Below are positions 1-52,233 of a stretch of DNA of 52,233 nucleotides, in pieces. The translations under genes were made by a program, and so were the position numbers. The notes beneath the pieces are model-generated. The model had not been told where the DNA came from. It saw nothing but the letters and a program-made list of their open reading frames with translations, and searched no databases. Positions within the stretch are counted from its first letter, which is position 1; each line of letters begins with the position of its first letter. This DNA comes from an uncultured Planctomycetota bacterium (GTDB taxonomy: Bacteria > Planctomycetota > Planctomycetia > Pirellulales > Thermoguttaceae): the NCBI GenBank assembly GCA_902796885.1, contig CADBQY010000061.1:1-52233 (forward strand). Reading direction: 5' to 3'.

Positions 1-1
1 G

Positions 2-142
2 GGAACGAACTACGACGCCGGTGTGTACGAGTTCGGCGCGGTGCCGCCGTCTCCGGCGGAACTGCCCTACAGCGATTCGGCCGACGCCGCGTTCGCTGAG
101 CTCGGCGAAGATGACCTGACGGTCAATTTCGAAGAGTTCTGA
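2..142 (+). CDS. C-terminal end of a probable secreted beta-helix (choice-of-anchor) protein, partial
   Basis: Only the last 46 codons are in the window, read in the frame starting at base 2 and ending in TGA at 140-142. The residues GTNYDAGVYEFG resemble the DxGAYE-type ending of secreted right-handed beta-helix proteins with a choice-of-anchor domain. They are followed by a Pro/Ala/Asp/Glu-rich acidic tail ending VNFEEF. The rest of the gene lies upstream, so length, start and signal peptide cannot be judged. A strong hairpin about 50 bp after the stop would end this transcript. The open frame and its position before a terminator support a real gene; the family is a guess from one short motif. 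Confidence 0.5.
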   Translation, partial: GTNYDAGVYEFGAVPPSPAELPYSDSADAAFAELGEDDLTVNFEEF

Positions 143-192
143 GGTTTCCGAGTTTGGCGTGCCGGTTGGGGTGAATAGCCCCGGCCGGGGAG

Positions 193-235
193 AAACCGCC
201 CGAACGGCCGTAAGGCCGTTCGGGCGGTTTCGTTT
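193..235 (+). terminator. Strong hairpin terminator after the partial gene
   Basis: A perfect 17-bp stem (193-209 with 214-230) closes on the tetraloop GTAA and ends in GGTTTCGTTT. The left arm begins with AAA, so the hairpin could also work on the minus strand. It lies 50 bp after the stop at 142 and well past the end of the convergent NifA-like gene. Confidence 0.85.
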
Positions 236-358
236 GGGGGGAGGGGGGGGCGGGAAGGCGCGGGTTCGGGAAGGCGAAATCCGGTAATAATTTTGACCAT
301 CCCGTTCTTCTTGCGTCGGATGAGTTTTTCCAGATACCGGTCGCGCCAATCCTTAGAG

Positions 359-388
359 AATATTTCTGCAAGTTCTTGCAGAAATATT
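359..388. repeat. 30-bp near-perfect palindrome
   Basis: Two perfectly complementary 14-base arms, AATATTTCTGCAAG and its reverse complement, are separated by TT. The arms are AT-rich in a GC-rich neighbourhood. There is no T-run beside it, so it could be an operator, a recombination site or a hairpin. No function is assigned. Confidence 0.7.
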
Positions 389-401
389 TCGTAGAAACGG
401 G

Positions 402-461
402 GCGGGCGCTGTCGGCAGGGTAAGCCGACCGGGGGAATGTATCGCCGGCCGGGGCTCCCGG
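402..461. repeat. 60-bp intergenic repeat, copy 1
   Basis: Aligns without gaps to 571-630 with 8 mismatches in 60 bases. This copy contains a small dyad (GTCGGC at 411-416, GCCGAC at 424-429) that copy 2 has lost. Confidence 0.7.
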
Positions 462-570
462 ACGGGAGAGCGTTTCGCTGCTCCCGCGCGTGGGGTGTGT
501 AGACACGCTCGGGGCGGTGCGGGAGGGGGAGTAGACGCGCTCGGGGCGGAAACCAAGCCCGCCCGGCGAG

Positions 571-630
571 GCGGGCGCTGTCGGCTGGCTAAGCTCATCG
601 GGGGAATATATCGCCCGCCGCGGCTCCCGG
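571..630. repeat. 60-bp intergenic repeat, copy 2
   Basis: Second copy of the repeat at 402-461, 169 bp downstream in the same orientation and about 87% identical. It ends about 10 bp short of the stop codon of the NifA-like gene on the other strand. Confidence 0.7.
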
Positions 631-639
631 CCTTTGCCG

Positions 640-2181
640 CTACCCTTCGGGGCGGGCGGGGTCGATCGCCAGGCGCTTGACGTTGTAGTGCATCATGCGG
701 GGGGAAAGGTTCAGTAGACGCGCGGCGGCGGACATGTTCCCCCCCGTCTCCTTCAGCGCCCCGACGAGGAGTTTCCTTTCGAAACGGTCGACCAGATTCC
801 GGTAGTCTTTCGGGCCTTGCGGCGGCTCGCCGAAGAGTTCGTCGTTGCCGCACCCGGCGCTCGTCTGCAGCGACGGGGGAAGGTTGTAGCCGTGGATCGC
901 GTCGTCGCTCGTCGTCAGGACGGCGCGCTCGATGCAGTTTTCCAACTCGCGGACGTTCCCCGGCCAGTGATACGCCATCAACATGTTCACCGCCGGCGCC
1001 GTGATCTTCTTGACCGATTTGCCGTGCCGGACGCTGCACCGTTCGAGAAAATGCTCGGCCAGAAGGATGATGTCGGCGCGGCGGCTGGTCAGGTTCGGCA
1101 GATAGATCGGAAAGACGTTCAGACGGTAGAAAAGGTCGAGCCGGAACTTCTCGCGTTCGATCAGCTCTTCCAGATTGCGCGAGGTCGCCGCGATCACGCG
1201 CACGTCGGTCTTGCGCTCTTTGTTGCTCCCGACCCGCGAGAATTTCCGCTCTTGCAGGAACCGGAGAAGCTTGATCTGGCTCGCCGGACTCAGGTCGCCC
1301 ACCTCGTCGAGAAAGAGCGTCCCGCCGTCCGCCTCTTCGACCCGGCCGACGCGTACCGCGTCGGCGCCGGTGAACGCCCCCCGCTCGTGCCCGAACAGCT
1401 CGCTTTCGATGAGCGTCTCGGGAATCGCCGCGCAGTTGAGCGTGACCAGCGGCTTGTCGGCGCGGGGCGAAAGACGCCGGATTGCCCGGGCGATCAGCTC
1501 TTTGCCGGTTCCCGATTCCCCCCGGATCAGGACCGTCGCGCTGGTCGGCGCGACCTGGCGGATCTGCTGATAGACGACCTGCATGCTCCCGCTGTTGCCG
1601 ATGATCTCGCCCGGGTTCTCCTGCCGCTCGACCGCGCGGCGCAGCCGTGTGTTCTCGGCGGAAATCGCGTCCCACTCGTCGCACTCGGCTTTGCGCAGGG
1701 CGATCGCCTCGGCGGTCAGGTTCCCGATGATCTCCAAAAGCTTGAGCCGCTCTTCCAGATCGGCGTCGGGAAGCTTCTTACACTCGATGCTGAGCGTGCC
1801 GACCGTCTCGTCGCCGTAGACGACCGGTACGCAGAGGAACGCCAGATGCTCCCCCTCTTTGTGCGAGCCGGTCCGGTTCAGGAAGTTTTTGTTCTCGGCA
1901 ATGTCGGGGACCAGACACGGAAAACCCGTCTGAGCGACCGTGCCGGTGATCCCTTCCCCAAAATGATACGAGCCGCGCCGCTTTTCCGACTCGTCGAGTC
2001 CGTACGACGCCTCGATCTGAAACGTGTCGCCGTGGCGCAAGGTCAGCGCCGCGTGAACCATCCCCATCTTCCGGCTCAGGATCTCGAGAACACGATCCAT
2101 CAGAAGCGGGGCCTTCCGTTCGCGGAGAACGACCGAGCTGATCTCGCGCAGAATATCGATTTCGTTGTGATCGCTCTTCAT
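640..2181 (-). CDS. NifA-like sigma-54-dependent transcriptional activator (GAF-AAA+-Fis)
   Basis: A 513-residue bacterial enhancer-binding protein. Residues about 20-165 form a GAF-type sensor domain. The AAA+ domain follows, with Walker A GESGTGKE (221-228), the sigma-54-contacting loop GAFTGA (268-273) and Walker B LFLDE (289-293). The C-terminus (about 465-505) is a Fis-type helix-turn-helix, [20 protein letters not shown], close in pattern to that of NifA. Such proteins bind DNA 100-200 bp upstream of -24/-12 promoters and use ATP to open sigma-54 RNA polymerase. The gene is 96 bp downstream of gltD on the same strand, and near-consensus sigma-54 promoters precede glnN and amtB nearby. 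Control of nitrogen assimilation is therefore the likely role. No nitrogenase gene is present, so the symbol nifA is withheld. No clear ribosome site precedes the ATG. Confidence 0.9.
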
Positions 2182-2223
2182 CGGGCGTTTCGTTTCGCTT
2201 TCGGTGCGGTTCGGGCGGGAAGA

Positions 2224-2243
2224 CGCCGCGCCGCGGCGCGGCG
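2224..2243. repeat. 20-bp GC palindrome between gltD and the regulator gene
   Basis: CGCCGCGCCG is followed directly by its reverse complement. On the minus strand it lies about 35 nt after the gltD stop and 42 bp before the regulator start. It could fold as an 8-bp hairpin and reduce read-through or protect mRNA. No T-run follows, so it is not called a terminator. Confidence 0.5.
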
Positions 2244-2277
2244 GACCCTCTGATTTTAACAGAAATCGAAAAGTTGT

Positions 2278-3675
2278 CTATTTCCCGGATCGGAGAAAAG
2301 CGTCCGCTTTTTCCGCCGCCTCGAGCCCGCTCGCCGCCGCGCGTACGACCAGCGACGGGCCGCTCGACGCGTCGCCGCAGAAGAAGACGCTTTCGCTTTC
2401 CGGAATCCGCAGTTCGGCGCGAAGCGCCTCCGGGTCGGGCCGGAGGAAACCGAGCGCCAGAAGGACCAGGTCGCAGGGAATGATTTCCGGGTCGTCGCTC
2501 CGCGGGACGAACCGGAGCGGTTTCCCCCGGTCGTCGAAACTCCACTGAACCGGATAGACCTCGATCCCCCGGACCGCGCCCGATTCGTCCCCCACAAACC
2601 GCTTGCTCAAAAGGGACCAGCGGCGCGCCCCCCCCTCGAGATGGCTCGATGAGGTGCGGAGCATATAGGGCCATTGCGGCCACGGCGTCGACGGGGAGCG
2701 TTCGGCGGGCGGTTTCGGCATGATCTCGATCTGCTCGACCGAAAGGGCGCCCTGCCGCAGCGCGGTGCCGAGACAGTCGCTCCCGGTGTCGCCGCCTCCG
2801 ATGATCACCACCCGTTTCCCCTTGGCGCTGACCGCCGGAGCGCCGGTCTCGCCGGTCAGGAAACGGTTCTGCCCCCCCAATAGGTCGAGCGCGAAACAGA
2901 TCCCCGTCAGACCGCGGCCGGGAATGTCGAGGTCGCGCGCGGTCGGCGTGCCGGTGGCGATCAGAAGCGCGTCGTGTTTGCGCAAGAGGTAGTCGGCCGA
3001 AACGTCGGCGCCGATCGCCGTCCCGCAGACGAACTCGATTCCCGATTCGCGCATCAGGCGGAGCCGCCGGTCGATCACGCTCTTTTCGAGCTTGAACTCG
3101 GGGATCCCGTAGCGGAGAAGACCCCCCGGGGCGCGCTCTTTTTCGTAGACGGTCACCGTGTGGCCGCGGCGGTTGAGCTCCTGCGCCGCCGCCAGACCCG
3201 CGGGGCCCGACCCGACGACCGCCGCGCGCCGACCCGTGCGCCGAGGGGCGTCGGGCGCGACCCAGCCGCGCGCGAAGGCGGTCTCGACGATCGCCTTCTC
3301 GGTCTGGCGGATCGTGACCGCGCCGAATTCGGGACCCGCCGAACAGCTCGCCTCGCAGAGCGCCGGACAGACGCGGCTGGTGAATTCGGGGAACGGACTG
3401 GTTTGCGCCAGAATCTCCCAGGCCAGACGGAAGTCGCCCTGATGCGCCGCGCGGTTGAAGTCGGGGATCAGGTTCCCGAAAGGACACCCCGCCCCGTGAC
3501 AGTAGGGGATCCCGCAGTTGATGCACCGCGCCGTCTGCGCGCGGATCGACTCGGCGTCGGACGCGAGCTCCACCTCGCGCCAGTCGGCCAGCCGCTCGCC
3601 GACCGGCCGGTAGCCCGGCGTCGCGCGCTCGATTTCCAAAAAACTTTTCGGGGAATCCGTTTGAAGGGTTGTCAT
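2278..3675 (-). CDS. gltD: Glutamate synthase (NADPH) small subunit
   Basis: A 465-residue flavoprotein that passes electrons from NAD(P)H through FAD and [4Fe-4S] clusters to the GltB subunit, for making glutamate from glutamine and 2-oxoglutarate. The N-terminal cluster domain shows CINCGIPYCHGAGCPFGN, followed by a second cysteine group, CPALCEASC. The first dinucleotide-binding motif is VVGSGPAGLAAAQ (FAD) and the second is IIGGGDTGSDC (NAD(P)H). The C-terminus has the usual CGDASSGPSLVVRAAASG segment. Length and domain order match bacterial GltD. It follows gltB by 91 bp on the same strand, and the start ATG overlaps the stop of a 23-codon open frame. GAAAGGGCGGG upstream can act as the ribosome site. 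Confidence 0.95.
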   Translation of the reverse strand: MTTLQTDSPKSFLEIERATPGYRPVGERLADWREVELASDAESIRAQTARCINCGIPYCHGAGCPFGNLIPDFNRAAHQGDFRLAWEILAQTSPFPEFTSRVCPALCEASCSAGPEFGAVTIRQTEKAIVETAFARGWVAPDAPRRTGRRAAVVGSGPAGLAAAQELNRRGHTVTVYEKERAPGGLLRYGIPEFKLEKSVIDRRLRLMRESGIEFVCGTAIGADVSADYLLRKHDALLIATGTPTARDLDIPGRGLTGICFALDLLGGQNRFLTGETGAPAVSAKGKRVVIIGGGDTGSDCLGTALRQGALSVEQIEIMPKPPAERSPSTPWPQWPYMLRTSSSHLEGGARRWSLLSKRFVGDESGAVRGIEVYPVQWSFDDRGKPLRFVPRSDDPEIIPCDLVLLALGFLRPDPEALRAELRIPESESVFFCGDASSGPSLVVRAAASGLEAAEKADAFLRSGK

Positions 3676-3679
3676 ACGT
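3661..3679. repeat. 19-bp direct repeat over the gltD start, copy 1
   Basis: Matches 3729-3747 with one mismatch (TTGAAKGGTTGTCATACGT on the plus strand). Each copy contains an ATG on the minus strand; copy 1 holds the gltD start codon and copy 2 opens the small leader frame. The repeat unit spacing is 68 bp, and the DNA between the copies is not duplicated. Confidence 0.75.
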
Positions 3680-3743
3680 CACCCGCCCTTTCGGTCAGTC
3701 TCTGAAGGCTGGATTGGTTTGGTTTTCCTTGAATGGTTGTCAT
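3672..3743 (-). CDS. Possible 23-residue leader peptide between gltB and gltD
   Basis: An ATG at 3743 opens 23 codons (MTTIQGKPNQSSLQRLTERA, then GDV) whose TGA overlaps the gltD start as ATGA. Its first codons, MTTIQ, nearly copy the gltD start, MTTLQ. The 19-bp sequence around both start codons is repeated with one mismatch (3729-3747 and 3661-3679). Translation of this frame could couple ribosomes from gltB to gltD. It could equally be a silent relic of a small duplication. No clear ribosome site precedes it. Confidence 0.35.
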   Translation of the reverse strand: MTTIQGKPNQSSLQRLTERAGDV

Positions 3744-3766
3744 ACGTTTCTGGACGCGAAGCGGTT

Positions 3767-6700
3767 TCAGCGTCCCGCGATCTTGCGGTATTCGATCGGA
3801 ACGACCCGGACGAACCGGCTACGCTCCTCGTCCCAGGCGGCCAAAAGACGCTCGCCCAGGGGACTGCACGTCGCCCGGACGTGCCGGCCGATCAGGTCGA
3901 GCAGCTCGGCCTCTTCCGGCGAGCCTTCGGCGACCGTTTCCAGGTCGACCGTGTCGGTGTTGCAGCGCAGGTCGAAGTCGTTCTGCGCGTCGTAGACGTA
4001 GGCGATCCCGCCGGTCATTCCCGCGGCGAAATTGACCCCCGTCGGCCCGAGGACGACCACGCGCCCGCCGGTCATGTACTCGCAGCCGTGGTCCCCCACG
4101 CCCTCGACGACGGCGGTCAGGCCGCTGTTGCGGACGGCGAACCTCTCCCCCGCCTGGCCGCCCAGGAAGATTTCGCCCGACGTGCCGCCGTAGCCGATGA
4201 CGTTTCCGGCGATCACGTTTTCGCTCGGCTCGAATCGGCTCGATTTGGGGGGACGGACGGCGATCCGCCCGCCCGAGAGGCCTTTGCCGACGTAGTCGTT
4301 CGCTTCCCCTTCCAGTTCGAGCGTCACGCCGCGGGCGAGGAAGGCGCCGAAACTCTGGCCCGCCACCCCGCGCAGCCGGACGCGGAGCGTGTCGTCGGGG
4401 AGCCCCTGCGGACCGAACCGGCGCGCGACGAGCGACGAGACGTGCGTGCCGACGGCGCGGTGAACGTTCCGGATCGGCAGGTCGAGCCGCGCCGGGGCGC
4501 CCTTTTCAAGCGTTTCGGCAATTTTCGGAACGATGAACTCCTCGTCGAACGTTTTGGGGATTTCCCGCTCGCCGCCGTACCGGCGCGCTCGGTTCCCGCC
4601 GTCGGGAGACGGCGCGGCGAAGATCCGCGAGAAGTCGAGCCGCCGCGTCTTGTAGTGGCCGAGCGACTCGTTCATGCGGAGCAGGTCGGCGCGGCCGACC
4701 GCCTCGTCGATCGAACGCAAGCCGAGCGAGGCCAGTATTTCGCGCACCTCCTCGGCGAGCATCCGGAGGAAGTTCTCGATATACTCCGGTTTGCCGCGGA
4801 ACCGTTTGCGCAGCTCGGGGTCTTGCGTGGCGACCCCCGCCGGGCAGGAGTTCTCGTGGCATTTGCGGATCATCACGCACCCCAGACAGACCAGGATCGT
4901 CGTGGCGAACCCGAACTCTTCGGCGCCCAAAAGCGCGGCGATCACCACGTCGCGCCCCGTCTTGAGCTGGCCGTCGACCTGAAGGCGGACCCGGTCGCGG
5001 AGTCCGTTCAGCACGAGGGTCTGTTGCGTTTCGGCCAGCCCCAGCTCCCACGGCAGACCGGCGTGCTTGACACTCGTCAGGGGCGAGGCGCCCGTGCCGC
5101 CGTCGTGCCCGCTGATCAGGATCAGGTCGGCGTGCCCCTTGGCGACCCCCGCGGCGATCGTGCCGACCCCCGCCTCGGAGACGAGTTTGACCGATATCGC
5201 CGCCTCCCGGTTCGCGTTCTTCAGGTCGAAGATCAATTGCGCCAAGTCTTCGATCGAGTAGATGTCGTGGTGCGGCGGCGGCGAAATGAGCGTGACGCGC
5301 GGGGTCGAGTGGCGGACGCGGGCGATATGCTCGTCGACCTTGTGTCCTGGAAGCTGGCCCCCTTCGCCCGGCTTGGCCCCCTGCGCCATTTTGATCTGGA
5401 TTTCCTTCGCGCCCGCCAGGTAGTCGATCGTCACGCCGAACCGGCCGCTGGCGACCTGGCGCGTCGCGCTGCGGCGGTCTTCGCCGCCCGGGCCGGGCGT
5501 CTCGCGCAGGGGGTCTTCGCCCCCCTCGCCGCAGTTGCTCCGTCCACCCAGACGGTTCATGGCGACGGCGATCGCCTCGTGCGCCTCGGGACTGAGCGAG
5601 CCGAGACTCATCGCGCCCGAGACGAACCGCCGGAGGATCGACTCGGCCGGCTCGACCTCGGAAAGGGGGATCGGCGCCGTCGGGACGAAATCGAACAGAC
5701 CGCGCAGCGTGCACAGACGCCCCGCCTGGTTGTTGATCCGCGCGGCGTACGCCTTGTAAATCTCGGGGTCGTTCTCCCGCACCGCGCGCCGGAACAGGGT
5801 GAGGGATTCCGGGGTCCAGAGATGGTCTTCCCCGCCGCGGCGGTAGCGGTATTCCCCGCCGGGGGGGAGCACCTTAAGTTCGGAAGGGGCGCTTTCGGCC
5901 TCGGCGCGGCGGCGGATCTCTTCGGCCAGATCGTCGATTTCAAGACCGCCGATCCGCGAGCGGGTCTTCGGGAAATAGGCCGCGACGAGCCCCTCGCCCA
6001 GACCGACCGCCTCGAAGATGCGCGCCCCGCGGTAACTGCGCAGCGTCGAGATTCCCATCTTCGACATGATCTTTAAAAGCCCCTTGTCGACCGCGGCGAT
6101 GTAGTTTTCCGCCGCGCGGGCGGGGTCGAGACCGATCTTCCCGCTCTCGGAAAGGTCGCTGACCGTCTCCAGCGCCAGATAGGGCGAGACGGCCGTCGCG
6201 CCGAATCCCAGCAGAAGGGCGAAATGCTCGACTTCGCGGATTTCGCCCGACTCGACGATCAGGCCGACCGGCGGACGAAGCCCGGCGTCGGAGAGGGCCG
6301 TATTGACCGCCGAGACCGCCAGAAGGGACGGGATCGGCAATTCGCCCGGCGGAAGGAGCCGGTCCGAAAGGATCAGAATCTGATGTCCGGCGCGGACCCG
6401 GGCGACCGCGTCGCGCTGAAGACGGCGGACGGCGGCGTCGAGATCGCCGGTCCAGCCGAGCGGCAGGGTGGCGGTCGAAAGACCCCGCTGATGCACGCCC
6501 GCCAGACGGCGGAGATCCTCTTCGGTCAGGATCGGCCGGGGGAGACGGATGATCGGACGGCATTGGGCGTCGTCGGCCAGGACGTTTCCGCCGTTGCCGA
6601 TATACGTGGTCAGGCTCATGACCAATCGTTCGCGGATCGGGTCGATCGGCGGGTTGGTCACCTGCGCGAACATTTGCTTGAAATACGAAAAGAGGGAATG

Positions 6701-8209
6701 GGGCTTCTCGGAAAGGACCGCCAGCGCCGCGTCGTTTCCCATCGAGCCGACCGGCTCTTTCCCGTCGCGGGCCATCGGGGTGAGGAGGAGTTCGACGTCT
6801 TCCCCCGTCCAGCCGAAGAAACGCTGACGCTGAACCAGGTTCCGCGGGACTTCGGACGGCGAGACCGAATCGAAGAGCCCGTGGATCGTGATCCGGTTTT
6901 CCTCGGCCCAGCGGCGGTACGGCTTCTGACGCGCGACGCGGTTTTTCAGCTCGGCGTCGTAGATAAGACGCTTCTTGCCGAGGTCCGCCCAGATGATTTC
7001 GCCCGGGCGCAGACGCCCCTTCTTCACGACCTTGTCGGCGGGAACGTCGACGACGCCCGTCTCGGAGGCGAGGACGAAAAGACCGTCCGACGTGAGCGTG
7101 TAGCGCGCCGGACGCAGTCCGTTCCGGTCGACGATCGCGCCGACCCCGCGGCCGTCCGAAAAGGCGATCGCCGCCGGACCGTCCCACGGCTCGGTCTGAA
7201 CCGAATGGTAGTCGAAAAAGCCGCGGACGTCGCGCCCCAGGTGATAGTTCGGCCCCCACGCCTGGGGAACGAGCATCATCATCACGTGCGGCAGCCAGCG
7301 GCCCGAGGCGGTCAGAAGCTCGACCATGTTGTCGAGCGACGCCGAGTCGCTCGCCCCCTCGTCGATGAGGGGAAGGAGTTTCGGCAGGTCGGCGCCGAAC
7401 GCGTCGGAGGCGAAGAACGCCTCGCGCGCGCGGTTCTGGTTCAGGTTGCCGCGCAGGGTGTTGATCTCGCCGTTGTGCGCGATCATTCGGAACGGGTGCG
7501 CCAGCGACCAGGTCGGGAAGGTGTTGGTCGAGTAACGCTGATGGACGACCGCCAGGGGGCTGACGAAGTCGGGATCACTCAGGTCGGCGTAGAAACGGTC
7601 GATCTGGTCGGCCAGAAGGAGCCCCTTGTAGACGATCGTGCGCGACGAAAAACTCGGGATGTACAGATCGGGAAACGCCTTTTCGATCAGACGGCGGACG
7701 ACGAAGAGTTTCCGCTCGAAGGCGTCGGGCGAGTCGAACGCGCTTCCGTCGACGAAGATCTGGCGGATCGCCGGCGCGGCGCGCCGCGCCGCCTCGCCGA
7801 TCTGTTCGGGAGAAGTCGGAACCTCGCGCGTGCCGAGAAGACGCGCTCCCTCGGCGGCGGCGATCCCGCCCAGGGGGGAAAGGTCGTCGGGACCGCCGAA
7901 GAGGACCCCCACGCCGTAGCGGCCCGGTTCGGGGAGATCGAAATCGACCGCATGCCGGAAGAAGGCGTCGGGAACGACGGTCAGGATCCCCGCGCCGTCG
8001 CCGGTCAGGGGGTCGTTCCCCGCCGCGCCCCGGTGGACGAGCCGCTTGAGGATCGAAATCCCCTTGTCGACGATTTCATGGCTCGGTCTGCCGTTCACGT
8101 CGGCAATCAGCCCGACGCCGCAGGCGTCGTGCTCGTTTTCAAATTGATAAAGACCCTGCGGCCGCGGCGCGGCCGGGTCGCGGTAACGTCTGGAATTTGC
8201 GTTCGTCAC
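3767..8209 (-). CDS. gltB: Glutamate synthase large subunit
   Basis: A 1480-residue GOGAT large subunit. Cys30 (in HDACGVGLIAD) is the expected N-terminal glutamine amidotransferase nucleophile after removal of a short propeptide. The central and FMN-binding domains follow. The 3Fe-4S cysteines appear in GCVMIRKCHENSCPAGVATQ near residue 1110. The C-terminal GXGXG-type beta-helix includes DYVGKGLSGGRIAVRPP. Length and order fit the bacterial NADPH-dependent enzyme, which pairs with the GltD encoded just downstream. With glnN on the opposite strand this completes a GS-GOGAT pathway. A candidate sigma-54 promoter lies about 80-100 bp upstream of the start. Confidence 0.96.
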   Translation of the reverse strand: MTNANSRRYRDPAAPRPQGLYQFENEHDACGVGLIADVNGRPSHEIVDKGISILKRLVHRGAAGNDPLTGDGAGILTVVPDAFFRHAVDFDLPEPGRYGVGVLFGGPDDLSPLGGIAAAEGARLLGTREVPTSPEQIGEAARRAAPAIRQIFVDGSAFDSPDAFERKLFVVRRLIEKAFPDLYIPSFSSRTIVYKGLLLADQIDRFYADLSDPDFVSPLAVVHQRYSTNTFPTWSLAHPFRMIAHNGEINTLRGNLNQNRAREAFFASDAFGADLPKLLPLIDEGASDSASLDNMVELLTASGRWLPHVMMMLVPQAWGPNYHLGRDVRGFFDYHSVQTEPWDGPAAIAFSDGRGVGAIVDRNGLRPARYTLTSDGLFVLASETGVVDVPADKVVKKGRLRPGEIIWADLGKKRLIYDAELKNRVARQKPYRRWAEENRITIHGLFDSVSPSEVPRNLVQRQRFFGWTGEDVELLLTPMARDGKEPVGSMGNDAALAVLSEKPHSLFSYFKQMFAQVTNPPIDPIRERLVMSLTTYIGNGGNVLADDAQCRPIIRLPRPILTEEDLRRLAGVHQRGLSTATLPLGWTGDLDAAVRRLQRDAVARVRAGHQILILSDRLLPPGELPIPSLLAVSAVNTALSDAGLRPPVGLIVESGEIREVEHFALLLGFGATAVSPYLALETVSDLSESGKIGLDPARAAENYIAAVDKGLLKIMSKMGISTLRSYRGARIFEAVGLGEGLVAAYFPKTRSRIGGLEIDDLAEEIRRRAEAESAPSELKVLPPGGEYRYRRGGEDHLWTPESLTLFRRAVRENDPEIYKAYAARINNQAGRLCTLRGLFDFVPTAPIPLSEVEPAESILRRFVSGAMSLGSLSPEAHEAIAVAMNRLGGRSNCGEGGEDPLRETPGPGGEDRRSATRQVASGRFGVTIDYLAGAKEIQIKMAQGAKPGEGGQLPGHKVDEHIARVRHSTPRVTLISPPPHHDIYSIEDLAQLIFDLKNANREAAISVKLVSEAGVGTIAAGVAKGHADLILISGHDGGTGASPLTSVKHAGLPWELGLAETQQTLVLNGLRDRVRLQVDGQLKTGRDVVIAALLGAEEFGFATTILVCLGCVMIRKCHENSCPAGVATQDPELRKRFRGKPEYIENFLRMLAEEVREILASLGLRSIDEAVGRADLLRMNESLGHYKTRRLDFSRIFAAPSPDGGNRARRYGGEREIPKTFDEEFIVPKIAETLEKGAPARLDLPIRNVHRAVGTHVSSLVARRFGPQGLPDDTLRVRLRGVAGQSFGAFLARGVTLELEGEANDYVGKGLSGGRIAVRPPKSSRFEPSENVIAGNVIGYGGTSGEIFLGGQAGERFAVRNSGLTAVVEGVGDHGCEYMTGGRVVVLGPTGVNFAAGMTGGIAYVYDAQNDFDLRCNTDTVDLETVAEGSPEEAELLDLIGRHVRATCSPLGERLLAAWDEERSRFVRVVPIEYRKIAGR

Positions 8210-8290
8210 TGTCGGTTAAACTTTCTTCCATAGGTTGAGGGAACGGGAGGTCTTCCCCGCGGCGCGGCGCGCCGGTTGAAAACGGGATAA

Positions 8291-8307
8291 AGCAAATCGG
8301 ATTCCAA
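8291..8307 (-). promoter_or_regulatory. Candidate sigma-54 promoter for gltB
   Basis: The minus strand reads TTGGAATCCGATTTGCT. It has the required GG-N10-GC spacing and a good TTGC -12 box, but AA instead of CA after the -24 GG. Transcription would start about 70 bp before the gltB ATG. The paired dyads at 8448-8494 lie about 170-210 bp upstream, a usual distance for an activator of this type. Confidence 0.55.
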
Positions 8308-8447
8308 TCGAAAAATTTTTCAATTTTTTCGGCGTCCGCCCCGCTCCGCAGCGCGCGAATGGGGCGGCGCCGGGCGAAATCGCGCGTTATGCCGGGCGAC
8401 GCGCCGTACGGGGGGAAGGAGTTCGGGTAACGGTCACGGGATCGGTT

Positions 8448-8494
8448 TTTACAAAAATGTAAATCGTGTTCGGCCGTTTTTACGTTTTTGTAAA
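8448..8494. promoter_or_regulatory. Pair of TTTACA-N4-TGTAAA dyads between gltB and glnN
   Basis: TTTACAAAAATGTAAA (8448-8463) is a perfect dyad. TTTACGTTTTTGTAAA (8479-8494) differs in one arm base. Their centres are 31 bp apart, about three helical turns. They lie 120-180 bp from the glnN sigma-54 promoter and a little further from the gltB one. Similar sites precede carA and amtB. They are candidate binding sites for the NifA-like activator; the link is inferred. Confidence 0.6.
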
Positions 8495-8602
8495 ATTCGC
8501 GCTTCGGCGCGTTTGAGGCGCCGGGGCGGGAAGGGGGAATTTTTTTCGGCCGGGCGCGGCGGGGGAACGCGGCGAGAGGGGAACGCGTGAAAAAATTTTA
8601 TT

Positions 8603-8618
8603 TGGCATACGATTTGCA
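8603..8618 (+). promoter_or_regulatory. Sigma-54 (-24/-12) promoter for glnN
   Basis: TGGCATACGATTTGCA matches the TGGCAC-N5-TTGCA consensus at all but one position, with exact GG-N10-GC spacing. Transcription would start near 8629, giving a leader of about 70 nt before glnN. Confidence 0.88.
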
Positions 8619-8699
8619 AAATTTCCGGCGGAGGCCAAGCCGAAGGGGCGACGCCGAAGAGTGAAGTTGTTCCTCTGAAAAAATGGGAGAGACGAACCG

Positions 8700-10856
8700 A
8701 TGGGGCATTACAGTCGAGAGAAGTCCATTGATAAGATCGCGTCGTATTCCGAAGCTCTGCCGAGCGGCGAGTCGCTCAGACAGCCCGGGGAGTTCGGGAA
8801 ATACGTGTTCAACGAGGCGGCGATCAAGCGGTATTTGCCGCACCGCGCCGCCGAAAAACTCCTGGCGACGATCCGAGACCGCCAGCCGCTCGATCCGACG
8901 ATCGCCGACGACGTCGCCAACGGGATGAAAGAATGGGCGATCGGCCTGGGCGCGACCCATTTCACCCACTGGTTCCAGCCGCTCAACGGCGGGACCGCCG
9001 AAAAGCACGACGCGTTTCTCGACGTGAACGGGACCGGCGAGGCGCTCCAGACCTTCTCGGGAAAGAACCTGATCAAGGGGGAACCGGACGCGTCGAGTTT
9101 TCCCTCGGGGGGGCTCCGCTGCACGTTCGAGGCGCGCGGCTATACGGCGTGGGACCCGACCAGTCCGGCGTTCGTCAAACGGCACGCCAACGGCGCGACC
9201 CTCTGCATTCCGACGATCTTCTGCTCGTATACCGGCGAGGTCCTCGATAAAAAGACGCCGCTTTTGCGATCGATCAGCGTCCTGGAACGGAGCGTCAAAC
9301 GCCTGATGAAGCTGTTCGGCCTCGACGAGCAGCCGGTGAGCGTGACCCTGGGGCCGGAACAGGAGTATTTCCTGGTCGACCGCGAGTTCTATCTGCATCG
9401 GCCCGACCTGGTTCAGACGGGACGGACCCTGTTCGGTTCCCCCCCGCCGCGGCATCAGCAGCTCGAAGACCACTATTTCGGAACGATCCGCCCCGGAATC
9501 CTGGCGTTCATGACCGATCTGGACCGCGAGCTGTGGCGGCTCGGGATTCCCGCCAAGACGCGGCACAACGAGGTCGCCCCCGCGCAGTTCGAAATCGCGC
9601 CGATCTTCGAAGAGCTGAACCTGGCGGTCGACCACAATATGCTGACGATGGACGTGCTGCAGCGCGTCGCCCTGCGGCACGGGATGGTCTGCCTGCTGCA
9701 CGAAAAGCCGTTCGCCGGGGTGAACGGATCGGGAAAACATAACAACTGGTCGATCGCCTACGGAAAGCGGAACCTGCTGGAGCCGGGGGACGAGCCGCGG
9801 CAGAACGTCATCTTCCTGACCGTCCTGGCGGCGATCATCCGCGCGGTCGACCTGCACGCCGATATCCTGCGCGCCTCGACCGTCAGCGCCGGAAACAAGC
9901 ACCGCCTGGGCGCGAACGAGGCGCCCCCGGCGATCATCTCGGTCTTTCTGGGAGAACAGCTGACCGAAATCCTCGAAAAGATCGGGAAAGAGCCGGCCGA
10001 CGCGCCGACGGACGCGCACGCGCAAGAGATGATCCTCCTGGGCGGGAAGACCCTTCCGCCCCTGCCGAAAGACGCGACCGACCGGAACCGCACCAGCCCG
10101 TTCGCGTTCACCGGAAACAAGTTCGAGTTCCGCGCCTGCGGGTCGAGCCAGTCGTGCGCCGGATTCAATATGACGATGAACACCATCGCCGCCGAGTCGA
10201 TCGACTATATCGCCGAGAAGCTCGAACGGCTCGCCGCCGCCGATTCGGCGGCATTCCACGAGGGACTGGCGAAGATTCTCGCCGAAATCGTCGAGACGCA
10301 TAAGCGGGTCATCTTCAACGGGAACAACTACGCCCCCGAATGGGTCGACGAGGCGCGCCGCCGGGGACTGCCGGTTCTGCAGAAGTCGATGCAGGCGCTC
10401 CGCGCGCTGGTGACCGACGAGAGCCTCGAACTGTTCGAACGGTACGGGGTCTTTACCCGCGCGGAGCTCCTTTCGCGGTTCGAGGTCTTCCTGGAAGAGT
10501 ATCACCGGAAAGTGAAGATCGAAGGGGGGATCGCCCTCGAGATCGCGCAGAATATGATCCTGCCGGTGGTGACCGAAGAATACGCCAAAGCGGTCGGCGC
10601 GTACCGCGCCGCCAACGAGGCGGGATTGACGGAAGGGACCGAAGGGACAAGGCAGTTGGCCGCCGATTACGGGACGCTGGTCGACGAACTGAACCAGAAG
10701 TGCCGCGAGATGAAGAGCGCGCTGAACGGGGTCCACGAAGAGATCATCGACGCGATGGCGCGGCTGCGCGAGGTGGTCGACCGTGCCGAACAGGTCGTCA
10801 ACGACGAACTCTGGCCGCTACCGAAGTATCGCGAAATGCTCTTCCTCTATAACTGA
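8700..10856 (+). CDS. glnN: Glutamine synthetase type III
   Basis: A 718-residue ATP-dependent glutamate-ammonia ligase of the large GSIII class, far longer than the roughly 450-residue GSI. The N-terminal GSIII region contains [20 protein letters not shown] and TAEKHDAF. The catalytic core has [30 protein letters not shown] and [11 protein letters not shown], and a long helical C-terminus follows. GGGAGAG precedes the ATG by 8 nt. The gene has a sigma-54 promoter and two activator-like dyads upstream, so induction under nitrogen limitation is likely. It faces gltBD, with which it would form the GS-GOGAT cycle. A hairpin lies just downstream, before carA. Confidence 0.96.
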
Positions 10857-10865
10857 GACGTCTCC

Positions 10866-10897
10866 CCCCGCCCGACGAGGGCGGGGATTACATTTTT
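10866..10897 (+). terminator. Hairpin terminator after glnN
   Basis: The 8-bp GC stem CCCCGCCC (10866-10873) with GGGCGGGG (10879-10886) closes on GACGA and is followed by ATTACATTTTT. It lies 10 bp after the glnN stop. Its T-rich tail is also the left part of the dyad before carA. Confidence 0.7.
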
Positions 10898-10902
10898 GTA
10901 AA
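10887..10902. promoter_or_regulatory. Dyad upstream of carA resembling the glnN/gltB sites
   Basis: ATTACATTTTTGTAAA fits TTTACA-N4-TGTAAA except at its first base. It lies 19 bp before the carA start, too close for normal sigma-54 activation, and overlaps the T-tail of the glnN terminator. It may be an operator, or may look like one by chance. No -24/-12 or clear -35/-10 box is visible before carA. Confidence 0.4.
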
Positions 10903-10921
10903 AGAGGTTTTTGAAGGTTCG

Positions 10922-12010
10922 ATGGATTCGGAACATTTTCTCGCCCTGGCCGACGGGACCGTCTTTTTCGGCCGGTCGTGCGGCGCGCCGCGCGACGCCG
11001 AAGGGGAGGCCGTCTTTAATACGGGGCATACCGGCTATCAGGAGATCGTCAGCGACCCCTCCTACGCGGGGCAGACAGTCGTTTTGAGCGCGCCGGAGAT
11101 CGGGAATTACGGATGCCGCGCGGCGGATATGCAGTCGCGCGGCCTTTTTTTGAGCGGACTGGTGACGCGGCGGATGAACCCGCCGTCGAACGCGCGGAGC
11201 GAAGAGGCGCTGACCGACCTTTTGCGGCGGTTCGAGATTCCCGCGCTGACCGGCGTCGATACGCGCGGACTGGTCCTCCATCTGCGGCGCGCCGGAAGCC
11301 AGCGCTCGTATCTGCACTGCTCGGATTGGCCGATCAGCCCCGGCGAGGGGGTGCGCCGCGCGCGGGCGTTCGCCGGACTGGACGGGCTCGATATGACCGC
11401 GCGGGTGACCGACCCGGACGGCTCGTCGTGGGAAGCGCCGGAGGACGAACCGAGCGGCGCGCCCCTTTTGGCGGCGCTTGATTTCGGAATGAAACGGTCG
11501 ATTTTGCGCGAGCTCCGCCGCGCGGGGTTTCGCGTGCGGGTCGTGACGGCGCAGACGGGCGCCGACGAGGTGCTGGCGCTGAAGCCGGACGGCGTTTTTC
11601 TTTCGAACGGACCGGGGGACCCGGCGGGGGTACCGCACGCGGTCGAGACGGTTCGGGAGCTTCTGGGGCGGGTTCCGACGGTGGGGATCTGTCTGGGACA
11701 TCAGATATTGGCGCTCGCCTGCGGCGCGAAGACCGGACGGCTCAAGTTCGGCCATCACGGGTGCAACCACCCGGTGAAAGACCTGACCGACGACAGCGTG
11801 GCGATCACCAGTCAGAACCACAACTTCGCCGTGCTGAAAGATTCTCTGCCGGCCGAGGCGGAGCTGACGCACGTCAACCTGAACGACGGGACGGTCGAGG
11901 GGATCCGCCTCCCCCGCGCGCGGGCGCTTTCGGTGCAGTTTCATCCCGAGGCGGCGCCCGGCCCGGACGACGCGAAAAGCCTCTTCGGGCGGTTCCGCGC
12001 GATGTTTTAA
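10922..12010 (+). CDS. carA: Carbamoyl-phosphate synthase small (glutaminase) chain
   Basis: A 362-residue subunit that hydrolyses glutamine and channels ammonia to CarB for carbamoyl phosphate, the precursor of arginine and pyrimidines. The N-terminal CarA domain starts [16 protein letters not shown] and includes [17 protein letters not shown]. The C-terminal class I amidotransferase has the nucleophile Cys in [15 protein letters not shown] and the His-Glu pair in [12 protein letters not shown]. It stands between glnN and carB, so glutamine synthesis and use are adjacent. The ATG is preceded only by a purine-poor stretch (TTTTTGAAGGTTCG), where GAAGG may be the ribosome site. Confidence 0.95.
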
Positions 12011-12061
12011 AACGCGCTCCCCGCGCGACGACAACGATTGAAAAGGAAAGTGAAGACGGTT

Positions 12062-15000
12062 ATGCCCGCTCGCAGCGATATGAAAAAAATCATGCTCATC
12101 GGCGCCGGTCCGATTCTGATCGGGCAGGGGTGCGAGTTCGACTATTCGGGGGTGCAGGCGTGTAAAGCGCTCCGCGCCGAAGGATACGAGATCGTGCTGG
12201 TCAACAGCAACCCCGCCACGATCATGACCGATCCGGAGTTCGCCGACCGGACGTATATCGAGCCGATGACGTTCGAGACCCTCGCCGAGATCGTCCGGCG
12301 CGAGTGTCCCGACGCGCTGCTGGCGACGCTCGGCGGGCAGACCGCGCTGAACCTGGCGCTCCGGCTTTACGACGAGGGGGTTCTGCGGCGGTATCACGTC
12401 GAGATGATCGGCGTCGGACCCGAGGCGATCCGCCGCGCCGAAGACCGCGAGCTGTTTAAGGAAACGATGGCCGGGCTCGGGATCGAGACGCCGAAGTCGT
12501 TCTCGGTTCACTCGTTGGACGAGGGGCGCCGGGCGGCCGAGAAGATCGGCTCGTGGCCGCTGATCCTCCGCCCCGGGTTCACGCTGGGGGGGAGCGGCGG
12601 CGGGATCGCCCGCGGCGCCGAAGAGTTCGAGACAATCCTCCAAAGGGGGCTCGACGCGAGTCTGAACCGCGAGGTGCTGATCGAGGAGTCGCTCCTGGGA
12701 TGGAAAGAGTTCGAGCTGGAGGTGATCCGCGACCGGCGGAACCGCTCGGCGATCGTCTGCTCGATCGAAAACGTCGATCCGATGGGGATCCATACCGGCG
12801 ACTCGGTGACGGTGGCTCCCGCCCAGACCCTCAGCGACGCCGAATATCAGGCGATGCGGACCGACAGCCTGCGCGTGATGGACGCGATCGGCGTCGAGAC
12901 GGGCGGCTCGAACGTGCAGTGGGCGGTCGAGCCCGAAAGCGGGCGGCGCGTGATCATCGAAATGAATCCGCGCGTCTCGCGCAGCAGCGCGCTGGCGAGC
13001 AAGGCGACCGGATTTCCGATCGCCAAAATCGCCGCGCTTCTGGCGGTCGGCTACACGCTCGACGAACTGCGGAACGACATCACTCGAACGACCCCCGCCT
13101 GTTTCGAGCCGGCGCTCGACTACGTCGTGACGAAGGTTCCCCGCTTCACGTTCGAGAAGTTCCCGGGAACCGACTCGACCCTGGGAACGCAGATGAAGTC
13201 GGTCGGCGAGGCGATGGCGATCGGCCGGACGTTCAAGGAATCGTTCCAGAAGGCGATCCGGAGTCTCGACACCGGGCACGACGGCTTCGGCGCCGACGCG
13301 AAATGCGACGCGCTCCGCGAAAAGAGCGACGCGGAAGTCGACGCCGAAATCCGCCGTCCCAGTCCCGAAAGGTATTACTACATTTACGAGGGGCTGCGCC
13401 GCGGCCGGACGGTCGACGAGATCCGCGCCCTTTCGGGAATCGACCGGTATTTTCTGCGGAAGATGGCCGAGCTGGTCGAGACGCAGCGGACGCTGACGCC
13501 GACCGCCGAGTCGCTCGCCGCGGCGAAAGCGGACGGGTTTTCGGACCGACAGCTGGCGCGTCTTTTGGAAACGGACGAGGCGCGCGTCTTCGAGCTGCGC
13601 GGCGAGTTGGGCATCCGCCCGGTCTTCGGGACGGTCGATACCTGCGCCGGAGAGTTCGAGGCGGTTACGCCGTATTACTATTCGACGTTCGACGGCGTCT
13701 GCGACGAGCCGGTCCGCCCGACCCCTCCGGACAAGAAATGCCGAATCATGATCCTGGGCGGGGGACCGAACCGGATCGGACAGGGGATCGAGTTCGACTA
13801 CTGCTGCGTACACGCCGCGTTCGCCCTGCGCGAGGCGGGATGCGAGGTGATCATGGTCAACTGCAACCCCGAGACCGTCTCGACCGACTACGACACGAGC
13901 GACAAACTCTACTTCGAGCCGCTTACCTTCGAAAACGTGATGGCGATCTACCGGCGGGAGAAGCCGGACGGCGTGATCCTCCAGTTCGGGGGACAGACGC
14001 CGCTGAATCTGGCCGACGCGCTTTTCGAGGCCGGGGTGCCGATTCTGGGGACCACGCCGCGCGATATCGACGCGGCGGAAGACCGCGATCTGTTCCGCGG
14101 TCTGATGCGCCGCCTGGGGATCGCCCAGCCGCGGAGCGAAATCGCCCACACGATCGACGAGGCGCTGGCCGCGGTCGAACGGATCGGTTATCCGGTGCTG
14201 GTCCGGCCGAGTTTCGTCCTCGGCGGCCGGGCGATGGTGATCGTCTACAAAGAGAAATACCTGCGAAAGTTCTTCGAAGAGGCCGAACGGGTTTCGTCGG
14301 GGCCGATTCTGATCGACCGTTTTCTGGAACACGCCGTGGAAGTCGACGTCGATTCGGTCTCGGACGGCGATCGGACGGTGATCGGCGCGATCATGGAACA
14401 CGTCGAGCTGGCGGGAATCCATTCGGGGGACTCGGCCTGCTCGATCCCGCCGCGCTCCCTTTCGCCCGAGACGATCGAGACGATCCGCCGATACACACAC
14501 CGGATCGCCGAGGCGCTGCACGTCTGCGGGCTGATGAACATCCAGTTCGCGGTTCAGGACGGGACGGTCTATATGATCGAGGTGAACCCCCGCGCCTCGC
14601 GGACCGTGCCGTTCGTGAGCAAGTCGACCGGCGTGCCGCTGGCCAAGAAGGCGGCGCTCTGTATGCTGGGACGCACGCTCGACGAGGCGGGGCTCACCGG
14701 CGATGTGACGCTCCCCTACGTGACGTTCAAGGAGGCGGTCTTTCCGTTCGCGAAGTTTCCCGGAACCGACATCGCCCTTTCGCCCGAGATGAAATCGACC
14801 GGCGAGGTGATGAGCATCGAGTTTGCCGATTCGCAGGCGTATCTGAAAAGTCAGATCGCCGCCGGGAGCGCCCTGCCGAAAAAAGGGGGCGTCTTCGTCT
14901 CGCTGCGCGACGCCGATAAAAAAGACGCGATCCCGCTGGCACGCGAACTGGAAGAGCTGGGCTTTACAATCTACGCCACGCTCGGGACGGCGACCGAGCT

Positions 15001-15298
15001 GTATAATCACGGTCTGAAATGCCGCGCGGCGTACAAGATCAGCAGCGGCCGTCCGAATATCCTCGACTTCATCGACGAAGGAAAGATCAGCTGGATCGTC
15101 AACACGCCGAATCCGGGCGCCGCGTCGAAGGTCGACGAGATCCGAATGCGTACCGCCGCGGTGATGAAGGGGATACCCGTGACAACGACCCTTTCGGCGC
15201 TCGAAATCGCCGTGCGCGGTCTGAAGAACGCCGAGGAGACCGGGACGGTCCGCACGCTGCAGGAATATCACCGCCTGGTCCGGCAGTCGCGGGGCTAG
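12062..15298 (+). CDS. carB: Carbamoyl-phosphate synthase large chain
   Basis: A 1078-residue ATP-grasp enzyme with the usual internal duplication. The first half starts [20 protein letters not shown], and the second half has the matching [20 protein letters not shown]. The C-terminal allosteric MGS-like domain includes [20 protein letters not shown] and [14 protein letters not shown]. The ATG at 12062 (MPARSDMKK) is chosen because it matches the family N-terminus; an in-frame TTG at 12038 would add 8 residues and is less likely. It follows carA by about 50 bp, almost certainly in one transcript. Confidence 0.95.
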
Positions 15299-15348
15299 GA
15301 AACGGGCGCGGGGCGGGAAACGCCGCCTTCGCGCTTTCACCGCGCTCT

Positions 15349-15429
15349 TTTACAAATTTGATCTTTTCGCAGACGCGGCGAAACAAAATTGTTCTTTTCG
15401 CACGGCGCGGGCGTGTACATTTTTGTGAT
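15349..15429. promoter_or_regulatory. Three imperfect ACA-N4-TGT type dyads upstream of amtB
   Basis: The sites are TTTACAAATTTGATCT (15349-15364, one good arm only), GAAACAAAATTGTTCT (15380-15395) and TGTACATTTTTGTGAT (15414-15429). The last two keep the exact ACA-N4-TGT core seen before glnN and carA. Centres are 31 and 34 bp apart. They lie about 100-180 bp before the predicted amtB transcription start, as activator sites for sigma-54 promoters usually do. Confidence 0.5.
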
Positions 15430-15502
15430 TTCCGCGGCGCTTTTTTCATTCGGCTCTCCGTTGGACGGCTCGTTCGGGAATTTTCGGCGCGCGAGGGCAC
15501 GA

Positions 15503-15519
15503 TTGGCACGCCCTTTGCA
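15503..15519 (+). promoter_or_regulatory. Consensus sigma-54 promoter for amtB
   Basis: TTGGCACGCCCTTTGCA is a full match to the -24/-12 consensus, with GG-N10-GC spacing. Transcription would start near 15530, about 75 nt before amtB. Confidence 0.92.
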
Positions 15520-15606
15520 AAATGAAGGACGGGCGGCGCCTCGCGCGCCGCCCGCGGAAATCAATTCACCCGAAAGTTTCACCCGTTCAGAGAAAGGAGC
15601 ATCGCG

Positions 15607-17094
15607 ATGAAAATCTGGAAGGCGATCTTTGTGCTTGTATTACTCTTTTTCGGATTTCTGACCGTCGCGTTCGTCAAGGAAGCGCGGCAGGGGGGAAGAG
15701 AGAATCTCGGCGAGCCGGAAGAGACTCCGATCGAAAAGGCGGTCGGCGACGTCCTGAGCCTTCTGGGACTCGGCGCGCCCCTTTACGCCGGCGAAGCGCA
15801 AAGCATCCCTTCCGAGCCGGAGGCGGCGGCCGAGACGGGTTCCCCGGAAGGGGACGCTCCGGCCGACGCGGCGGGTCTGAACACCCTCTGGGTTCTGATC
15901 GCCACCTTCCTGGTCTTTTTCATGCAGCTCGGCTTCATGCTGGTCGAGGCGGGGTTCAGCCGTTCGAAGAACGCCGTCAACATCATGATGAAAAACGTGA
16001 TCGATTTCGCGGTCGGTTCGCTGGCGTTTTTCGCCGTCGGTTTCGGACTGATGTGGGGACTCGATCGGTGCGCCTTCTGCGGCACGCGCTTCTTTCTGCC
16101 GACCTCGGCCGACGTCTTCGCCGTGAACCCGCAGCTCGGCTGGACCTTTTTCCTCTTTCAGACGGTCTTCTGCGCCACGTCGGCGACGATCGTCTCGGGC
16201 GCAATGGCCGAACGGACGAAGTTCACCAGTTATCTGGTCTACTCCCTGGTGATCTCGGCGCTGGTCTATCCGATCTTCGGCGCGTGGACCTGGGGGGGCG
16301 GCTGGCTCGGGAAACTCGGTTTTCATGATTTCGCCGGTTCGACCGTGGTGCACTCGCTCGGTGGGTGGCTGGCGCTGACCGGCGCGGCGACGCTCGGTCC
16401 GCGGATCGGCAAGTATTCCCCCGACGGGCGGGTCAACGCGATTCCGGGTCACCATATTTTAATGGGCGCGCTCGGCGTCCTCTTCCTCTGGTTCGGGTGG
16501 TTCGGATTCAACCCGGGGAGCACCCTGGCGGTCACGCCGTCGATCGGGTATATCGCCGTAACGACGAACCTGGCCGCGGCCGCCGGCGCGGTTTCGGCGA
16601 TGGTGCTGGCCTCGATCATCTACGGCACTTCCGACGCGACGATGACGCTCAACGGCATCCTGGCCGGTCTGGTGGCGATCACCGCCGGCTGCGACGTCGT
16701 CTCCCCCCTGGGGGCGATTTTGATCGGCGCGGCGGCGGGCTGCCTGGTGATCGGCTCGCTTTTGTTCGTCGACCGCGTCCTGAAAATCGACGATCCGGTC
16801 GGCGCGATCAGCGTTCACGCCGTCTGCGGGACGTTCGGCACCCTCTGCGTCGGGCTCTTCGCCGCCGACGGGACGGGTCTCTTTTACGGCGGGGGGACGA
16901 AGTTCCTGCGGGTTCAGCTCCTGGGCGCGGGGGTCGCGCTGGTCTGGGCGCTCGGGTGCGGGTTTGTCCTGTTCCTGGCGATCAAACGGACGATCGGTCT
17001 GCGCGTCAGCCGCCACGAGGAACTCCGCGGGCTCGATATCGAAGAACACGGAATGCAGGCGTATCCGAACTTCGACACCTGGACCACGGTCTGA
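15607..17094 (+). CDS. amtB: Ammonium transporter
   Basis: A 495-residue Amt/Mep/Rh channel. A signal-like hydrophobic N-terminus ([19 protein letters not shown]) is followed by about 60 acidic, Ala/Glu/Pro-rich residues. The Amt core begins at [20 protein letters not shown] and has eleven expected membrane segments. The twin pore histidines are in [13 protein letters not shown] and [15 protein letters not shown]. Family landmarks NPGSTLA and [15 protein letters not shown] are present. AAAGGAG precedes the ATG. The sigma-54 promoter upstream and the P-II gene 73 bp downstream fit the usual amtB-glnK pairing, in which P-II blocks the channel when ammonium is plentiful. The C-terminus ([21 protein letters not shown]) is the standard cytoplasmic P-II-contacting tail. 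Confidence 0.96.
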
Positions 17095-17167
17095 GGCGGC
17101 GCGGCGGAAAGCGGCGTTACGGTTTATCCATCCACGCAAACGACAGAAATTGAGTCGGAGAAAGAAA

Positions 17168-17509
17168 ATGAAATTGATCATTGCCTATATTCAGCCGGAA
17201 TCGCTCAACGACGTGAAGCAGGCGCTTCTGAAAGAGAACATCGCGAAGCTTTCGGTGGTCAACGCGCTGGGGTGCGGCCATCAGCTGGGGTACACCGAGC
17301 AGTACCGCGGGGTGGTTTCGGAAGTGAACCTTCTGAAAAAGGTCCGGCTTGAAATCGCCGTCAACGACGACTACCTCGAAAAGACGCTCGACGTCCTGAT
17401 CGAAACGGCGCGGACCGGACATATCGGGGACGGAAAGATTTTCGTCGTCGATCTGCTCGACTGCATTCGGATTCGAACCGGCGAGCGCGGAAAGGAGGCG
17501 ATCGGCTGA
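17168..17509 (+). CDS. glnK: P-II nitrogen signalling protein (GlnK type)
   Basis: A 113-residue P-II protein, normal length. It senses ATP/ADP and 2-oxoglutarate and would gate AmtB. Family motifs are [14 protein letters not shown] and IRIRTGERG. The T-loop runs [20 protein letters not shown], with Gln39 and Lys58 present, but position 51, the Tyr uridylylated by GlnD in proteobacteria, is Ser. Control by uridylylation at that site is therefore excluded; direct effector binding or another modification must suffice. It sits 73 bp behind amtB and shares its promoter. The start at 17168 is chosen because it gives the exact family N-terminus; the frame is open further upstream inside amtB. Confidence 0.95.
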
Positions 17510-17863
17510 CCGGCCCGCGCGCCGGCCGCACATGAAAGCGTGCGGGAAAGGAACCGGGCGCACACACCGCACCGGGGCCTTTCGGGGTCGGTTTTGGGAG
17601 GAGCCGGCCCGCCGCACGTCTTATCGCGCCGGCAAAACTTTTCTTACCCGTATAACCGGAACGGCTTTTTTCGAAAAAACGAAGAGATTCGCACTTTTTC
17701 TTGATTTTTTAGCCGGAGGGTTCTACCTTTTACTGAACGCCGATTTTTCGGGAGAGTCGTTTCTTTCGTCGCGGGCGTTCTTTTCCCTTTAACGGGAAAA
17801 TTGATTTCATTCCCAACAGTCCCTCCAGACGTTATTGGCGGAACGGTTCCGCGCGAGGCCCGT
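17510..17863. other. Gap after glnK, no gene recognised
   Basis: No coding frame with family features is visible. A 7-bp inverted repeat (TTTTCCC 17781-17787, GGGAAAA 17794-17800) lies about 65 bp before the next gene. AT-rich tracts from 17630 to 17820 could contain a promoter, but no clear -35/-10 pair stands out. Confidence 0.5.
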
Positions 17864-18427
17864 ATGTCGAAATATTCCGGACTCTTCCTTTCGTTCCTCC
17901 TGATCTTCATCTGTCTGTGGATCAATATCTGCCATTACCCCCAGGTCTGGAAGATGGTCAACGGCACGGACTATCCCTCATCGGGGGAAGGCGCCGATTC
18001 CGCCGCGGACGAGAACATCTTGGAGACGAACGCCGCGCCGGCCGAGAGCGAGCCGCTCTATGCCCGCGCCGATCGGAGCGACGAGAACTGGCCGAAGCCG
18101 GTGATCATCACCGCCAGTTTCCCGCCCGCCGCGAGCGAAGAGAACGACGCCGTTTGTGATTCCGCCGACGACGCCGACGGCGATCCGGACGACGAGGTCT
18201 TCCGCCGCGTTTCGTTTACCGCCGACCAGTGCTCGGCCGAAGCGGTGAGCGAAGCCGCCCGCGCCGAAGAGCCGGCCGCCGCCCCGTCGGACGTGATCTC
18301 GGACATTTCGGAAGGGGGAATTCGGGTCCATTCGAGTTATCTGGCGGCGGAATTCTCGGAAGAGTCGAGTCCGCTCGATCACGAAACGCCGAGTTATCAA
18401 ATCGATCCGAGCAAAACGGCGGAATAG
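17864..18427 (+). CDS. Membrane-anchored acidic protein of unknown function
   Basis: A 187-residue protein not recognised as any family. One hydrophobic segment (YSGLFLSFLLIFICLWINIC, residues about 4-23) would act as an uncleaved anchor or signal. The remainder is rich in Asp, Glu, Ala and Ser and probably disordered. The ATG at 17864 is preferred over an upstream start because the hydrophobic segment then begins right after it and GCGAGG precedes it. A strong terminator follows about 70 bp after the stop, so this is probably a single-gene unit. Weak sequence complexity makes function assignment impossible. Confidence 0.6.
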   Translation: MSKYSGLFLSFLLIFICLWINICHYPQVWKMVNGTDYPSSGEGADSAADENILETNAAPAESEPLYARADRSDENWPKPVIITASFPPAASEENDAVCDSADDADGDPDDEVFRRVSFTADQCSAEAVSEAARAEEPAAAPSDVISDISEGGIRVHSSYLAAEFSEESSPLDHETPSYQIDPSKTAE

Positions 18428-18467
18428 CGCTTTTTCTTTTCGGCCGGGGAGGCGGGGACGGATTTTC

Positions 18468-18496
18468 TGGACTTTCCGTCCCGCGCGGTGTAAGAT
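18468..18496 (+). promoter_or_regulatory. Possible vegetative promoter before the first secreted paralogue
   Basis: TGGACT and TAAGAT are separated by 17 bp. The predicted start would fall inside the hairpin at 18497-18519. A similar, better promoter precedes the second paralogue, which is the main support. Confidence 0.35.
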
Positions 18497-18519
18497 GAGG
18501 GGCACGCCCCTCTTTTTTT
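18497..18519 (+). terminator. Rho-independent terminator
   Basis: GAGGGG (18497-18502) pairs with CCCCTC (18507-18512) over the loop CACG and is followed by seven T. It lies 70 bp after the acidic membrane-protein gene and 87 bp before the next gene. Confidence 0.85.
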
Positions 18520-18605
18520 ACGCGCTTTCCGCGGCGGGATTCTCTCGCCGGGCCGGTTCGTCCGGCCGCGCGTGGCGCGTCCGTTTTAACCCGACAGGTG
18601 CGAAG

Positions 18606-21434
18606 ATGAAACTCCGCGTTCTCCTTGTTCTTTTGTTTCTTTCCTGGCTGACCGTCCGTCCGGCGACCGCCGACACGACCCTTGAGACCGACACCTTCCG
18701 ATGGGTGATTGCCGACGACGGGGCGAACGTCTCCCTTTTCGACAAGACGGGAAACGCCGAATACCTCGACGCCGAAACGCGGTCGTACTGCGCGCAAGCG
18801 AAAAAGGGAGACGAGCTCTTTCCCGCCGAGTCGGCGCGCTTCGACGGCCGGACGCTGACGCTCTCGTTTCAAAACGGGGCGGTCGTCGCCGAACTTCGGG
18901 TCACGCCGCGGTCCGGCGCGCTGATTCTCGAGGTCGCGAGCGTGCGCGGCGAGCCGGACGAGCTGATCTTTGCGTCGGTTCCCCTGACGCTCGACGCGAA
19001 GCCGTTCGAGCCGTTCGCCGCCTGTGCCCTGGCGCTCACGCCTTTCACCCACGTTCAGCAACTTCCCGCGCTCCAGACCGAGTTCCGGGCGCGCGCGACG
19101 GCGCGGTTTGGGCTGGTCGGCGCCAAGGCGGCGCTGATCGGCGTGCCGCAGTCGGAGATCATTCCGGCGATCCGGCGCGTGATGACAGGCGACGCGGCCG
19201 GGTTCCCCATCTCGGACAAGGGGGGCGCGTGGGCGCTCGACAGTCCGGACGGACACGGATCGTATCTGATGAATTTCGGGACGCTGACCGAAGAGACGGC
19301 CGATTCGTGGATCGAGTCGTGCCGCCGGCTCGGTTTCAATCAGATCGACAATCACGGCGGCGAATTCTTCCGGTTCGGTTCGCTCGACAACGTTCAGCCG
19401 GGAGGGTGGGATTCGTTTAAGAAGGTGGCCGACCGTTGCCACGCGGCGGGGATTCAGGTGATTCTGCACACCTACTCCTGCTTTATCAGTCAAAACGACC
19501 GCTACGTGACGCCCGTGCCGCACCCCGATCTGGACACCTGGCGCGAATGGACGCTCGCCGAGCCGGTTTCCCCCGACGCGACCGAAATCACGGTCGCCGA
19601 GCCGCTGGACGGGGATCTTCTTCAGAAAGGATGGTCTGCGACGAGCAGCCGCACGCTCCGTCTGGGCGACGAGATCGTCGAATACGAGAACGTGACCCGC
19701 GAGGCGCCCTGGAAGTTTTTAGGGTGTAAACGGGGGTTCCACGGGACGGAGGCCGCGGCGCACGAAAAAGGGAGCGCCGCGTCGCTTCTGAAAACCTATT
19801 GGGGCGGACTCTACGTTCCGAAGCTCGAGTCCCCCCTCTGGTTCGAGATCGCGGCGAATCACGCCGACGTGACGAACAAATGCGGATTCGACGGACTCTA
19901 TTTCGACGCGATCGACGGGCTGAACCGGATGTGGGGGAACGAGGATTACTGGTATTACGCCGGGAAGTTCGTGCTGGAAGTCGCGCGGCGGCTCGACCGG
20001 CCGGTCGGCATGGAATTCTCGGCGATGATCCATCCGTGGTGGCATTACCGTTCGCGGTATCAGGCGTGGGATTCTCCCAACCGGGGGTTCAAGCGGTTTC
20101 TCGATCTTCATATCGGCCTGATCAAGGGGGCGCCCTCGTATCAGCGCGGCTCGGAAATCGATCAGTTCGCCGCGTCCCGGGACGGGCGGTTCTACCTGCC
20201 GCTTCAGCTCGGCTGGTGGAAATTCGTCCGCTGGGGAAACCCGAAAGACGAGCCGACCTACGGCGACGACGTCGACTACGTCGGGTGCAAGCTGGTCGGC
20301 AACCGTGCCGGTTTCTCGTTTAATCATCCGGTCGACGTGAGCCGGATCGACGCCGATCCGTTTCTGGCCGACTCGATCGGCCGGCTCCGCGAGTACGCGC
20401 GGGTGCGCGACTCGGATCTCGACGAGGCGACCCGTGAAAAACTCCGCGCGCCGGGTAAGGAATACCGCCTCTTTTACGACGAAGAGGGAGCGCCCCGGTT
20501 CCGCGAAACGTTTTACAAGCGGCATCGGGTGACCCGCGCCGACGACGCGAGCGCGGCGTGGACGGTCGTAAACGAGTTCGGCGCTCAGCCCCTTTCGGCG
20601 CGGATCGCCGCGCTCTACGCGCCGGACGACGGCGGGGACGCGCCGCCGATTCGGTTCGATCCCGCCGCGGCGGGGCGGTGCGAAGGGGCCGACGGCGTGA
20701 CCGGAAACGTGGAGCCGAACGCCGGAACCGTTCCGGCGACGGGTCAGTCGGCGTTCGCCCTGACGGCTTCGAACGCGGGTCGGGTTGCCGACGAGGCCGC
20801 GTGGCTGAAAACCGCGCCTTCCCGCCTTCCCGAAGGAATACCGGCCGATTCGCTCGCGGCGACCGGCTTTTGGCTTTGCGGGGACGGAAAGGGAGAGGTT
20901 CTCAACGTGCGGATCGGCACGTGCTGTCATCTGGTGACGATCGACTTTACCGGATGGCGGTATATCGAACTTCTCGAACCCGATTCGACGCGGGTTCTCG
21001 ACTACGTCTGGCCCGGACCGGTCGTGTCGTACTATTCGCTCTTTCGCGAGTCGGGGGACCGGTCGGTCTGCGAACTCTGGTACAACAACATCCCTGCGGG
21101 GGAGACGGTCCGCTGCCTTTTCGGGCCGATCGCGGCGTTTCGCCACCGCGAGTACGAGCTGAAAAACCCGTCGATCGCCGTCGGCGGAAAGAGGGTCCTG
21201 TTTCCGACGACACTCGAGTCGGGCGCATATCTCGAACTGCGCGGCGGGAAATGCGTGAAATACGACAAGACGGGCGCGCCGGTCGGCGAGGTGGTTCCGG
21301 AAGGGGAGATTCCCGCGCTCGAACCGGGGCCGAACGACGTTCGCTTTTCCGCCGAGACCGGCGGCGGGAACCCCTCGCGCGCCGAGGTGACGTTGATCGG
21401 GGAAGGGGAGGTTCTGCCGTCGGGCGCGCCTTGA
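18606..21434 (+). CDS. Large secreted protein, putative glycosidase-like TIM barrel (paralogue 1)
   Basis: A 942-residue exported protein. The signal peptide is MKLRVLLVLLFLSWLTVRP followed by ATA. An N-terminal beta-rich region (TLETDTFRWVIADDG, VSLFDKTG) precedes a central part that looks like a (beta/alpha)8 barrel: CRRLGFNQIDNHGG, AAGIQVILHTYSC, CGFDGLYFDAIDG, RPVGMEFSAMIHPWWHYRSR. The Asp residues of LYFDAIDG and the Glu of GMEF are candidate catalytic acids. The C-terminal part (GFWLCGDGKGEVLNVRIG, DFTGWRYIELLE) resembles a carbohydrate-binding beta-sandwich. I do not recognise a named family, so the glycosidase role is inferred from fold pattern and export. The ATG at 18606 is chosen for the signal peptide. 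The next gene is a close paralogue. Confidence 0.75.
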   Translation: MKLRVLLVLLFLSWLTVRPATADTTLETDTFRWVIADDGANVSLFDKTGNAEYLDAETRSYCAQAKKGDELFPAESARFDGRTLTLSFQNGAVVAELRVTPRSGALILEVASVRGEPDELIFASVPLTLDAKPFEPFAACALALTPFTHVQQLPALQTEFRARATARFGLVGAKAALIGVPQSEIIPAIRRVMTGDAAGFPISDKGGAWALDSPDGHGSYLMNFGTLTEETADSWIESCRRLGFNQIDNHGGEFFRFGSLDNVQPGGWDSFKKVADRCHAAGIQVILHTYSCFISQNDRYVTPVPHPDLDTWREWTLAEPVSPDATEITVAEPLDGDLLQKGWSATSSRTLRLGDEIVEYENVTREAPWKFLGCKRGFHGTEAAAHEKGSAASLLKTYWGGLYVPKLESPLWFEIAANHADVTNKCGFDGLYFDAIDGLNRMWGNEDYWYYAGKFVLEVARRLDRPVGMEFSAMIHPWWHYRSRYQAWDSPNRGFKRFLDLHIGLIKGAPSYQRGSEIDQFAASRDGRFYLPLQLGWWKFVRWGNPKDEPTYGDDVDYVGCKLVGNRAGFSFNHPVDVSRIDADPFLADSIGRLREYARVRDSDLDEATREKLRAPGKEYRLFYDEEGAPRFRETFYKRHRVTRADDASAAWTVVNEFGAQPLSARIAALYAPDDGGDAPPIRFDPAAAGRCEGADGVTGNVEPNAGTVPATGQSAFALTASNAGRVADEAAWLKTAPSRLPEGIPADSLAATGFWLCGDGKGEVLNVRIGTCCHLVTIDFTGWRYIELLEPDSTRVLDYVWPGPVVSYYSLFRESGDRSVCELWYNNIPAGETVRCLFGPIAAFRHREYELKNPSIAVGGKRVLFPTTLESGAYLELRGGKCVKYDKTGAPVGEVVPEGEIPALEPGPNDVRFSAETGGGNPSRAEVTLIGEGEVLPSGAP

Positions 21435-21459
21435 AAATCGGACGCGCCCGTTGTAAGAT
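21431..21459 (+). promoter_or_regulatory. Vegetative promoter before the second secreted paralogue
   Basis: TTGAAA-N17-TAAGAT, with good boxes and ideal spacing, overlapping the stop codon of the first paralogue. The leader to the ATG at 21527 is about 60 nt and contains a GC hairpin with a T-run. Confidence 0.55.
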
Positions 21460-21473
21460 GAAAGGGTGTTTCG

Positions 21474-21492
21474 CGCCGCGCGCGGCGTTTTT
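21474..21492 (+). terminator. Hairpin with T-run between the two paralogues
   Basis: CGCCG (21474-21478) and CGGCG (21483-21487) close over CGCG and are followed by TTTTT. It may end transcripts of paralogue 1. It also lies just downstream of a predicted start, so it could reduce transcription into paralogue 2. Confidence 0.5.
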
Positions 21493-21526
21493 CGAATGGA
21501 ACCGAACCGACAACCGAAACGAGCCG

Positions 21527-24370
21527 ATGAACCGTTTGACCCGAGCGATTTCCGTTTTTCTTCTGTCCGTGATTTCCGGCGCGCTGTGGGCCGCCGACGC
21601 GGTGCTCGAAACCGACACGTTCCGCTACGCGATTTCCGGCGAGGGGGTCAATCTTTCCCTTTTCGATAAGACCGGCGGCCGCGAATATCTGCGGAAAGAG
21701 CCGTCAACGCCCTGCGCGTACGTCAAGGCCGGCGGCGCCGAGTTTCCCGCCACGGGCGCGACGCTTGACGGCGGGACGCTCCGTCTGGAATTCGCCGGCG
21801 CGACGGCGCGGGCCGAACTGCGGGTGACCCCGCTCCCCGGCGCGATCGTTCTGGAAGTCGCCGCGGCCGACGGTGCGTTCGACGAGCTTGTTTTCGCCAA
21901 CGCGCCGCTCGAGCTGGAAGCGAAACCGTACGAAGATTTCGCCGCCTGCGCTTTGGCGCTCACGACGCGGACCCACGTGCATCAGCTCCCCGCCCTGCAC
22001 GACGCGTATTGGGCCGAGGCGACGGCGCGGTTCGGTCTGGTCGGCGCCAAGGCGGCGCTGGTCGGCGTGCCGCAGGCGGAGATTCTGCCGACGATCCGCC
22101 GCGTGATGACAAGCGAGGCGGTCGACCTTCCCCCCTCGGACAAAGGGGGCGCGTGGGCGCTGGAAAGCCGGGACGGGTACGGCTCGTATCTGATGAACTT
22201 CGGCACGCTGACCGAAGAGACGGCCGACGGCTGGATCGAGTCGTGCCGGCGGCTCGGATTCGACCAGATCGACAACCACGGCGGCGGGTTCTTCCGGTTC
22301 GGTTCGCTCGACAACGTTCAGCCGGGGGGCTGGGATTCGTTTAAAAAAGTGATCGACCGCTGCCACGCGGCGGGGATTCAGGTCATCCTGCACACCTATA
22401 CGTGTTACATTCAGAAGGACGACCGCTACGTGACACCCGTGCCGCATCCCGATCTGGACACCTGGCGCGACTGGACGCTCGCCGAGCCGATCGACGCCGA
22501 GTCGGACGAGATCGCCGTCAACGAGGCGATCCCGCCGGAGACGACGCTCAAAGGGTGGGACGCGACGAGCAGCCGCACGCTCCGCCTGGGGGACGAGATC
22601 GTCGAATACGAGAGCGTCACTTCGGAGGCGCCCTGGAAGTTCTTGGGGTGCAAACGCGGGTTTCACGGTACACGCGCCGCGGCGCACGAGGCGGGGAGCT
22701 CCGCGTCGCTTCTGAAGACGTACTGGGGCGGGTACTACATTCCGAAACCGGATTCGCCGCTTTGGTACGAAATCGCGAAGAATCACGCCGATCTGGTGAA
22801 CCGGTGCGGATTCGACGGGATCTACTTCGACGCGATCGAAGGGCTCCAGTATATGTGGGGGAAAGAGAACTACTGGTATTACGGCGGCAAATTCGTGACG
22901 GACGTCGCCAAAGACCTGGAACGTCCGGTCGGCATGGAGTTCGCCGGAATGATCCATTCCTGGTGGCACTACCGCTCGCGCTACCAGGCGTGGGACTCGG
23001 CCTCCCGCGGATTCAAACGCTTCCTCGACATTCACCTCGCCTCGATGAAGGCGGGCGAGGAGTATCAGCACGGCTGTTGGCTCGGGCATGACCCGGAAAT
23101 CGACAAGTTTGGCGGAATGAAGGCCGGAGGGCTCTATCTGCCGCTGCAGCTCGGCTGGTGGCGGCTGATCGGTTGGGGAAAACCGCAGAACGACCCGACT
23201 TATCGCGACGACGTCGACTATATCGGCTGCAAGCTGGTCGGGAACGACGCCGGCTTTTCGTTCAACCACCCGATCACCGTCGAAGAGATGGAAACCAACC
23301 CGTTCTTGGGCGAATGCGCGGCGCTTCTGCGCGATTACGCCCGGGCGCGGCGCGACGGACTCGACGAGTCGATCCTCGAAAAGCTCCGCCAGCCGGGGAA
23401 AGAGTTCAAGCTGTACCGCGACGCCGACGGCACCCCCTGGTTCCGCGAGACGTTCTACAAGAAACATAAAGTCGTCCACACAACCGACCCGAGCGCCGAG
23501 TGGACCGTGTCGAACGAATTCGGCGCCCAGCCGCTTTCGCTCCGCCTGGCGGCCTTCTACTCGCCCGCCTCTTACGGCAATCCGGAAAAGGGCGTCCGGT
23601 TCGATCCGGCCGCCGTCTCCGCGGAGTGCGAAGGAAACGACGGCGTGACCGGGCGGCTCGAACCGGACGCCGGTACCGTTCCGGCGACCGGCGAGACGGC
23701 GTTTGCCTTCCGCGCGTCGCACGACGGCGAGGTCCCGGACGACGCCGCCTGGGTCCGGACCGAGGCGTGGCGGATGCCGTCCGAGTCCGACCCTCAGAAG
23801 CTGCAGGCCACGGGGTTTTGGCTTTGCGGCGACGGGCAGGGTGAAGTCCTCAACGTTCAGATCGGCCTTTACAGCCAGTTGGTCAAAATCGACTTTACCG
23901 GCTGGCGGTATATCGAGCTTCTCGAAGCCGACTCGGCCGAGACAAGCCGCTGCGTCTGGCCGCCGATGGACTATTCGGTCTACACGCATTACCGCGAAAC
24001 CGGCGATCTGCGCTCCTGCCGCCTTTGGTTCAACAACATTCCCGCGGGAAAGACGGTCCGGTGCCTGATCGGGCCGATGGCGGCGCTCCCCTACGGGGAC
24101 TACGAACTGGTCAATCCCGTCGTGACGCTGAACGGCAAAACGGTGCGGTTCCCCGTCACGCTGGAGACCGGCTCCTACTTCGAACTGCGCGGCGGCAGGT
24201 GCGTGAAGTATAACAAAGACAACGTTCCGGTCGGCGAGTTCCTTCCCGAAGGCGCCGTTCCGACTCTTGAAAAAGGGGAGAACCGGATCGCCGTCGACGC
24301 CGAATCGCCGCAGGGGACGAGCAAACGAATGGAACTGACCGTCATCGGCGAGGGAGACCGCCTTCAATAA
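21527..24370 (+). CDS. Large secreted protein, putative glycosidase-like TIM barrel (paralogue 2)
   Basis: A 947-residue exported protein that aligns with the preceding gene along its whole length, well over half the residues being identical by eye. Shared blocks include LETDTFR, SYLMNFGTLTEETADGWIES, FFRFGSLDNVQPGGWDSFKK, DTWR-WTLAEP, KFLGCKRGFHGT and CGFDGIYFDAIEG. Paralogue 2 has GMEFAGMIHSWWHYRSR at the second candidate catalytic site and CWLGHDPEIDKF where paralogue 1 is shorter. The signal peptide is MNRLTRAISVFLLSVISGAL plus WAA. The open frame extends far upstream through paralogue 1, but the ATG at 21527 with its signal peptide is the natural start. Tandem duplication followed by divergence is the likely origin. 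Function is as uncertain as for paralogue 1. Confidence 0.75.
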   Translation: MNRLTRAISVFLLSVISGALWAADAVLETDTFRYAISGEGVNLSLFDKTGGREYLRKEPSTPCAYVKAGGAEFPATGATLDGGTLRLEFAGATARAELRVTPLPGAIVLEVAAADGAFDELVFANAPLELEAKPYEDFAACALALTTRTHVHQLPALHDAYWAEATARFGLVGAKAALVGVPQAEILPTIRRVMTSEAVDLPPSDKGGAWALESRDGYGSYLMNFGTLTEETADGWIESCRRLGFDQIDNHGGGFFRFGSLDNVQPGGWDSFKKVIDRCHAAGIQVILHTYTCYIQKDDRYVTPVPHPDLDTWRDWTLAEPIDAESDEIAVNEAIPPETTLKGWDATSSRTLRLGDEIVEYESVTSEAPWKFLGCKRGFHGTRAAAHEAGSSASLLKTYWGGYYIPKPDSPLWYEIAKNHADLVNRCGFDGIYFDAIEGLQYMWGKENYWYYGGKFVTDVAKDLERPVGMEFAGMIHSWWHYRSRYQAWDSASRGFKRFLDIHLASMKAGEEYQHGCWLGHDPEIDKFGGMKAGGLYLPLQLGWWRLIGWGKPQNDPTYRDDVDYIGCKLVGNDAGFSFNHPITVEEMETNPFLGECAALLRDYARARRDGLDESILEKLRQPGKEFKLYRDADGTPWFRETFYKKHKVVHTTDPSAEWTVSNEFGAQPLSLRLAAFYSPASYGNPEKGVRFDPAAVSAECEGNDGVTGRLEPDAGTVPATGETAFAFRASHDGEVPDDAAWVRTEAWRMPSESDPQKLQATGFWLCGDGQGEVLNVQIGLYSQLVKIDFTGWRYIELLEADSAETSRCVWPPMDYSVYTHYRETGDLRSCRLWFNNIPAGKTVRCLIGPMAALPYGDYELVNPVVTLNGKTVRFPVTLETGSYFELRGGRCVKYNKDNVPVGEFLPEGAVPTLEKGENRIAVDAESPQGTSKRMELTVIGEGDRLQ

Positions 24371-24418
24371 CGCGCGCTCGCTTTGAACATCGACACACAA
24401 AGAGAATGGAGAGATAAA

Positions 24419-25246
24419 ATGTTGAAACGCCTCTTTTTCGTTATTTTCACGATCCTCTCGGCGGCGGGCGCGCTGACCGCCGCCGACGCGGCGAAACCGT
24501 GCGCGGAGCCCGGCGAGAAGACGACGCTCCAAATCGCCGGCGTCGACTATACGTTCGTCTGGTGTCCCGCGGGGGAATTCACGATGGGAAGCCCCGCGTC
24601 GGAGGAGGGACGTTACGACGCCGAAGTTCCTCATAAGGTCACGCTGACGCGCGGCTTCTGGCTCTTGGAGTCGGAAGTGACGCAGAAGATGTGGGAGAGC
24701 GCGATGGGCACGAACGTCCGTCAGGAGTGCGAAAAGGCGGGGGGCCGCTGGGTCACCGCCGCCGGTCCCGATTTCCCGATGTATTACGTCGATTGGGACG
24801 GCGCCGAAGCGTTCTGCGCCAAATTGAGCGAGCTTTCCGGCCTTGAAATCACCCTGCCGTCCGAAGCCCAGTGGGAATACGCCTGCCTCGCGGGGAGCGA
24901 CGCGCCGTTTGGCGGATCGGGCGATCCGGGCGAGATGGCCTGGTACGCCGAAAACAGCGAGTTCAAGGCGCACCAGGTCAAGACGAAATCGCCGAACGCC
25001 TGGGGCCTTTACGACATGCACGGCAACGTGTACGAATGGTGTCTCGACCAATACGGCGAACTCGGATCCGCCGCCGCGACCGACCCGCTGGCGACCGACA
25101 AGAGCGTGACTCACGTTTACCGCGGCGGCTGCTGGGACAGCCCGGCGCGGAACTGCCGCAGCGCGTTCCGAATGAAATATCCTTTAACCCGGCGGCTCGA
25201 CTACGCGGGTCTGCGGATTCTGCTTGTGCCCGGCACTGAAGATTGA
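24419..25246 (+). CDS. Secreted SUMF1 (formylglycine-generating-enzyme-like) domain protein
   Basis: A 275-residue protein with a signal peptide (MLKRLFFVIFTILSAAGALT) and a single SUMF1/FGE-type domain. Typical blocks are FVWCPAGEFTMGSP, VTLTRGFWLLESEVTQKMW, LPSEAQWEYACLAG, WGLYDMHGNVYEWC, and VYRGGCWDSPARNCRSAFR. True formylglycine-generating enzymes have a C-x4-C pair at the end of the fold; here the cysteines of GGCW and RNCR are seven residues apart and the pattern differs, so sulfatase activation is not claimed. AATGGAGAG precedes the ATG. It follows paralogue 2 by 48 bp and may share its transcript. A related gene comes next. Confidence 0.85.
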   Translation: MLKRLFFVIFTILSAAGALTAADAAKPCAEPGEKTTLQIAGVDYTFVWCPAGEFTMGSPASEEGRYDAEVPHKVTLTRGFWLLESEVTQKMWESAMGTNVRQECEKAGGRWVTAAGPDFPMYYVDWDGAEAFCAKLSELSGLEITLPSEAQWEYACLAGSDAPFGGSGDPGEMAWYAENSEFKAHQVKTKSPNAWGLYDMHGNVYEWCLDQYGELGSAAATDPLATDKSVTHVYRGGCWDSPARNCRSAFRMKYPLTRRLDYAGLRILLVPGTED

Positions 25247-25313
25247 CCGGTAAGGATACTGTTGTGTTAAATCAATCTCCAGCCGCATTTCAGATTCGAA
25301 AAGGATCGAGACA

Positions 25314-26801
25314 ATGAAATACAGAAGCAGCTCCAATATGTCCAGGCAATCGGTGTTCGTTCCGATTCTGACGGTGTTTCTGCTTCTTTTTCCCGCGTTT
25401 TCCTTTTCCGGAAAAGGGGAACAGACCGGGGAAGAAAACCAGGCGGGTGGGAAAGCGGCCGCTGCGGACGCCGGTCTTTCCGAACCATTCGGACCCGGCT
25501 CTTTTGCCGGAGAGAGGAGAACGCTCACAGTCAGAGGCGTTGATTACGCGTTCCGCTGGTGTCCTCCCGGCGATTTTCTGATGGGGAGAATGAATCATCC
25601 GGCAATGAAGATTCGCTCGAGCAATCCATTGCGTCGAGTTAGGCTGACACGCGGTTTTTGGATGCTGGAAACGGAAGTCACGCAAAAGATGTGGAAGAGC
25701 GTGATGGGAACGGACGTGATAGTCCAGCGTGAAAAGGCGGCGGAACAGGATTCTGAAGAAGAGGGGAAAGATTACTATGTTCTCGCCGGAGTCGGTCCCG
25801 ATTTTCCGGTCTATTATGTGAACTGGTGGGAAGCAACCTCGTTCTGCCGCAGACTGAGTTTACTCTCGGGTCAAATGGTTCAGCTTCCGACCGAGGCCCA
25901 ATGGGAATGCGCCTGCCGTGCCGGGACGCGGACCGATCTCTATTCCGGGGATTTCGAAAGAGCCGCTCCCTACAATATTCCGGCATTGGATCAGATCGCG
26001 TGGTATATCGGTAACGCCAGTATCGGTTACAGCGGGGGGGAAGTTAATGAGGGAAAGGATTTCGGTTCGGACGTCGGCCTCAAAAAGTGGGTGCAGCATG
26101 ACGGGAATCTTTTAGGAGCTCATGAGGTCGGCGGGAAAGAACCTAACTCCTGGGGACTTTACGACACAATCGGGAACGTTCGGGAATGGTGTTCAAACTG
26201 GTTCGATGTCTGTGAATATCTTAAGTATCCGTATGGAGTCTCCGTCAATTGGCAGGAGGGGTGGTCCGACGGCAAATACTACTATCACGCGACAGACGCG
26301 ATCCGGGTCGGTTTTACCGTTCGGAAACAGATTGTGGATGAAGAGGACTATTACATCACCGTTGATCCGGCGGGAATACCTTTAGATACCGGTTGGGGGA
26401 AGTCCCATCGGGGCGGGGGATGGGCTGCCATTACGATTGTTGATACGGCCGTGTGCCGAGACTCGGATAATCCGTGCCAGCGGTCTATGGATTTGGGATT
26501 CCGGGTGGCGCTGATACCCATAATCCCGGAAAATGAGAATTCCGCGTCTGTCGTTCCCCAGACATTTCCCGGCGCGGCCTCGTGCCGGGAAGGAGTTGAT
26601 TTTCCCTTCCTTCTGTTTGATTACGACGGAGTCTGTACCGAACTCACTCCTCCGCCCATGAAGAACGGCCGTGACATTTCCCCTGCGGCACGGACACTGA
26701 CAGCACTTGCCGCCCAGCTTCTTAACGAGCGCCGGGTTCACCAGCCCAGGTGGGCTTACAACCTGTTGAGGCTTTGCGGTATCGAATGGTTCGTATGGTG
26801 A
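25314..26801 (+). CDS. Second secreted SUMF1-domain protein with C-terminal extension
   Basis: A 495-residue relative of the preceding gene. A signal segment (SVFVPILTVFLLLFPAFSF) leads to a SUMF1 domain: YAFRWCPPGDFLMG, VRLTRGFWMLETEVTQKMW, QLPTEAQWECACRAG, NSWGLYDTIGNVREWC, SHRGGGWAAI. A long insertion carries Tyr-rich segments before the last block. About 95 residues follow the usual SUMF1 end (GFRVALIP) and match nothing I know. GGGW in place of the cysteine-bearing ending again rules out a canonical FGE active site. Codon use is visibly more AT-rich than in the neighbours, hinting at a different origin or relaxed selection. AAGGATCGAG precedes the ATG. Confidence 0.8.
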   Translation: MKYRSSSNMSRQSVFVPILTVFLLLFPAFSFSGKGEQTGEENQAGGKAAAADAGLSEPFGPGSFAGERRTLTVRGVDYAFRWCPPGDFLMGRMNHPAMKIRSSNPLRRVRLTRGFWMLETEVTQKMWKSVMGTDVIVQREKAAEQDSEEEGKDYYVLAGVGPDFPVYYVNWWEATSFCRRLSLLSGQMVQLPTEAQWECACRAGTRTDLYSGDFERAAPYNIPALDQIAWYIGNASIGYSGGEVNEGKDFGSDVGLKKWVQHDGNLLGAHEVGGKEPNSWGLYDTIGNVREWCSNWFDVCEYLKYPYGVSVNWQEGWSDGKYYYHATDAIRVGFTVRKQIVDEEDYYITVDPAGIPLDTGWGKSHRGGGWAAITIVDTAVCRDSDNPCQRSMDLGFRVALIPIIPENENSASVVPQTFPGAASCREGVDFPFLLFDYDGVCTELTPPPMKNGRDISPAARTLTALAAQLLNERRVHQPRWAYNLLRLCGIEWFVW

Positions 26802-26930
26802 CCAGCGGCGGAAACCGTTCATCGATTGTAGAAGCTTTGTATGGTGCGGATACGGGACGGTACCGCCGCTGCCTTCGCCTTACCCTTTAGATATATATAC
26901 AAGAACACCAGTCACAAAAGAGAGAGAGAA

Positions 26931-28175
26931 ATGCCCGAAACCGCTTTAGACCGTTTTTTACGTTATGTCCGTATCGAAACGACGTCGAAAGACGGCGTTG
27001 AGCGGGTGCCGAGCACGCCCGGACAGCTCGAGTTCGGCGCGCTTCTGGCCAACGAACTCCGCGCGATGGGCGCCGAAGACGTGTTTCAAGACGAACACGG
27101 TTACGTGACCGCGACGATCCCCGATCGGCGCCCGGCCGCGGAGCGGGCGGCGCGGCCGATTCCCGTGATGGGATGGATCGCCCATCTGGATACCGCGCCC
27201 GACACGTCCGGTAAGAACGTGAACCCGAAACTGATCGACTACAAAGGGGGACCGATTCGGCTCGAGTCGGGCGCCGAGATTCCCGAGTCGGAAGGACTCC
27301 ACTCTTGCATCGGCGATCTTCTTGTGGTGACCGACGGGACGACCCTTCTGGGGGCCGACGACAAGAGCGGCGTGGCGGCGATCATGACCGCCGCCGACCG
27401 CCTTTTGAACGGCGGCGTCGAAGGGGTTCCGTACCCTCACGGGAAGATCCGGATCGCCTTCACTCCCGACGAGGAGGTCGGACGGGGAGCCGACTTCTTC
27501 GATGTGAAAAAGTTCGGCGCCGATTTTGCCTATACGGTCGACGGCGAACTCCCCGGCGAGATCAATAAAGAGACCTTTTCCGCTGAACAGCTCCGTCTCG
27601 CGGTGACCGGCGTCGACATTCATCCGGGAACCGCCAAAGGGGTGATGGTCAACGCTTCGCGCGCCCTGGCGGGATTTGCCGCCGAACTCCCCGCCGACCG
27701 CGCCCCCGAGTCGACCGAAGGGCGCCAGCCGTATATTCATCTCTGTTCGATGACCGGCGACGTCGCCTCGGCGGAGGCGCATATCATCCTCCGCGCGTTT
27801 ACCGACGCCGAGATGGACGAAAACCGCCAGATTCTGGACGAGCTGATCGAAAGGCGGAAAGAAGCGACGCCGGGGAGCGTTTGGAGCGCGGAATATAAAA
27901 AACAGTACCCGAACATGGCCGAAGGCCTGAAGGGGCATCCCGAAATTTTAACGCGGCTCGAAGAGGCGGTTCGCCGCGCCGGCGCCGAGCCGGTCTGGAA
28001 ACCGATCCGCGGCGGGACCGACGGTTCGCGCCTGACCGAGATGGGACTGCCGACCCCGAATCTCTTTACCGGCGGGAACAACTTCCACGCGGTCACCGAG
28101 TGGCTTTCGGTCAACAAGATGGAGATTGCGGTTCAGACCCTTCTGAACCTTGCGTCCCTCGTTGCCGATCTGTAA
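26931..28175 (+). CDS. pepT: Peptidase T (tripeptide aminopeptidase)
   Basis: A 414-residue cytoplasmic M20B metallopeptidase that removes N-terminal residues from tripeptides. Zinc-site motifs in order are MGWIAHLDTAPDTSG, LLGADDKSGVAAIM, FTPDEEVGRGADFFDV and the C-terminal GGTDGSRLTEMGLPTPNLFT with NFHAVTEW. Length is normal for PepT. No signal peptide is present. The ATG at 26931 is preceded by AGAGAGAGAA and gives the family N-terminus; the open frame runs further upstream without support. The next gene, a lactate permease, starts 73 bp later beyond a GC hairpin. Confidence 0.94.
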   Translation: MPETALDRFLRYVRIETTSKDGVERVPSTPGQLEFGALLANELRAMGAEDVFQDEHGYVTATIPDRRPAAERAARPIPVMGWIAHLDTAPDTSGKNVNPKLIDYKGGPIRLESGAEIPESEGLHSCIGDLLVVTDGTTLLGADDKSGVAAIMTAADRLLNGGVEGVPYPHGKIRIAFTPDEEVGRGADFFDVKKFGADFAYTVDGELPGEINKETFSAEQLRLAVTGVDIHPGTAKGVMVNASRALAGFAAELPADRAPESTEGRQPYIHLCSMTGDVASAEAHIILRAFTDAEMDENRQILDELIERRKEATPGSVWSAEYKKQYPNMAEGLKGHPEILTRLEEAVRRAGAEPVWKPIRGGTDGSRLTEMGLPTPNLFTGGNNFHAVTEWLSVNKMEIAVQTLLNLASLVADL

Positions 28176-28187
28176 AATCGAGAAAGA

Positions 28188-28213
28188 GGCGCGGGACAGG
28201 AACGCCCCGCGCC
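28188..28213 (+). terminator. GC hairpin after pepT
   Basis: GGCGCGGG (28188-28195) pairs perfectly with CCCGCGCC (28206-28213) over a 10-base loop. No T-run follows directly (TTTTA comes 13 nt later), so termination may be partial. Confidence 0.45.
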
Positions 28214-28248
28214 GATTGACCGGCCTTTTATCTTAGAAGAGGATTCCG

Positions 28249-29880
28249 ATGCACGTCGCCTTTGTCTTACTCCCTCTTTTTGCCGCCATTGTCCTGATGA
28301 CGCTCTTGAAGGTGAAACCGGGTATTTCGCTTCTGATCGCGTGGGGGATGATGGCGTGTACTGCGCTCTTTGTCTGGCGGCTCCCCGCCGCGCAGGTGGC
28401 GGCCGCTTCGGGTCTCGGCTTTTTTAAGGCGGTCGAAATTCTCTTCATTATTTTCGGCGCGATTCTGATTCTGGAAACGCTCGCCAAAGGACGGGCGATC
28501 GAGGCGATCAACCGCGGGTTTTCGGGCGGATCGGACGATCCGCGCGTTCAGGTGATCATCATCGCCTGGCTTTTCGGCGGTCTGATCGAAGGGGCGGCGG
28601 GGTTCGGCACCCCGGCGGCCTTGGCGGCGCCTCTGCTGGTCGGACTCGGGTTTCCTCCGCTGGCCGCGGTGATGGTCGCGCTCATCTGCAACAGCGTGCC
28701 GGTTTCGTTCGGCGGGGCGGGGGTTCAGACCCACGCGGCCCTTTCGCTCATCGAGCCGGAACTACCGACGGCGGCCGGACTCGACGCCGCCGCGTTCCAG
28801 CACGGTCTTCTCGACGCCGTCACCGACTTTTTCGGACCGGCGGGACTGGCGGTCCCCGTGATCGCCGTTCTCTTTTTAACCGTCGGGTTCGGCGAGAGGA
28901 AATCGCTTCGCCCGACGCTCGAGGTCCTCCCGTTCGCCCTTTTTTCGGGACTGGCGTTCGTCGTTCCGTGGAAAATCACCGCCCATTTCGCCGGGCCGGA
29001 ACTCCCGACCCTGCTGGGCGCTTCGATCGGGCTCGTCGTCACGCTCCTGGCGGTCCGGTTCGGGTTCCTCGTTCCGAAAAAGAAATGGCGGTTCGCCGAG
29101 AAGTACCGCGCGGGAGACACCGCGCCCTCTTCGGATGAGGAAGGTGCGTCCCCCGTTCCTCTTTGGCGCGCCTGGACACCCTACGCGCTGATCATTTTGA
29201 TTCTGCTGGCGACCCGCCTTCACGTTTTCAGGATTTATCCGCTCCTGAAAAGCATCTCGTTCGACGTCCCCCTTTTGGGGGGCGACCATCCCGTGCTCTT
29301 CCGCTGCGCGTGGCTGACGAACCCGGGGATTCTGCCGTTCATCCCGGTGGCGCTCTTTTCGATTCTCCTCTTCGGGCTCCGCCGGAACGAGACCGCCGAA
29401 ATCTGGAAAACGGCGGTCCTGCGTACCGTACGCGGCCCGGCCGTCGCGCTCATCTCCGGCGTGGCGATGGTTCAGATCATGATCAACTCGTTCGGCGGCG
29501 GCGCCGGTTACGACGGGATGCTCGCCGAAACGGCCCGCGCCGCGGCCGCGTGGACCGGCGCCAAAGCGTATCCGCTTCTGGCGCCGTGGATCGGCGTTTT
29601 GGGCTCGTTCGTCTCCGGCTCCTGCACGGTCTCGAACATCCTCTTCGCGCCGCTTCAGTTCAACGCGGCCGAAAAGCTCGCCATCTCGCCGGTGGCGATC
29701 GTCGCACTCCAGCAGATCGGCGGGGCGATCGGGAACATGATCTGCGTGAACAACGTCGTCGCCGCCTGCGCGACGGTCGACGTCAAGGGTGAGGACGGAA
29801 AACTGATCCTCGTCAACAGCCTTCCGGTGGTCGTGACCACGGCGATCGTGACCGCCGCGGCGTACCTGATCGCGTTTTAG
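28249..29880 (+). CDS. L-lactate permease family transporter
   Basis: A 543-residue, highly hydrophobic protein of the LctP family, proton-coupled importers of lactate or glycolate. It has about 12-14 membrane segments. Family signatures are [34 protein letters not shown], and near the end [20 protein letters not shown] and [20 protein letters not shown]. Length matches the family. AGAAGAGGA is well placed before the ATG. No lactate dehydrogenase is beside it, so the substrate is taken from the family only. Confidence 0.92.
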
Positions 29881-29950
29881 ACGGCCGGGCGCGCTCGGCG
29901 TCCTTAACGTTTCTCTAAAATCCTAATATTTTTGGGAAGACGAAAAATCA

Positions 29951-31465
29951 ATGTTCAGACGATTCTTTCTCTACGTGTTTCTAGCCGCCGCGGGCGCGTT
30001 CGCCGCGGCGGCGCCGGCCGAGGACGCCGCGCCTGAAGTTCTCGACGTCGGTTCCGACTGGCAGCTCTTTCTCGACGACTGGCTGGTCGGCTCGCTTGAA
30101 AACGTCGAGCTGACGGTTCATCGGCCGCAAAGAAAAGAGCTCTCGGCCGAGTTCGGCGACCTTCCCTGGGACGGCGACAGCGCGGGGTATTTTACGATCA
30201 TGAACGACGGCTCGCGGTACCACATGTACTACCACGCCTGGGGACAGAATTCGGGAGAGCCCCTTTCGATCGCCTATCTGCGCAGCGACGACGGAATTCA
30301 CTGGGAACGGCCGAACCTGGGGATCTGCGAGTTTCAGGGCTCGAAAGAGAACAACATCGTGATGTTCGGACTGCGCGACTACAAAAATCACGACTTCAAC
30401 CCGTTCGTCGACACGCGGCCGGGAACGCCGCCCGAAGCGAAATACAAGGCGGTCGGTTTTCTCTACGACGGAAAAGAGGGGAACGGTCTTTTCGCGTTCC
30501 AGTCGGCCGACGCGGTTCACTGGACCGAGATCAAGCCGGGCCCCGTCTTCACCGGACATCCGTTCGACACGCAGAACGTGGCGTTCTGGTCCGAGAAGGA
30601 GAACCGATACGTCCTCTATTACCGCGAGTTCCGCGACGGATTCCGCGTGATTTGCCGGGCGGTTTCGGACAACTTCACCGACTGGACCGACGAGGGGGAG
30701 ATCGTCTTTCGGGAAGGGGAAGGCCCCACCAAAGAGACGCAGTTCTATACAAATCAGATTTTTCCCTACTACAGGAATAAAAATCTTTACATCGGGTTTC
30801 CCGCGCGCTACACCGACCGCGGCGAAGTTCCCGGAACCTGGGATCTGCCGGAACCGGATCAGCGGAAGGAACGGATGACGATCGAGCCGCGTCTGGGAAC
30901 CGCCGTGACCGATTCGGTTTACATCGCCAGCCGGGACGGGATTCACTTTACGCAGAGCAACGACGTTTTTCTCGCGCCGGGACTGAGAACCAAACACAAT
31001 TGGTTTTACGGCGACAATTACATCGCCTGGACGATGATCGAAACCGATTCGCCCGACGACGATTCGCCCCGCGAACTTTCGCTTTACGCGACCGAGTCGT
31101 ACGGTACCGGCGGGGATTCGCGCCTGCGCCGGTATGCGCTCCGGATCGACGGATTCGGCTCGCTCCGCGCCAAGTCGAAACTCGGCCGCGCCGAGACCAA
31201 ACCGCTCGTCTTCGGGGGGAAAGAGTTGCGGCTGAACGTCGCCACGAGCGGCGCGGGGAGTCTGCGGGTCGAAATCTGCGGTCTCGACGGCCGGCCGCTG
31301 GACGGCTATTCGTTCGGCGACTGCGAAGCGGTCTATGGCGATTCGATCGAGAAGAAAGTCTCGTGGAACGGGAAGAGCGATCTTTCGGCGCTCGCCGGCC
31401 GGCCGGTGATTCTGCGGTTTCAGATGAAGGAGACCGACCTCTATTCGCTTCGGTTCGCCGAGTAA
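29951..31465 (+). CDS. Secreted beta-propeller protein, GH32/43-like pattern
   Basis: A 504-residue exported protein; the signal peptide is FLYVFLAAAGAFAAAAPA. Repeated blade-like motifs with Tyr/Trp and Asp are characteristic of five-bladed propeller glycosidases: GSRYHMYYHAWG, IAYLRSDDGIHWERPNLGI, AFQSADAVHWTEIKPG, RYVLYYREFRDGFRVICRA, VYIASRDGIHFTQSND. The last about 120 residues form a beta-sandwich-like region (LRLNVATSGAGSLRVEICGL). Similar proteins are common in glycan-degrading PVC bacteria. I cannot place it in a numbered family or name a substrate. It is convergent with holB, 49 bp away, with no clear hairpin between. Confidence 0.75.
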   Translation: MFRRFFLYVFLAAAGAFAAAAPAEDAAPEVLDVGSDWQLFLDDWLVGSLENVELTVHRPQRKELSAEFGDLPWDGDSAGYFTIMNDGSRYHMYYHAWGQNSGEPLSIAYLRSDDGIHWERPNLGICEFQGSKENNIVMFGLRDYKNHDFNPFVDTRPGTPPEAKYKAVGFLYDGKEGNGLFAFQSADAVHWTEIKPGPVFTGHPFDTQNVAFWSEKENRYVLYYREFRDGFRVICRAVSDNFTDWTDEGEIVFREGEGPTKETQFYTNQIFPYYRNKNLYIGFPARYTDRGEVPGTWDLPEPDQRKERMTIEPRLGTAVTDSVYIASRDGIHFTQSNDVFLAPGLRTKHNWFYGDNYIAWTMIETDSPDDDSPRELSLYATESYGTGGDSRLRRYALRIDGFGSLRAKSKLGRAETKPLVFGGKELRLNVATSGAGSLRVEICGLDGRPLDGYSFGDCEAVYGDSIEKKVSWNGKSDLSALAGRPVILRFQMKETDLYSLRFAE

Positions 31466-31514
31466 AACCGGCGGGATATTTCGAAAAGAGGGAAACCGAT
31501 CGCGCCAGGACGAG

Positions 31515-32690
31515 CTACCGGACGTCGGCCAGCCACGCTTCGACGATGTAGGCGAGGTTTCCCATCCGGTCGATCTGCTCGATCGCCTCGACGGTCCGTT
31601 CGGCGCAGCGGACCGCGCGGTCGGGGTCGGGCCGGTTTTTCGCCGCCTGGCGGAGCTCGGTGCCCGACTCGATATTTCCGGCCAACGGCGAGGTGTCCCC
31701 CGTCAGGACGCGGGTTAGGTCGCGGTAGAATCGCGCCGCCCGCGACAGGACCAGCGCCAGACGGCGGCGTTTGATCTCCCCGTCGCTCGTCTTGTCTTTC
31801 TCTTTCCTTTTTTCGTCGACAAATTCCATCACTCTTTTCGAAAAGGAGAGCGTGTCGACGCGCTCCTGCGCGAGATTCCTATAGAGTTCGGGCCGGAACT
31901 GCTCGAGCGACTGGTTTTGGAATTCGATCGCGTTTTTACACGAGCCGTCGGCGTAGCGCGCCAGACGTTTCGCCTCGTCGAAATCGGCGGCGATTCCGCG
32001 CCGGATCAGGACTTCCGAAAGGTCGCGCGTCGAAAGGGGGAGGAAACGAACCGACTGACATCGGGAGCGGATCGTCGGGAGCTGCTTGGCCGGACTGGTG
32101 CCGATCAGGATGATGACCGCCCCGCGCGGCGGTTCTTCCAGCGTTTTTAAGAGGGAGTTCGCGCTCTCTTCGTTCAGGGTGTCGGCGTCATCGATGACCG
32201 CGACCTTACGGGTCCCCAGATAAGGGGTGCGGAAGATATTGTAACAGAGTCCCTCCCGGCCGCGGTTTTCTTTCGGACCGGCCAACAGCTCGATCGGTAT
32301 CTGCGCGCGCTCGGGCGGTTTGGCGACGTAGTAGAAGTCGGGGTGGTTCGGAATCGCGAGAGCGGCCGGCTCGTCCGGCTCGTCCGGCTTGGCGGGGGAC
32401 GGGGCCGCGCGGCGGCCTTTGGCCGAGGGCGTTTTTTTCGCCGAAACGGTTTCGTCTTGGATCGGCTTCGGTTTCAGACTGAAAAGACGGCACGATTCGC
32501 ATTCCCCGCAGGGGGCGAACCCGTCGGGGGAAAGGCAGAGGATCGTCTTGGCCAGCTGAAAGGCGAACGTGCGTTTGCCGATCCCCTCCGGACCGGTAAA
32601 GAGGAAGCTCCCCTCCAGCCGCCCGCGGGAAAACGCGCGGGAGAACATTTCGGCGACGCGGTCGTGTCCTTCAATCTCTTGCCAGCTCAT
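31515..32690 (-). CDS. holB: DNA polymerase III delta-prime subunit
   Basis: A 391-residue clamp-loader AAA+ protein. It starts MSWQEIEGHDRVAEMFSRAF, has Walker A FTGPEGIGKRTFAFQL and a zinc-binding cysteine set in PCGECESCRLF. The Walker B-like VAVIDDADTLNEESANSLLK is followed by LEEPPRGAVIILIGTS and the sensor-type TIRSRCQSVRF. An insertion of about 50 Lys/Pro/Ala-rich residues sits after the zinc module. The ATG at 32690 overlaps the birA stop (ATGA), so the two are translationally coupled. The longer open frame upstream of this start belongs to another frame over birA. Confidence 0.92.
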   Translation of the reverse strand: MSWQEIEGHDRVAEMFSRAFSRGRLEGSFLFTGPEGIGKRTFAFQLAKTILCLSPDGFAPCGECESCRLFSLKPKPIQDETVSAKKTPSAKGRRAAPSPAKPDEPDEPAALAIPNHPDFYYVAKPPERAQIPIELLAGPKENRGREGLCYNIFRTPYLGTRKVAVIDDADTLNEESANSLLKTLEEPPRGAVIILIGTSPAKQLPTIRSRCQSVRFLPLSTRDLSEVLIRRGIAADFDEAKRLARYADGSCKNAIEFQNQSLEQFRPELYRNLAQERVDTLSFSKRVMEFVDEKRKEKDKTSDGEIKRRRLALVLSRAARFYRDLTRVLTGDTSPLAGNIESGTELRQAAKNRPDPDRAVRCAERTVEAIEQIDRMGNLAYIVEAWLADVR

Positions 32691-33268
32691 GGAAAAAGGC
32701 GCTGCGTAAGTTCCGTGACGAACGAAAGGGGGTCGAGAGGGGCGCCCAGCGTCTCTTCGACGGAAACGTATCGCTCCCGAAGCTCTTCGGGAACGGGGAC
32801 CGACGGGCGATTTAAGTTGATTCCGATCCCGACGATCACCGTTTCGGGGGCGGGGGACTCGATCAGAATCCCGCAGACTTTTCGGCCGTTGAGGAGGACG
32901 TCGTTCGGGTGTTTGACGCGGACTGAAAACGGTTTCTTTTTTTGCCCCCGTGGGCGAAGCGTTTGCGCGACCGCCGAGGCGGCCGCGACGGAAAGTTCGA
33001 CCGATTCCCCCGCCGCCAGACCGAAATCGCTCCGCCGGGCGGCATAGGAAAGGAAAAGCCCGCCGTCGGGTGACCACCACGTGTGATCGCCCCGCCCGCG
33101 GCCGGCGGTCTGACGGTCGGCCGCAAAAAGGACCGGGCCGGTCAGGGGCGTCCGCTTCCGCCGCAGGTAGACGCGCGCCCGATCGTTGGTCGAGGCGATT
33201 TCGGCGTAGCGAAAGACCTTGACCAAGGGCGTTTCTGCGGTAAGTCTGCTCCAGTTCGACGGGGTCAT
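32687..33268 (-). CDS. birA: Biotin-[acetyl-CoA-carboxylase] ligase, short form
   Basis: A 193-residue biotin protein ligase that attaches biotin to the carboxylase carrier. Catalytic motifs are present: STNDRARVYL, TAGRGRGDHTWWSPDGGLFL and VKHPNDVLLNGRKVCGILIE, where KHPNDV replaces the usual KWPNDV. There is no N-terminal DNA-binding domain, so it cannot be a biotin repressor. It also ends soon after the catalytic core (FVTELTQRLFP) without the usual C-terminal cap domain of about 50 residues. A TATAAT box lies six bases before the ATG, so the mRNA may be leaderless. It overlaps holB by 4 bp. Confidence 0.9.
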   Translation of the reverse strand: MTPSNWSRLTAETPLVKVFRYAEIASTNDRARVYLRRKRTPLTGPVLFAADRQTAGRGRGDHTWWSPDGGLFLSYAARRSDFGLAAGESVELSVAAASAVAQTLRPRGQKKKPFSVRVKHPNDVLLNGRKVCGILIESPAPETVIVGIGINLNRPSVPVPEELRERYVSVEETLGAPLDPLSFVTELTQRLFP

Positions 33269-33274
33269 GTCCCG

Positions 33275-33280
33275 ATTATA
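33275..33280 (-). promoter_or_regulatory. -10 box close to the birA start
   Basis: The minus strand reads GGGTATAATCGGGACATG. A start 6-7 nt after TATAAT would fall on or next to the ATG, giving a leaderless message. No good -35 box is visible at 16-18 bp. Confidence 0.4.
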
Positions 33281-33352
33281 CCCGATTCGGCGGAGGGAAG
33301 GAAGGGTTTCGCCCGTTTTCGTCTTCTCGGAACCGCCTTTAATAAATATCCC

Positions 33353-33381
33353 TTGACCCGTTTTTGCGATTTCTGTATTCT
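33353..33381 (+). promoter_or_regulatory. Vegetative promoter for the outer-membrane barrel pair
   Basis: TTGACC-N17-TATTCT, ideal spacing. Predicted start near 33388, about 28 nt before the ATG at 33416, with TGAGG as ribosome site. Confidence 0.7.
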
Positions 33382-33415
33382 TTCGGCGGTTATTTCATCA
33401 TTCACTGAGGTTTTT

Positions 33416-34765
33416 ATGTTCGGAGTTCAGAAAAAACGCGGTTTTCTGCGGTTCGCGGCGGGTTTGCTCTTCGCGGCCGCGGCGCTTTTCGCCCTCTCCG
33501 CGGCTTCGCTTTTCGCCGATGGTTTTTATACCGAATATTTCACGCTGACGGCGACGCCCGTCGATCTTGCTGCCGGCCGCATGCCGATCGTCTCACCGGC
33601 CGATTATCTCGATGCCGCCGAAAGTTCTCCTTTCAGCGTTGAGGCGTCCGATAGGAGTTCGCTCGGCGACTCCGACGATATCGATTTCGCTTCGCTGGCC
33701 TTTTCCGATTCCCTGACGATTCTCGGCCAGGATTACGGTTACTGGAGCGCGGTTCAGACCTCGCCGATTTTCGTCGCGCAGTCGACTTCGGGTCTTTCGG
33801 CGGCCGATCAGGCGCCGACGCTCGGAGCGGTCGGCAGCTCGCCGTATTCGACCACGACGGTCGCCCCGCCCCTCGACGCCGGGACGCTGACCCCCTCGTC
33901 GGGAACGATCGCCCCGCCGGCGCCGGTCGACTCAAACCCCAACTTTTTCAGTCAGCCGGTTCAGACGATGAAACGGTTCTGGGAAGGGACGTCGGCGCAT
34001 TATACGTTCATTCCGAAGCGGAAGAACGTCGGGCTGGGGATGCACGATTTCGATTTCAATATGCAGTTCAATTTCCCCTGCAAGTGCATTCCCCATTCGG
34101 CCCAGGACGGGGCGAGCGGGTACTGGTATTTATCGCCGAACTTCGGGCTTCAGCTCTGGGACATGCCCGATCTGCCCGTACACGCGATGACGAGCCAGAC
34201 TTTCGACGCTTCGCTCGGGTTCGGGTTCGCGCCCCAGTTCACCGACACTTTCGGCGGCGACATCTGGGTTCAGGTCGGAGTCGCCTCGTCGTTCAAAAAG
34301 ATCAATCGTCACGCCTTCTTCATTCGCGGCCGCGGCCTGGCGAAGATACGGATCAACGAGTACATCACGGCGCTGGGCGGGGTCACCTACTACGGGCGGA
34401 ACCGGTTCAAACTTCTCCCCACGGGGGGGATTCATTGGGTCCCGAACGAAAAGAACGACTGGTACCTTGTTTTCCCGAACCCGCGCCTTTCGCACTATAT
34501 CGCCAACATGAACGAAACCAAGTGGTGGGTCTATCTCCAGGGGGATATCGGCGGCGGCCGCTGGTTCACCAAAGACGTCGACGGATCGTATAACGTCGAC
34601 TACAACGATTACCGCGTCGGGCTCGGCCTGCAGTTCGAGTGTCCTTCGGGGTTCAAGGGCGAATTCGAGGTCGGCGGCGCGTTCGCCCGGCAGCTCTACG
34701 CCTTTAAACAGGCCTACTACAAACCGAAGGCTTCCGTCTATCTGCAGGCAGGATTTGCGTTCTAA
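33416..34765 (+). CDS. Outer-membrane beta-barrel protein (first of a pair)
   Basis: A 449-residue exported protein. The signal peptide covers MFGVQKKRGFLRF through AASLFA. Residues about 25-180 are Ser/Thr/Pro/Ala-rich and probably disordered. From about 185 the sequence alternates polar and aromatic residues in short strands (HDFDFNMQFNF, GYWYLSPNFGLQLW, DASLGFGFAPQF, WVQVGVASSF, HAFFIRGRGLAKI, WWVYLQGDIGGGRWF, DYRVGLGLQFE). It ends SVYLQAGFAF, the terminal aromatic residue expected of barrels inserted by BamA. It resembles the porin-like barrel proteins of Planctomycetota, but the exact family is unsure. The ATG at 33416 is chosen for the signal peptide. The stop touches the next gene's start. 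Confidence 0.75.
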   Translation: MFGVQKKRGFLRFAAGLLFAAAALFALSAASLFADGFYTEYFTLTATPVDLAAGRMPIVSPADYLDAAESSPFSVEASDRSSLGDSDDIDFASLAFSDSLTILGQDYGYWSAVQTSPIFVAQSTSGLSAADQAPTLGAVGSSPYSTTTVAPPLDAGTLTPSSGTIAPPAPVDSNPNFFSQPVQTMKRFWEGTSAHYTFIPKRKNVGLGMHDFDFNMQFNFPCKCIPHSAQDGASGYWYLSPNFGLQLWDMPDLPVHAMTSQTFDASLGFGFAPQFTDTFGGDIWVQVGVASSFKKINRHAFFIRGRGLAKIRINEYITALGGVTYYGRNRFKLLPTGGIHWVPNEKNDWYLVFPNPRLSHYIANMNETKWWVYLQGDIGGGRWFTKDVDGSYNVDYNDYRVGLGLQFECPSGFKGEFEVGGAFARQLYAFKQAYYKPKASVYLQAGFAF

Positions 34766-36235
34766 ATGCGTCGTCTACTACCCCTCGCGCTGCCGCTGGC
34801 TCTTCTTCTTTTTGTCGCCGCGCGGGAACTTTCGGCGCAGACCGCGGTCAAGAGCGGTTTCGGTTATACCAACTACACGCCTCCCGCTCCCGGTCTGGTC
34901 GGCTACACGAATCGCCGCGCGCCGAAGAAAAAGACCGCTTCCCCCTCCGAACTGGTCGCCCCCCCCGAGATCCTTCCCGATACGTACAGCGGCGCCGGGT
35001 CGGCGTTTGGACAGCCGTCGCGCGGCGCGGGAGTGACGCCCGAATTTCCGTATCTTTCCCGGATCTTGTTCGGCGCGGTTCCGACGAACCGCGCCGTGCG
35101 GACCGCGGCGGTCGCGCACCCGTCGGCGGGCGCCGGAGGATTTCTGTCCGACGGCGGGTTTGTTCCCGAGACGGAGCCTTCGGCGTTCGATGCGGGCGGG
35201 GCGAACACCTATATTCTGACGTCGGGGCAACCGGCCGCTCAGACGGCGGGCTTCGGCGGCGATCTTCCCCGTCTCCCTGCGCCGGTCCTCGACGCGCCCC
35301 CGGCGGGATACTATTCGGCGATCGGCGAAGACGGACAGCTCGAGGAACCCGAATCCCTTTCGTCTTTTTTTGTGACGCCGATCGTTCGCCGGCCCGGTTT
35401 CTTTCAGCAGGTTCGCGGTCTGGCCGAGTATATCCCGAACGTCGGGCGGCGGCGCAGCGGCATGACGACGTTCGGCGGCGCGGCGCGTTTCGCCTTTCCG
35501 TTCCCCGACGCGAATCATCCCCTGATGATCACGCCCCACTTTTCGTGGACCGACCTTTCGACGACCCGGGATCTCGAGCCGGTTTTCGGCGAGAAAGTCG
35601 GTCTGTATACCGCCGGGCTTCAAGCCGACCTTTTCCTTCCCCTCTCCCCCTGTTTTCTCCTCGACGCGGGGTTCGGCGCCTCGTGGAACTCGGATTTCAA
35701 GACCGGTTCGAACGACGCGCTCCGTCTGACGGGACAGGTGGTCGGCATTTTCAAGATGTGTCAGACCGCGCGGATTCTTCTCGGCGCGTCGTATCAGAAT
35801 ATCGCGAACTGGCGCGTGATTCCGGTCTTTGGGATCGGGTGGCGCCCGGACGACGACTCCTACGTCGACGCGACCTTTCCGAAAGCGAAGGCCGCGCGGC
35901 GGATCACCTGGCTGCAGGGGCTCCCCGAAGCCTACGAGGGGAATTCCCCGTACTGGATTTACGTGACCGGCGAAGTGAACGGGAACCGCTGGTCGATCAG
36001 ACCGGACGGCCCGCGTCGGGACGAGTGGGGCACGAACGCCCTGGTCACCTATTACGACTACCGGATTTTGGGCGGACTCGAAAAGAGACTCGTCGGCGAC
36101 GTCAACTGGGCGGTCGAGGGGGGGCTCGTCTTTTCGCGGCATCTGGAATACGAAGGGTGGACTCCGGCCGGGTATGCCGACGGGAATATCCACCCGAAAC
36201 CGGCGGGCGTGGTTCGGCTCCGCGTCGATTACTGA
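34766..36235 (+). CDS. Outer-membrane beta-barrel protein (second of a pair)
   Basis: A 489-residue exported protein that starts at the base after the previous stop (TAAATG), so translation is coupled. Signal peptide: MRRLLPLALPLALLLFVAAR ending near LSAQ. About 190 low-complexity Pro/Ala/Gly residues follow. The C-terminal half has the same plan as the preceding gene: RFAFPFPDANHPLMITPHFSW, LDAGFGASWNSDF, RILLGASYQNIANWRVIPVF, YWIYVTGEVNGNRWSI, YYDYRILGGLEKRL, ending VVRLRVDY with a terminal aromatic. Shared features such as a ligand-like tract before WSIRPDG/WFTKDVDG suggest the two are distant paralogues. Likely partners in the outer membrane; cargo unknown. Confidence 0.75.
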   Translation: MRRLLPLALPLALLLFVAARELSAQTAVKSGFGYTNYTPPAPGLVGYTNRRAPKKKTASPSELVAPPEILPDTYSGAGSAFGQPSRGAGVTPEFPYLSRILFGAVPTNRAVRTAAVAHPSAGAGGFLSDGGFVPETEPSAFDAGGANTYILTSGQPAAQTAGFGGDLPRLPAPVLDAPPAGYYSAIGEDGQLEEPESLSSFFVTPIVRRPGFFQQVRGLAEYIPNVGRRRSGMTTFGGAARFAFPFPDANHPLMITPHFSWTDLSTTRDLEPVFGEKVGLYTAGLQADLFLPLSPCFLLDAGFGASWNSDFKTGSNDALRLTGQVVGIFKMCQTARILLGASYQNIANWRVIPVFGIGWRPDDDSYVDATFPKAKAARRITWLQGLPEAYEGNSPYWIYVTGEVNGNRWSIRPDGPRRDEWGTNALVTYYDYRILGGLEKRLVGDVNWAVEGGLVFSRHLEYEGWTPAGYADGNIHPKPAGVVRLRVDY

Positions 36236-36252
36236 AAGACCCCGAGGTTTCG

Positions 36253-36669
36253 ATGAAATTCGCACCGCTCATCAAATTGCGCGAAACCACCCGCGACCGG
36301 CAGCAGCAGGAGCTTGCCGCCGCCGCGTCGCGGGAAGGCGCGCTCCGCGCGCGCTTTGCGCAGTTGGAGGAGCAGCTCCGGACGAATCTCGAAAAATGGC
36401 GGCAGGCCGAAACGCGCGACCCCCTACCGATCGACGAACTCCGCCTCTTTGAAGCGCGTCATCGCGAACTGACCCGCCGGAAAGAGGAGATCGCACGGGA
36501 GTTGGCCCTTGCCGCCGAAACGACGCACCAGGCGCGCGGCCGACTGGGGGAAGCGGTGAAGAACGTGCGCGTTCTCGAAAATCTTCGCGACCGCCGGCAG
36601 TCGGAGGCCGACGCCGCCGCAAAGAAAGAACGGGAGAAGGATTTCCGCGAAGACTACCTCTGTAAATAG
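36253..36669 (+). CDS. FliJ/YscO-like coiled-coil protein
   Basis: A 138-residue, almost wholly helical protein starting MKFAPLIKLRETTRDRQQQE and ending in a charged helix (VRVLENLRDRRQSEADAAAK, then KEREKDFREDYL). The size, the start, and the 'LE-L--RR' pattern near the end fit FliJ, the coiled-coil stalk of the flagellar export ATPase, or its type III secretion relative YscO. No FliI or other flagellar gene is in the window. The neighbours upstream, 17 bp away, are outer-membrane proteins, so another coiled-coil role remains possible. GAGG precedes the ATG. Confidence 0.55.
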   Translation: MKFAPLIKLRETTRDRQQQELAAAASREGALRARFAQLEEQLRTNLEKWRQAETRDPLPIDELRLFEARHRELTRRKEEIARELALAAETTHQARGRLGEAVKNVRVLENLRDRRQSEADAAAKKEREKDFREDYLCK

Positions 36670-36690
36670 CGTAAACTGCGCATTCTATCT
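36664..36690. repeat. Sequence element shared with the wzc-like leader, copy 1
   Basis: TAGCGTAAACTGCGCATTCT just at the FliJ-like stop resembles TAGTGTACACTGCGCAGTTT at 43518-43537. The shared core is TAGYGTAMACTGCGCA. Function unknown; the similarity may be chance. Confidence 0.3.
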
Positions 36691-36738
36691 GTTTTCAGAG
36701 CGTTCGAGAATTTTATTTTGCAGAAGCTCAAAATTCCC

Positions 36739-36766
36739 TTGCAAAGCCATTTGAATCATATACAAT
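36739..36766 (+). promoter_or_regulatory. Promoter before the GT39-type gene
   Basis: TTGCAA-N16-TACAAT in an AT-rich patch. The predicted leader is about 160 nt. The wzc-like gene has the same box pair, TTGCAA-N16-TAAAAT. Confidence 0.5.
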
Positions 36767-36931
36767 AGACATTGGCGCTGCGGGCGCTTATGAGAACGGC
36801 CGTCGATTCCCCGAAAAGCGTGAATCTTGCCGGGGGTGATTTTCGATTCGTCGGCGGCTGCTCGTTTCGTGTATTCGATATTCCTTTTGAAATCTCGATC
36901 GGGGGACTATCGTCCTTTAAGAGAGTCGGAT

Positions 36932-38368
36932 ATGCAAAAATTTTCAAAACTGAAAAATCCTTACGTTGTTCTGCTGGTTCTGGCGTTTGTCATACGCTTC
37001 GGGGCGGCATTTGTCATGAACCGGTCGCTGGACGCCGATCCGGACGGCTATGCCGCGCTCGCCGAGAATATACGCGAAAACGGTGTTTTCGGGGAAGGGG
37101 AGACGCCGACGGCGTTTCGGCCCCCTCTCTATCCGGTGCTGCTGCGCGCCGTTTACGCGCTGACGCCGTCGTCGCCGGACGGAAACGAACCTCCCCCGTT
37201 CTATCTCCTGACCCAACGGAGCGCCGCGGCGTTTTTGCACTGGGTTCTGGGGCTTCTGACCGTCGCGGTCGTCTATCGCCTGGCGTTGATTCTGAACTTT
37301 TCGCGCCGATGGGCGTTCGCCGCGGCGCTGTTGGTCGCCGTCGATCCGATCTTGCTGGCGCAGTCGCGCGTCGTGATGACCGAGACGCTCGCCGCCTTTT
37401 TGGCGGTTCTGATCGTCTGGACGCTGACCCTGGCGATGATGCCGCGCGAGAAGAACTTTTGGACCTTCGGGGCGATCGGCCTTTTGGCCGGAATTTCGAC
37501 CCTTTGCCGGCCGGTCTTTCTCGTTTTCGGGCTTCTGATCTTTTGCGGCCTTTTGAACTACACGCGAATGCGGAAACTGATGATCCGATATCCTTTGGCG
37601 TTTCTTCTGGGTTTCGTGATCTTTCCTCTCCTCTGGGGGACGCGCAACCAGATCAGGATGGGGGAATTCGTCGTAACGACCACGCACGGCGGCTATACTC
37701 TCTTTTTGGCGAACAACGATTCCCTCTACCGTTATAACCGCGATCCCGGCCCCTTTGCCGGTCCCTGGGATCCGTCGGAATTCAAAAAGGAATGGAACGC
37801 GATTCTGGACGAAGAAATTGAAGAATACGGCGCGGAGTTCGGTCCGTCGTGGGAATTGCGGCAGAACGATCTGGCTTACGACGCGGCGCATACCGCGATG
37901 AGCCGCGATACTCAGCGGGCGATTATCGCCTCGGCGGTCCGGTTCGGGAATCTGTGGCAGTTCCTTCCGTACCGAACCGATCCGAACGAGACGAGCGTTC
38001 ATAAAGCCTGCCGCTGGGCGGTCGGCCTTTTTTACGCCGCGGAACTCCCCCTGGGGCTTCTGGGGTTACTCTACATCTGCGCCCCGCTGGTGAGCCACGC
38101 GCGGCAGCGGCTTTTGCTCTCTCCCTACTGGTCGAACTGGTCGTGGCCGGTCCTTCTGCTGATCGCGGTTCAGATTCCGCACATCGTCTACTGGACGAAT
38201 ATGCGGATGCGCGCCCCTCTGATGACGATCGTGCCGATCTTCGCGGTGATCGGACTGCGTGTTCTCTTCGTGCGCAAAGACGACGAACCGGTCTCGGTCG
38301 GCGGGCCGCCGACTCCGCTCGACGATCTGGCGGACGACAAAAACAGGGCGGCTCAAAAGAGGGCGTAG
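36932..38368 (+). CDS. Membrane glycosyltransferase of the GT39/PMT type
   Basis: A 478-residue integral membrane protein with roughly 10-12 hydrophobic segments. The first periplasmic loop carries the acidic DADPDGYAALAENI and RPPLYPVLLRAVYAL, the pattern of GT-C enzymes that use polyprenyl-phosphate sugars. Further motifs are DPILLAQSRVVMTETLAAFL and STLCRPVFLVFGLLI. A hydrophilic loop of about 110 residues (THGGYTLFLANNDSLYRYNR) precedes the last helices, ending with RMRAPLMTIVPIFAVIGLR. It probably transfers a sugar to lipid or protein at the outer face of the inner membrane. AAGAGAGTCGGAT precedes the ATG. The gene is convergent with the next, only 5 bp apart. Confidence 0.8.
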   Translation: MQKFSKLKNPYVVLLVLAFVIRFGAAFVMNRSLDADPDGYAALAENIRENGVFGEGETPTAFRPPLYPVLLRAVYALTPSSPDGNEPPPFYLLTQRSAAAFLHWVLGLLTVAVVYRLALILNFSRRWAFAAALLVAVDPILLAQSRVVMTETLAAFLAVLIVWTLTLAMMPREKNFWTFGAIGLLAGISTLCRPVFLVFGLLIFCGLLNYTRMRKLMIRYPLAFLLGFVIFPLLWGTRNQIRMGEFVVTTTHGGYTLFLANNDSLYRYNRDPGPFAGPWDPSEFKKEWNAILDEEIEEYGAEFGPSWELRQNDLAYDAAHTAMSRDTQRAIIASAVRFGNLWQFLPYRTDPNETSVHKACRWAVGLFYAAELPLGLLGLLYICAPLVSHARQRLLLSPYWSNWSWPVLLLIAVQIPHIVYWTNMRMRAPLMTIVPIFAVIGLRVLFVRKDDEPVSVGGPPTPLDDLADDKNRAAQKRA

Positions 38369-38373
38369 GCGCG

Positions 38374-39405
38374 TCAGAGGTCGCTCTTCCGAATCAGTAC
38401 GAGAACGTTTTTGTAGATCGGCCGGCCCGAGACGATTCCGGAAAGGGAGAGCGGCTTGTCGACGCTCGCCTCTTCGGGCATCGGGATCATTCCCAGGTCG
38501 AGGAGGAACGCCTGCTCGAGCGGGAACGAGACCTTGTCGGTCAGCTCGGTACGGGCGATCTGCGGGGTTTCGGCGTTGAGAATCTGCCGGGGCGCCGAGG
38601 CGGTCGGGACTTTCAGCGGGACGGACAGGGTCTTTTCGATGACCGTGGCGCTGCACGAGAAGAGAATCTCGGCCTGCCGGCCGTCGGTCGAGACCAGCGG
38701 CGTCGCTTCAAAACGGTAGCCTTCGTCAATCTTGTGTACGTCGCTGACATACCCCTGAGGGGTGGCGGCGGCGACCTGAATGTCGCGCACGTAGGTCCGT
38801 TGCTGCGCCGGCAAGACCCAGCCGAACAGTTCCGTGTTCGGCACGTCGCTGCGCGCGGCGTTCAGTTCTGTGTAGTCGGGGCGTTTCGAGAGGGACTGTA
38901 AAAACGTCGCGACGTCGCTTTTGGCCAGAATCCAGCCGGAAATCTCTTCGCGGCCGACCGGATAGGGATGGAGAAGCGACGCGGTTTTGGTCCGCCAGTC
39001 GGGGGAGTCGAGAAGGAAAATCTGAATTCGGAAGACGATCTTTTTCTTTTCGGTGTCCATGAAACGGTCGAGGACGTTCGAAACGTACTGCTGTACCGCG
39101 GCGGTGTGATAAACATAAAGTTTGTTCTTGTCCGCCGAAATGACGCCGAACGGCTCTTTGAACCAGAAGTCTTTTCCGGTATCCTGCAGAATCCAACCGA
39201 CGATCGTCTGTTCGGGATTCGGGAGATTCGGGTAAAGACCCGTGTACGGGGTCAGGTCGTAGACCATCCAGAACTGCCCGGCGTCGGAGGGAAGCGCGGC
39301 CAGGCCGCGGTCGGCCAGGGCGGTGCGCGGCCCGGTAAACGATTCCTGCGCGGCGGCAAACACCGCGGTAAAAAGAAAGAGGAGTGAAAAAAGAACTCGA
39401 GCCAT
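38374..39405 (-). CDS. Secreted protein of unknown function with secretin-like end
   Basis: A 343-residue exported protein with signal peptide MARVLFSLLFLFTAVFAAAQ. It contains an N-terminal region with VYDLTPYTGLYPNLPNPEQT and a central beta/alpha segment (KNKLYVYHTAAVQQYVSNVL, KIVFRIQIFLLDS) that resembles the N-domains of secretins. The end (VSFPLEQAFLLDLGMIP, IYKNVLVLIRKSDL) is also reminiscent of a secretin's last strands, but the gate and most of the barrel are missing. I would not call it a secretin. The gene begins 61 bp after fabF on the same strand, beyond a hairpin. Confidence 0.6.
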   Translation of the reverse strand: MARVLFSLLFLFTAVFAAAQESFTGPRTALADRGLAALPSDAGQFWMVYDLTPYTGLYPNLPNPEQTIVGWILQDTGKDFWFKEPFGVISADKNKLYVYHTAAVQQYVSNVLDRFMDTEKKKIVFRIQIFLLDSPDWRTKTASLLHPYPVGREEISGWILAKSDVATFLQSLSKRPDYTELNAARSDVPNTELFGWVLPAQQRTYVRDIQVAAATPQGYVSDVHKIDEGYRFEATPLVSTDGRQAEILFSCSATVIEKTLSVPLKVPTASAPRQILNAETPQIARTELTDKVSFPLEQAFLLDLGMIPMPEEASVDKPLSLSGIVSGRPIYKNVLVLIRKSDL

Positions 39406-39434
39406 CCCTGCCCCCCGTCTTTTGAGAATTGAAC

Positions 39435-39457
39435 GCGCCGCTCTTCGGAGACGGCGC
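39435..39457 (-). terminator. Hairpin after fabF
   Basis: GCGCCG and CGGCGC arms enclose CTC-TTCG-GAG, so the stem is 9 bp with one bulged A. On the minus strand it lies 10 nt after the fabF stop, followed by GTTCAATTCTC, a weak T-tail. Confidence 0.5.
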
Positions 39458-39466
39458 TTAACGTGT

Positions 39467-40705
39467 TTACCGATATTGGCCGAAAATCACGCAGACGTTG
39501 TGCCCGCCGAATCCGAAACTGTTCGACATCACCCGGCGCGCCTTGATCGGACGCGCTTCGAGCGGGATATAGTCGAGGTCGCACGCCGGGTCGGGCTCGG
39601 TCAGGTTGATCGTCGGCGGGGCGATCCCGTCGCGGATGGTCAGAAGCGAGAAGATCGCCTCGGGCCCGCCGCTGCCGCCGAGCAGATGCCCGATATGGCT
39701 TTTGGTACTCGACATCGGAATCTTGTAGGCGTACTCGCCCAGGGCGCGTTTGATGGCGCTCGTTTCGGCCAGGTCGCCCAGTTTGGTCGCCGTGCCGTGA
39801 AGGTTGATGTAGTCGAGGTCTTCGGGCGCCAGCGAAGCGCACCTTAGCGCGGCCTTCATCGCTTCGGCCGGGTAGATTCCTTCGGCGTCGGGCTGAGTGA
39901 TGTGACTGGCGTCGGTCGTCGCGCCGTAGCCTAAGACTTCGCCCAAGATGGGGGCGTCCCGTTTTTGGGCGTGCTGAAGCTCTTCAAAGACGAGAATACC
40001 GGCGCCTTCGCCGATCACGAAACCGTCCCGTTTGATATCGAACGGGCAGGAAGCCGTTTCGGGCGGCGTTTCGCGTTCGCTCAGCGCGCGCATCGCGCAG
40101 AACCCGGACAATCCCAGCTCGGTCACCGCCGATTCGGTCCCGCCGGTGATGACGACGTCGGCCTCGCCCAGACGGATGGCGCGAAACGATTCGGACATGG
40201 CGCTGTTGGCGCTGGCGCAGGCGGTGGCGATACTGTAAGTCGAACCGTGAATGCCGTAGTGGATCGCGATCTGCCCCGGCGCGGCGTTGGCCATGATTTT
40301 AGGGATGGTGTAGGGAGAGATTTTCCCCGGCCCCATTCCGCGCAGACGGTCTTGCTGGCGGGTGATTTCGCCCAGACCGCCGACTCCGCAACCGGTGATC
40401 ACACCGCAACGGAACGGGTCTTCTTTTGAGAAGTCAAGCCCGCTCGCCCTGACGGCGTCAACGGCCGAGGCGAGCGCAAAGAGAGTGAATCGGTCAAGCT
40501 TGCGGGTGTCTTTGACCGAGACGTAGTCTTCGGGGACGAAGTCGTCGCAAAGACCCGCGACCTTTGTGCGGAAAACGGAAAGCGCCTCTTCGGTAATGGC
40601 GCGAACACCGCTTTCGCCCGCACAAAGGCGCTTCCAAACTTCTTCGACCCGGCACCCCAAGGGGGTGACCAGACCGACTCCCGTGACGACGACTCGTTTC
40701 GGCAT
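39467..40705 (-). CDS. fabF: 3-oxoacyl-[acyl-carrier-protein] synthase II
   Basis: A 412-residue condensing enzyme of fatty-acid elongation. The catalytic triad falls exactly at the E. coli positions: Cys163 (TACASAN), His303 (HGTATKLGD) and His340 (KSHIGHLLGG), with Lys335. N-terminal KRVVVTGVGLVTPLG and C-terminal SNSFGFGGHNVCVIF are standard. It lies 13 bp after acpP, in the operon with fabD and fabG. A hairpin follows. Confidence 0.96.
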   Translation of the reverse strand: MPKRVVVTGVGLVTPLGCRVEEVWKRLCAGESGVRAITEEALSVFRTKVAGLCDDFVPEDYVSVKDTRKLDRFTLFALASAVDAVRASGLDFSKEDPFRCGVITGCGVGGLGEITRQQDRLRGMGPGKISPYTIPKIMANAAPGQIAIHYGIHGSTYSIATACASANSAMSESFRAIRLGEADVVITGGTESAVTELGLSGFCAMRALSERETPPETASCPFDIKRDGFVIGEGAGILVFEELQHAQKRDAPILGEVLGYGATTDASHITQPDAEGIYPAEAMKAALRCASLAPEDLDYINLHGTATKLGDLAETSAIKRALGEYAYKIPMSSTKSHIGHLLGGSGGPEAIFSLLTIRDGIAPPTINLTEPDPACDLDYIPLEARPIKARRVMSNSFGFGGHNVCVIFGQYR

Positions 40706-40718
40706 GGATCGACCGCCG

Positions 40719-40967
40719 TTATTTAGAGTTGATCTGTTTTTCGATGTTGTCGATCACCTGCCCAACGGTGGTGATGTTCTGAGCGTCTTCTTCGACGATG
40801 TCGATGTCAAACTTTTCTTCGAAGACGATCATCAGTTCGGCGAAATCGAGAGAGTCGGCGCCAAGATCGTTGGCAATGTCGGTATCGCGGGTGATCGTAT
40901 TGGCGTCGACGCCAAGCTGGTCGGCGATAATCCCGATAACTTTCTCTTGAACTTCTTGAGAACTCAT
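40719..40967 (-). CDS. acpP: Acyl carrier protein
   Basis: An 82-residue acidic helical protein. The phosphopantetheine site is Ser39 in DLGADSLDFAELM. Length and pattern (VIGIIADQLGVD, IVEEDAQNITTVGQVID) are typical. Its start is 211 bp from fabG, and two -35/-10 pairs lie in that gap, so it can be transcribed apart from fabD-fabG. AAAGGTTG precedes the ATG at about 10 nt. Confidence 0.97.
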   Translation of the reverse strand: MSSQEVQEKVIGIIADQLGVDANTITRDTDIANDLGADSLDFAELMIVFEEKFDIDIVEEDAQNITTVGQVIDNIEKQINSK

Positions 40968-40989
40968 AATTCAAACAACCTTTCTTTGA

Positions 40990-41018
40990 ATTGTACGCTT
41001 GATCTGTATCAAACTCAA
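40990..41018 (-). promoter_or_regulatory. Promoter P2 for acpP
   Basis: The minus strand reads TTGAGT-N17-TACAAT, ending 22 bp before the acpP start codon. Confidence 0.6.
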
Positions 41019-41023
41019 AGGAG

Positions 41024-41044
41024 CCCCGGCCGAAAAGACCGGGG
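41024..41044 (-). terminator. Hairpin between fabG and acpP
   Basis: CCCCGG and CCGGGG arms over 9 bases. On the minus strand it follows promoter P1 and is followed by CTCCTTTGAGTTTG, so it could weaken read-through from fabG or P1. There is no true T-run. Confidence 0.35.
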
Positions 41045-41114
41045 ACCGATTCGAAAAATGAACATTGTCCTTGACTTTCGCAAGAACAAACAAAGGCCCC
41101 TTGGGGACGGCGGC

Positions 41115-41143
41115 ATTATAATCGAAAAATCGAAAATCGACAA
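41115..41143 (-). promoter_or_regulatory. Promoter P1 for acpP
   Basis: The minus strand reads TTGTCG-N17-TATAAT, with a perfect -10 box in an AT-rich patch, about 150 bp before acpP. Confidence 0.65.
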
Positions 41144-41178
41144 GGACGGAATCGTCCCCGCCCGCCGCCTTCGGGAAA

Positions 41179-41931
41179 CTACATAATCATCCCGCCGTCG
41201 ATCGCGATCACCTGGCCGGTGACGAACGAGGTTTCGGGGGAGACAAAATAGAGGACCGCGCCGGCGACGTCTTCGGGAGAGCCGAAACGGCCGACCGGAA
41301 TCCGGTTTTTCATTTCCGTGACGATCATCGGGTCGAGGACCGCGGTCATATCGGTTTCGATGAAACCGGGCGCGATCGCGTTGACGGTGATGTTGCGGTT
41401 GGCCAGCTCTTTGGAAACGGTGCGCGTGAACCCGATCACCCCGGCTTTCGAGGCGGAGTAGTTCGCCTGGCCGCGGTTGCCGATCAGGCCGCTGATACTC
41501 GAAATGTTGACGATCCGGCCGTACTTCTTTTTGCGCATCGCGCCGACGAAAGCACGCGTTAAGAGGAAGGGGCCGCGGAGGTTGACCGCGATGACGTCGT
41601 CCCACTGCTCGTCGGTCATGACGCGGACGAGCGTGTCTTTGGTGATCCCGGCGTTATTGACGAGGATGTCGACTTTTCCACCGAAATCTTCGAGAATTTG
41701 TTTCGAGACGGCCTCAACCTGGTCCGATTTGGAAACGTCGCAGATATAGGCTTTCGCCGAACCGCCCGCGGCGTTGATCTCTTCGACCGACTTGTTGAGT
41801 TTTTCGGCGTTCGTGCCGATACAGGCGACGGCGGCGCCCGAGGCCGAAAGGGCCTTGGCGATTCCGAACCCGATTCCGCGGGTCGCCCCGGTGACAACGG
41901 CGTTTTGACCTTTCAGATCGACTTGAATCAT
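41179..41931 (-). CDS. fabG: 3-oxoacyl-[acyl-carrier-protein] reductase
   Basis: A 250-residue short-chain dehydrogenase that reduces 3-oxoacyl-ACP with NADPH. The cofactor motif TGATRGIGFGIA is at 14-25, NNAG at 92-95, and the catalytic residues are Ser145, Tyr158 and Lys162 (GQANYSASKAG). The sequence from VNISSISGLIGNRG to the end VTGQVIAIDGGMIM is typical FabG. AGGAGG stands 9 nt before the ATG. It follows fabD by 23 bp. Confidence 0.96.
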   Translation of the reverse strand: MIQVDLKGQNAVVTGATRGIGFGIAKALSASGAAVACIGTNAEKLNKSVEEINAAGGSAKAYICDVSKSDQVEAVSKQILEDFGGKVDILVNNAGITKDTLVRVMTDEQWDDVIAVNLRGPFLLTRAFVGAMRKKKYGRIVNISSISGLIGNRGQANYSASKAGVIGFTRTVSKELANRNITVNAIAPGFIETDMTAVLDPMIVTEMKNRIPVGRFGSPEDVAGAVLYFVSPETSFVTGQVIAIDGGMIM

Positions 41932-41954
41932 AGTGGTAACCTCCTGTTGGTGAA

Positions 41955-42869
41955 TTAATCGGCGGGATTGAACCCTTCCGGTTTGATTTTGCGGTTAATC
42001 CGTTTCATCAGCCCGCGCAGAACGCGGCCCGGACCGCTTTCGTAAAAGGTGTCGAACCCGGCGTCGAGCATCGCGCGGATCGACGTTTCCCAAAGAACGG
42101 GGTTTGTCAGCTGTTTTAGAAGGATTTGCCGGATTTCGGCGGGATCGGAATGCGTTTTGGCGTCGACGTTGCTGTAAACCGGAACCCGTGGAGCGCGGAA
42201 ATCGGCGGCCTCGAGCGCTTCGGCCAGGATGTCGGCGGCCGACCCCATCAGCGGGGTGTGGAACGCGCCGGCGACGGTCAGGGGAACGACTTTCATCGCG
42301 CCGGCCTCTTCGGCCAGTGCGGCGACGCGCGCGCAGGCCGCGGCGCTCCCCGAGACGACGATGTTCCCCGGACAGAGATAGTTGGCCGGCAGGAGGACGT
42401 CGCCTTCCCGCGCCCGGTCGCAGAGGGATTCGACTGTTTCGTTTTCCAGCCCCAGAACGCTGACCATCCCCCCCGCGGCGGCGTCGGAGGCACGCTGCAT
42501 CGCCTCGCCCCGCTTTTGCAGGAGGCGCAGACCGTCTTCAAACGAAAGGGCGCCGGCGAACGCCAGGGCGGTGTATTCGCCCAGGCTCAGACCGGCGGCG
42601 GCCTGCGCCGAGGCGGCCTGTTCGGGGTCGGCGGCTTTGAACGCTTCGAAAGCGGCCAGCGAGGTGACGTAGATGGCCGGCTGACAGACGGCCGTGGAGT
42701 TGAGCTTTTCCGCCGGCCCGTTGAAACAGACGTCGGCCAGATCGTAACCAAGGATTTCCGAGGCACGGGCGTAGAGCTGGGACGCGGCGGGAACGGCGTC
42801 AAAGAGGGATTTGCCCATGCCGACGGTCTGAGCGCCCTGACCGGAGAATAAAAAAGCTATTTTTCCCAT
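41955..42869 (-). CDS. fabD: Malonyl-CoA-[acyl-carrier-protein] transacylase
   Basis: A 304-residue enzyme loading malonyl groups onto ACP. It begins GKIAFLFSGQGAQTVGMGKS. The nucleophile elbow is GLSLGEYTAL (Ser95), and the catalytic His204 is in GAFHTPLM. The terminal ESGPGRVLRGLMKRI is typical. The ATG at 42869 is preferred over the GTG one codon upstream because GGAG sits 8 nt before it. It is 148 bp downstream of rpmF on the same strand; plsX and fabH, often found between, are absent. Confidence 0.94.
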   Translation of the reverse strand: MGKIAFLFSGQGAQTVGMGKSLFDAVPAASQLYARASEILGYDLADVCFNGPAEKLNSTAVCQPAIYVTSLAAFEAFKAADPEQAASAQAAAGLSLGEYTALAFAGALSFEDGLRLLQKRGEAMQRASDAAAGGMVSVLGLENETVESLCDRAREGDVLLPANYLCPGNIVVSGSAAACARVAALAEEAGAMKVVPLTVAGAFHTPLMGSAADILAEALEAADFRAPRVPVYSNVDAKTHSDPAEIRQILLKQLTNPVLWETSIRAMLDAGFDTFYESGPGRVLRGLMKRINRKIKPEGFNPAD

Positions 42870-43020
42870 CACTTCACTCCATTTCTAACGATGCCGAACG
42901 CGGGCCAGATTCCGTGAGGAAGGAACAAGCGCCTTCAGCCGGCCGACATCGGCGGCGGGAAGGAAACTTTGCGCAGAAAAGCAAAACAGCACCCCCGAGT
43001 CGAGGGTGCTGGCGGGAAGA

Positions 43021-43200
43021 TCACTCATCGGTTTTGACAACCTGACGCCCCATGTAGTGCCCGCAGTTGGGGCAGACGACATGGCTGGGGATCATCTTGT
43101 TGCATTCGGGGCAGCTGGTCAGATTGACCGGCTTTTTGGCATCGTGCGAACGACGCGAACCCGTTCTGGCGTTACTGTGCTTTCTTTTAGGGACTGCCAT
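43021..43200 (-). CDS. rpmF: 50S ribosomal protein L32
   Basis: A 59-residue gene on the minus strand, start codon at 43198-43200 and TGA at 43021-43023. The protein starts MAVPKRKHSNARTGSRRSHD and has the two zinc-ribbon cysteine pairs CPEC (30-33) and CPNC (43-46). This is the zinc-binding form of L32. It heads the fatty-acid gene group, a frequent bacterial arrangement. A promoter and a 17-bp palindrome lie just upstream. Confidence 0.95.
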   Translation of the reverse strand: MAVPKRKHSNARTGSRRSHDAKKPVNLTSCPECNKMIPSHVVCPNCGHYMGRQVVKTDE

Positions 43201-43231
43201 CGTAGACTCCGGTAAATATAATTATTGGAAT

Positions 43232-43248
43232 GTTTTAGTTACTAAAAC
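43232..43248. promoter_or_regulatory. 17-bp palindrome in the rpmF leader (possible operator)
   Basis: GTTTTAG-TTA-CTAAAAC is a perfect dyad placed between the rpmF -10 box and the start codon. Its position suits a repressor of the rpmF-fab operon. No regulator gene for it is in the window. Confidence 0.5.
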
Positions 43249-43257
43249 TCATCGGTA

Positions 43258-43284
43258 ATTATAGGTGTTTTTCAGATTTGTCAA
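43258..43284 (-). promoter_or_regulatory. Candidate promoter for rpmF-fabDG
   Basis: The minus strand has perfect TTGACA and TATAAT boxes, but the spacer is only 15 bp, shorter than usual. Predicted start near 43251, about 50 nt before rpmF. Confidence 0.55.
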
Positions 43285-43481
43285 GTGAGAGGGGGAGGAA
43301 AAACCCTCAATTTCCCCCTCACGGGCGCGGGTGATTCTAACCGAGAGCGGGATTTCGGTCAAGGGCGCTTCCGGCGCCGGCGCCGCCCGGGGAGAATTTT
43401 TTTGATTTGGGTAAAACCATTTTTCCCCGTACGCTATAATCCACAAAATAGCGGATTTGGGGGATTGCGGGGAGATTCTCC

Positions 43482-43509
43482 TTGCAACTCCCGAGTTTTC
43501 TATTAAAAT
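43482..43509 (+). promoter_or_regulatory. Promoter for the wzc-like gene
   Basis: TTGCAA-N16-TAAAAT, followed directly by an element (TAGTGTACACTGCGCA) also found before the GT39-type gene. Confidence 0.5.
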
Positions 43510-43559
43510 TATCCATATAGTGTACACTGCGCAGTTTATATTCTTGGAGATAAACATCG

Positions 43560-46280
43560 ATGTCATCCGTTCCGGACGATGCCAATCATAACCCCGATCC
43601 CCTGAACAAAGAGGTTCAGCCGCAGCCGGAAAGCCAGGCCGCTCCCGCGGCGGATCCGTCCGCCGAAACTCCGTCCGCCGCAGGGGGGACGGAGACGCCG
43701 GGGGAGGGGAACACCGAAAATCAGGCGGCTCCGCCGGCGCCGATCATCGAGCACCGGCTCGACAAGGAGCTGAATTTTGTCGATCTTTTGCAGATCGTCA
43801 AACGGCATATCCTTCTGATTGTTCTGATCATGACCGCCGTTTCGATCGGGGTCGGCTACCGCTACATGACGGCGCAGCGCCTCTATCGGGCGAACGCGAT
43901 TATCCACATCTCGCAGAAAGATTCGGGAATCGACGGGGGAGCCGGTCTGCGCAAGTCGGCCAGGGAAGAGGATTTTCTCAATACGCTGATCGCTCTGCTT
44001 CAGAGCGACGACGTGATCGTCTCGACCTACAACAATATCGCCGAAGACCCGGAAAAGAAAAAGGGCGTCATTTTCAGCGAGTTCGTTCGCGGTTCCGACG
44101 CCTGGAAGCAGTACGTCGTGGCGAACCTGCGGATCAAACTCGGCGGGGAAGGGGAAACGAAAAAAGCGAACGTGCTGAGCGTTTCGTATTCGTCCCCTTC
44201 GCCGAGAGAGGCGTACGTCGTCATTTCGACCCTGCTGGATCAGTTCCAGATCTATTTCGAAAAGCAGTACACCAAAGCGACGAGCGCCGTTCAGCGTTCC
44301 CTGCAGGAAGGGATCCGCAACGTCAACGCCGGGATCGCCGAAACGAATCGTCATCTCAACGATTATCTGGTCGGTTCGTCGGTGGCGATGATCGGGGTTC
44401 AGGAAAGCAACCCGGTCTTGACCCGCATTCAGGAGCTCGAAGAGAGCATCGTCGACCTCGACTACCAGAAGATCCGTCTCCAGAACCGGCTCGATATGAT
44501 CGAAAGCCGGATCAACGGCCGGGATATCGCCGACATTCCCGAAGAGGAATTGATTATTATTCTCGGCGCCGGGAACGAGACGGTCACGGGGATCGGGCAG
44601 GAGCAGTCGATCGCCACGATCACCGCGCTGGCGCGGGGCGGCGATATGACCGACACGCTCGAAAGCACCCTGCTGACCCTCGATTTGGAACAGTCGGCGC
44701 TGATGCTCAAAGAGATGGCCGCGCTTCGCGAACAGAACGTCGGGGAGGACAACCCCCGGATGATCGCCCTGCGGAAGGGGTACGAAGATCTGATCGAGTA
44801 CCGGAAGATGCAGACCGGTCTGGACGAGGGCGAGACGCTGAATCGGATCGGGATATTCACCTATCAGGAATACATGGAGACATATATCAAGGTTCTCCAC
44901 GAACGGATCGACGCGCTGACCGCGCAGCGGGAACGTTTCCAGGAATATATCGACGCTCAGGCCGGGGAGATTCAGGATATCAACGACCATTTCCTGGCGC
45001 TCGAGACGCTCCAGTTCTCGATTTCGTCGCAGAAAGAACTGAGCATGCAGCTCGTGCGCAAGCTCGACCAGGTCAATATTTTGAGCAAATACGGCGGGTA
45101 TAAGATCGAGGTCGTGATGCCGCCGCGCGAACCGACCATCCCCTACGCGCCGAATCGGCTGAAGTACGGGATCCTCGCTCTCTTTTTGGGCGGACTGCTC
45201 GGGTTCGCCACGGCGTTTACGCTCGATATGCTCGACACCACGTTCCGGAACCCGGACTCGGTTTCGACGACGCTGGGGATTCGTCTTCTGGCTCAGCTGC
45301 CGTCGTTCCAACTGAACCGGAAGTACAAGAAGAACCTCGAAAACATTTCGATCGAGCCGGGGATCCCGATCGCGTCTCTGTTTGCGTATCATTTTCCCGA
45401 TTCGCCCCAGTGCGAGACGTTCCGCGCGCTTCGCTCGAAGGTCTTTTTCAACAACCGCTCGAAGCCGCGCGTGGTCCTCTTCACGAGTCCGCATTCCGGC
45501 GACGGGAAGACGACGTTCGTCTCGTCGATGGCGATTATGCTCGCCGAGGCCGACAAGAAAGTCCTGCTGATCGACGGGGACATCCGCAAGCCGGACGTTC
45601 ATAAAAAATTCAATCTGAAAAACCAGGAGGGGTTCGCCGAGCTGTTGGCGGGGACCCATACCGAAGAGGAGCTCGCCCGGCCGACGAAACTGAAGAACCT
45701 TTCGGTGATCACCGCCGGTCTGCAGCGGAAAAATCCGTCGGAAAAGTTCATCGCGGCGAACCTGGTCCAGCTCTTCGAACGGCTCAAGACGAAATACGAT
45801 TACGTGCTGGTCGATTCGTCTCCCGTACTTTACGTATCGGACGTCTGCAACGTCGCCGCGAAAGTCGACGGCGTGATCTACGTCTTCCGGATTCGCCGGA
45901 ACGGTCAGCCCGACGTGACCCAGGGGGTCCGGATTATGGGCGACGTCGGCGCGAACTTTATCGGCTGCGTGGTGAACTGCCATCAGAAGCACCGGTTCTA
46001 CGATCCGACCGCGACGTCGAAAAAGAAGGCGTCTTACGGCTACGGCTACGGGTACGGCTACGGCGGCTACGGATACGGACGCGGCGGCTACGGGTACGGA
46101 CGCGCCGGGGCCTACGGGCCGGCGTACGGAACGCCCTACGGTTCGCCTTACGGGAGCGCGTATACCGGCTACGGATACGGCACCTACGGAAAGAAATACG
46201 GTAATTACGGCGACGACGGGGACGACGCTTCCGAAGGCGGCGGAGCCTCCGGCGGCGGTTCGCCGGAGCAGGAAAGCTGA
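43560..46280 (+). CDS. Polysaccharide co-polymerase/tyrosine autokinase (Wzc type)
   Basis: A 906-residue inner-membrane protein for capsule or exopolysaccharide chain length and export. A disordered Pro/Glu-rich N-terminus (1-65) leads to a first membrane segment (ILLIVLIMTAVSIGVGYRYM, about 81-100). A periplasmic Wzz/coiled-coil part follows, then a second membrane segment (GILALFLGGLLGFATAF). The cytoplasmic BY-kinase has Walker A SPHSGDGKTT (about 643), Walker A' VLLIDGDIRKPD (about 667) and YVLVDSSPV (about 748). From about residue 822 the tail is a GY-repeat with 19 tyrosines within about 65 residues, followed by an acidic Gly/Ser end. Such tails are autophosphorylated in this family, but this one is unusually long and regular. 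No other polysaccharide export gene is adjacent. Confidence 0.92.
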   Translation: MSSVPDDANHNPDPLNKEVQPQPESQAAPAADPSAETPSAAGGTETPGEGNTENQAAPPAPIIEHRLDKELNFVDLLQIVKRHILLIVLIMTAVSIGVGYRYMTAQRLYRANAIIHISQKDSGIDGGAGLRKSAREEDFLNTLIALLQSDDVIVSTYNNIAEDPEKKKGVIFSEFVRGSDAWKQYVVANLRIKLGGEGETKKANVLSVSYSSPSPREAYVVISTLLDQFQIYFEKQYTKATSAVQRSLQEGIRNVNAGIAETNRHLNDYLVGSSVAMIGVQESNPVLTRIQELEESIVDLDYQKIRLQNRLDMIESRINGRDIADIPEEELIIILGAGNETVTGIGQEQSIATITALARGGDMTDTLESTLLTLDLEQSALMLKEMAALREQNVGEDNPRMIALRKGYEDLIEYRKMQTGLDEGETLNRIGIFTYQEYMETYIKVLHERIDALTAQRERFQEYIDAQAGEIQDINDHFLALETLQFSISSQKELSMQLVRKLDQVNILSKYGGYKIEVVMPPREPTIPYAPNRLKYGILALFLGGLLGFATAFTLDMLDTTFRNPDSVSTTLGIRLLAQLPSFQLNRKYKKNLENISIEPGIPIASLFAYHFPDSPQCETFRALRSKVFFNNRSKPRVVLFTSPHSGDGKTTFVSSMAIMLAEADKKVLLIDGDIRKPDVHKKFNLKNQEGFAELLAGTHTEEELARPTKLKNLSVITAGLQRKNPSEKFIAANLVQLFERLKTKYDYVLVDSSPVLYVSDVCNVAAKVDGVIYVFRIRRNGQPDVTQGVRIMGDVGANFIGCVVNCHQKHRFYDPTATSKKKASYGYGYGYGYGGYGYGRGGYGYGRAGAYGPAYGTPYGSPYGSAYTGYGYGTYGKKYGNYGDDGDDASEGGGASGGGSPEQES
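46030..46215 (+). repeat. Tandem Tyr-Gly coding repeat in the kinase tail
   Basis: Degenerate repeats of the six-base unit TACGGN (with some interruptions) encode alternating Tyr and Gly at the C-terminus. Third-position variation (GGC/GGG/GGA) indicates the amino acids, not the DNA, are conserved. Confidence 0.85.
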
Positions 46281-46289
46281 TTTCCTTAT

Positions 46290-46328
46290 CGGCGCGCGTC
46301 TCACGGTGGCGGGGCGCGCGCCGTTTTT
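46290..46328 (+). terminator. Terminator after the wzc-like gene
   Basis: A 9-bp GC stem (46290-46298 with 46315-46323) over a 16-base loop, followed by TTTTT, 9 bp after the stop. Confidence 0.75.
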
Positions 46329-46376
46329 CCGACCGGCGATGAAAACCGCCCGTGATCGGCGGAGAAAGGGGAACGG

Positions 46377-47786
46377 ATGAAAAAGTTTCGGCTTCGTGTT
46401 GTTTTGTGGGGGATTCTCTTTTTTTCGCTTCTCCCAGCCCTGCGCGCTCAGGTCCTCTATGTGGCGGCGGCGGGGGACGCGCGCGACGAGGCGTACGCCG
46501 ACGAAATGCGCGCCGGTCTGACTTTTTTCACATCCCTTTTCGTCGAAAACCTTCCCGCCGAGAACGTCTCGGTCTATAACGCGCCCGATTCGAATTGGAC
46601 CGGCGAGGATATCTCGTCGGCGGACCGGCCGATCGACGCGCTGAAAATCGCGATCGAAACGTGTCCCGCCGGCGCCGACGACGGAATTCTGATCTTCTGG
46701 TTCGGCAAAGGGGGACTGGTGAAAGACGAGTTTTTCTTTTTCGTCAACGAACCGGTCGGCGAAGAGGAAGCGCCGCCTGTTGCGGCGGAAGAGGCGGAGA
46801 CGGCCGACGGCGACGGGGCCGGAGAGAACGACGAGAACGCCGAAGGCGAAAAGAGCGCGCCGACGCCGACATACGCGGCGCGTCGGATTCCCCGCAGCGA
46901 GGTGACGCTCGCGCTGAAAGAAAAAAAGATTCGGTTCGCCGGACTGATGACCGAGTCGAGCAGGCAGTTCAAACGGGGAAACTCGGAAAAGTCCCCGCGC
47001 TACACGCCGAACACCGGCGAGATCACCTCGCTGATGTCAAGTCTTTTTTTCGAAACGCGCGGGTTTCTCGATCTGAATTCGTGCCGGAAGAACCAGACGT
47101 CTCTTCTGATCGGCACGTACGGGAGCCTGATGCTCGAGTCGTTCGGCGAGTTTCTCGAAACGTGCGACTACAAGGCCGCCCGCTGGAGCGACGCGATCGA
47201 CGCGGTGGACGCGCTGACGCGCGAAAATTTCCGCGGACACAAGCAGAGGATCGACGTCTTTTCGATTCCGAAAGAGCCGCACGATCCGCCCCCGCCCCGC
47301 GGCGGGGATTTCGGAGGGGAACGGCATCGTTCGGCGCAAATGTGGCGCGACGACTGGGACGAGATCGGCCGATCGATTCGCGCCCGGATCGATCAGGCGC
47401 CGGACGAGACGTATCCGGCCGACTACCCGGCCGCGCCCGGACGGTTCCGTTCCGAATACTGGTCGGCGCCGGTCTATTACCCGGAGACGGGCGATCTTCT
47501 GATCGGGATCAACGGACGGCGGATTCTGAATTACCGGCAGTATCTCGACGCGATTCAGAGGTCGCCCGATATGATCTATCTGACGGTGATCGATCACCGC
47601 ACCGGTTTCGTCTACGAGATGCGGACCGTCATGGGCCCTCCCGGTCCGGCGATCCGTCTGGGACTGGCTGTGGTCGAAGATCCGTGGGGAGGCGTGCGGG
47701 TCACGAATATCGTACTCGGGTCCCCCGCGGCGCGCTGCCAGTATCTGATCGGGTACCGGCACTGGCGCTACGCGCCGTTCCGGTAG
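46377..47786 (+). CDS. Secreted caspase-like/PDZ protein lacking catalytic motifs
   Basis: A 469-residue exported protein; signal peptide MKKFRLRVVLWGILFFSLLP to about residue 24. Residues about 25-200 follow the plan of C14 caspase-like domains: QVLYVAAAGDARDEAYADEM, then ILIFWFGKGGLVKDEFFFFV, where active relatives have a YxSGHG-type histidine motif, and RFAGLMTESSRQF, where they have a DxCxSG-type cysteine. Both catalytic positions appear lost. An acidic Glu/Ala linker (about 130-160) interrupts the domain. Residues about 375-440 (GDLLIGINGRRILNYRQYLD, IYLTVIDHRTGFVYEM) look like a PDZ domain. Likely a binding or scaffold protein. The caspase relation is inferred by eye and needs a structure comparison. 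Confidence 0.6.
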   Translation: MKKFRLRVVLWGILFFSLLPALRAQVLYVAAAGDARDEAYADEMRAGLTFFTSLFVENLPAENVSVYNAPDSNWTGEDISSADRPIDALKIAIETCPAGADDGILIFWFGKGGLVKDEFFFFVNEPVGEEEAPPVAAEEAETADGDGAGENDENAEGEKSAPTPTYAARRIPRSEVTLALKEKKIRFAGLMTESSRQFKRGNSEKSPRYTPNTGEITSLMSSLFFETRGFLDLNSCRKNQTSLLIGTYGSLMLESFGEFLETCDYKAARWSDAIDAVDALTRENFRGHKQRIDVFSIPKEPHDPPPPRGGDFGGERHRSAQMWRDDWDEIGRSIRARIDQAPDETYPADYPAAPGRFRSEYWSAPVYYPETGDLLIGINGRRILNYRQYLDAIQRSPDMIYLTVIDHRTGFVYEMRTVMGPPGPAIRLGLAVVEDPWGGVRVTNIVLGSPAARCQYLIGYRHWRYAPFR

Positions 47787-47799
47787 GGGACGCGGGCGG

Positions 47800-49860
47800 T
47801 TATTTTTCTTCCTTGAGCTTGAAGAAGACGAGCGCGACCGCGCGCGGTTCGAGCCGGACCTTCCAATTGGCGATTTCTTTGCCGGAAAGGGTCGTTTTCG
47901 AGCCGTCGAGAGACTCGACTTCGTACTCGGCGCTCTTCTTGATTCGGCGGAGAGGGAACGTCATTTCGGATTCGGGAGCTTCGCCCCGGCGGAACGCGAT
48001 GGCGAACCCTTCGTTCTTTTTCCCGTCGTAAAGTTCCCAGGCGCACCAGCAGTTGTTCTCGGCGCCGGTGTTCGGCGTCAGTTGGTAGAAGTCCCCCATG
48101 TAGAGGTCGCTCATTCGCGCCGCGAGATCGAACGACTTTTTCAGCCACGCGGTTTCGTCTTCGGTGAAGGGACGCCAGATGATCCCGCCGTCGAAATCGG
48201 TCGGGGTAAAGACGTTCCCCGACGACAGCACGCTCATCATTCCGTAGTCGTCGCCGATCGCGACGCAGTTGGTTTCGCCCCCCTGGAACGGGAGATAGGG
48301 GATGGTGTTGTGCGTGGCGTTCTGTCCGAGAATGAACGCCGTGTCCCCCTTTTTCCGCCCGATGAAGTAGTCGCTCCGGCAGTAGGCGTGGGCGCGGGAG
48401 GTCATTTCCATGTCGAGCCGCCGTCCGCCGGACGCGCAGTTTTCCTGCAAAAGTCCGGGGAACTCGTCCCGCATTCCGTCGAGGAAGGCGTAGAGTCCGG
48501 TGATGTGCCGCGCCTCGGCCAGCCCGACCCGTTCGGGATTCTCGGCGTCGATCGCGTCCCAGATCGGCTGCGGATCCATGTTAAAGTCTTCCCGGTACGT
48601 GTCGATTCGGTTTTCGCGCATGATTCCGTAGACGGTTTTTTGGATATACTCCAGAGCGCCGGGGTTTCCCAAATCGAGAAGGTTCCCGTGAACATAGTCG
48701 GGATGTTCGGTCAGGACGGGCGCGCTTGACTCCGGCTGAACCCGTTCCGGCTCGAACCAGAGGAGGAATTTCAGCCCCGCGTCGTGCGCCGCGTCGGTCG
48801 CCGGCAGGAGCGTGCCGGTCGGATGGACGGCGGTGTTGACGATCCAGTTTCCCGCGTGGGGCCACCATTCGCTGCCGCAGTTCGGGCGCGGGTCCGCCTC
48901 GTGCGGGTTCCCGTACCAGCCGGCGTCGACCCAGAAGGTGTTGAACGGCATTCGATTTTCGACGGCGTAGTCGATGATCTTGCGCATCATCTCGGGGGTC
49001 TTGTTCCCTCCGCCGGCGGTCAGCGCCATCACCGGCGGGATCACGCGTCCTTCGGCGTCGCGGGGAGACTTAAAATTGACCATGAACCGATGGATCGTCG
49101 TCCGGAACTCCTGTTCCCCCAGATTGGTCGTCATGAGCGCGATCGACGGCTGAAGAACCGTCTCGCCCGGATCCAGACGAAAATGGGTCTTGAGCGTTCC
49201 GGCGCCGATCCGAACGGCGCTTCCTTCGTGGGTGAACGCGGCGCGCCACGAGCCGGTCCATCCGATCGCGAGCATGCAGTGATACGTTTCGGAGGCCGGG
49301 CCGTCGAGAGTCCATTCGATGAACGGCATATAGTCGCTGCTCGAGCGGCCGCTGCGCGTTTCGAACGTGTACGATTCGCCCGGCGCGACGACGCGTTGCC
49401 GCGGCGTAAAATCGTCGGGCGCGCAGAGGGAGCCGGAGACGGCGCTTAGAACCAGATTCTTTTCGGAATCCGGCAGGGAGTAGGTGGTGTCGATCGACCG
49501 GAAATCGTCGATCAGACCGGTCGGCTCGTCCGCGGAGAGATTCGTCAGGCGGACCGCGTATTCCGAAACGGGATAGTTTTTGTATAACTTGTAGGCGACG
49601 TCGACCCGGAGCTTCCCGTCGCGTGAGGTGTAGGCGACGTTCATCCGCGTGAATTCGTCGTTTCCGCCGTCGGGCGTGACCGCGCAGTCGAACGTCTCGG
49701 CCGAGAAGGGGCGGCCGTCGTAGGTAAACGAGAGCTCGTTGAACTGCGGGTATCCGGTCAGATCAGCGGCCCGCGCCGCCGCGGCGGCGAAGATCAAAAG
49801 CGGGGTCAGGAGATAGAAAAACCGGCGCCGGATCGCGCGGAAAAAGAATCGGTCTGTCAT
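47800..49860 (-). CDS. Secreted alpha-galactosidase-like glycoside hydrolase (GH36 type)
   Basis: A 686-residue exported enzyme. The signal peptide follows MTDRFFFRAIRRRFFYLLTP. The N-terminal beta-sandwich (ELSFTYDGRPFSAETFD to about residue 270) precedes a TIM barrel with FNTFWVDAGWYG, LKFLLWFEPERV and TYREDFNMDP, whose Asp is the expected nucleophile. ENCASGGRRLDMEM and RSDYFIG supply the expected acid/base Asp. A C-terminal beta-domain ends the protein. Order and motifs fit GH36/clan D enzymes acting on alpha-galactosides or similar sugars; the exact substrate is not shown. The ATG at 49860 is preferred over a TTG six codons upstream. It follows the UmuD-like gene by 72 bp on the same strand. 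Confidence 0.85.
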   Translation of the reverse strand: MTDRFFFRAIRRRFFYLLTPLLIFAAAAARAADLTGYPQFNELSFTYDGRPFSAETFDCAVTPDGGNDEFTRMNVAYTSRDGKLRVDVAYKLYKNYPVSEYAVRLTNLSADEPTGLIDDFRSIDTTYSLPDSEKNLVLSAVSGSLCAPDDFTPRQRVVAPGESYTFETRSGRSSSDYMPFIEWTLDGPASETYHCMLAIGWTGSWRAAFTHEGSAVRIGAGTLKTHFRLDPGETVLQPSIALMTTNLGEQEFRTTIHRFMVNFKSPRDAEGRVIPPVMALTAGGGNKTPEMMRKIIDYAVENRMPFNTFWVDAGWYGNPHEADPRPNCGSEWWPHAGNWIVNTAVHPTGTLLPATDAAHDAGLKFLLWFEPERVQPESSAPVLTEHPDYVHGNLLDLGNPGALEYIQKTVYGIMRENRIDTYREDFNMDPQPIWDAIDAENPERVGLAEARHITGLYAFLDGMRDEFPGLLQENCASGGRRLDMEMTSRAHAYCRSDYFIGRKKGDTAFILGQNATHNTIPYLPFQGGETNCVAIGDDYGMMSVLSSGNVFTPTDFDGGIIWRPFTEDETAWLKKSFDLAARMSDLYMGDFYQLTPNTGAENNCWCAWELYDGKKNEGFAIAFRRGEAPESEMTFPLRRIKKSAEYEVESLDGSKTTLSGKEIANWKVRLEPRAVALVFFKLKEEK

Positions 49861-49932
49861 GGTCGTATTCGCCTGCAATGTCTGGGGTTGATGTGTGGGA
49901 TGATGTCCATAAAGCGCCGCTCGCGGCGTCTT

Positions 49933-50379
49933 TTAGATAAAGTCGCCGCCGTAGAGCGTGTGAATCCGAAACCGCACGATCGCGTGAACGACGGCGTCGG
50001 GCGTCCGTTGGCGCATGACGGCGCGGTCGATACGGGTCAGCACGACGTTCCCTTCGATCGAACAGAGCGCCAGATCGCCGTCACGGGCGGCCGTTTCGCG
50101 TTCGGCGATCAGGATGTCGCCGCAGAAGATCCCTTCCTCCTCGAACGCGTCGTCGGGAACTTTCACCAGGATCGTCCGTTCGGGATACGGGATCAAATAC
50201 GAGACGATATCGAGCGTCCGGGGATTTTCGTCTTGGGCGGGGGACGGGAACCCCGCGGGAACCGCCGTGTCGAAGAAAGGACACCCGACCCCGCCCTGAG
50301 CGACGAACTGCTCGATCAGCGGGACCAGCGAAACCGGGACTTCGACCAGCCGCGTCGGTTCGTCGTACCTTCGAGCCAT
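49933..50379 (-). CDS. UmuD-like S24-family protein without catalytic dyad
   Basis: A 148-residue homologue of UmuD/LexA-type self-cleaving proteins. The cleavage region Ala42-Gly43 is followed by FPSPAQDE, as in UmuD. The fold motifs are ILVKVPDDAFEEEGIFCGDI and GDLALCSIEGNVVLTRI. Aligned with E. coli UmuD, the catalytic Ser lies 36 residues after the cleavage site and the Lys a further 37; here those positions are Ala78 and Thr115. Both spacings are kept, but neither residue is. Self-cleavage by the known mechanism is therefore not expected. No UmuC/polymerase V gene is nearby. It lies between GDPD and GH36 genes on the same strand. Confidence 0.8.
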   Translation of the reverse strand: MARRYDEPTRLVEVPVSLVPLIEQFVAQGGVGCPFFDTAVPAGFPSPAQDENPRTLDIVSYLIPYPERTILVKVPDDAFEEEGIFCGDILIAERETAARDGDLALCSIEGNVVLTRIDRAVMRQRTPDAVVHAIVRFRIHTLYGGDFI

Positions 50380-50423
50380 ATTCGTTTTAACCTCCCGTTT
50401 CGGACGGCTTTTCGCCGCTTGAC

Positions 50424-51215
50424 TTACTTTTTACGGTAGCATTCCAGCGCGCGGTCGGGGAAGTTGGTCGTGATCGATTCGACCCCCATGTCGTAGAGAC
50501 GCTGAATGTCGTCGGGATTGTCGACCGTCCAGCACCAGACCGAGATTCCCGCTTCGTTCAACCTCTGAACGAGGGTCGGCGTGACGCGGCCGAACTGCAT
50601 GTCGACCACATTTGTATTGCAGTCTTTCAGGGTGCCGATGATCTTTTCGACGATTTCGTCTTCGGAAATCTCGTTGTTGAACGAGCAGAGCCAGGCGCAG
50701 CAGAGTTCGGGCGCCAGCTCGCGCACCTTTTTGACCCGCTCGGCGGAGAAGTCGATCACAACCGCCGTCTTTTCGAGTTCGAACGCGCGAACCATTTCGA
50801 CCAGCTGTTCCGAGAATCCGTCCTCTTTCACTTCGATGATCGGGCGGGTGGCAGTTCCTTTCAGGAGGGTGAGGTACGATTCGAGCGTCGGGATCTTTTC
50901 GCCTTCGCCGGCGTCGAACGCTTCGATTTCGGAATAGGGGATCGTCCCGGCGGCGATATCGTGCCCGGCGGTCCGCTTGAAGTTGGCGTCGTGCATAATG
51001 TAAATGACGCCGTCGCTGGCGCGGCGGATATCGCATTCGGCTCCGCTGGCGCCGACGTCGGCCGCGGCGCGGAACGCCGCGAGGGTGTTTTCGGGCTTGG
51101 CGCCGGAAAAGCCGCGGTGCGCGACGACCGGAGTCGAGGGGATCGGCGGGAACGCGTCGTCGGCGAACAGGGCGGACGACGAGATCAACAAAGCGAGGGC
51201 AAGGAGTTTTTTCAT
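50424..51215 (-). CDS. Secreted glycerophosphodiester phosphodiesterase
   Basis: A 263-residue exported GDPD-family enzyme that hydrolyses glycerophosphodiesters to glycerol-3-phosphate and an alcohol. Signal peptide: MKKLLALALLISSSALFA. Catalytic and metal motifs are VVAHRGFSGAKPENTLAAF, AECDIRRASDGVIYIMHD (Glu/Asp pair and second His) and PIIEVKED. The end (GISVWCWTVDNPDDIQRLYD, GVESITTNFPD) is diagnostic. AAAGGATAACG precedes the ATG. A good promoter lies about 105 bp upstream. The UmuD-like gene follows 44 bp later. Confidence 0.95.
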   Translation of the reverse strand: MKKLLALALLISSSALFADDAFPPIPSTPVVAHRGFSGAKPENTLAAFRAAADVGASGAECDIRRASDGVIYIMHDANFKRTAGHDIAAGTIPYSEIEAFDAGEGEKIPTLESYLTLLKGTATRPIIEVKEDGFSEQLVEMVRAFELEKTAVVIDFSAERVKKVRELAPELCCAWLCSFNNEISEDEIVEKIIGTLKDCNTNVVDMQFGRVTPTLVQRLNEAGISVWCWTVDNPDDIQRLYDMGVESITTNFPDRALECYRKK

Positions 51216-51318
51216 CGTTATCCTTTCAAACGGTTTGGGCGGAAGGCTCCGCGGCGGACGGGACGATTCGGCGGCGCGGAGTATTCCGCGCGTTTCGATT
51301 TTCGCTTTCTACGCCCCC

Positions 51319-51347
51319 ATTCTACCCGAAAGAAAAAACGGTTTCAA
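51319..51347 (-). promoter_or_regulatory. Vegetative promoter for the GDPD gene group
   Basis: The minus strand reads TTGAAA-N17-TAGAAT, followed by GGGGGCG. Predicted leader about 95 nt. Confidence 0.7.
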
Positions 51348-51368
51348 TCGCCGAAACGCTTTCGCTTC

Positions 51369-51397
51369 TTGAACCGGCTCGCGCCGTTTGATAAAAT
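51369..51397 (+). promoter_or_regulatory. Vegetative promoter for the beta-lactamase-family gene
   Basis: TTGAAC-N17-TAAAAT, followed by GGGGGCG, the same context as the divergent GDPD promoter. Predicted leader about 55 nt. Confidence 0.7.
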
Positions 51398-51460
51398 GGG
51401 GGCGATTTGACGTTTTCGTTTGCTTTTAAACTCACGAACCCTATGAAGAAAGGAACCACC

Positions 51461-52233
51461 GTGAAACGTATCGCTTCGTTTGCCGTTTTGGTGATGCTGG
51501 CATTTGCGGCGCTTCTGCGCGCCGAGTCACCCCTGATGAAAGAGGCGCTCCAGCCGTTCGTCGACCGGGGAGAACTGGCGGGAATGATCTCGGTTCTGGC
51601 GACGAAAGACGCCGTTCTGCAGATCGACTGCGTCGGATACGCCGACCTGGAAAAGAAAGTGCCGATCGCGCCGGATCAGATGATCTGGATCGCCTCGACG
51701 TCGAAAATCTTCACCGGCACCGCGCTGATGATGCTCGTCGACGAGGGGAAAGTTTCGCTGGACGACCCGATCGAAAAGTATTTCCCGGAGATGGCGGATC
51801 TGCGCGTCATTAAATATCAAGACGACGGCGTCATGCTTCTCAAGCCGGCGCAGGTGAAACCGACGGTTCGGCACGCCCTTTCGCACCAGATCGGGTTTCC
51901 GTTCCAGACCAAAATGATGGATAAATTCGGCTCGGACGCGCTTCCCCTGCCGCAGGAGATCTTTGAAGCGAGCCGTACGCCCCTGGCCTTCGAACCGGGA
52001 ACCGATTTCTGCTATTCGGAGCTGGGGATCGATATCGCCGGCGGAATCATCGAGAAGGTGACCGGCCAGAAGTATGAAGATTTTATGCAGGAGCGGATTT
52101 TCGACCCGCTCGGGATGACCGACACGACCCTCTGGCCGAGCGAAGAGATTCAGAACCAGCGGTGGATCAACTGCTATCAGATGGTCGACGGAAAACTCGC
52201 GAAGTGCGACATTCCGATGATGCGCCGTCCCTA
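51461..52233 (+). CDS. Secreted serine beta-lactamase-family protein, 3' end missing
   Basis: The first about 257 codons of an exported protein that continues past the window. The signal peptide is MKRIASFAVLVMLAFAALLR plus AES. The class C/DD-peptidase-like domain has the SxxK nucleophile motif in IASTSKIFTGTALMML. The expected Tyr motif is in FCYSELGIDIAGGII, with Glu where class C enzymes have Asn (YSN/YAN). FDPLGMTDTTLWP is a usual family segment. Such proteins are esterases or D-amino-acid peptidases more often than antibiotic-resistance enzymes. The GTG at 51461 has AAAGGA 7 nt upstream; an in-frame ATG at 51443 has no ribosome site and would add six residues. Confidence 0.85.
   Translation, partial: MKRIASFAVLVMLAFAALLRAESPLMKEALQPFVDRGELAGMISVLATKDAVLQIDCVGYADLEKKVPIAPDQMIWIASTSKIFTGTALMMLVDEGKVSLDDPIEKYFPEMADLRVIKYQDDGVMLLKPAQVKPTVRHALSHQIGFPFQTKMMDKFGSDALPLPQEIFEASRTPLAFEPGTDFCYSELGIDIAGGIIEKVTGQKYEDFMQERIFDPLGMTDTTLWPSEEIQNQRWINCYQMVDGKLAKCDIPMMRRP

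Follow-up and report, generated by a model that had tools for sequence, protein, structure and literature searches.

What do two adjacent genes for large secreted proteins do in an uncultured planctomycete, and do they belong to a known enzyme family? The pair lies in a 52,233-nucleotide stretch of DNA, which we call the window, from a Planctomycetota assembly of 3.14 Mb that is 81% complete. A first-pass annotation, made by a model from the sequence alone, had read the pair as tandem full-length paralogues with signal peptides that may represent an undescribed family of glycoside hydrolases or lyases. Coding status, homology, duplication, selection, predicted fold and conservation were all computed directly in this study.

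A tandem pair of secreted paralogues

The open reading frames lie where they had been placed: gene A (18606..21434, + strand) encodes a secreted putative α-glycosidase of 942 aa and gene B (21527..24370, + strand) one of 947 aa, and the two proteins are 63% identical in an end-to-end alignment over 944 residues. Both leaders (18606-18671 in A and 21527-21589 in B) are short, basic and hydrophobic and have an A-x-A end (TVRPATA followed by DT in A; SGALWA followed by AD in B). The observation is thus confirmed: A and B are full-length paralogues with Sec-type signal sequences. Codon usage in both genes correlates with that of the window's housekeeping genes (r 0.91-0.92, compared with 0.30-0.34 for the +1 frame) and, against orthologues from three related genomes (goat, yak and a rumen metagenome), dN/dS was 0.24-0.27 for gene A and 0.13-0.24 for gene B. 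This indicates that A and B are real genes under purifying selection. From here on, residues are numbered along mature B, the first base of which is position 21590.

No copies beyond A and B were found in the own genome. The family itself spreads through Planctomycetota and Kiritimatiellae: a match was detected in 25 of the 392 sampled genomes of Planctomycetota, the window's own phylum, and in 22 of 240 genomes from the phylum to which one Kiritimatiellae genome belongs. The highest number of matching places per genome (13) was seen in the Kiritimatiellae genome G448. Close relatives with a match all fall within the own taxonomic family: 26 genomes in it match (the own genome included), and none of the genomes sampled elsewhere in the order does. 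Nine family loci were found in named genomes, Kiritimatiellae included, and the nearest named relatives are Thermoguttaceae metagenome-assembled genomes (goat and yak duodenum) and uncultured-planctomycete ones of the RUG series. Distant relatives at L115, L119 and L120 (Kiritimatiellae) and at L025, L026 and L027 carry added N-terminal LamG or CBM_4_9 domains. One Kiritimatiellae copy, L117 (G448:C1:753815-756568), reportedly contains one in-frame TGA, which may be an assembly error or mark a decaying copy.

In the goat and yak relatives the array consists of three paralogues in the order C-A-B, and in the window and at L005 the order is A-B. Paralogue C (L003 2067-4916 and L004 7947-10778) is absent from the window, and its β6 block reads CSRSQAWDS in place of RSRYQAWDS. 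A tree separated, with full support, a clade made up of all the A copies from one that joined B with C, and thus the A/B split is older than the divergence of these species. We noted that the A copies are six residues shorter in the loop between β6 and β7 (GCWLGHDPEID in B and C) and have DAIDGLN at the β4 motif, compared with DAIEGLQ in B and C. A and B, old paralogues that differ at these two places, have presumably stayed side by side because they target different linkages in, or decorations on, one substrate.

The neighbourhood of the pair is devoted to nitrogen metabolism and transport, with no sugar-utilisation cluster. Just upstream, at 8700-17509 (+), lies a nitrogen-assimilation block with GSIII, carAB, an ammonium transporter (assigned by reading the ORF) and P-II, and at 17801-18427 (+) a small membrane-anchored ORF without a Pfam match, which also precedes the array in relatives (46-64% identity). 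Directly 3' of B are two SUMF1/FGE-like genes (24383-25246 and 25314-26801, both +). Such genes are kept after the array in the goat, RUG11210 (one only) and RUG695 relatives and, in the own genus, wherever the contig reaches downstream of the array, one to three of them are followed by pepT and lactate permease. Outside the genus, neither a conserved context nor a sugar cluster was seen around family members, and genomic context was therefore rejected as a clue to substrate. A link to sulfatases through the FGE-like neighbours also appeared weak: the FGE active-site motif is RGGSxLCxxxxC, the first SUMF1-like neighbour reads RGGCWDSPARNC at this site, so that one active-site Cys position is presumably missing, and the own genome has one sulfatase above cut-off versus 12 PF03781 (SUMF1-like) loci.

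Family status and predicted fold

As the first-pass annotation had anticipated in recognising no family, A and B matched nothing in Pfam up to E = 1, and no PDB sequence was related to either by sequence search. The sole NCBIfam match was TIGR01370 (E 0.02-0.06), at 13.7 and 12.3 bits against a cut-off of 181.25, and two of the 34 family members scanned reached E 0.0011 at best. Up to E = 1, Melibiase (PF02065) did not match A or B; among the 34 members it matched one, at E 0.037, its curated cut-off not being reached. GH101 (PF12905), too, was without a match in A and B up to E = 1 and is absent from the 10 families listed for members. Separately, the window holds a bona fide GH36 gene at 47803-49878 (- strand), with a Melibiase match at E 2.7e-21 and ENCASGG and RSD motifs, which offers a reference from within the same genome. 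Published descriptions of the A/B family were not found in the open-access literature. We conclude that A and B probably form an undescribed family, where undescribed means absent from Pfam, NCBIfam, PDB and the open-access papers searched and says nothing on CAZy/dbCAN families.

An AlphaFold2 model of mature B, built with 34 family sequences and with strands assigned by DSSP, was obtained with high confidence (mean pLDDT 92.5, pTM 0.89). It begins with an N-terminal β-sandwich (residues 1-160; 21590..22069, +), continues with a (β/α)8 barrel (about 190-600; 22157..23389, +) and ends with a second β-sandwich (605-660 and 840-926; 23402..24367, +) that is split by a CBM11-like jelly roll (about 664-838; 23579..24103, +). 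The predicted TIM barrel is thus present, with strands at 200-203, 226-230, 264-269, 410-413 and 448-451, bridges at 462/469, and strands at 520-524 and 555-558. The expected C-terminal sandwich of carbohydrate-binding type was also recovered: modelled alone, the C-terminal all-β part reached a pLDDT of 93.0, and residues 664-838 (67-241 of this separately folded part) superimposed on CtCBM11 with Z 11.9 (152 aligned, rmsd 3.4). PF03425 (CBM11) appeared under its cut-off in 6 of the 34 members. Overall, the first-pass reading could have failed at two points, by a confident match to a known family or by a fold lacking a barrel; no such match was obtained, the barrel is there, and its nearest folds are GH36, GH101 and GH31 α-glycosidases.

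In detail, Foldseek placed GH101 (E 2.4e-13) slightly ahead of the GH36 enzymes FpGalNase (E 1.1e-12) and AgaA (E 1.2e-10), followed by GH31 (E 2.4e-10), with GH129 at E 1.5e-7. VIA-align ranked GH36 first, with FpGalNase at Z 16.2 over 446 residues (model 4..613, a range that takes in the N-terminal sandwich together with the barrel), T. maritima GH36 at Z 15.7 and GH13 enzymes at about 14-15. Because the gap in Z between GH36 and GH13 is little over 1, the fold search alone gives a superfamily, not a family. A link to GH36 came from sequence profiles. The family profile found FpGalNase in the PDB (E 0.006), and a profile-profile comparison with planctomycetal GH36 gave a probability of 85-92% and a score of 53.8, compared with a maximum of 24.1 for 60 column-shuffled controls. 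Control profiles gave 0.5% for GH129 and 10-21% for two AP_endonuc_2 barrel sets; GH31 gave 12-23%, a weak comparison since one full-length sequence was used. We therefore reject generic TIM-barrel likeness as the source of the GH36 signal, the controls scoring much lower. Homology to GH129 was rejected as well (hhalign probability 0.4-4% against PF11308 members), and GH101 gave, by sequence, only weak, short matches elsewhere in the phylum. The GH36 profile alignment spans β1 to β4 only, with Asp414 falling on the GH36 nucleophile region, and the C-terminal half of the barrel has no similarity to the GH36 profile (0.1-0.3%).

The same comparisons bear on whether A and B could be polysaccharide lyases or other non-hydrolytic barrel enzymes of an isomerase- or aldolase-like kind. 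A few members weakly match the xylose-isomerase-like AP_endonuc_2 family (best E 0.0037), but that profile scores 32 (21%) versus 54 (92%) for GH36 and the leading fold matches are α-acting glycosidases, which makes a non-hydrolytic enzyme highly improbable. The hydrolase half of the first-pass proposal is probable on these folds, and nothing points to a lyase.

Unseen in the first-pass annotation was a family-wide, β-rich module of about 85 residues inserted between β3 and β4 of the barrel (about 291-376; 22460..22717, +). It carries the motif G-D-E-I ... C-x-R-G ... G-T ... H in all homologues, with Glu-336, Arg-356 and Gly-357 kept in 53 of 53 and Thr-361 and His-366 in 52 of 53. In its sequence the module resembles a phage-tail module: PF23666 (Rcc01698_C) matched it in 7 of the 34 members (best E 3e-5) and the tail protein phrog_1101 matched it in A (E 3e-4). 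A tblastn search of phage genomes returned weak hits, mostly to baseplate wedge proteins (E 0.1-0.9), and the module alone found nothing of note among PDB sequences. Domain B of GH13 enzymes occupies the matching place, between β3 and β4 on the catalytic face, and by this analogy the module probably takes part in recognising the substrate. Further, the strands flanking the CBM11-like domain, taken as one split domain, match sandwiches found in distal-tail and baseplate proteins, with Z 8.7-10.8 over about 105 residues. Residues 605-926 as a whole, a sandwich with an inserted carbohydrate-binding domain, have a plan like that of phage distal tail proteins, by common descent or convergence.

Candidate catalytic residues

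Conservation was counted over 53 distinct homologues, drawn from both Planctomycetota and Kiritimatiellae (over 54 for Glu450). The first-pass annotation had named the Asp of YFDAI and the Glu of GMEF as conserved acidic residues to mutate, and the YFDAI, GMEF and WWHYRSRYQAWDS blocks are indeed present and conserved in relatives. The first of these acids stood: Asp414 (precursor Asp435; 22829..22831, +; Asp434 of A at 19905-19907), at the end of β4, is kept in 53 of 53 homologues and is our proposed nucleophile. The second fared less well. Glu450 on β5 (22937..22939, +; Glu470 of A at 20013-20015) is the weaker candidate because it is kept in just 43 of 54, being replaced by Gln in 7 and by G/M/T/H in 4, and a better one is Asp469 of the QAWD block, a β6 bridge residue (22994..22996, +; Asp489 of A at 20070-20072) that is kept in 51 of 53 and that we propose as the acid/base.

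In the α-galactosidase superfamily the barrel is homologous in its N-terminal half, the nucleophile is an Asp on β4 and the proton donor lies on β6 (PMC1249566). The A/B family agrees in N-terminal-half homology (85-92%) and in the β4 Asp, and by position in the β6 Asp. As the C-terminal half of the barrel is without sequence similarity to GH36, the placing of Asp469 depends on strand position and conservation. With these qualifications, Asp414 and Asp469 may form the nucleophile and acid/base arrangement of this superfamily. The model has the layout expected of GH36, an N-terminal sandwich, a (β/α)8 barrel and an Asp at the end of β4; the K-x-D motif of GH36 at β4 (K461 and D463 in FpGalNase) is replaced by Tyr412-x-Asp414, with Tyr in 51 of 53 homologues. 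In FpGalNase, the mutants D463A, C513A and D532A have almost no activity (PMC11762096). The distance between D463 and D532 is 69 residues (PMC11762096), compared with 55 between Asp414 and Asp469, a difference that does not decide.

Glu450 would matter if the machinery were of the GH101/GH129 type, with Asp414 as nucleophile, Glu450 as acid/base and mucin O-glycans of the α-GalNAc type as substrate. The acid/base of GH101 enzymes is a Glu. Endo-α-N-acetylgalactosaminidases of GH101 head the Foldseek list, the D-to-E spacing, at 36, comes near that of SpGH101, at 32 (D764 and E796, taken from mutant entry titles; this spacing does not decide either), Glu450 is kept in all close relatives and the ruminant gut is the habitat of the genus. 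However, Glu450 is lost in the 11 homologues in which Gln or G/M/T/H takes its place and Asp469 is near-invariant, a sequence link to GH129 is absent, and no Pfam match to GH101 or GH129 was found in A, B or the rest of the genome. We regard this arrangement as possible, if unlikely, and the counts for Asp469 (51/53) and Glu450 (43/54) lead us to prefer the GH36-type pair Asp414/Asp469 over the GH101-type pair Asp414/Glu450.

A different reading would be that the barrel is no longer catalytic and that A and B are glycan-binding or structural proteins serving adhesion or surface coating. The two regions that resemble phage tail or adhesion modules, the absence of sugar-utilisation neighbours and the adjoining SUMF1-like genes would fit such a role. 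Against it, Asp414 is invariant and Asp469, Trp-459, Arg-464, Gly-522 and Trp-523 are near-invariant across phyla, as is typical of enzymes, and we consider a purely binding role quite improbable. Asp480, also in the barrel, is near-invariant among the 53 homologues as well.

Proposed activity and comparison with known enzymes

The reading that we favour, and hold to be probable, is that A and B represent an undescribed family, from PVC bacteria, of secreted multidomain glycoside hydrolases, acting most likely on α-linked sugars by a retaining mechanism of the α-galactosidase superfamily (GH27/GH31/GH36) type. The confidence of the model (pLDDT 92.5), the α-glycosidase folds, the GH36 profile link, the conservation of the two Asp residues and the CBM_4_9 and LamG domains of relatives argue for it; the lack of GH36 similarity in the C-terminal half of the barrel, the first place of GH101 in Foldseek and the lack of a sugar-cluster neighbourhood count against it. 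We infer the catalytic activity, its retaining course, the part played by each Asp and the class of substrate as follows. The proteins would be secreted, as their leader sequences suggest; the subsequent steps are drawn from fold and homology. The CBM11-like domain may capture a glycan, either a polymer or a glycoprotein, and the barrel would hold the scissile sugar at the C-terminal ends of its strands, beneath the inserted cap, with the β3-β4 module shaping the substrate pocket on the catalytic face. Asp414 would then attack the anomeric carbon to give a covalent glycosyl-enzyme, Asp469 would act as general acid/base by protonating the leaving group and activating water, and the product would leave with retained configuration (a retaining double displacement).

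Host α-galactosaminide or α-galactoside glycans are one substrate candidate, by analogy with the FpGalNase and GH101 fold neighbours and in keeping with the ruminant gut; plant α-galactosides are another. A bolder proposal, which we regard as speculative and improbable, is that A and B are founding members of a PVC-wide glycoside hydrolase family near the α-galactosidase/GH101 enzymes, that their cap and scaffold share phage tail/baseplate ancestry, and that two to three tandem paralogues divide the host's mucin-type α-galactosaminide/α-galactoside glycans in the ruminant gut among them. Neither Pfam nor NCBIfam has a model for the family, which occupies as many as 13 places in one genome and has no relative of solved structure. 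If it is one of glycosidases, a sizeable hidden part of the carbohydrate metabolism of these poorly cultured bacteria becomes testable. For bench work, the guess at the catalytic residues is corrected and two specific Asp residues can be mutated.

Overall, A and B probably represent a new branch, at family level, of a familiar kind of enzyme. The putative glycoside hydrolases of TIGR01370 (MJ1477/TM1410) resemble A and B in a short match across the β4 motif (residues 399-443), but at 12-14 bits this is far under the cut-off. GH129 (the α-N-acetylgalactosaminidase NagBb) is alike in general fold, whereas profile similarity is absent. CBM11 of C. thermocellum Lic26A-Cel5E shares the jelly-roll fold of residues 664-838 but only 7-9% identity, and in B this domain sits inside the second sandwich. 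GH101 (SpGH101, EngBF) has the best Foldseek E-values and, like B, an Asp on β4 and a Glu on β5, but identity is 7-9%, Pfam GH101 does not match and the β5 Glu is not kept family-wide. The GH36 enzyme FpGalNase, the A-type blood α-D-galactosamine galactosaminidase of Flavonifractor plautii (8x1b, 9awt, 9ayu), differs in having 12% identity to B and Lys-x-Asp rather than Tyr-x-Asp at β4, and the A/B family differs from GH36 in its β3-β4 module and in the CBM11-like domain within its C-terminal sandwich; the sandwich and barrel of FpGalNase nonetheless align with those of B, and the two share profile similarity from β1 to β4, an Asp at the end of β4 and, going by strand position, an Asp on β6.
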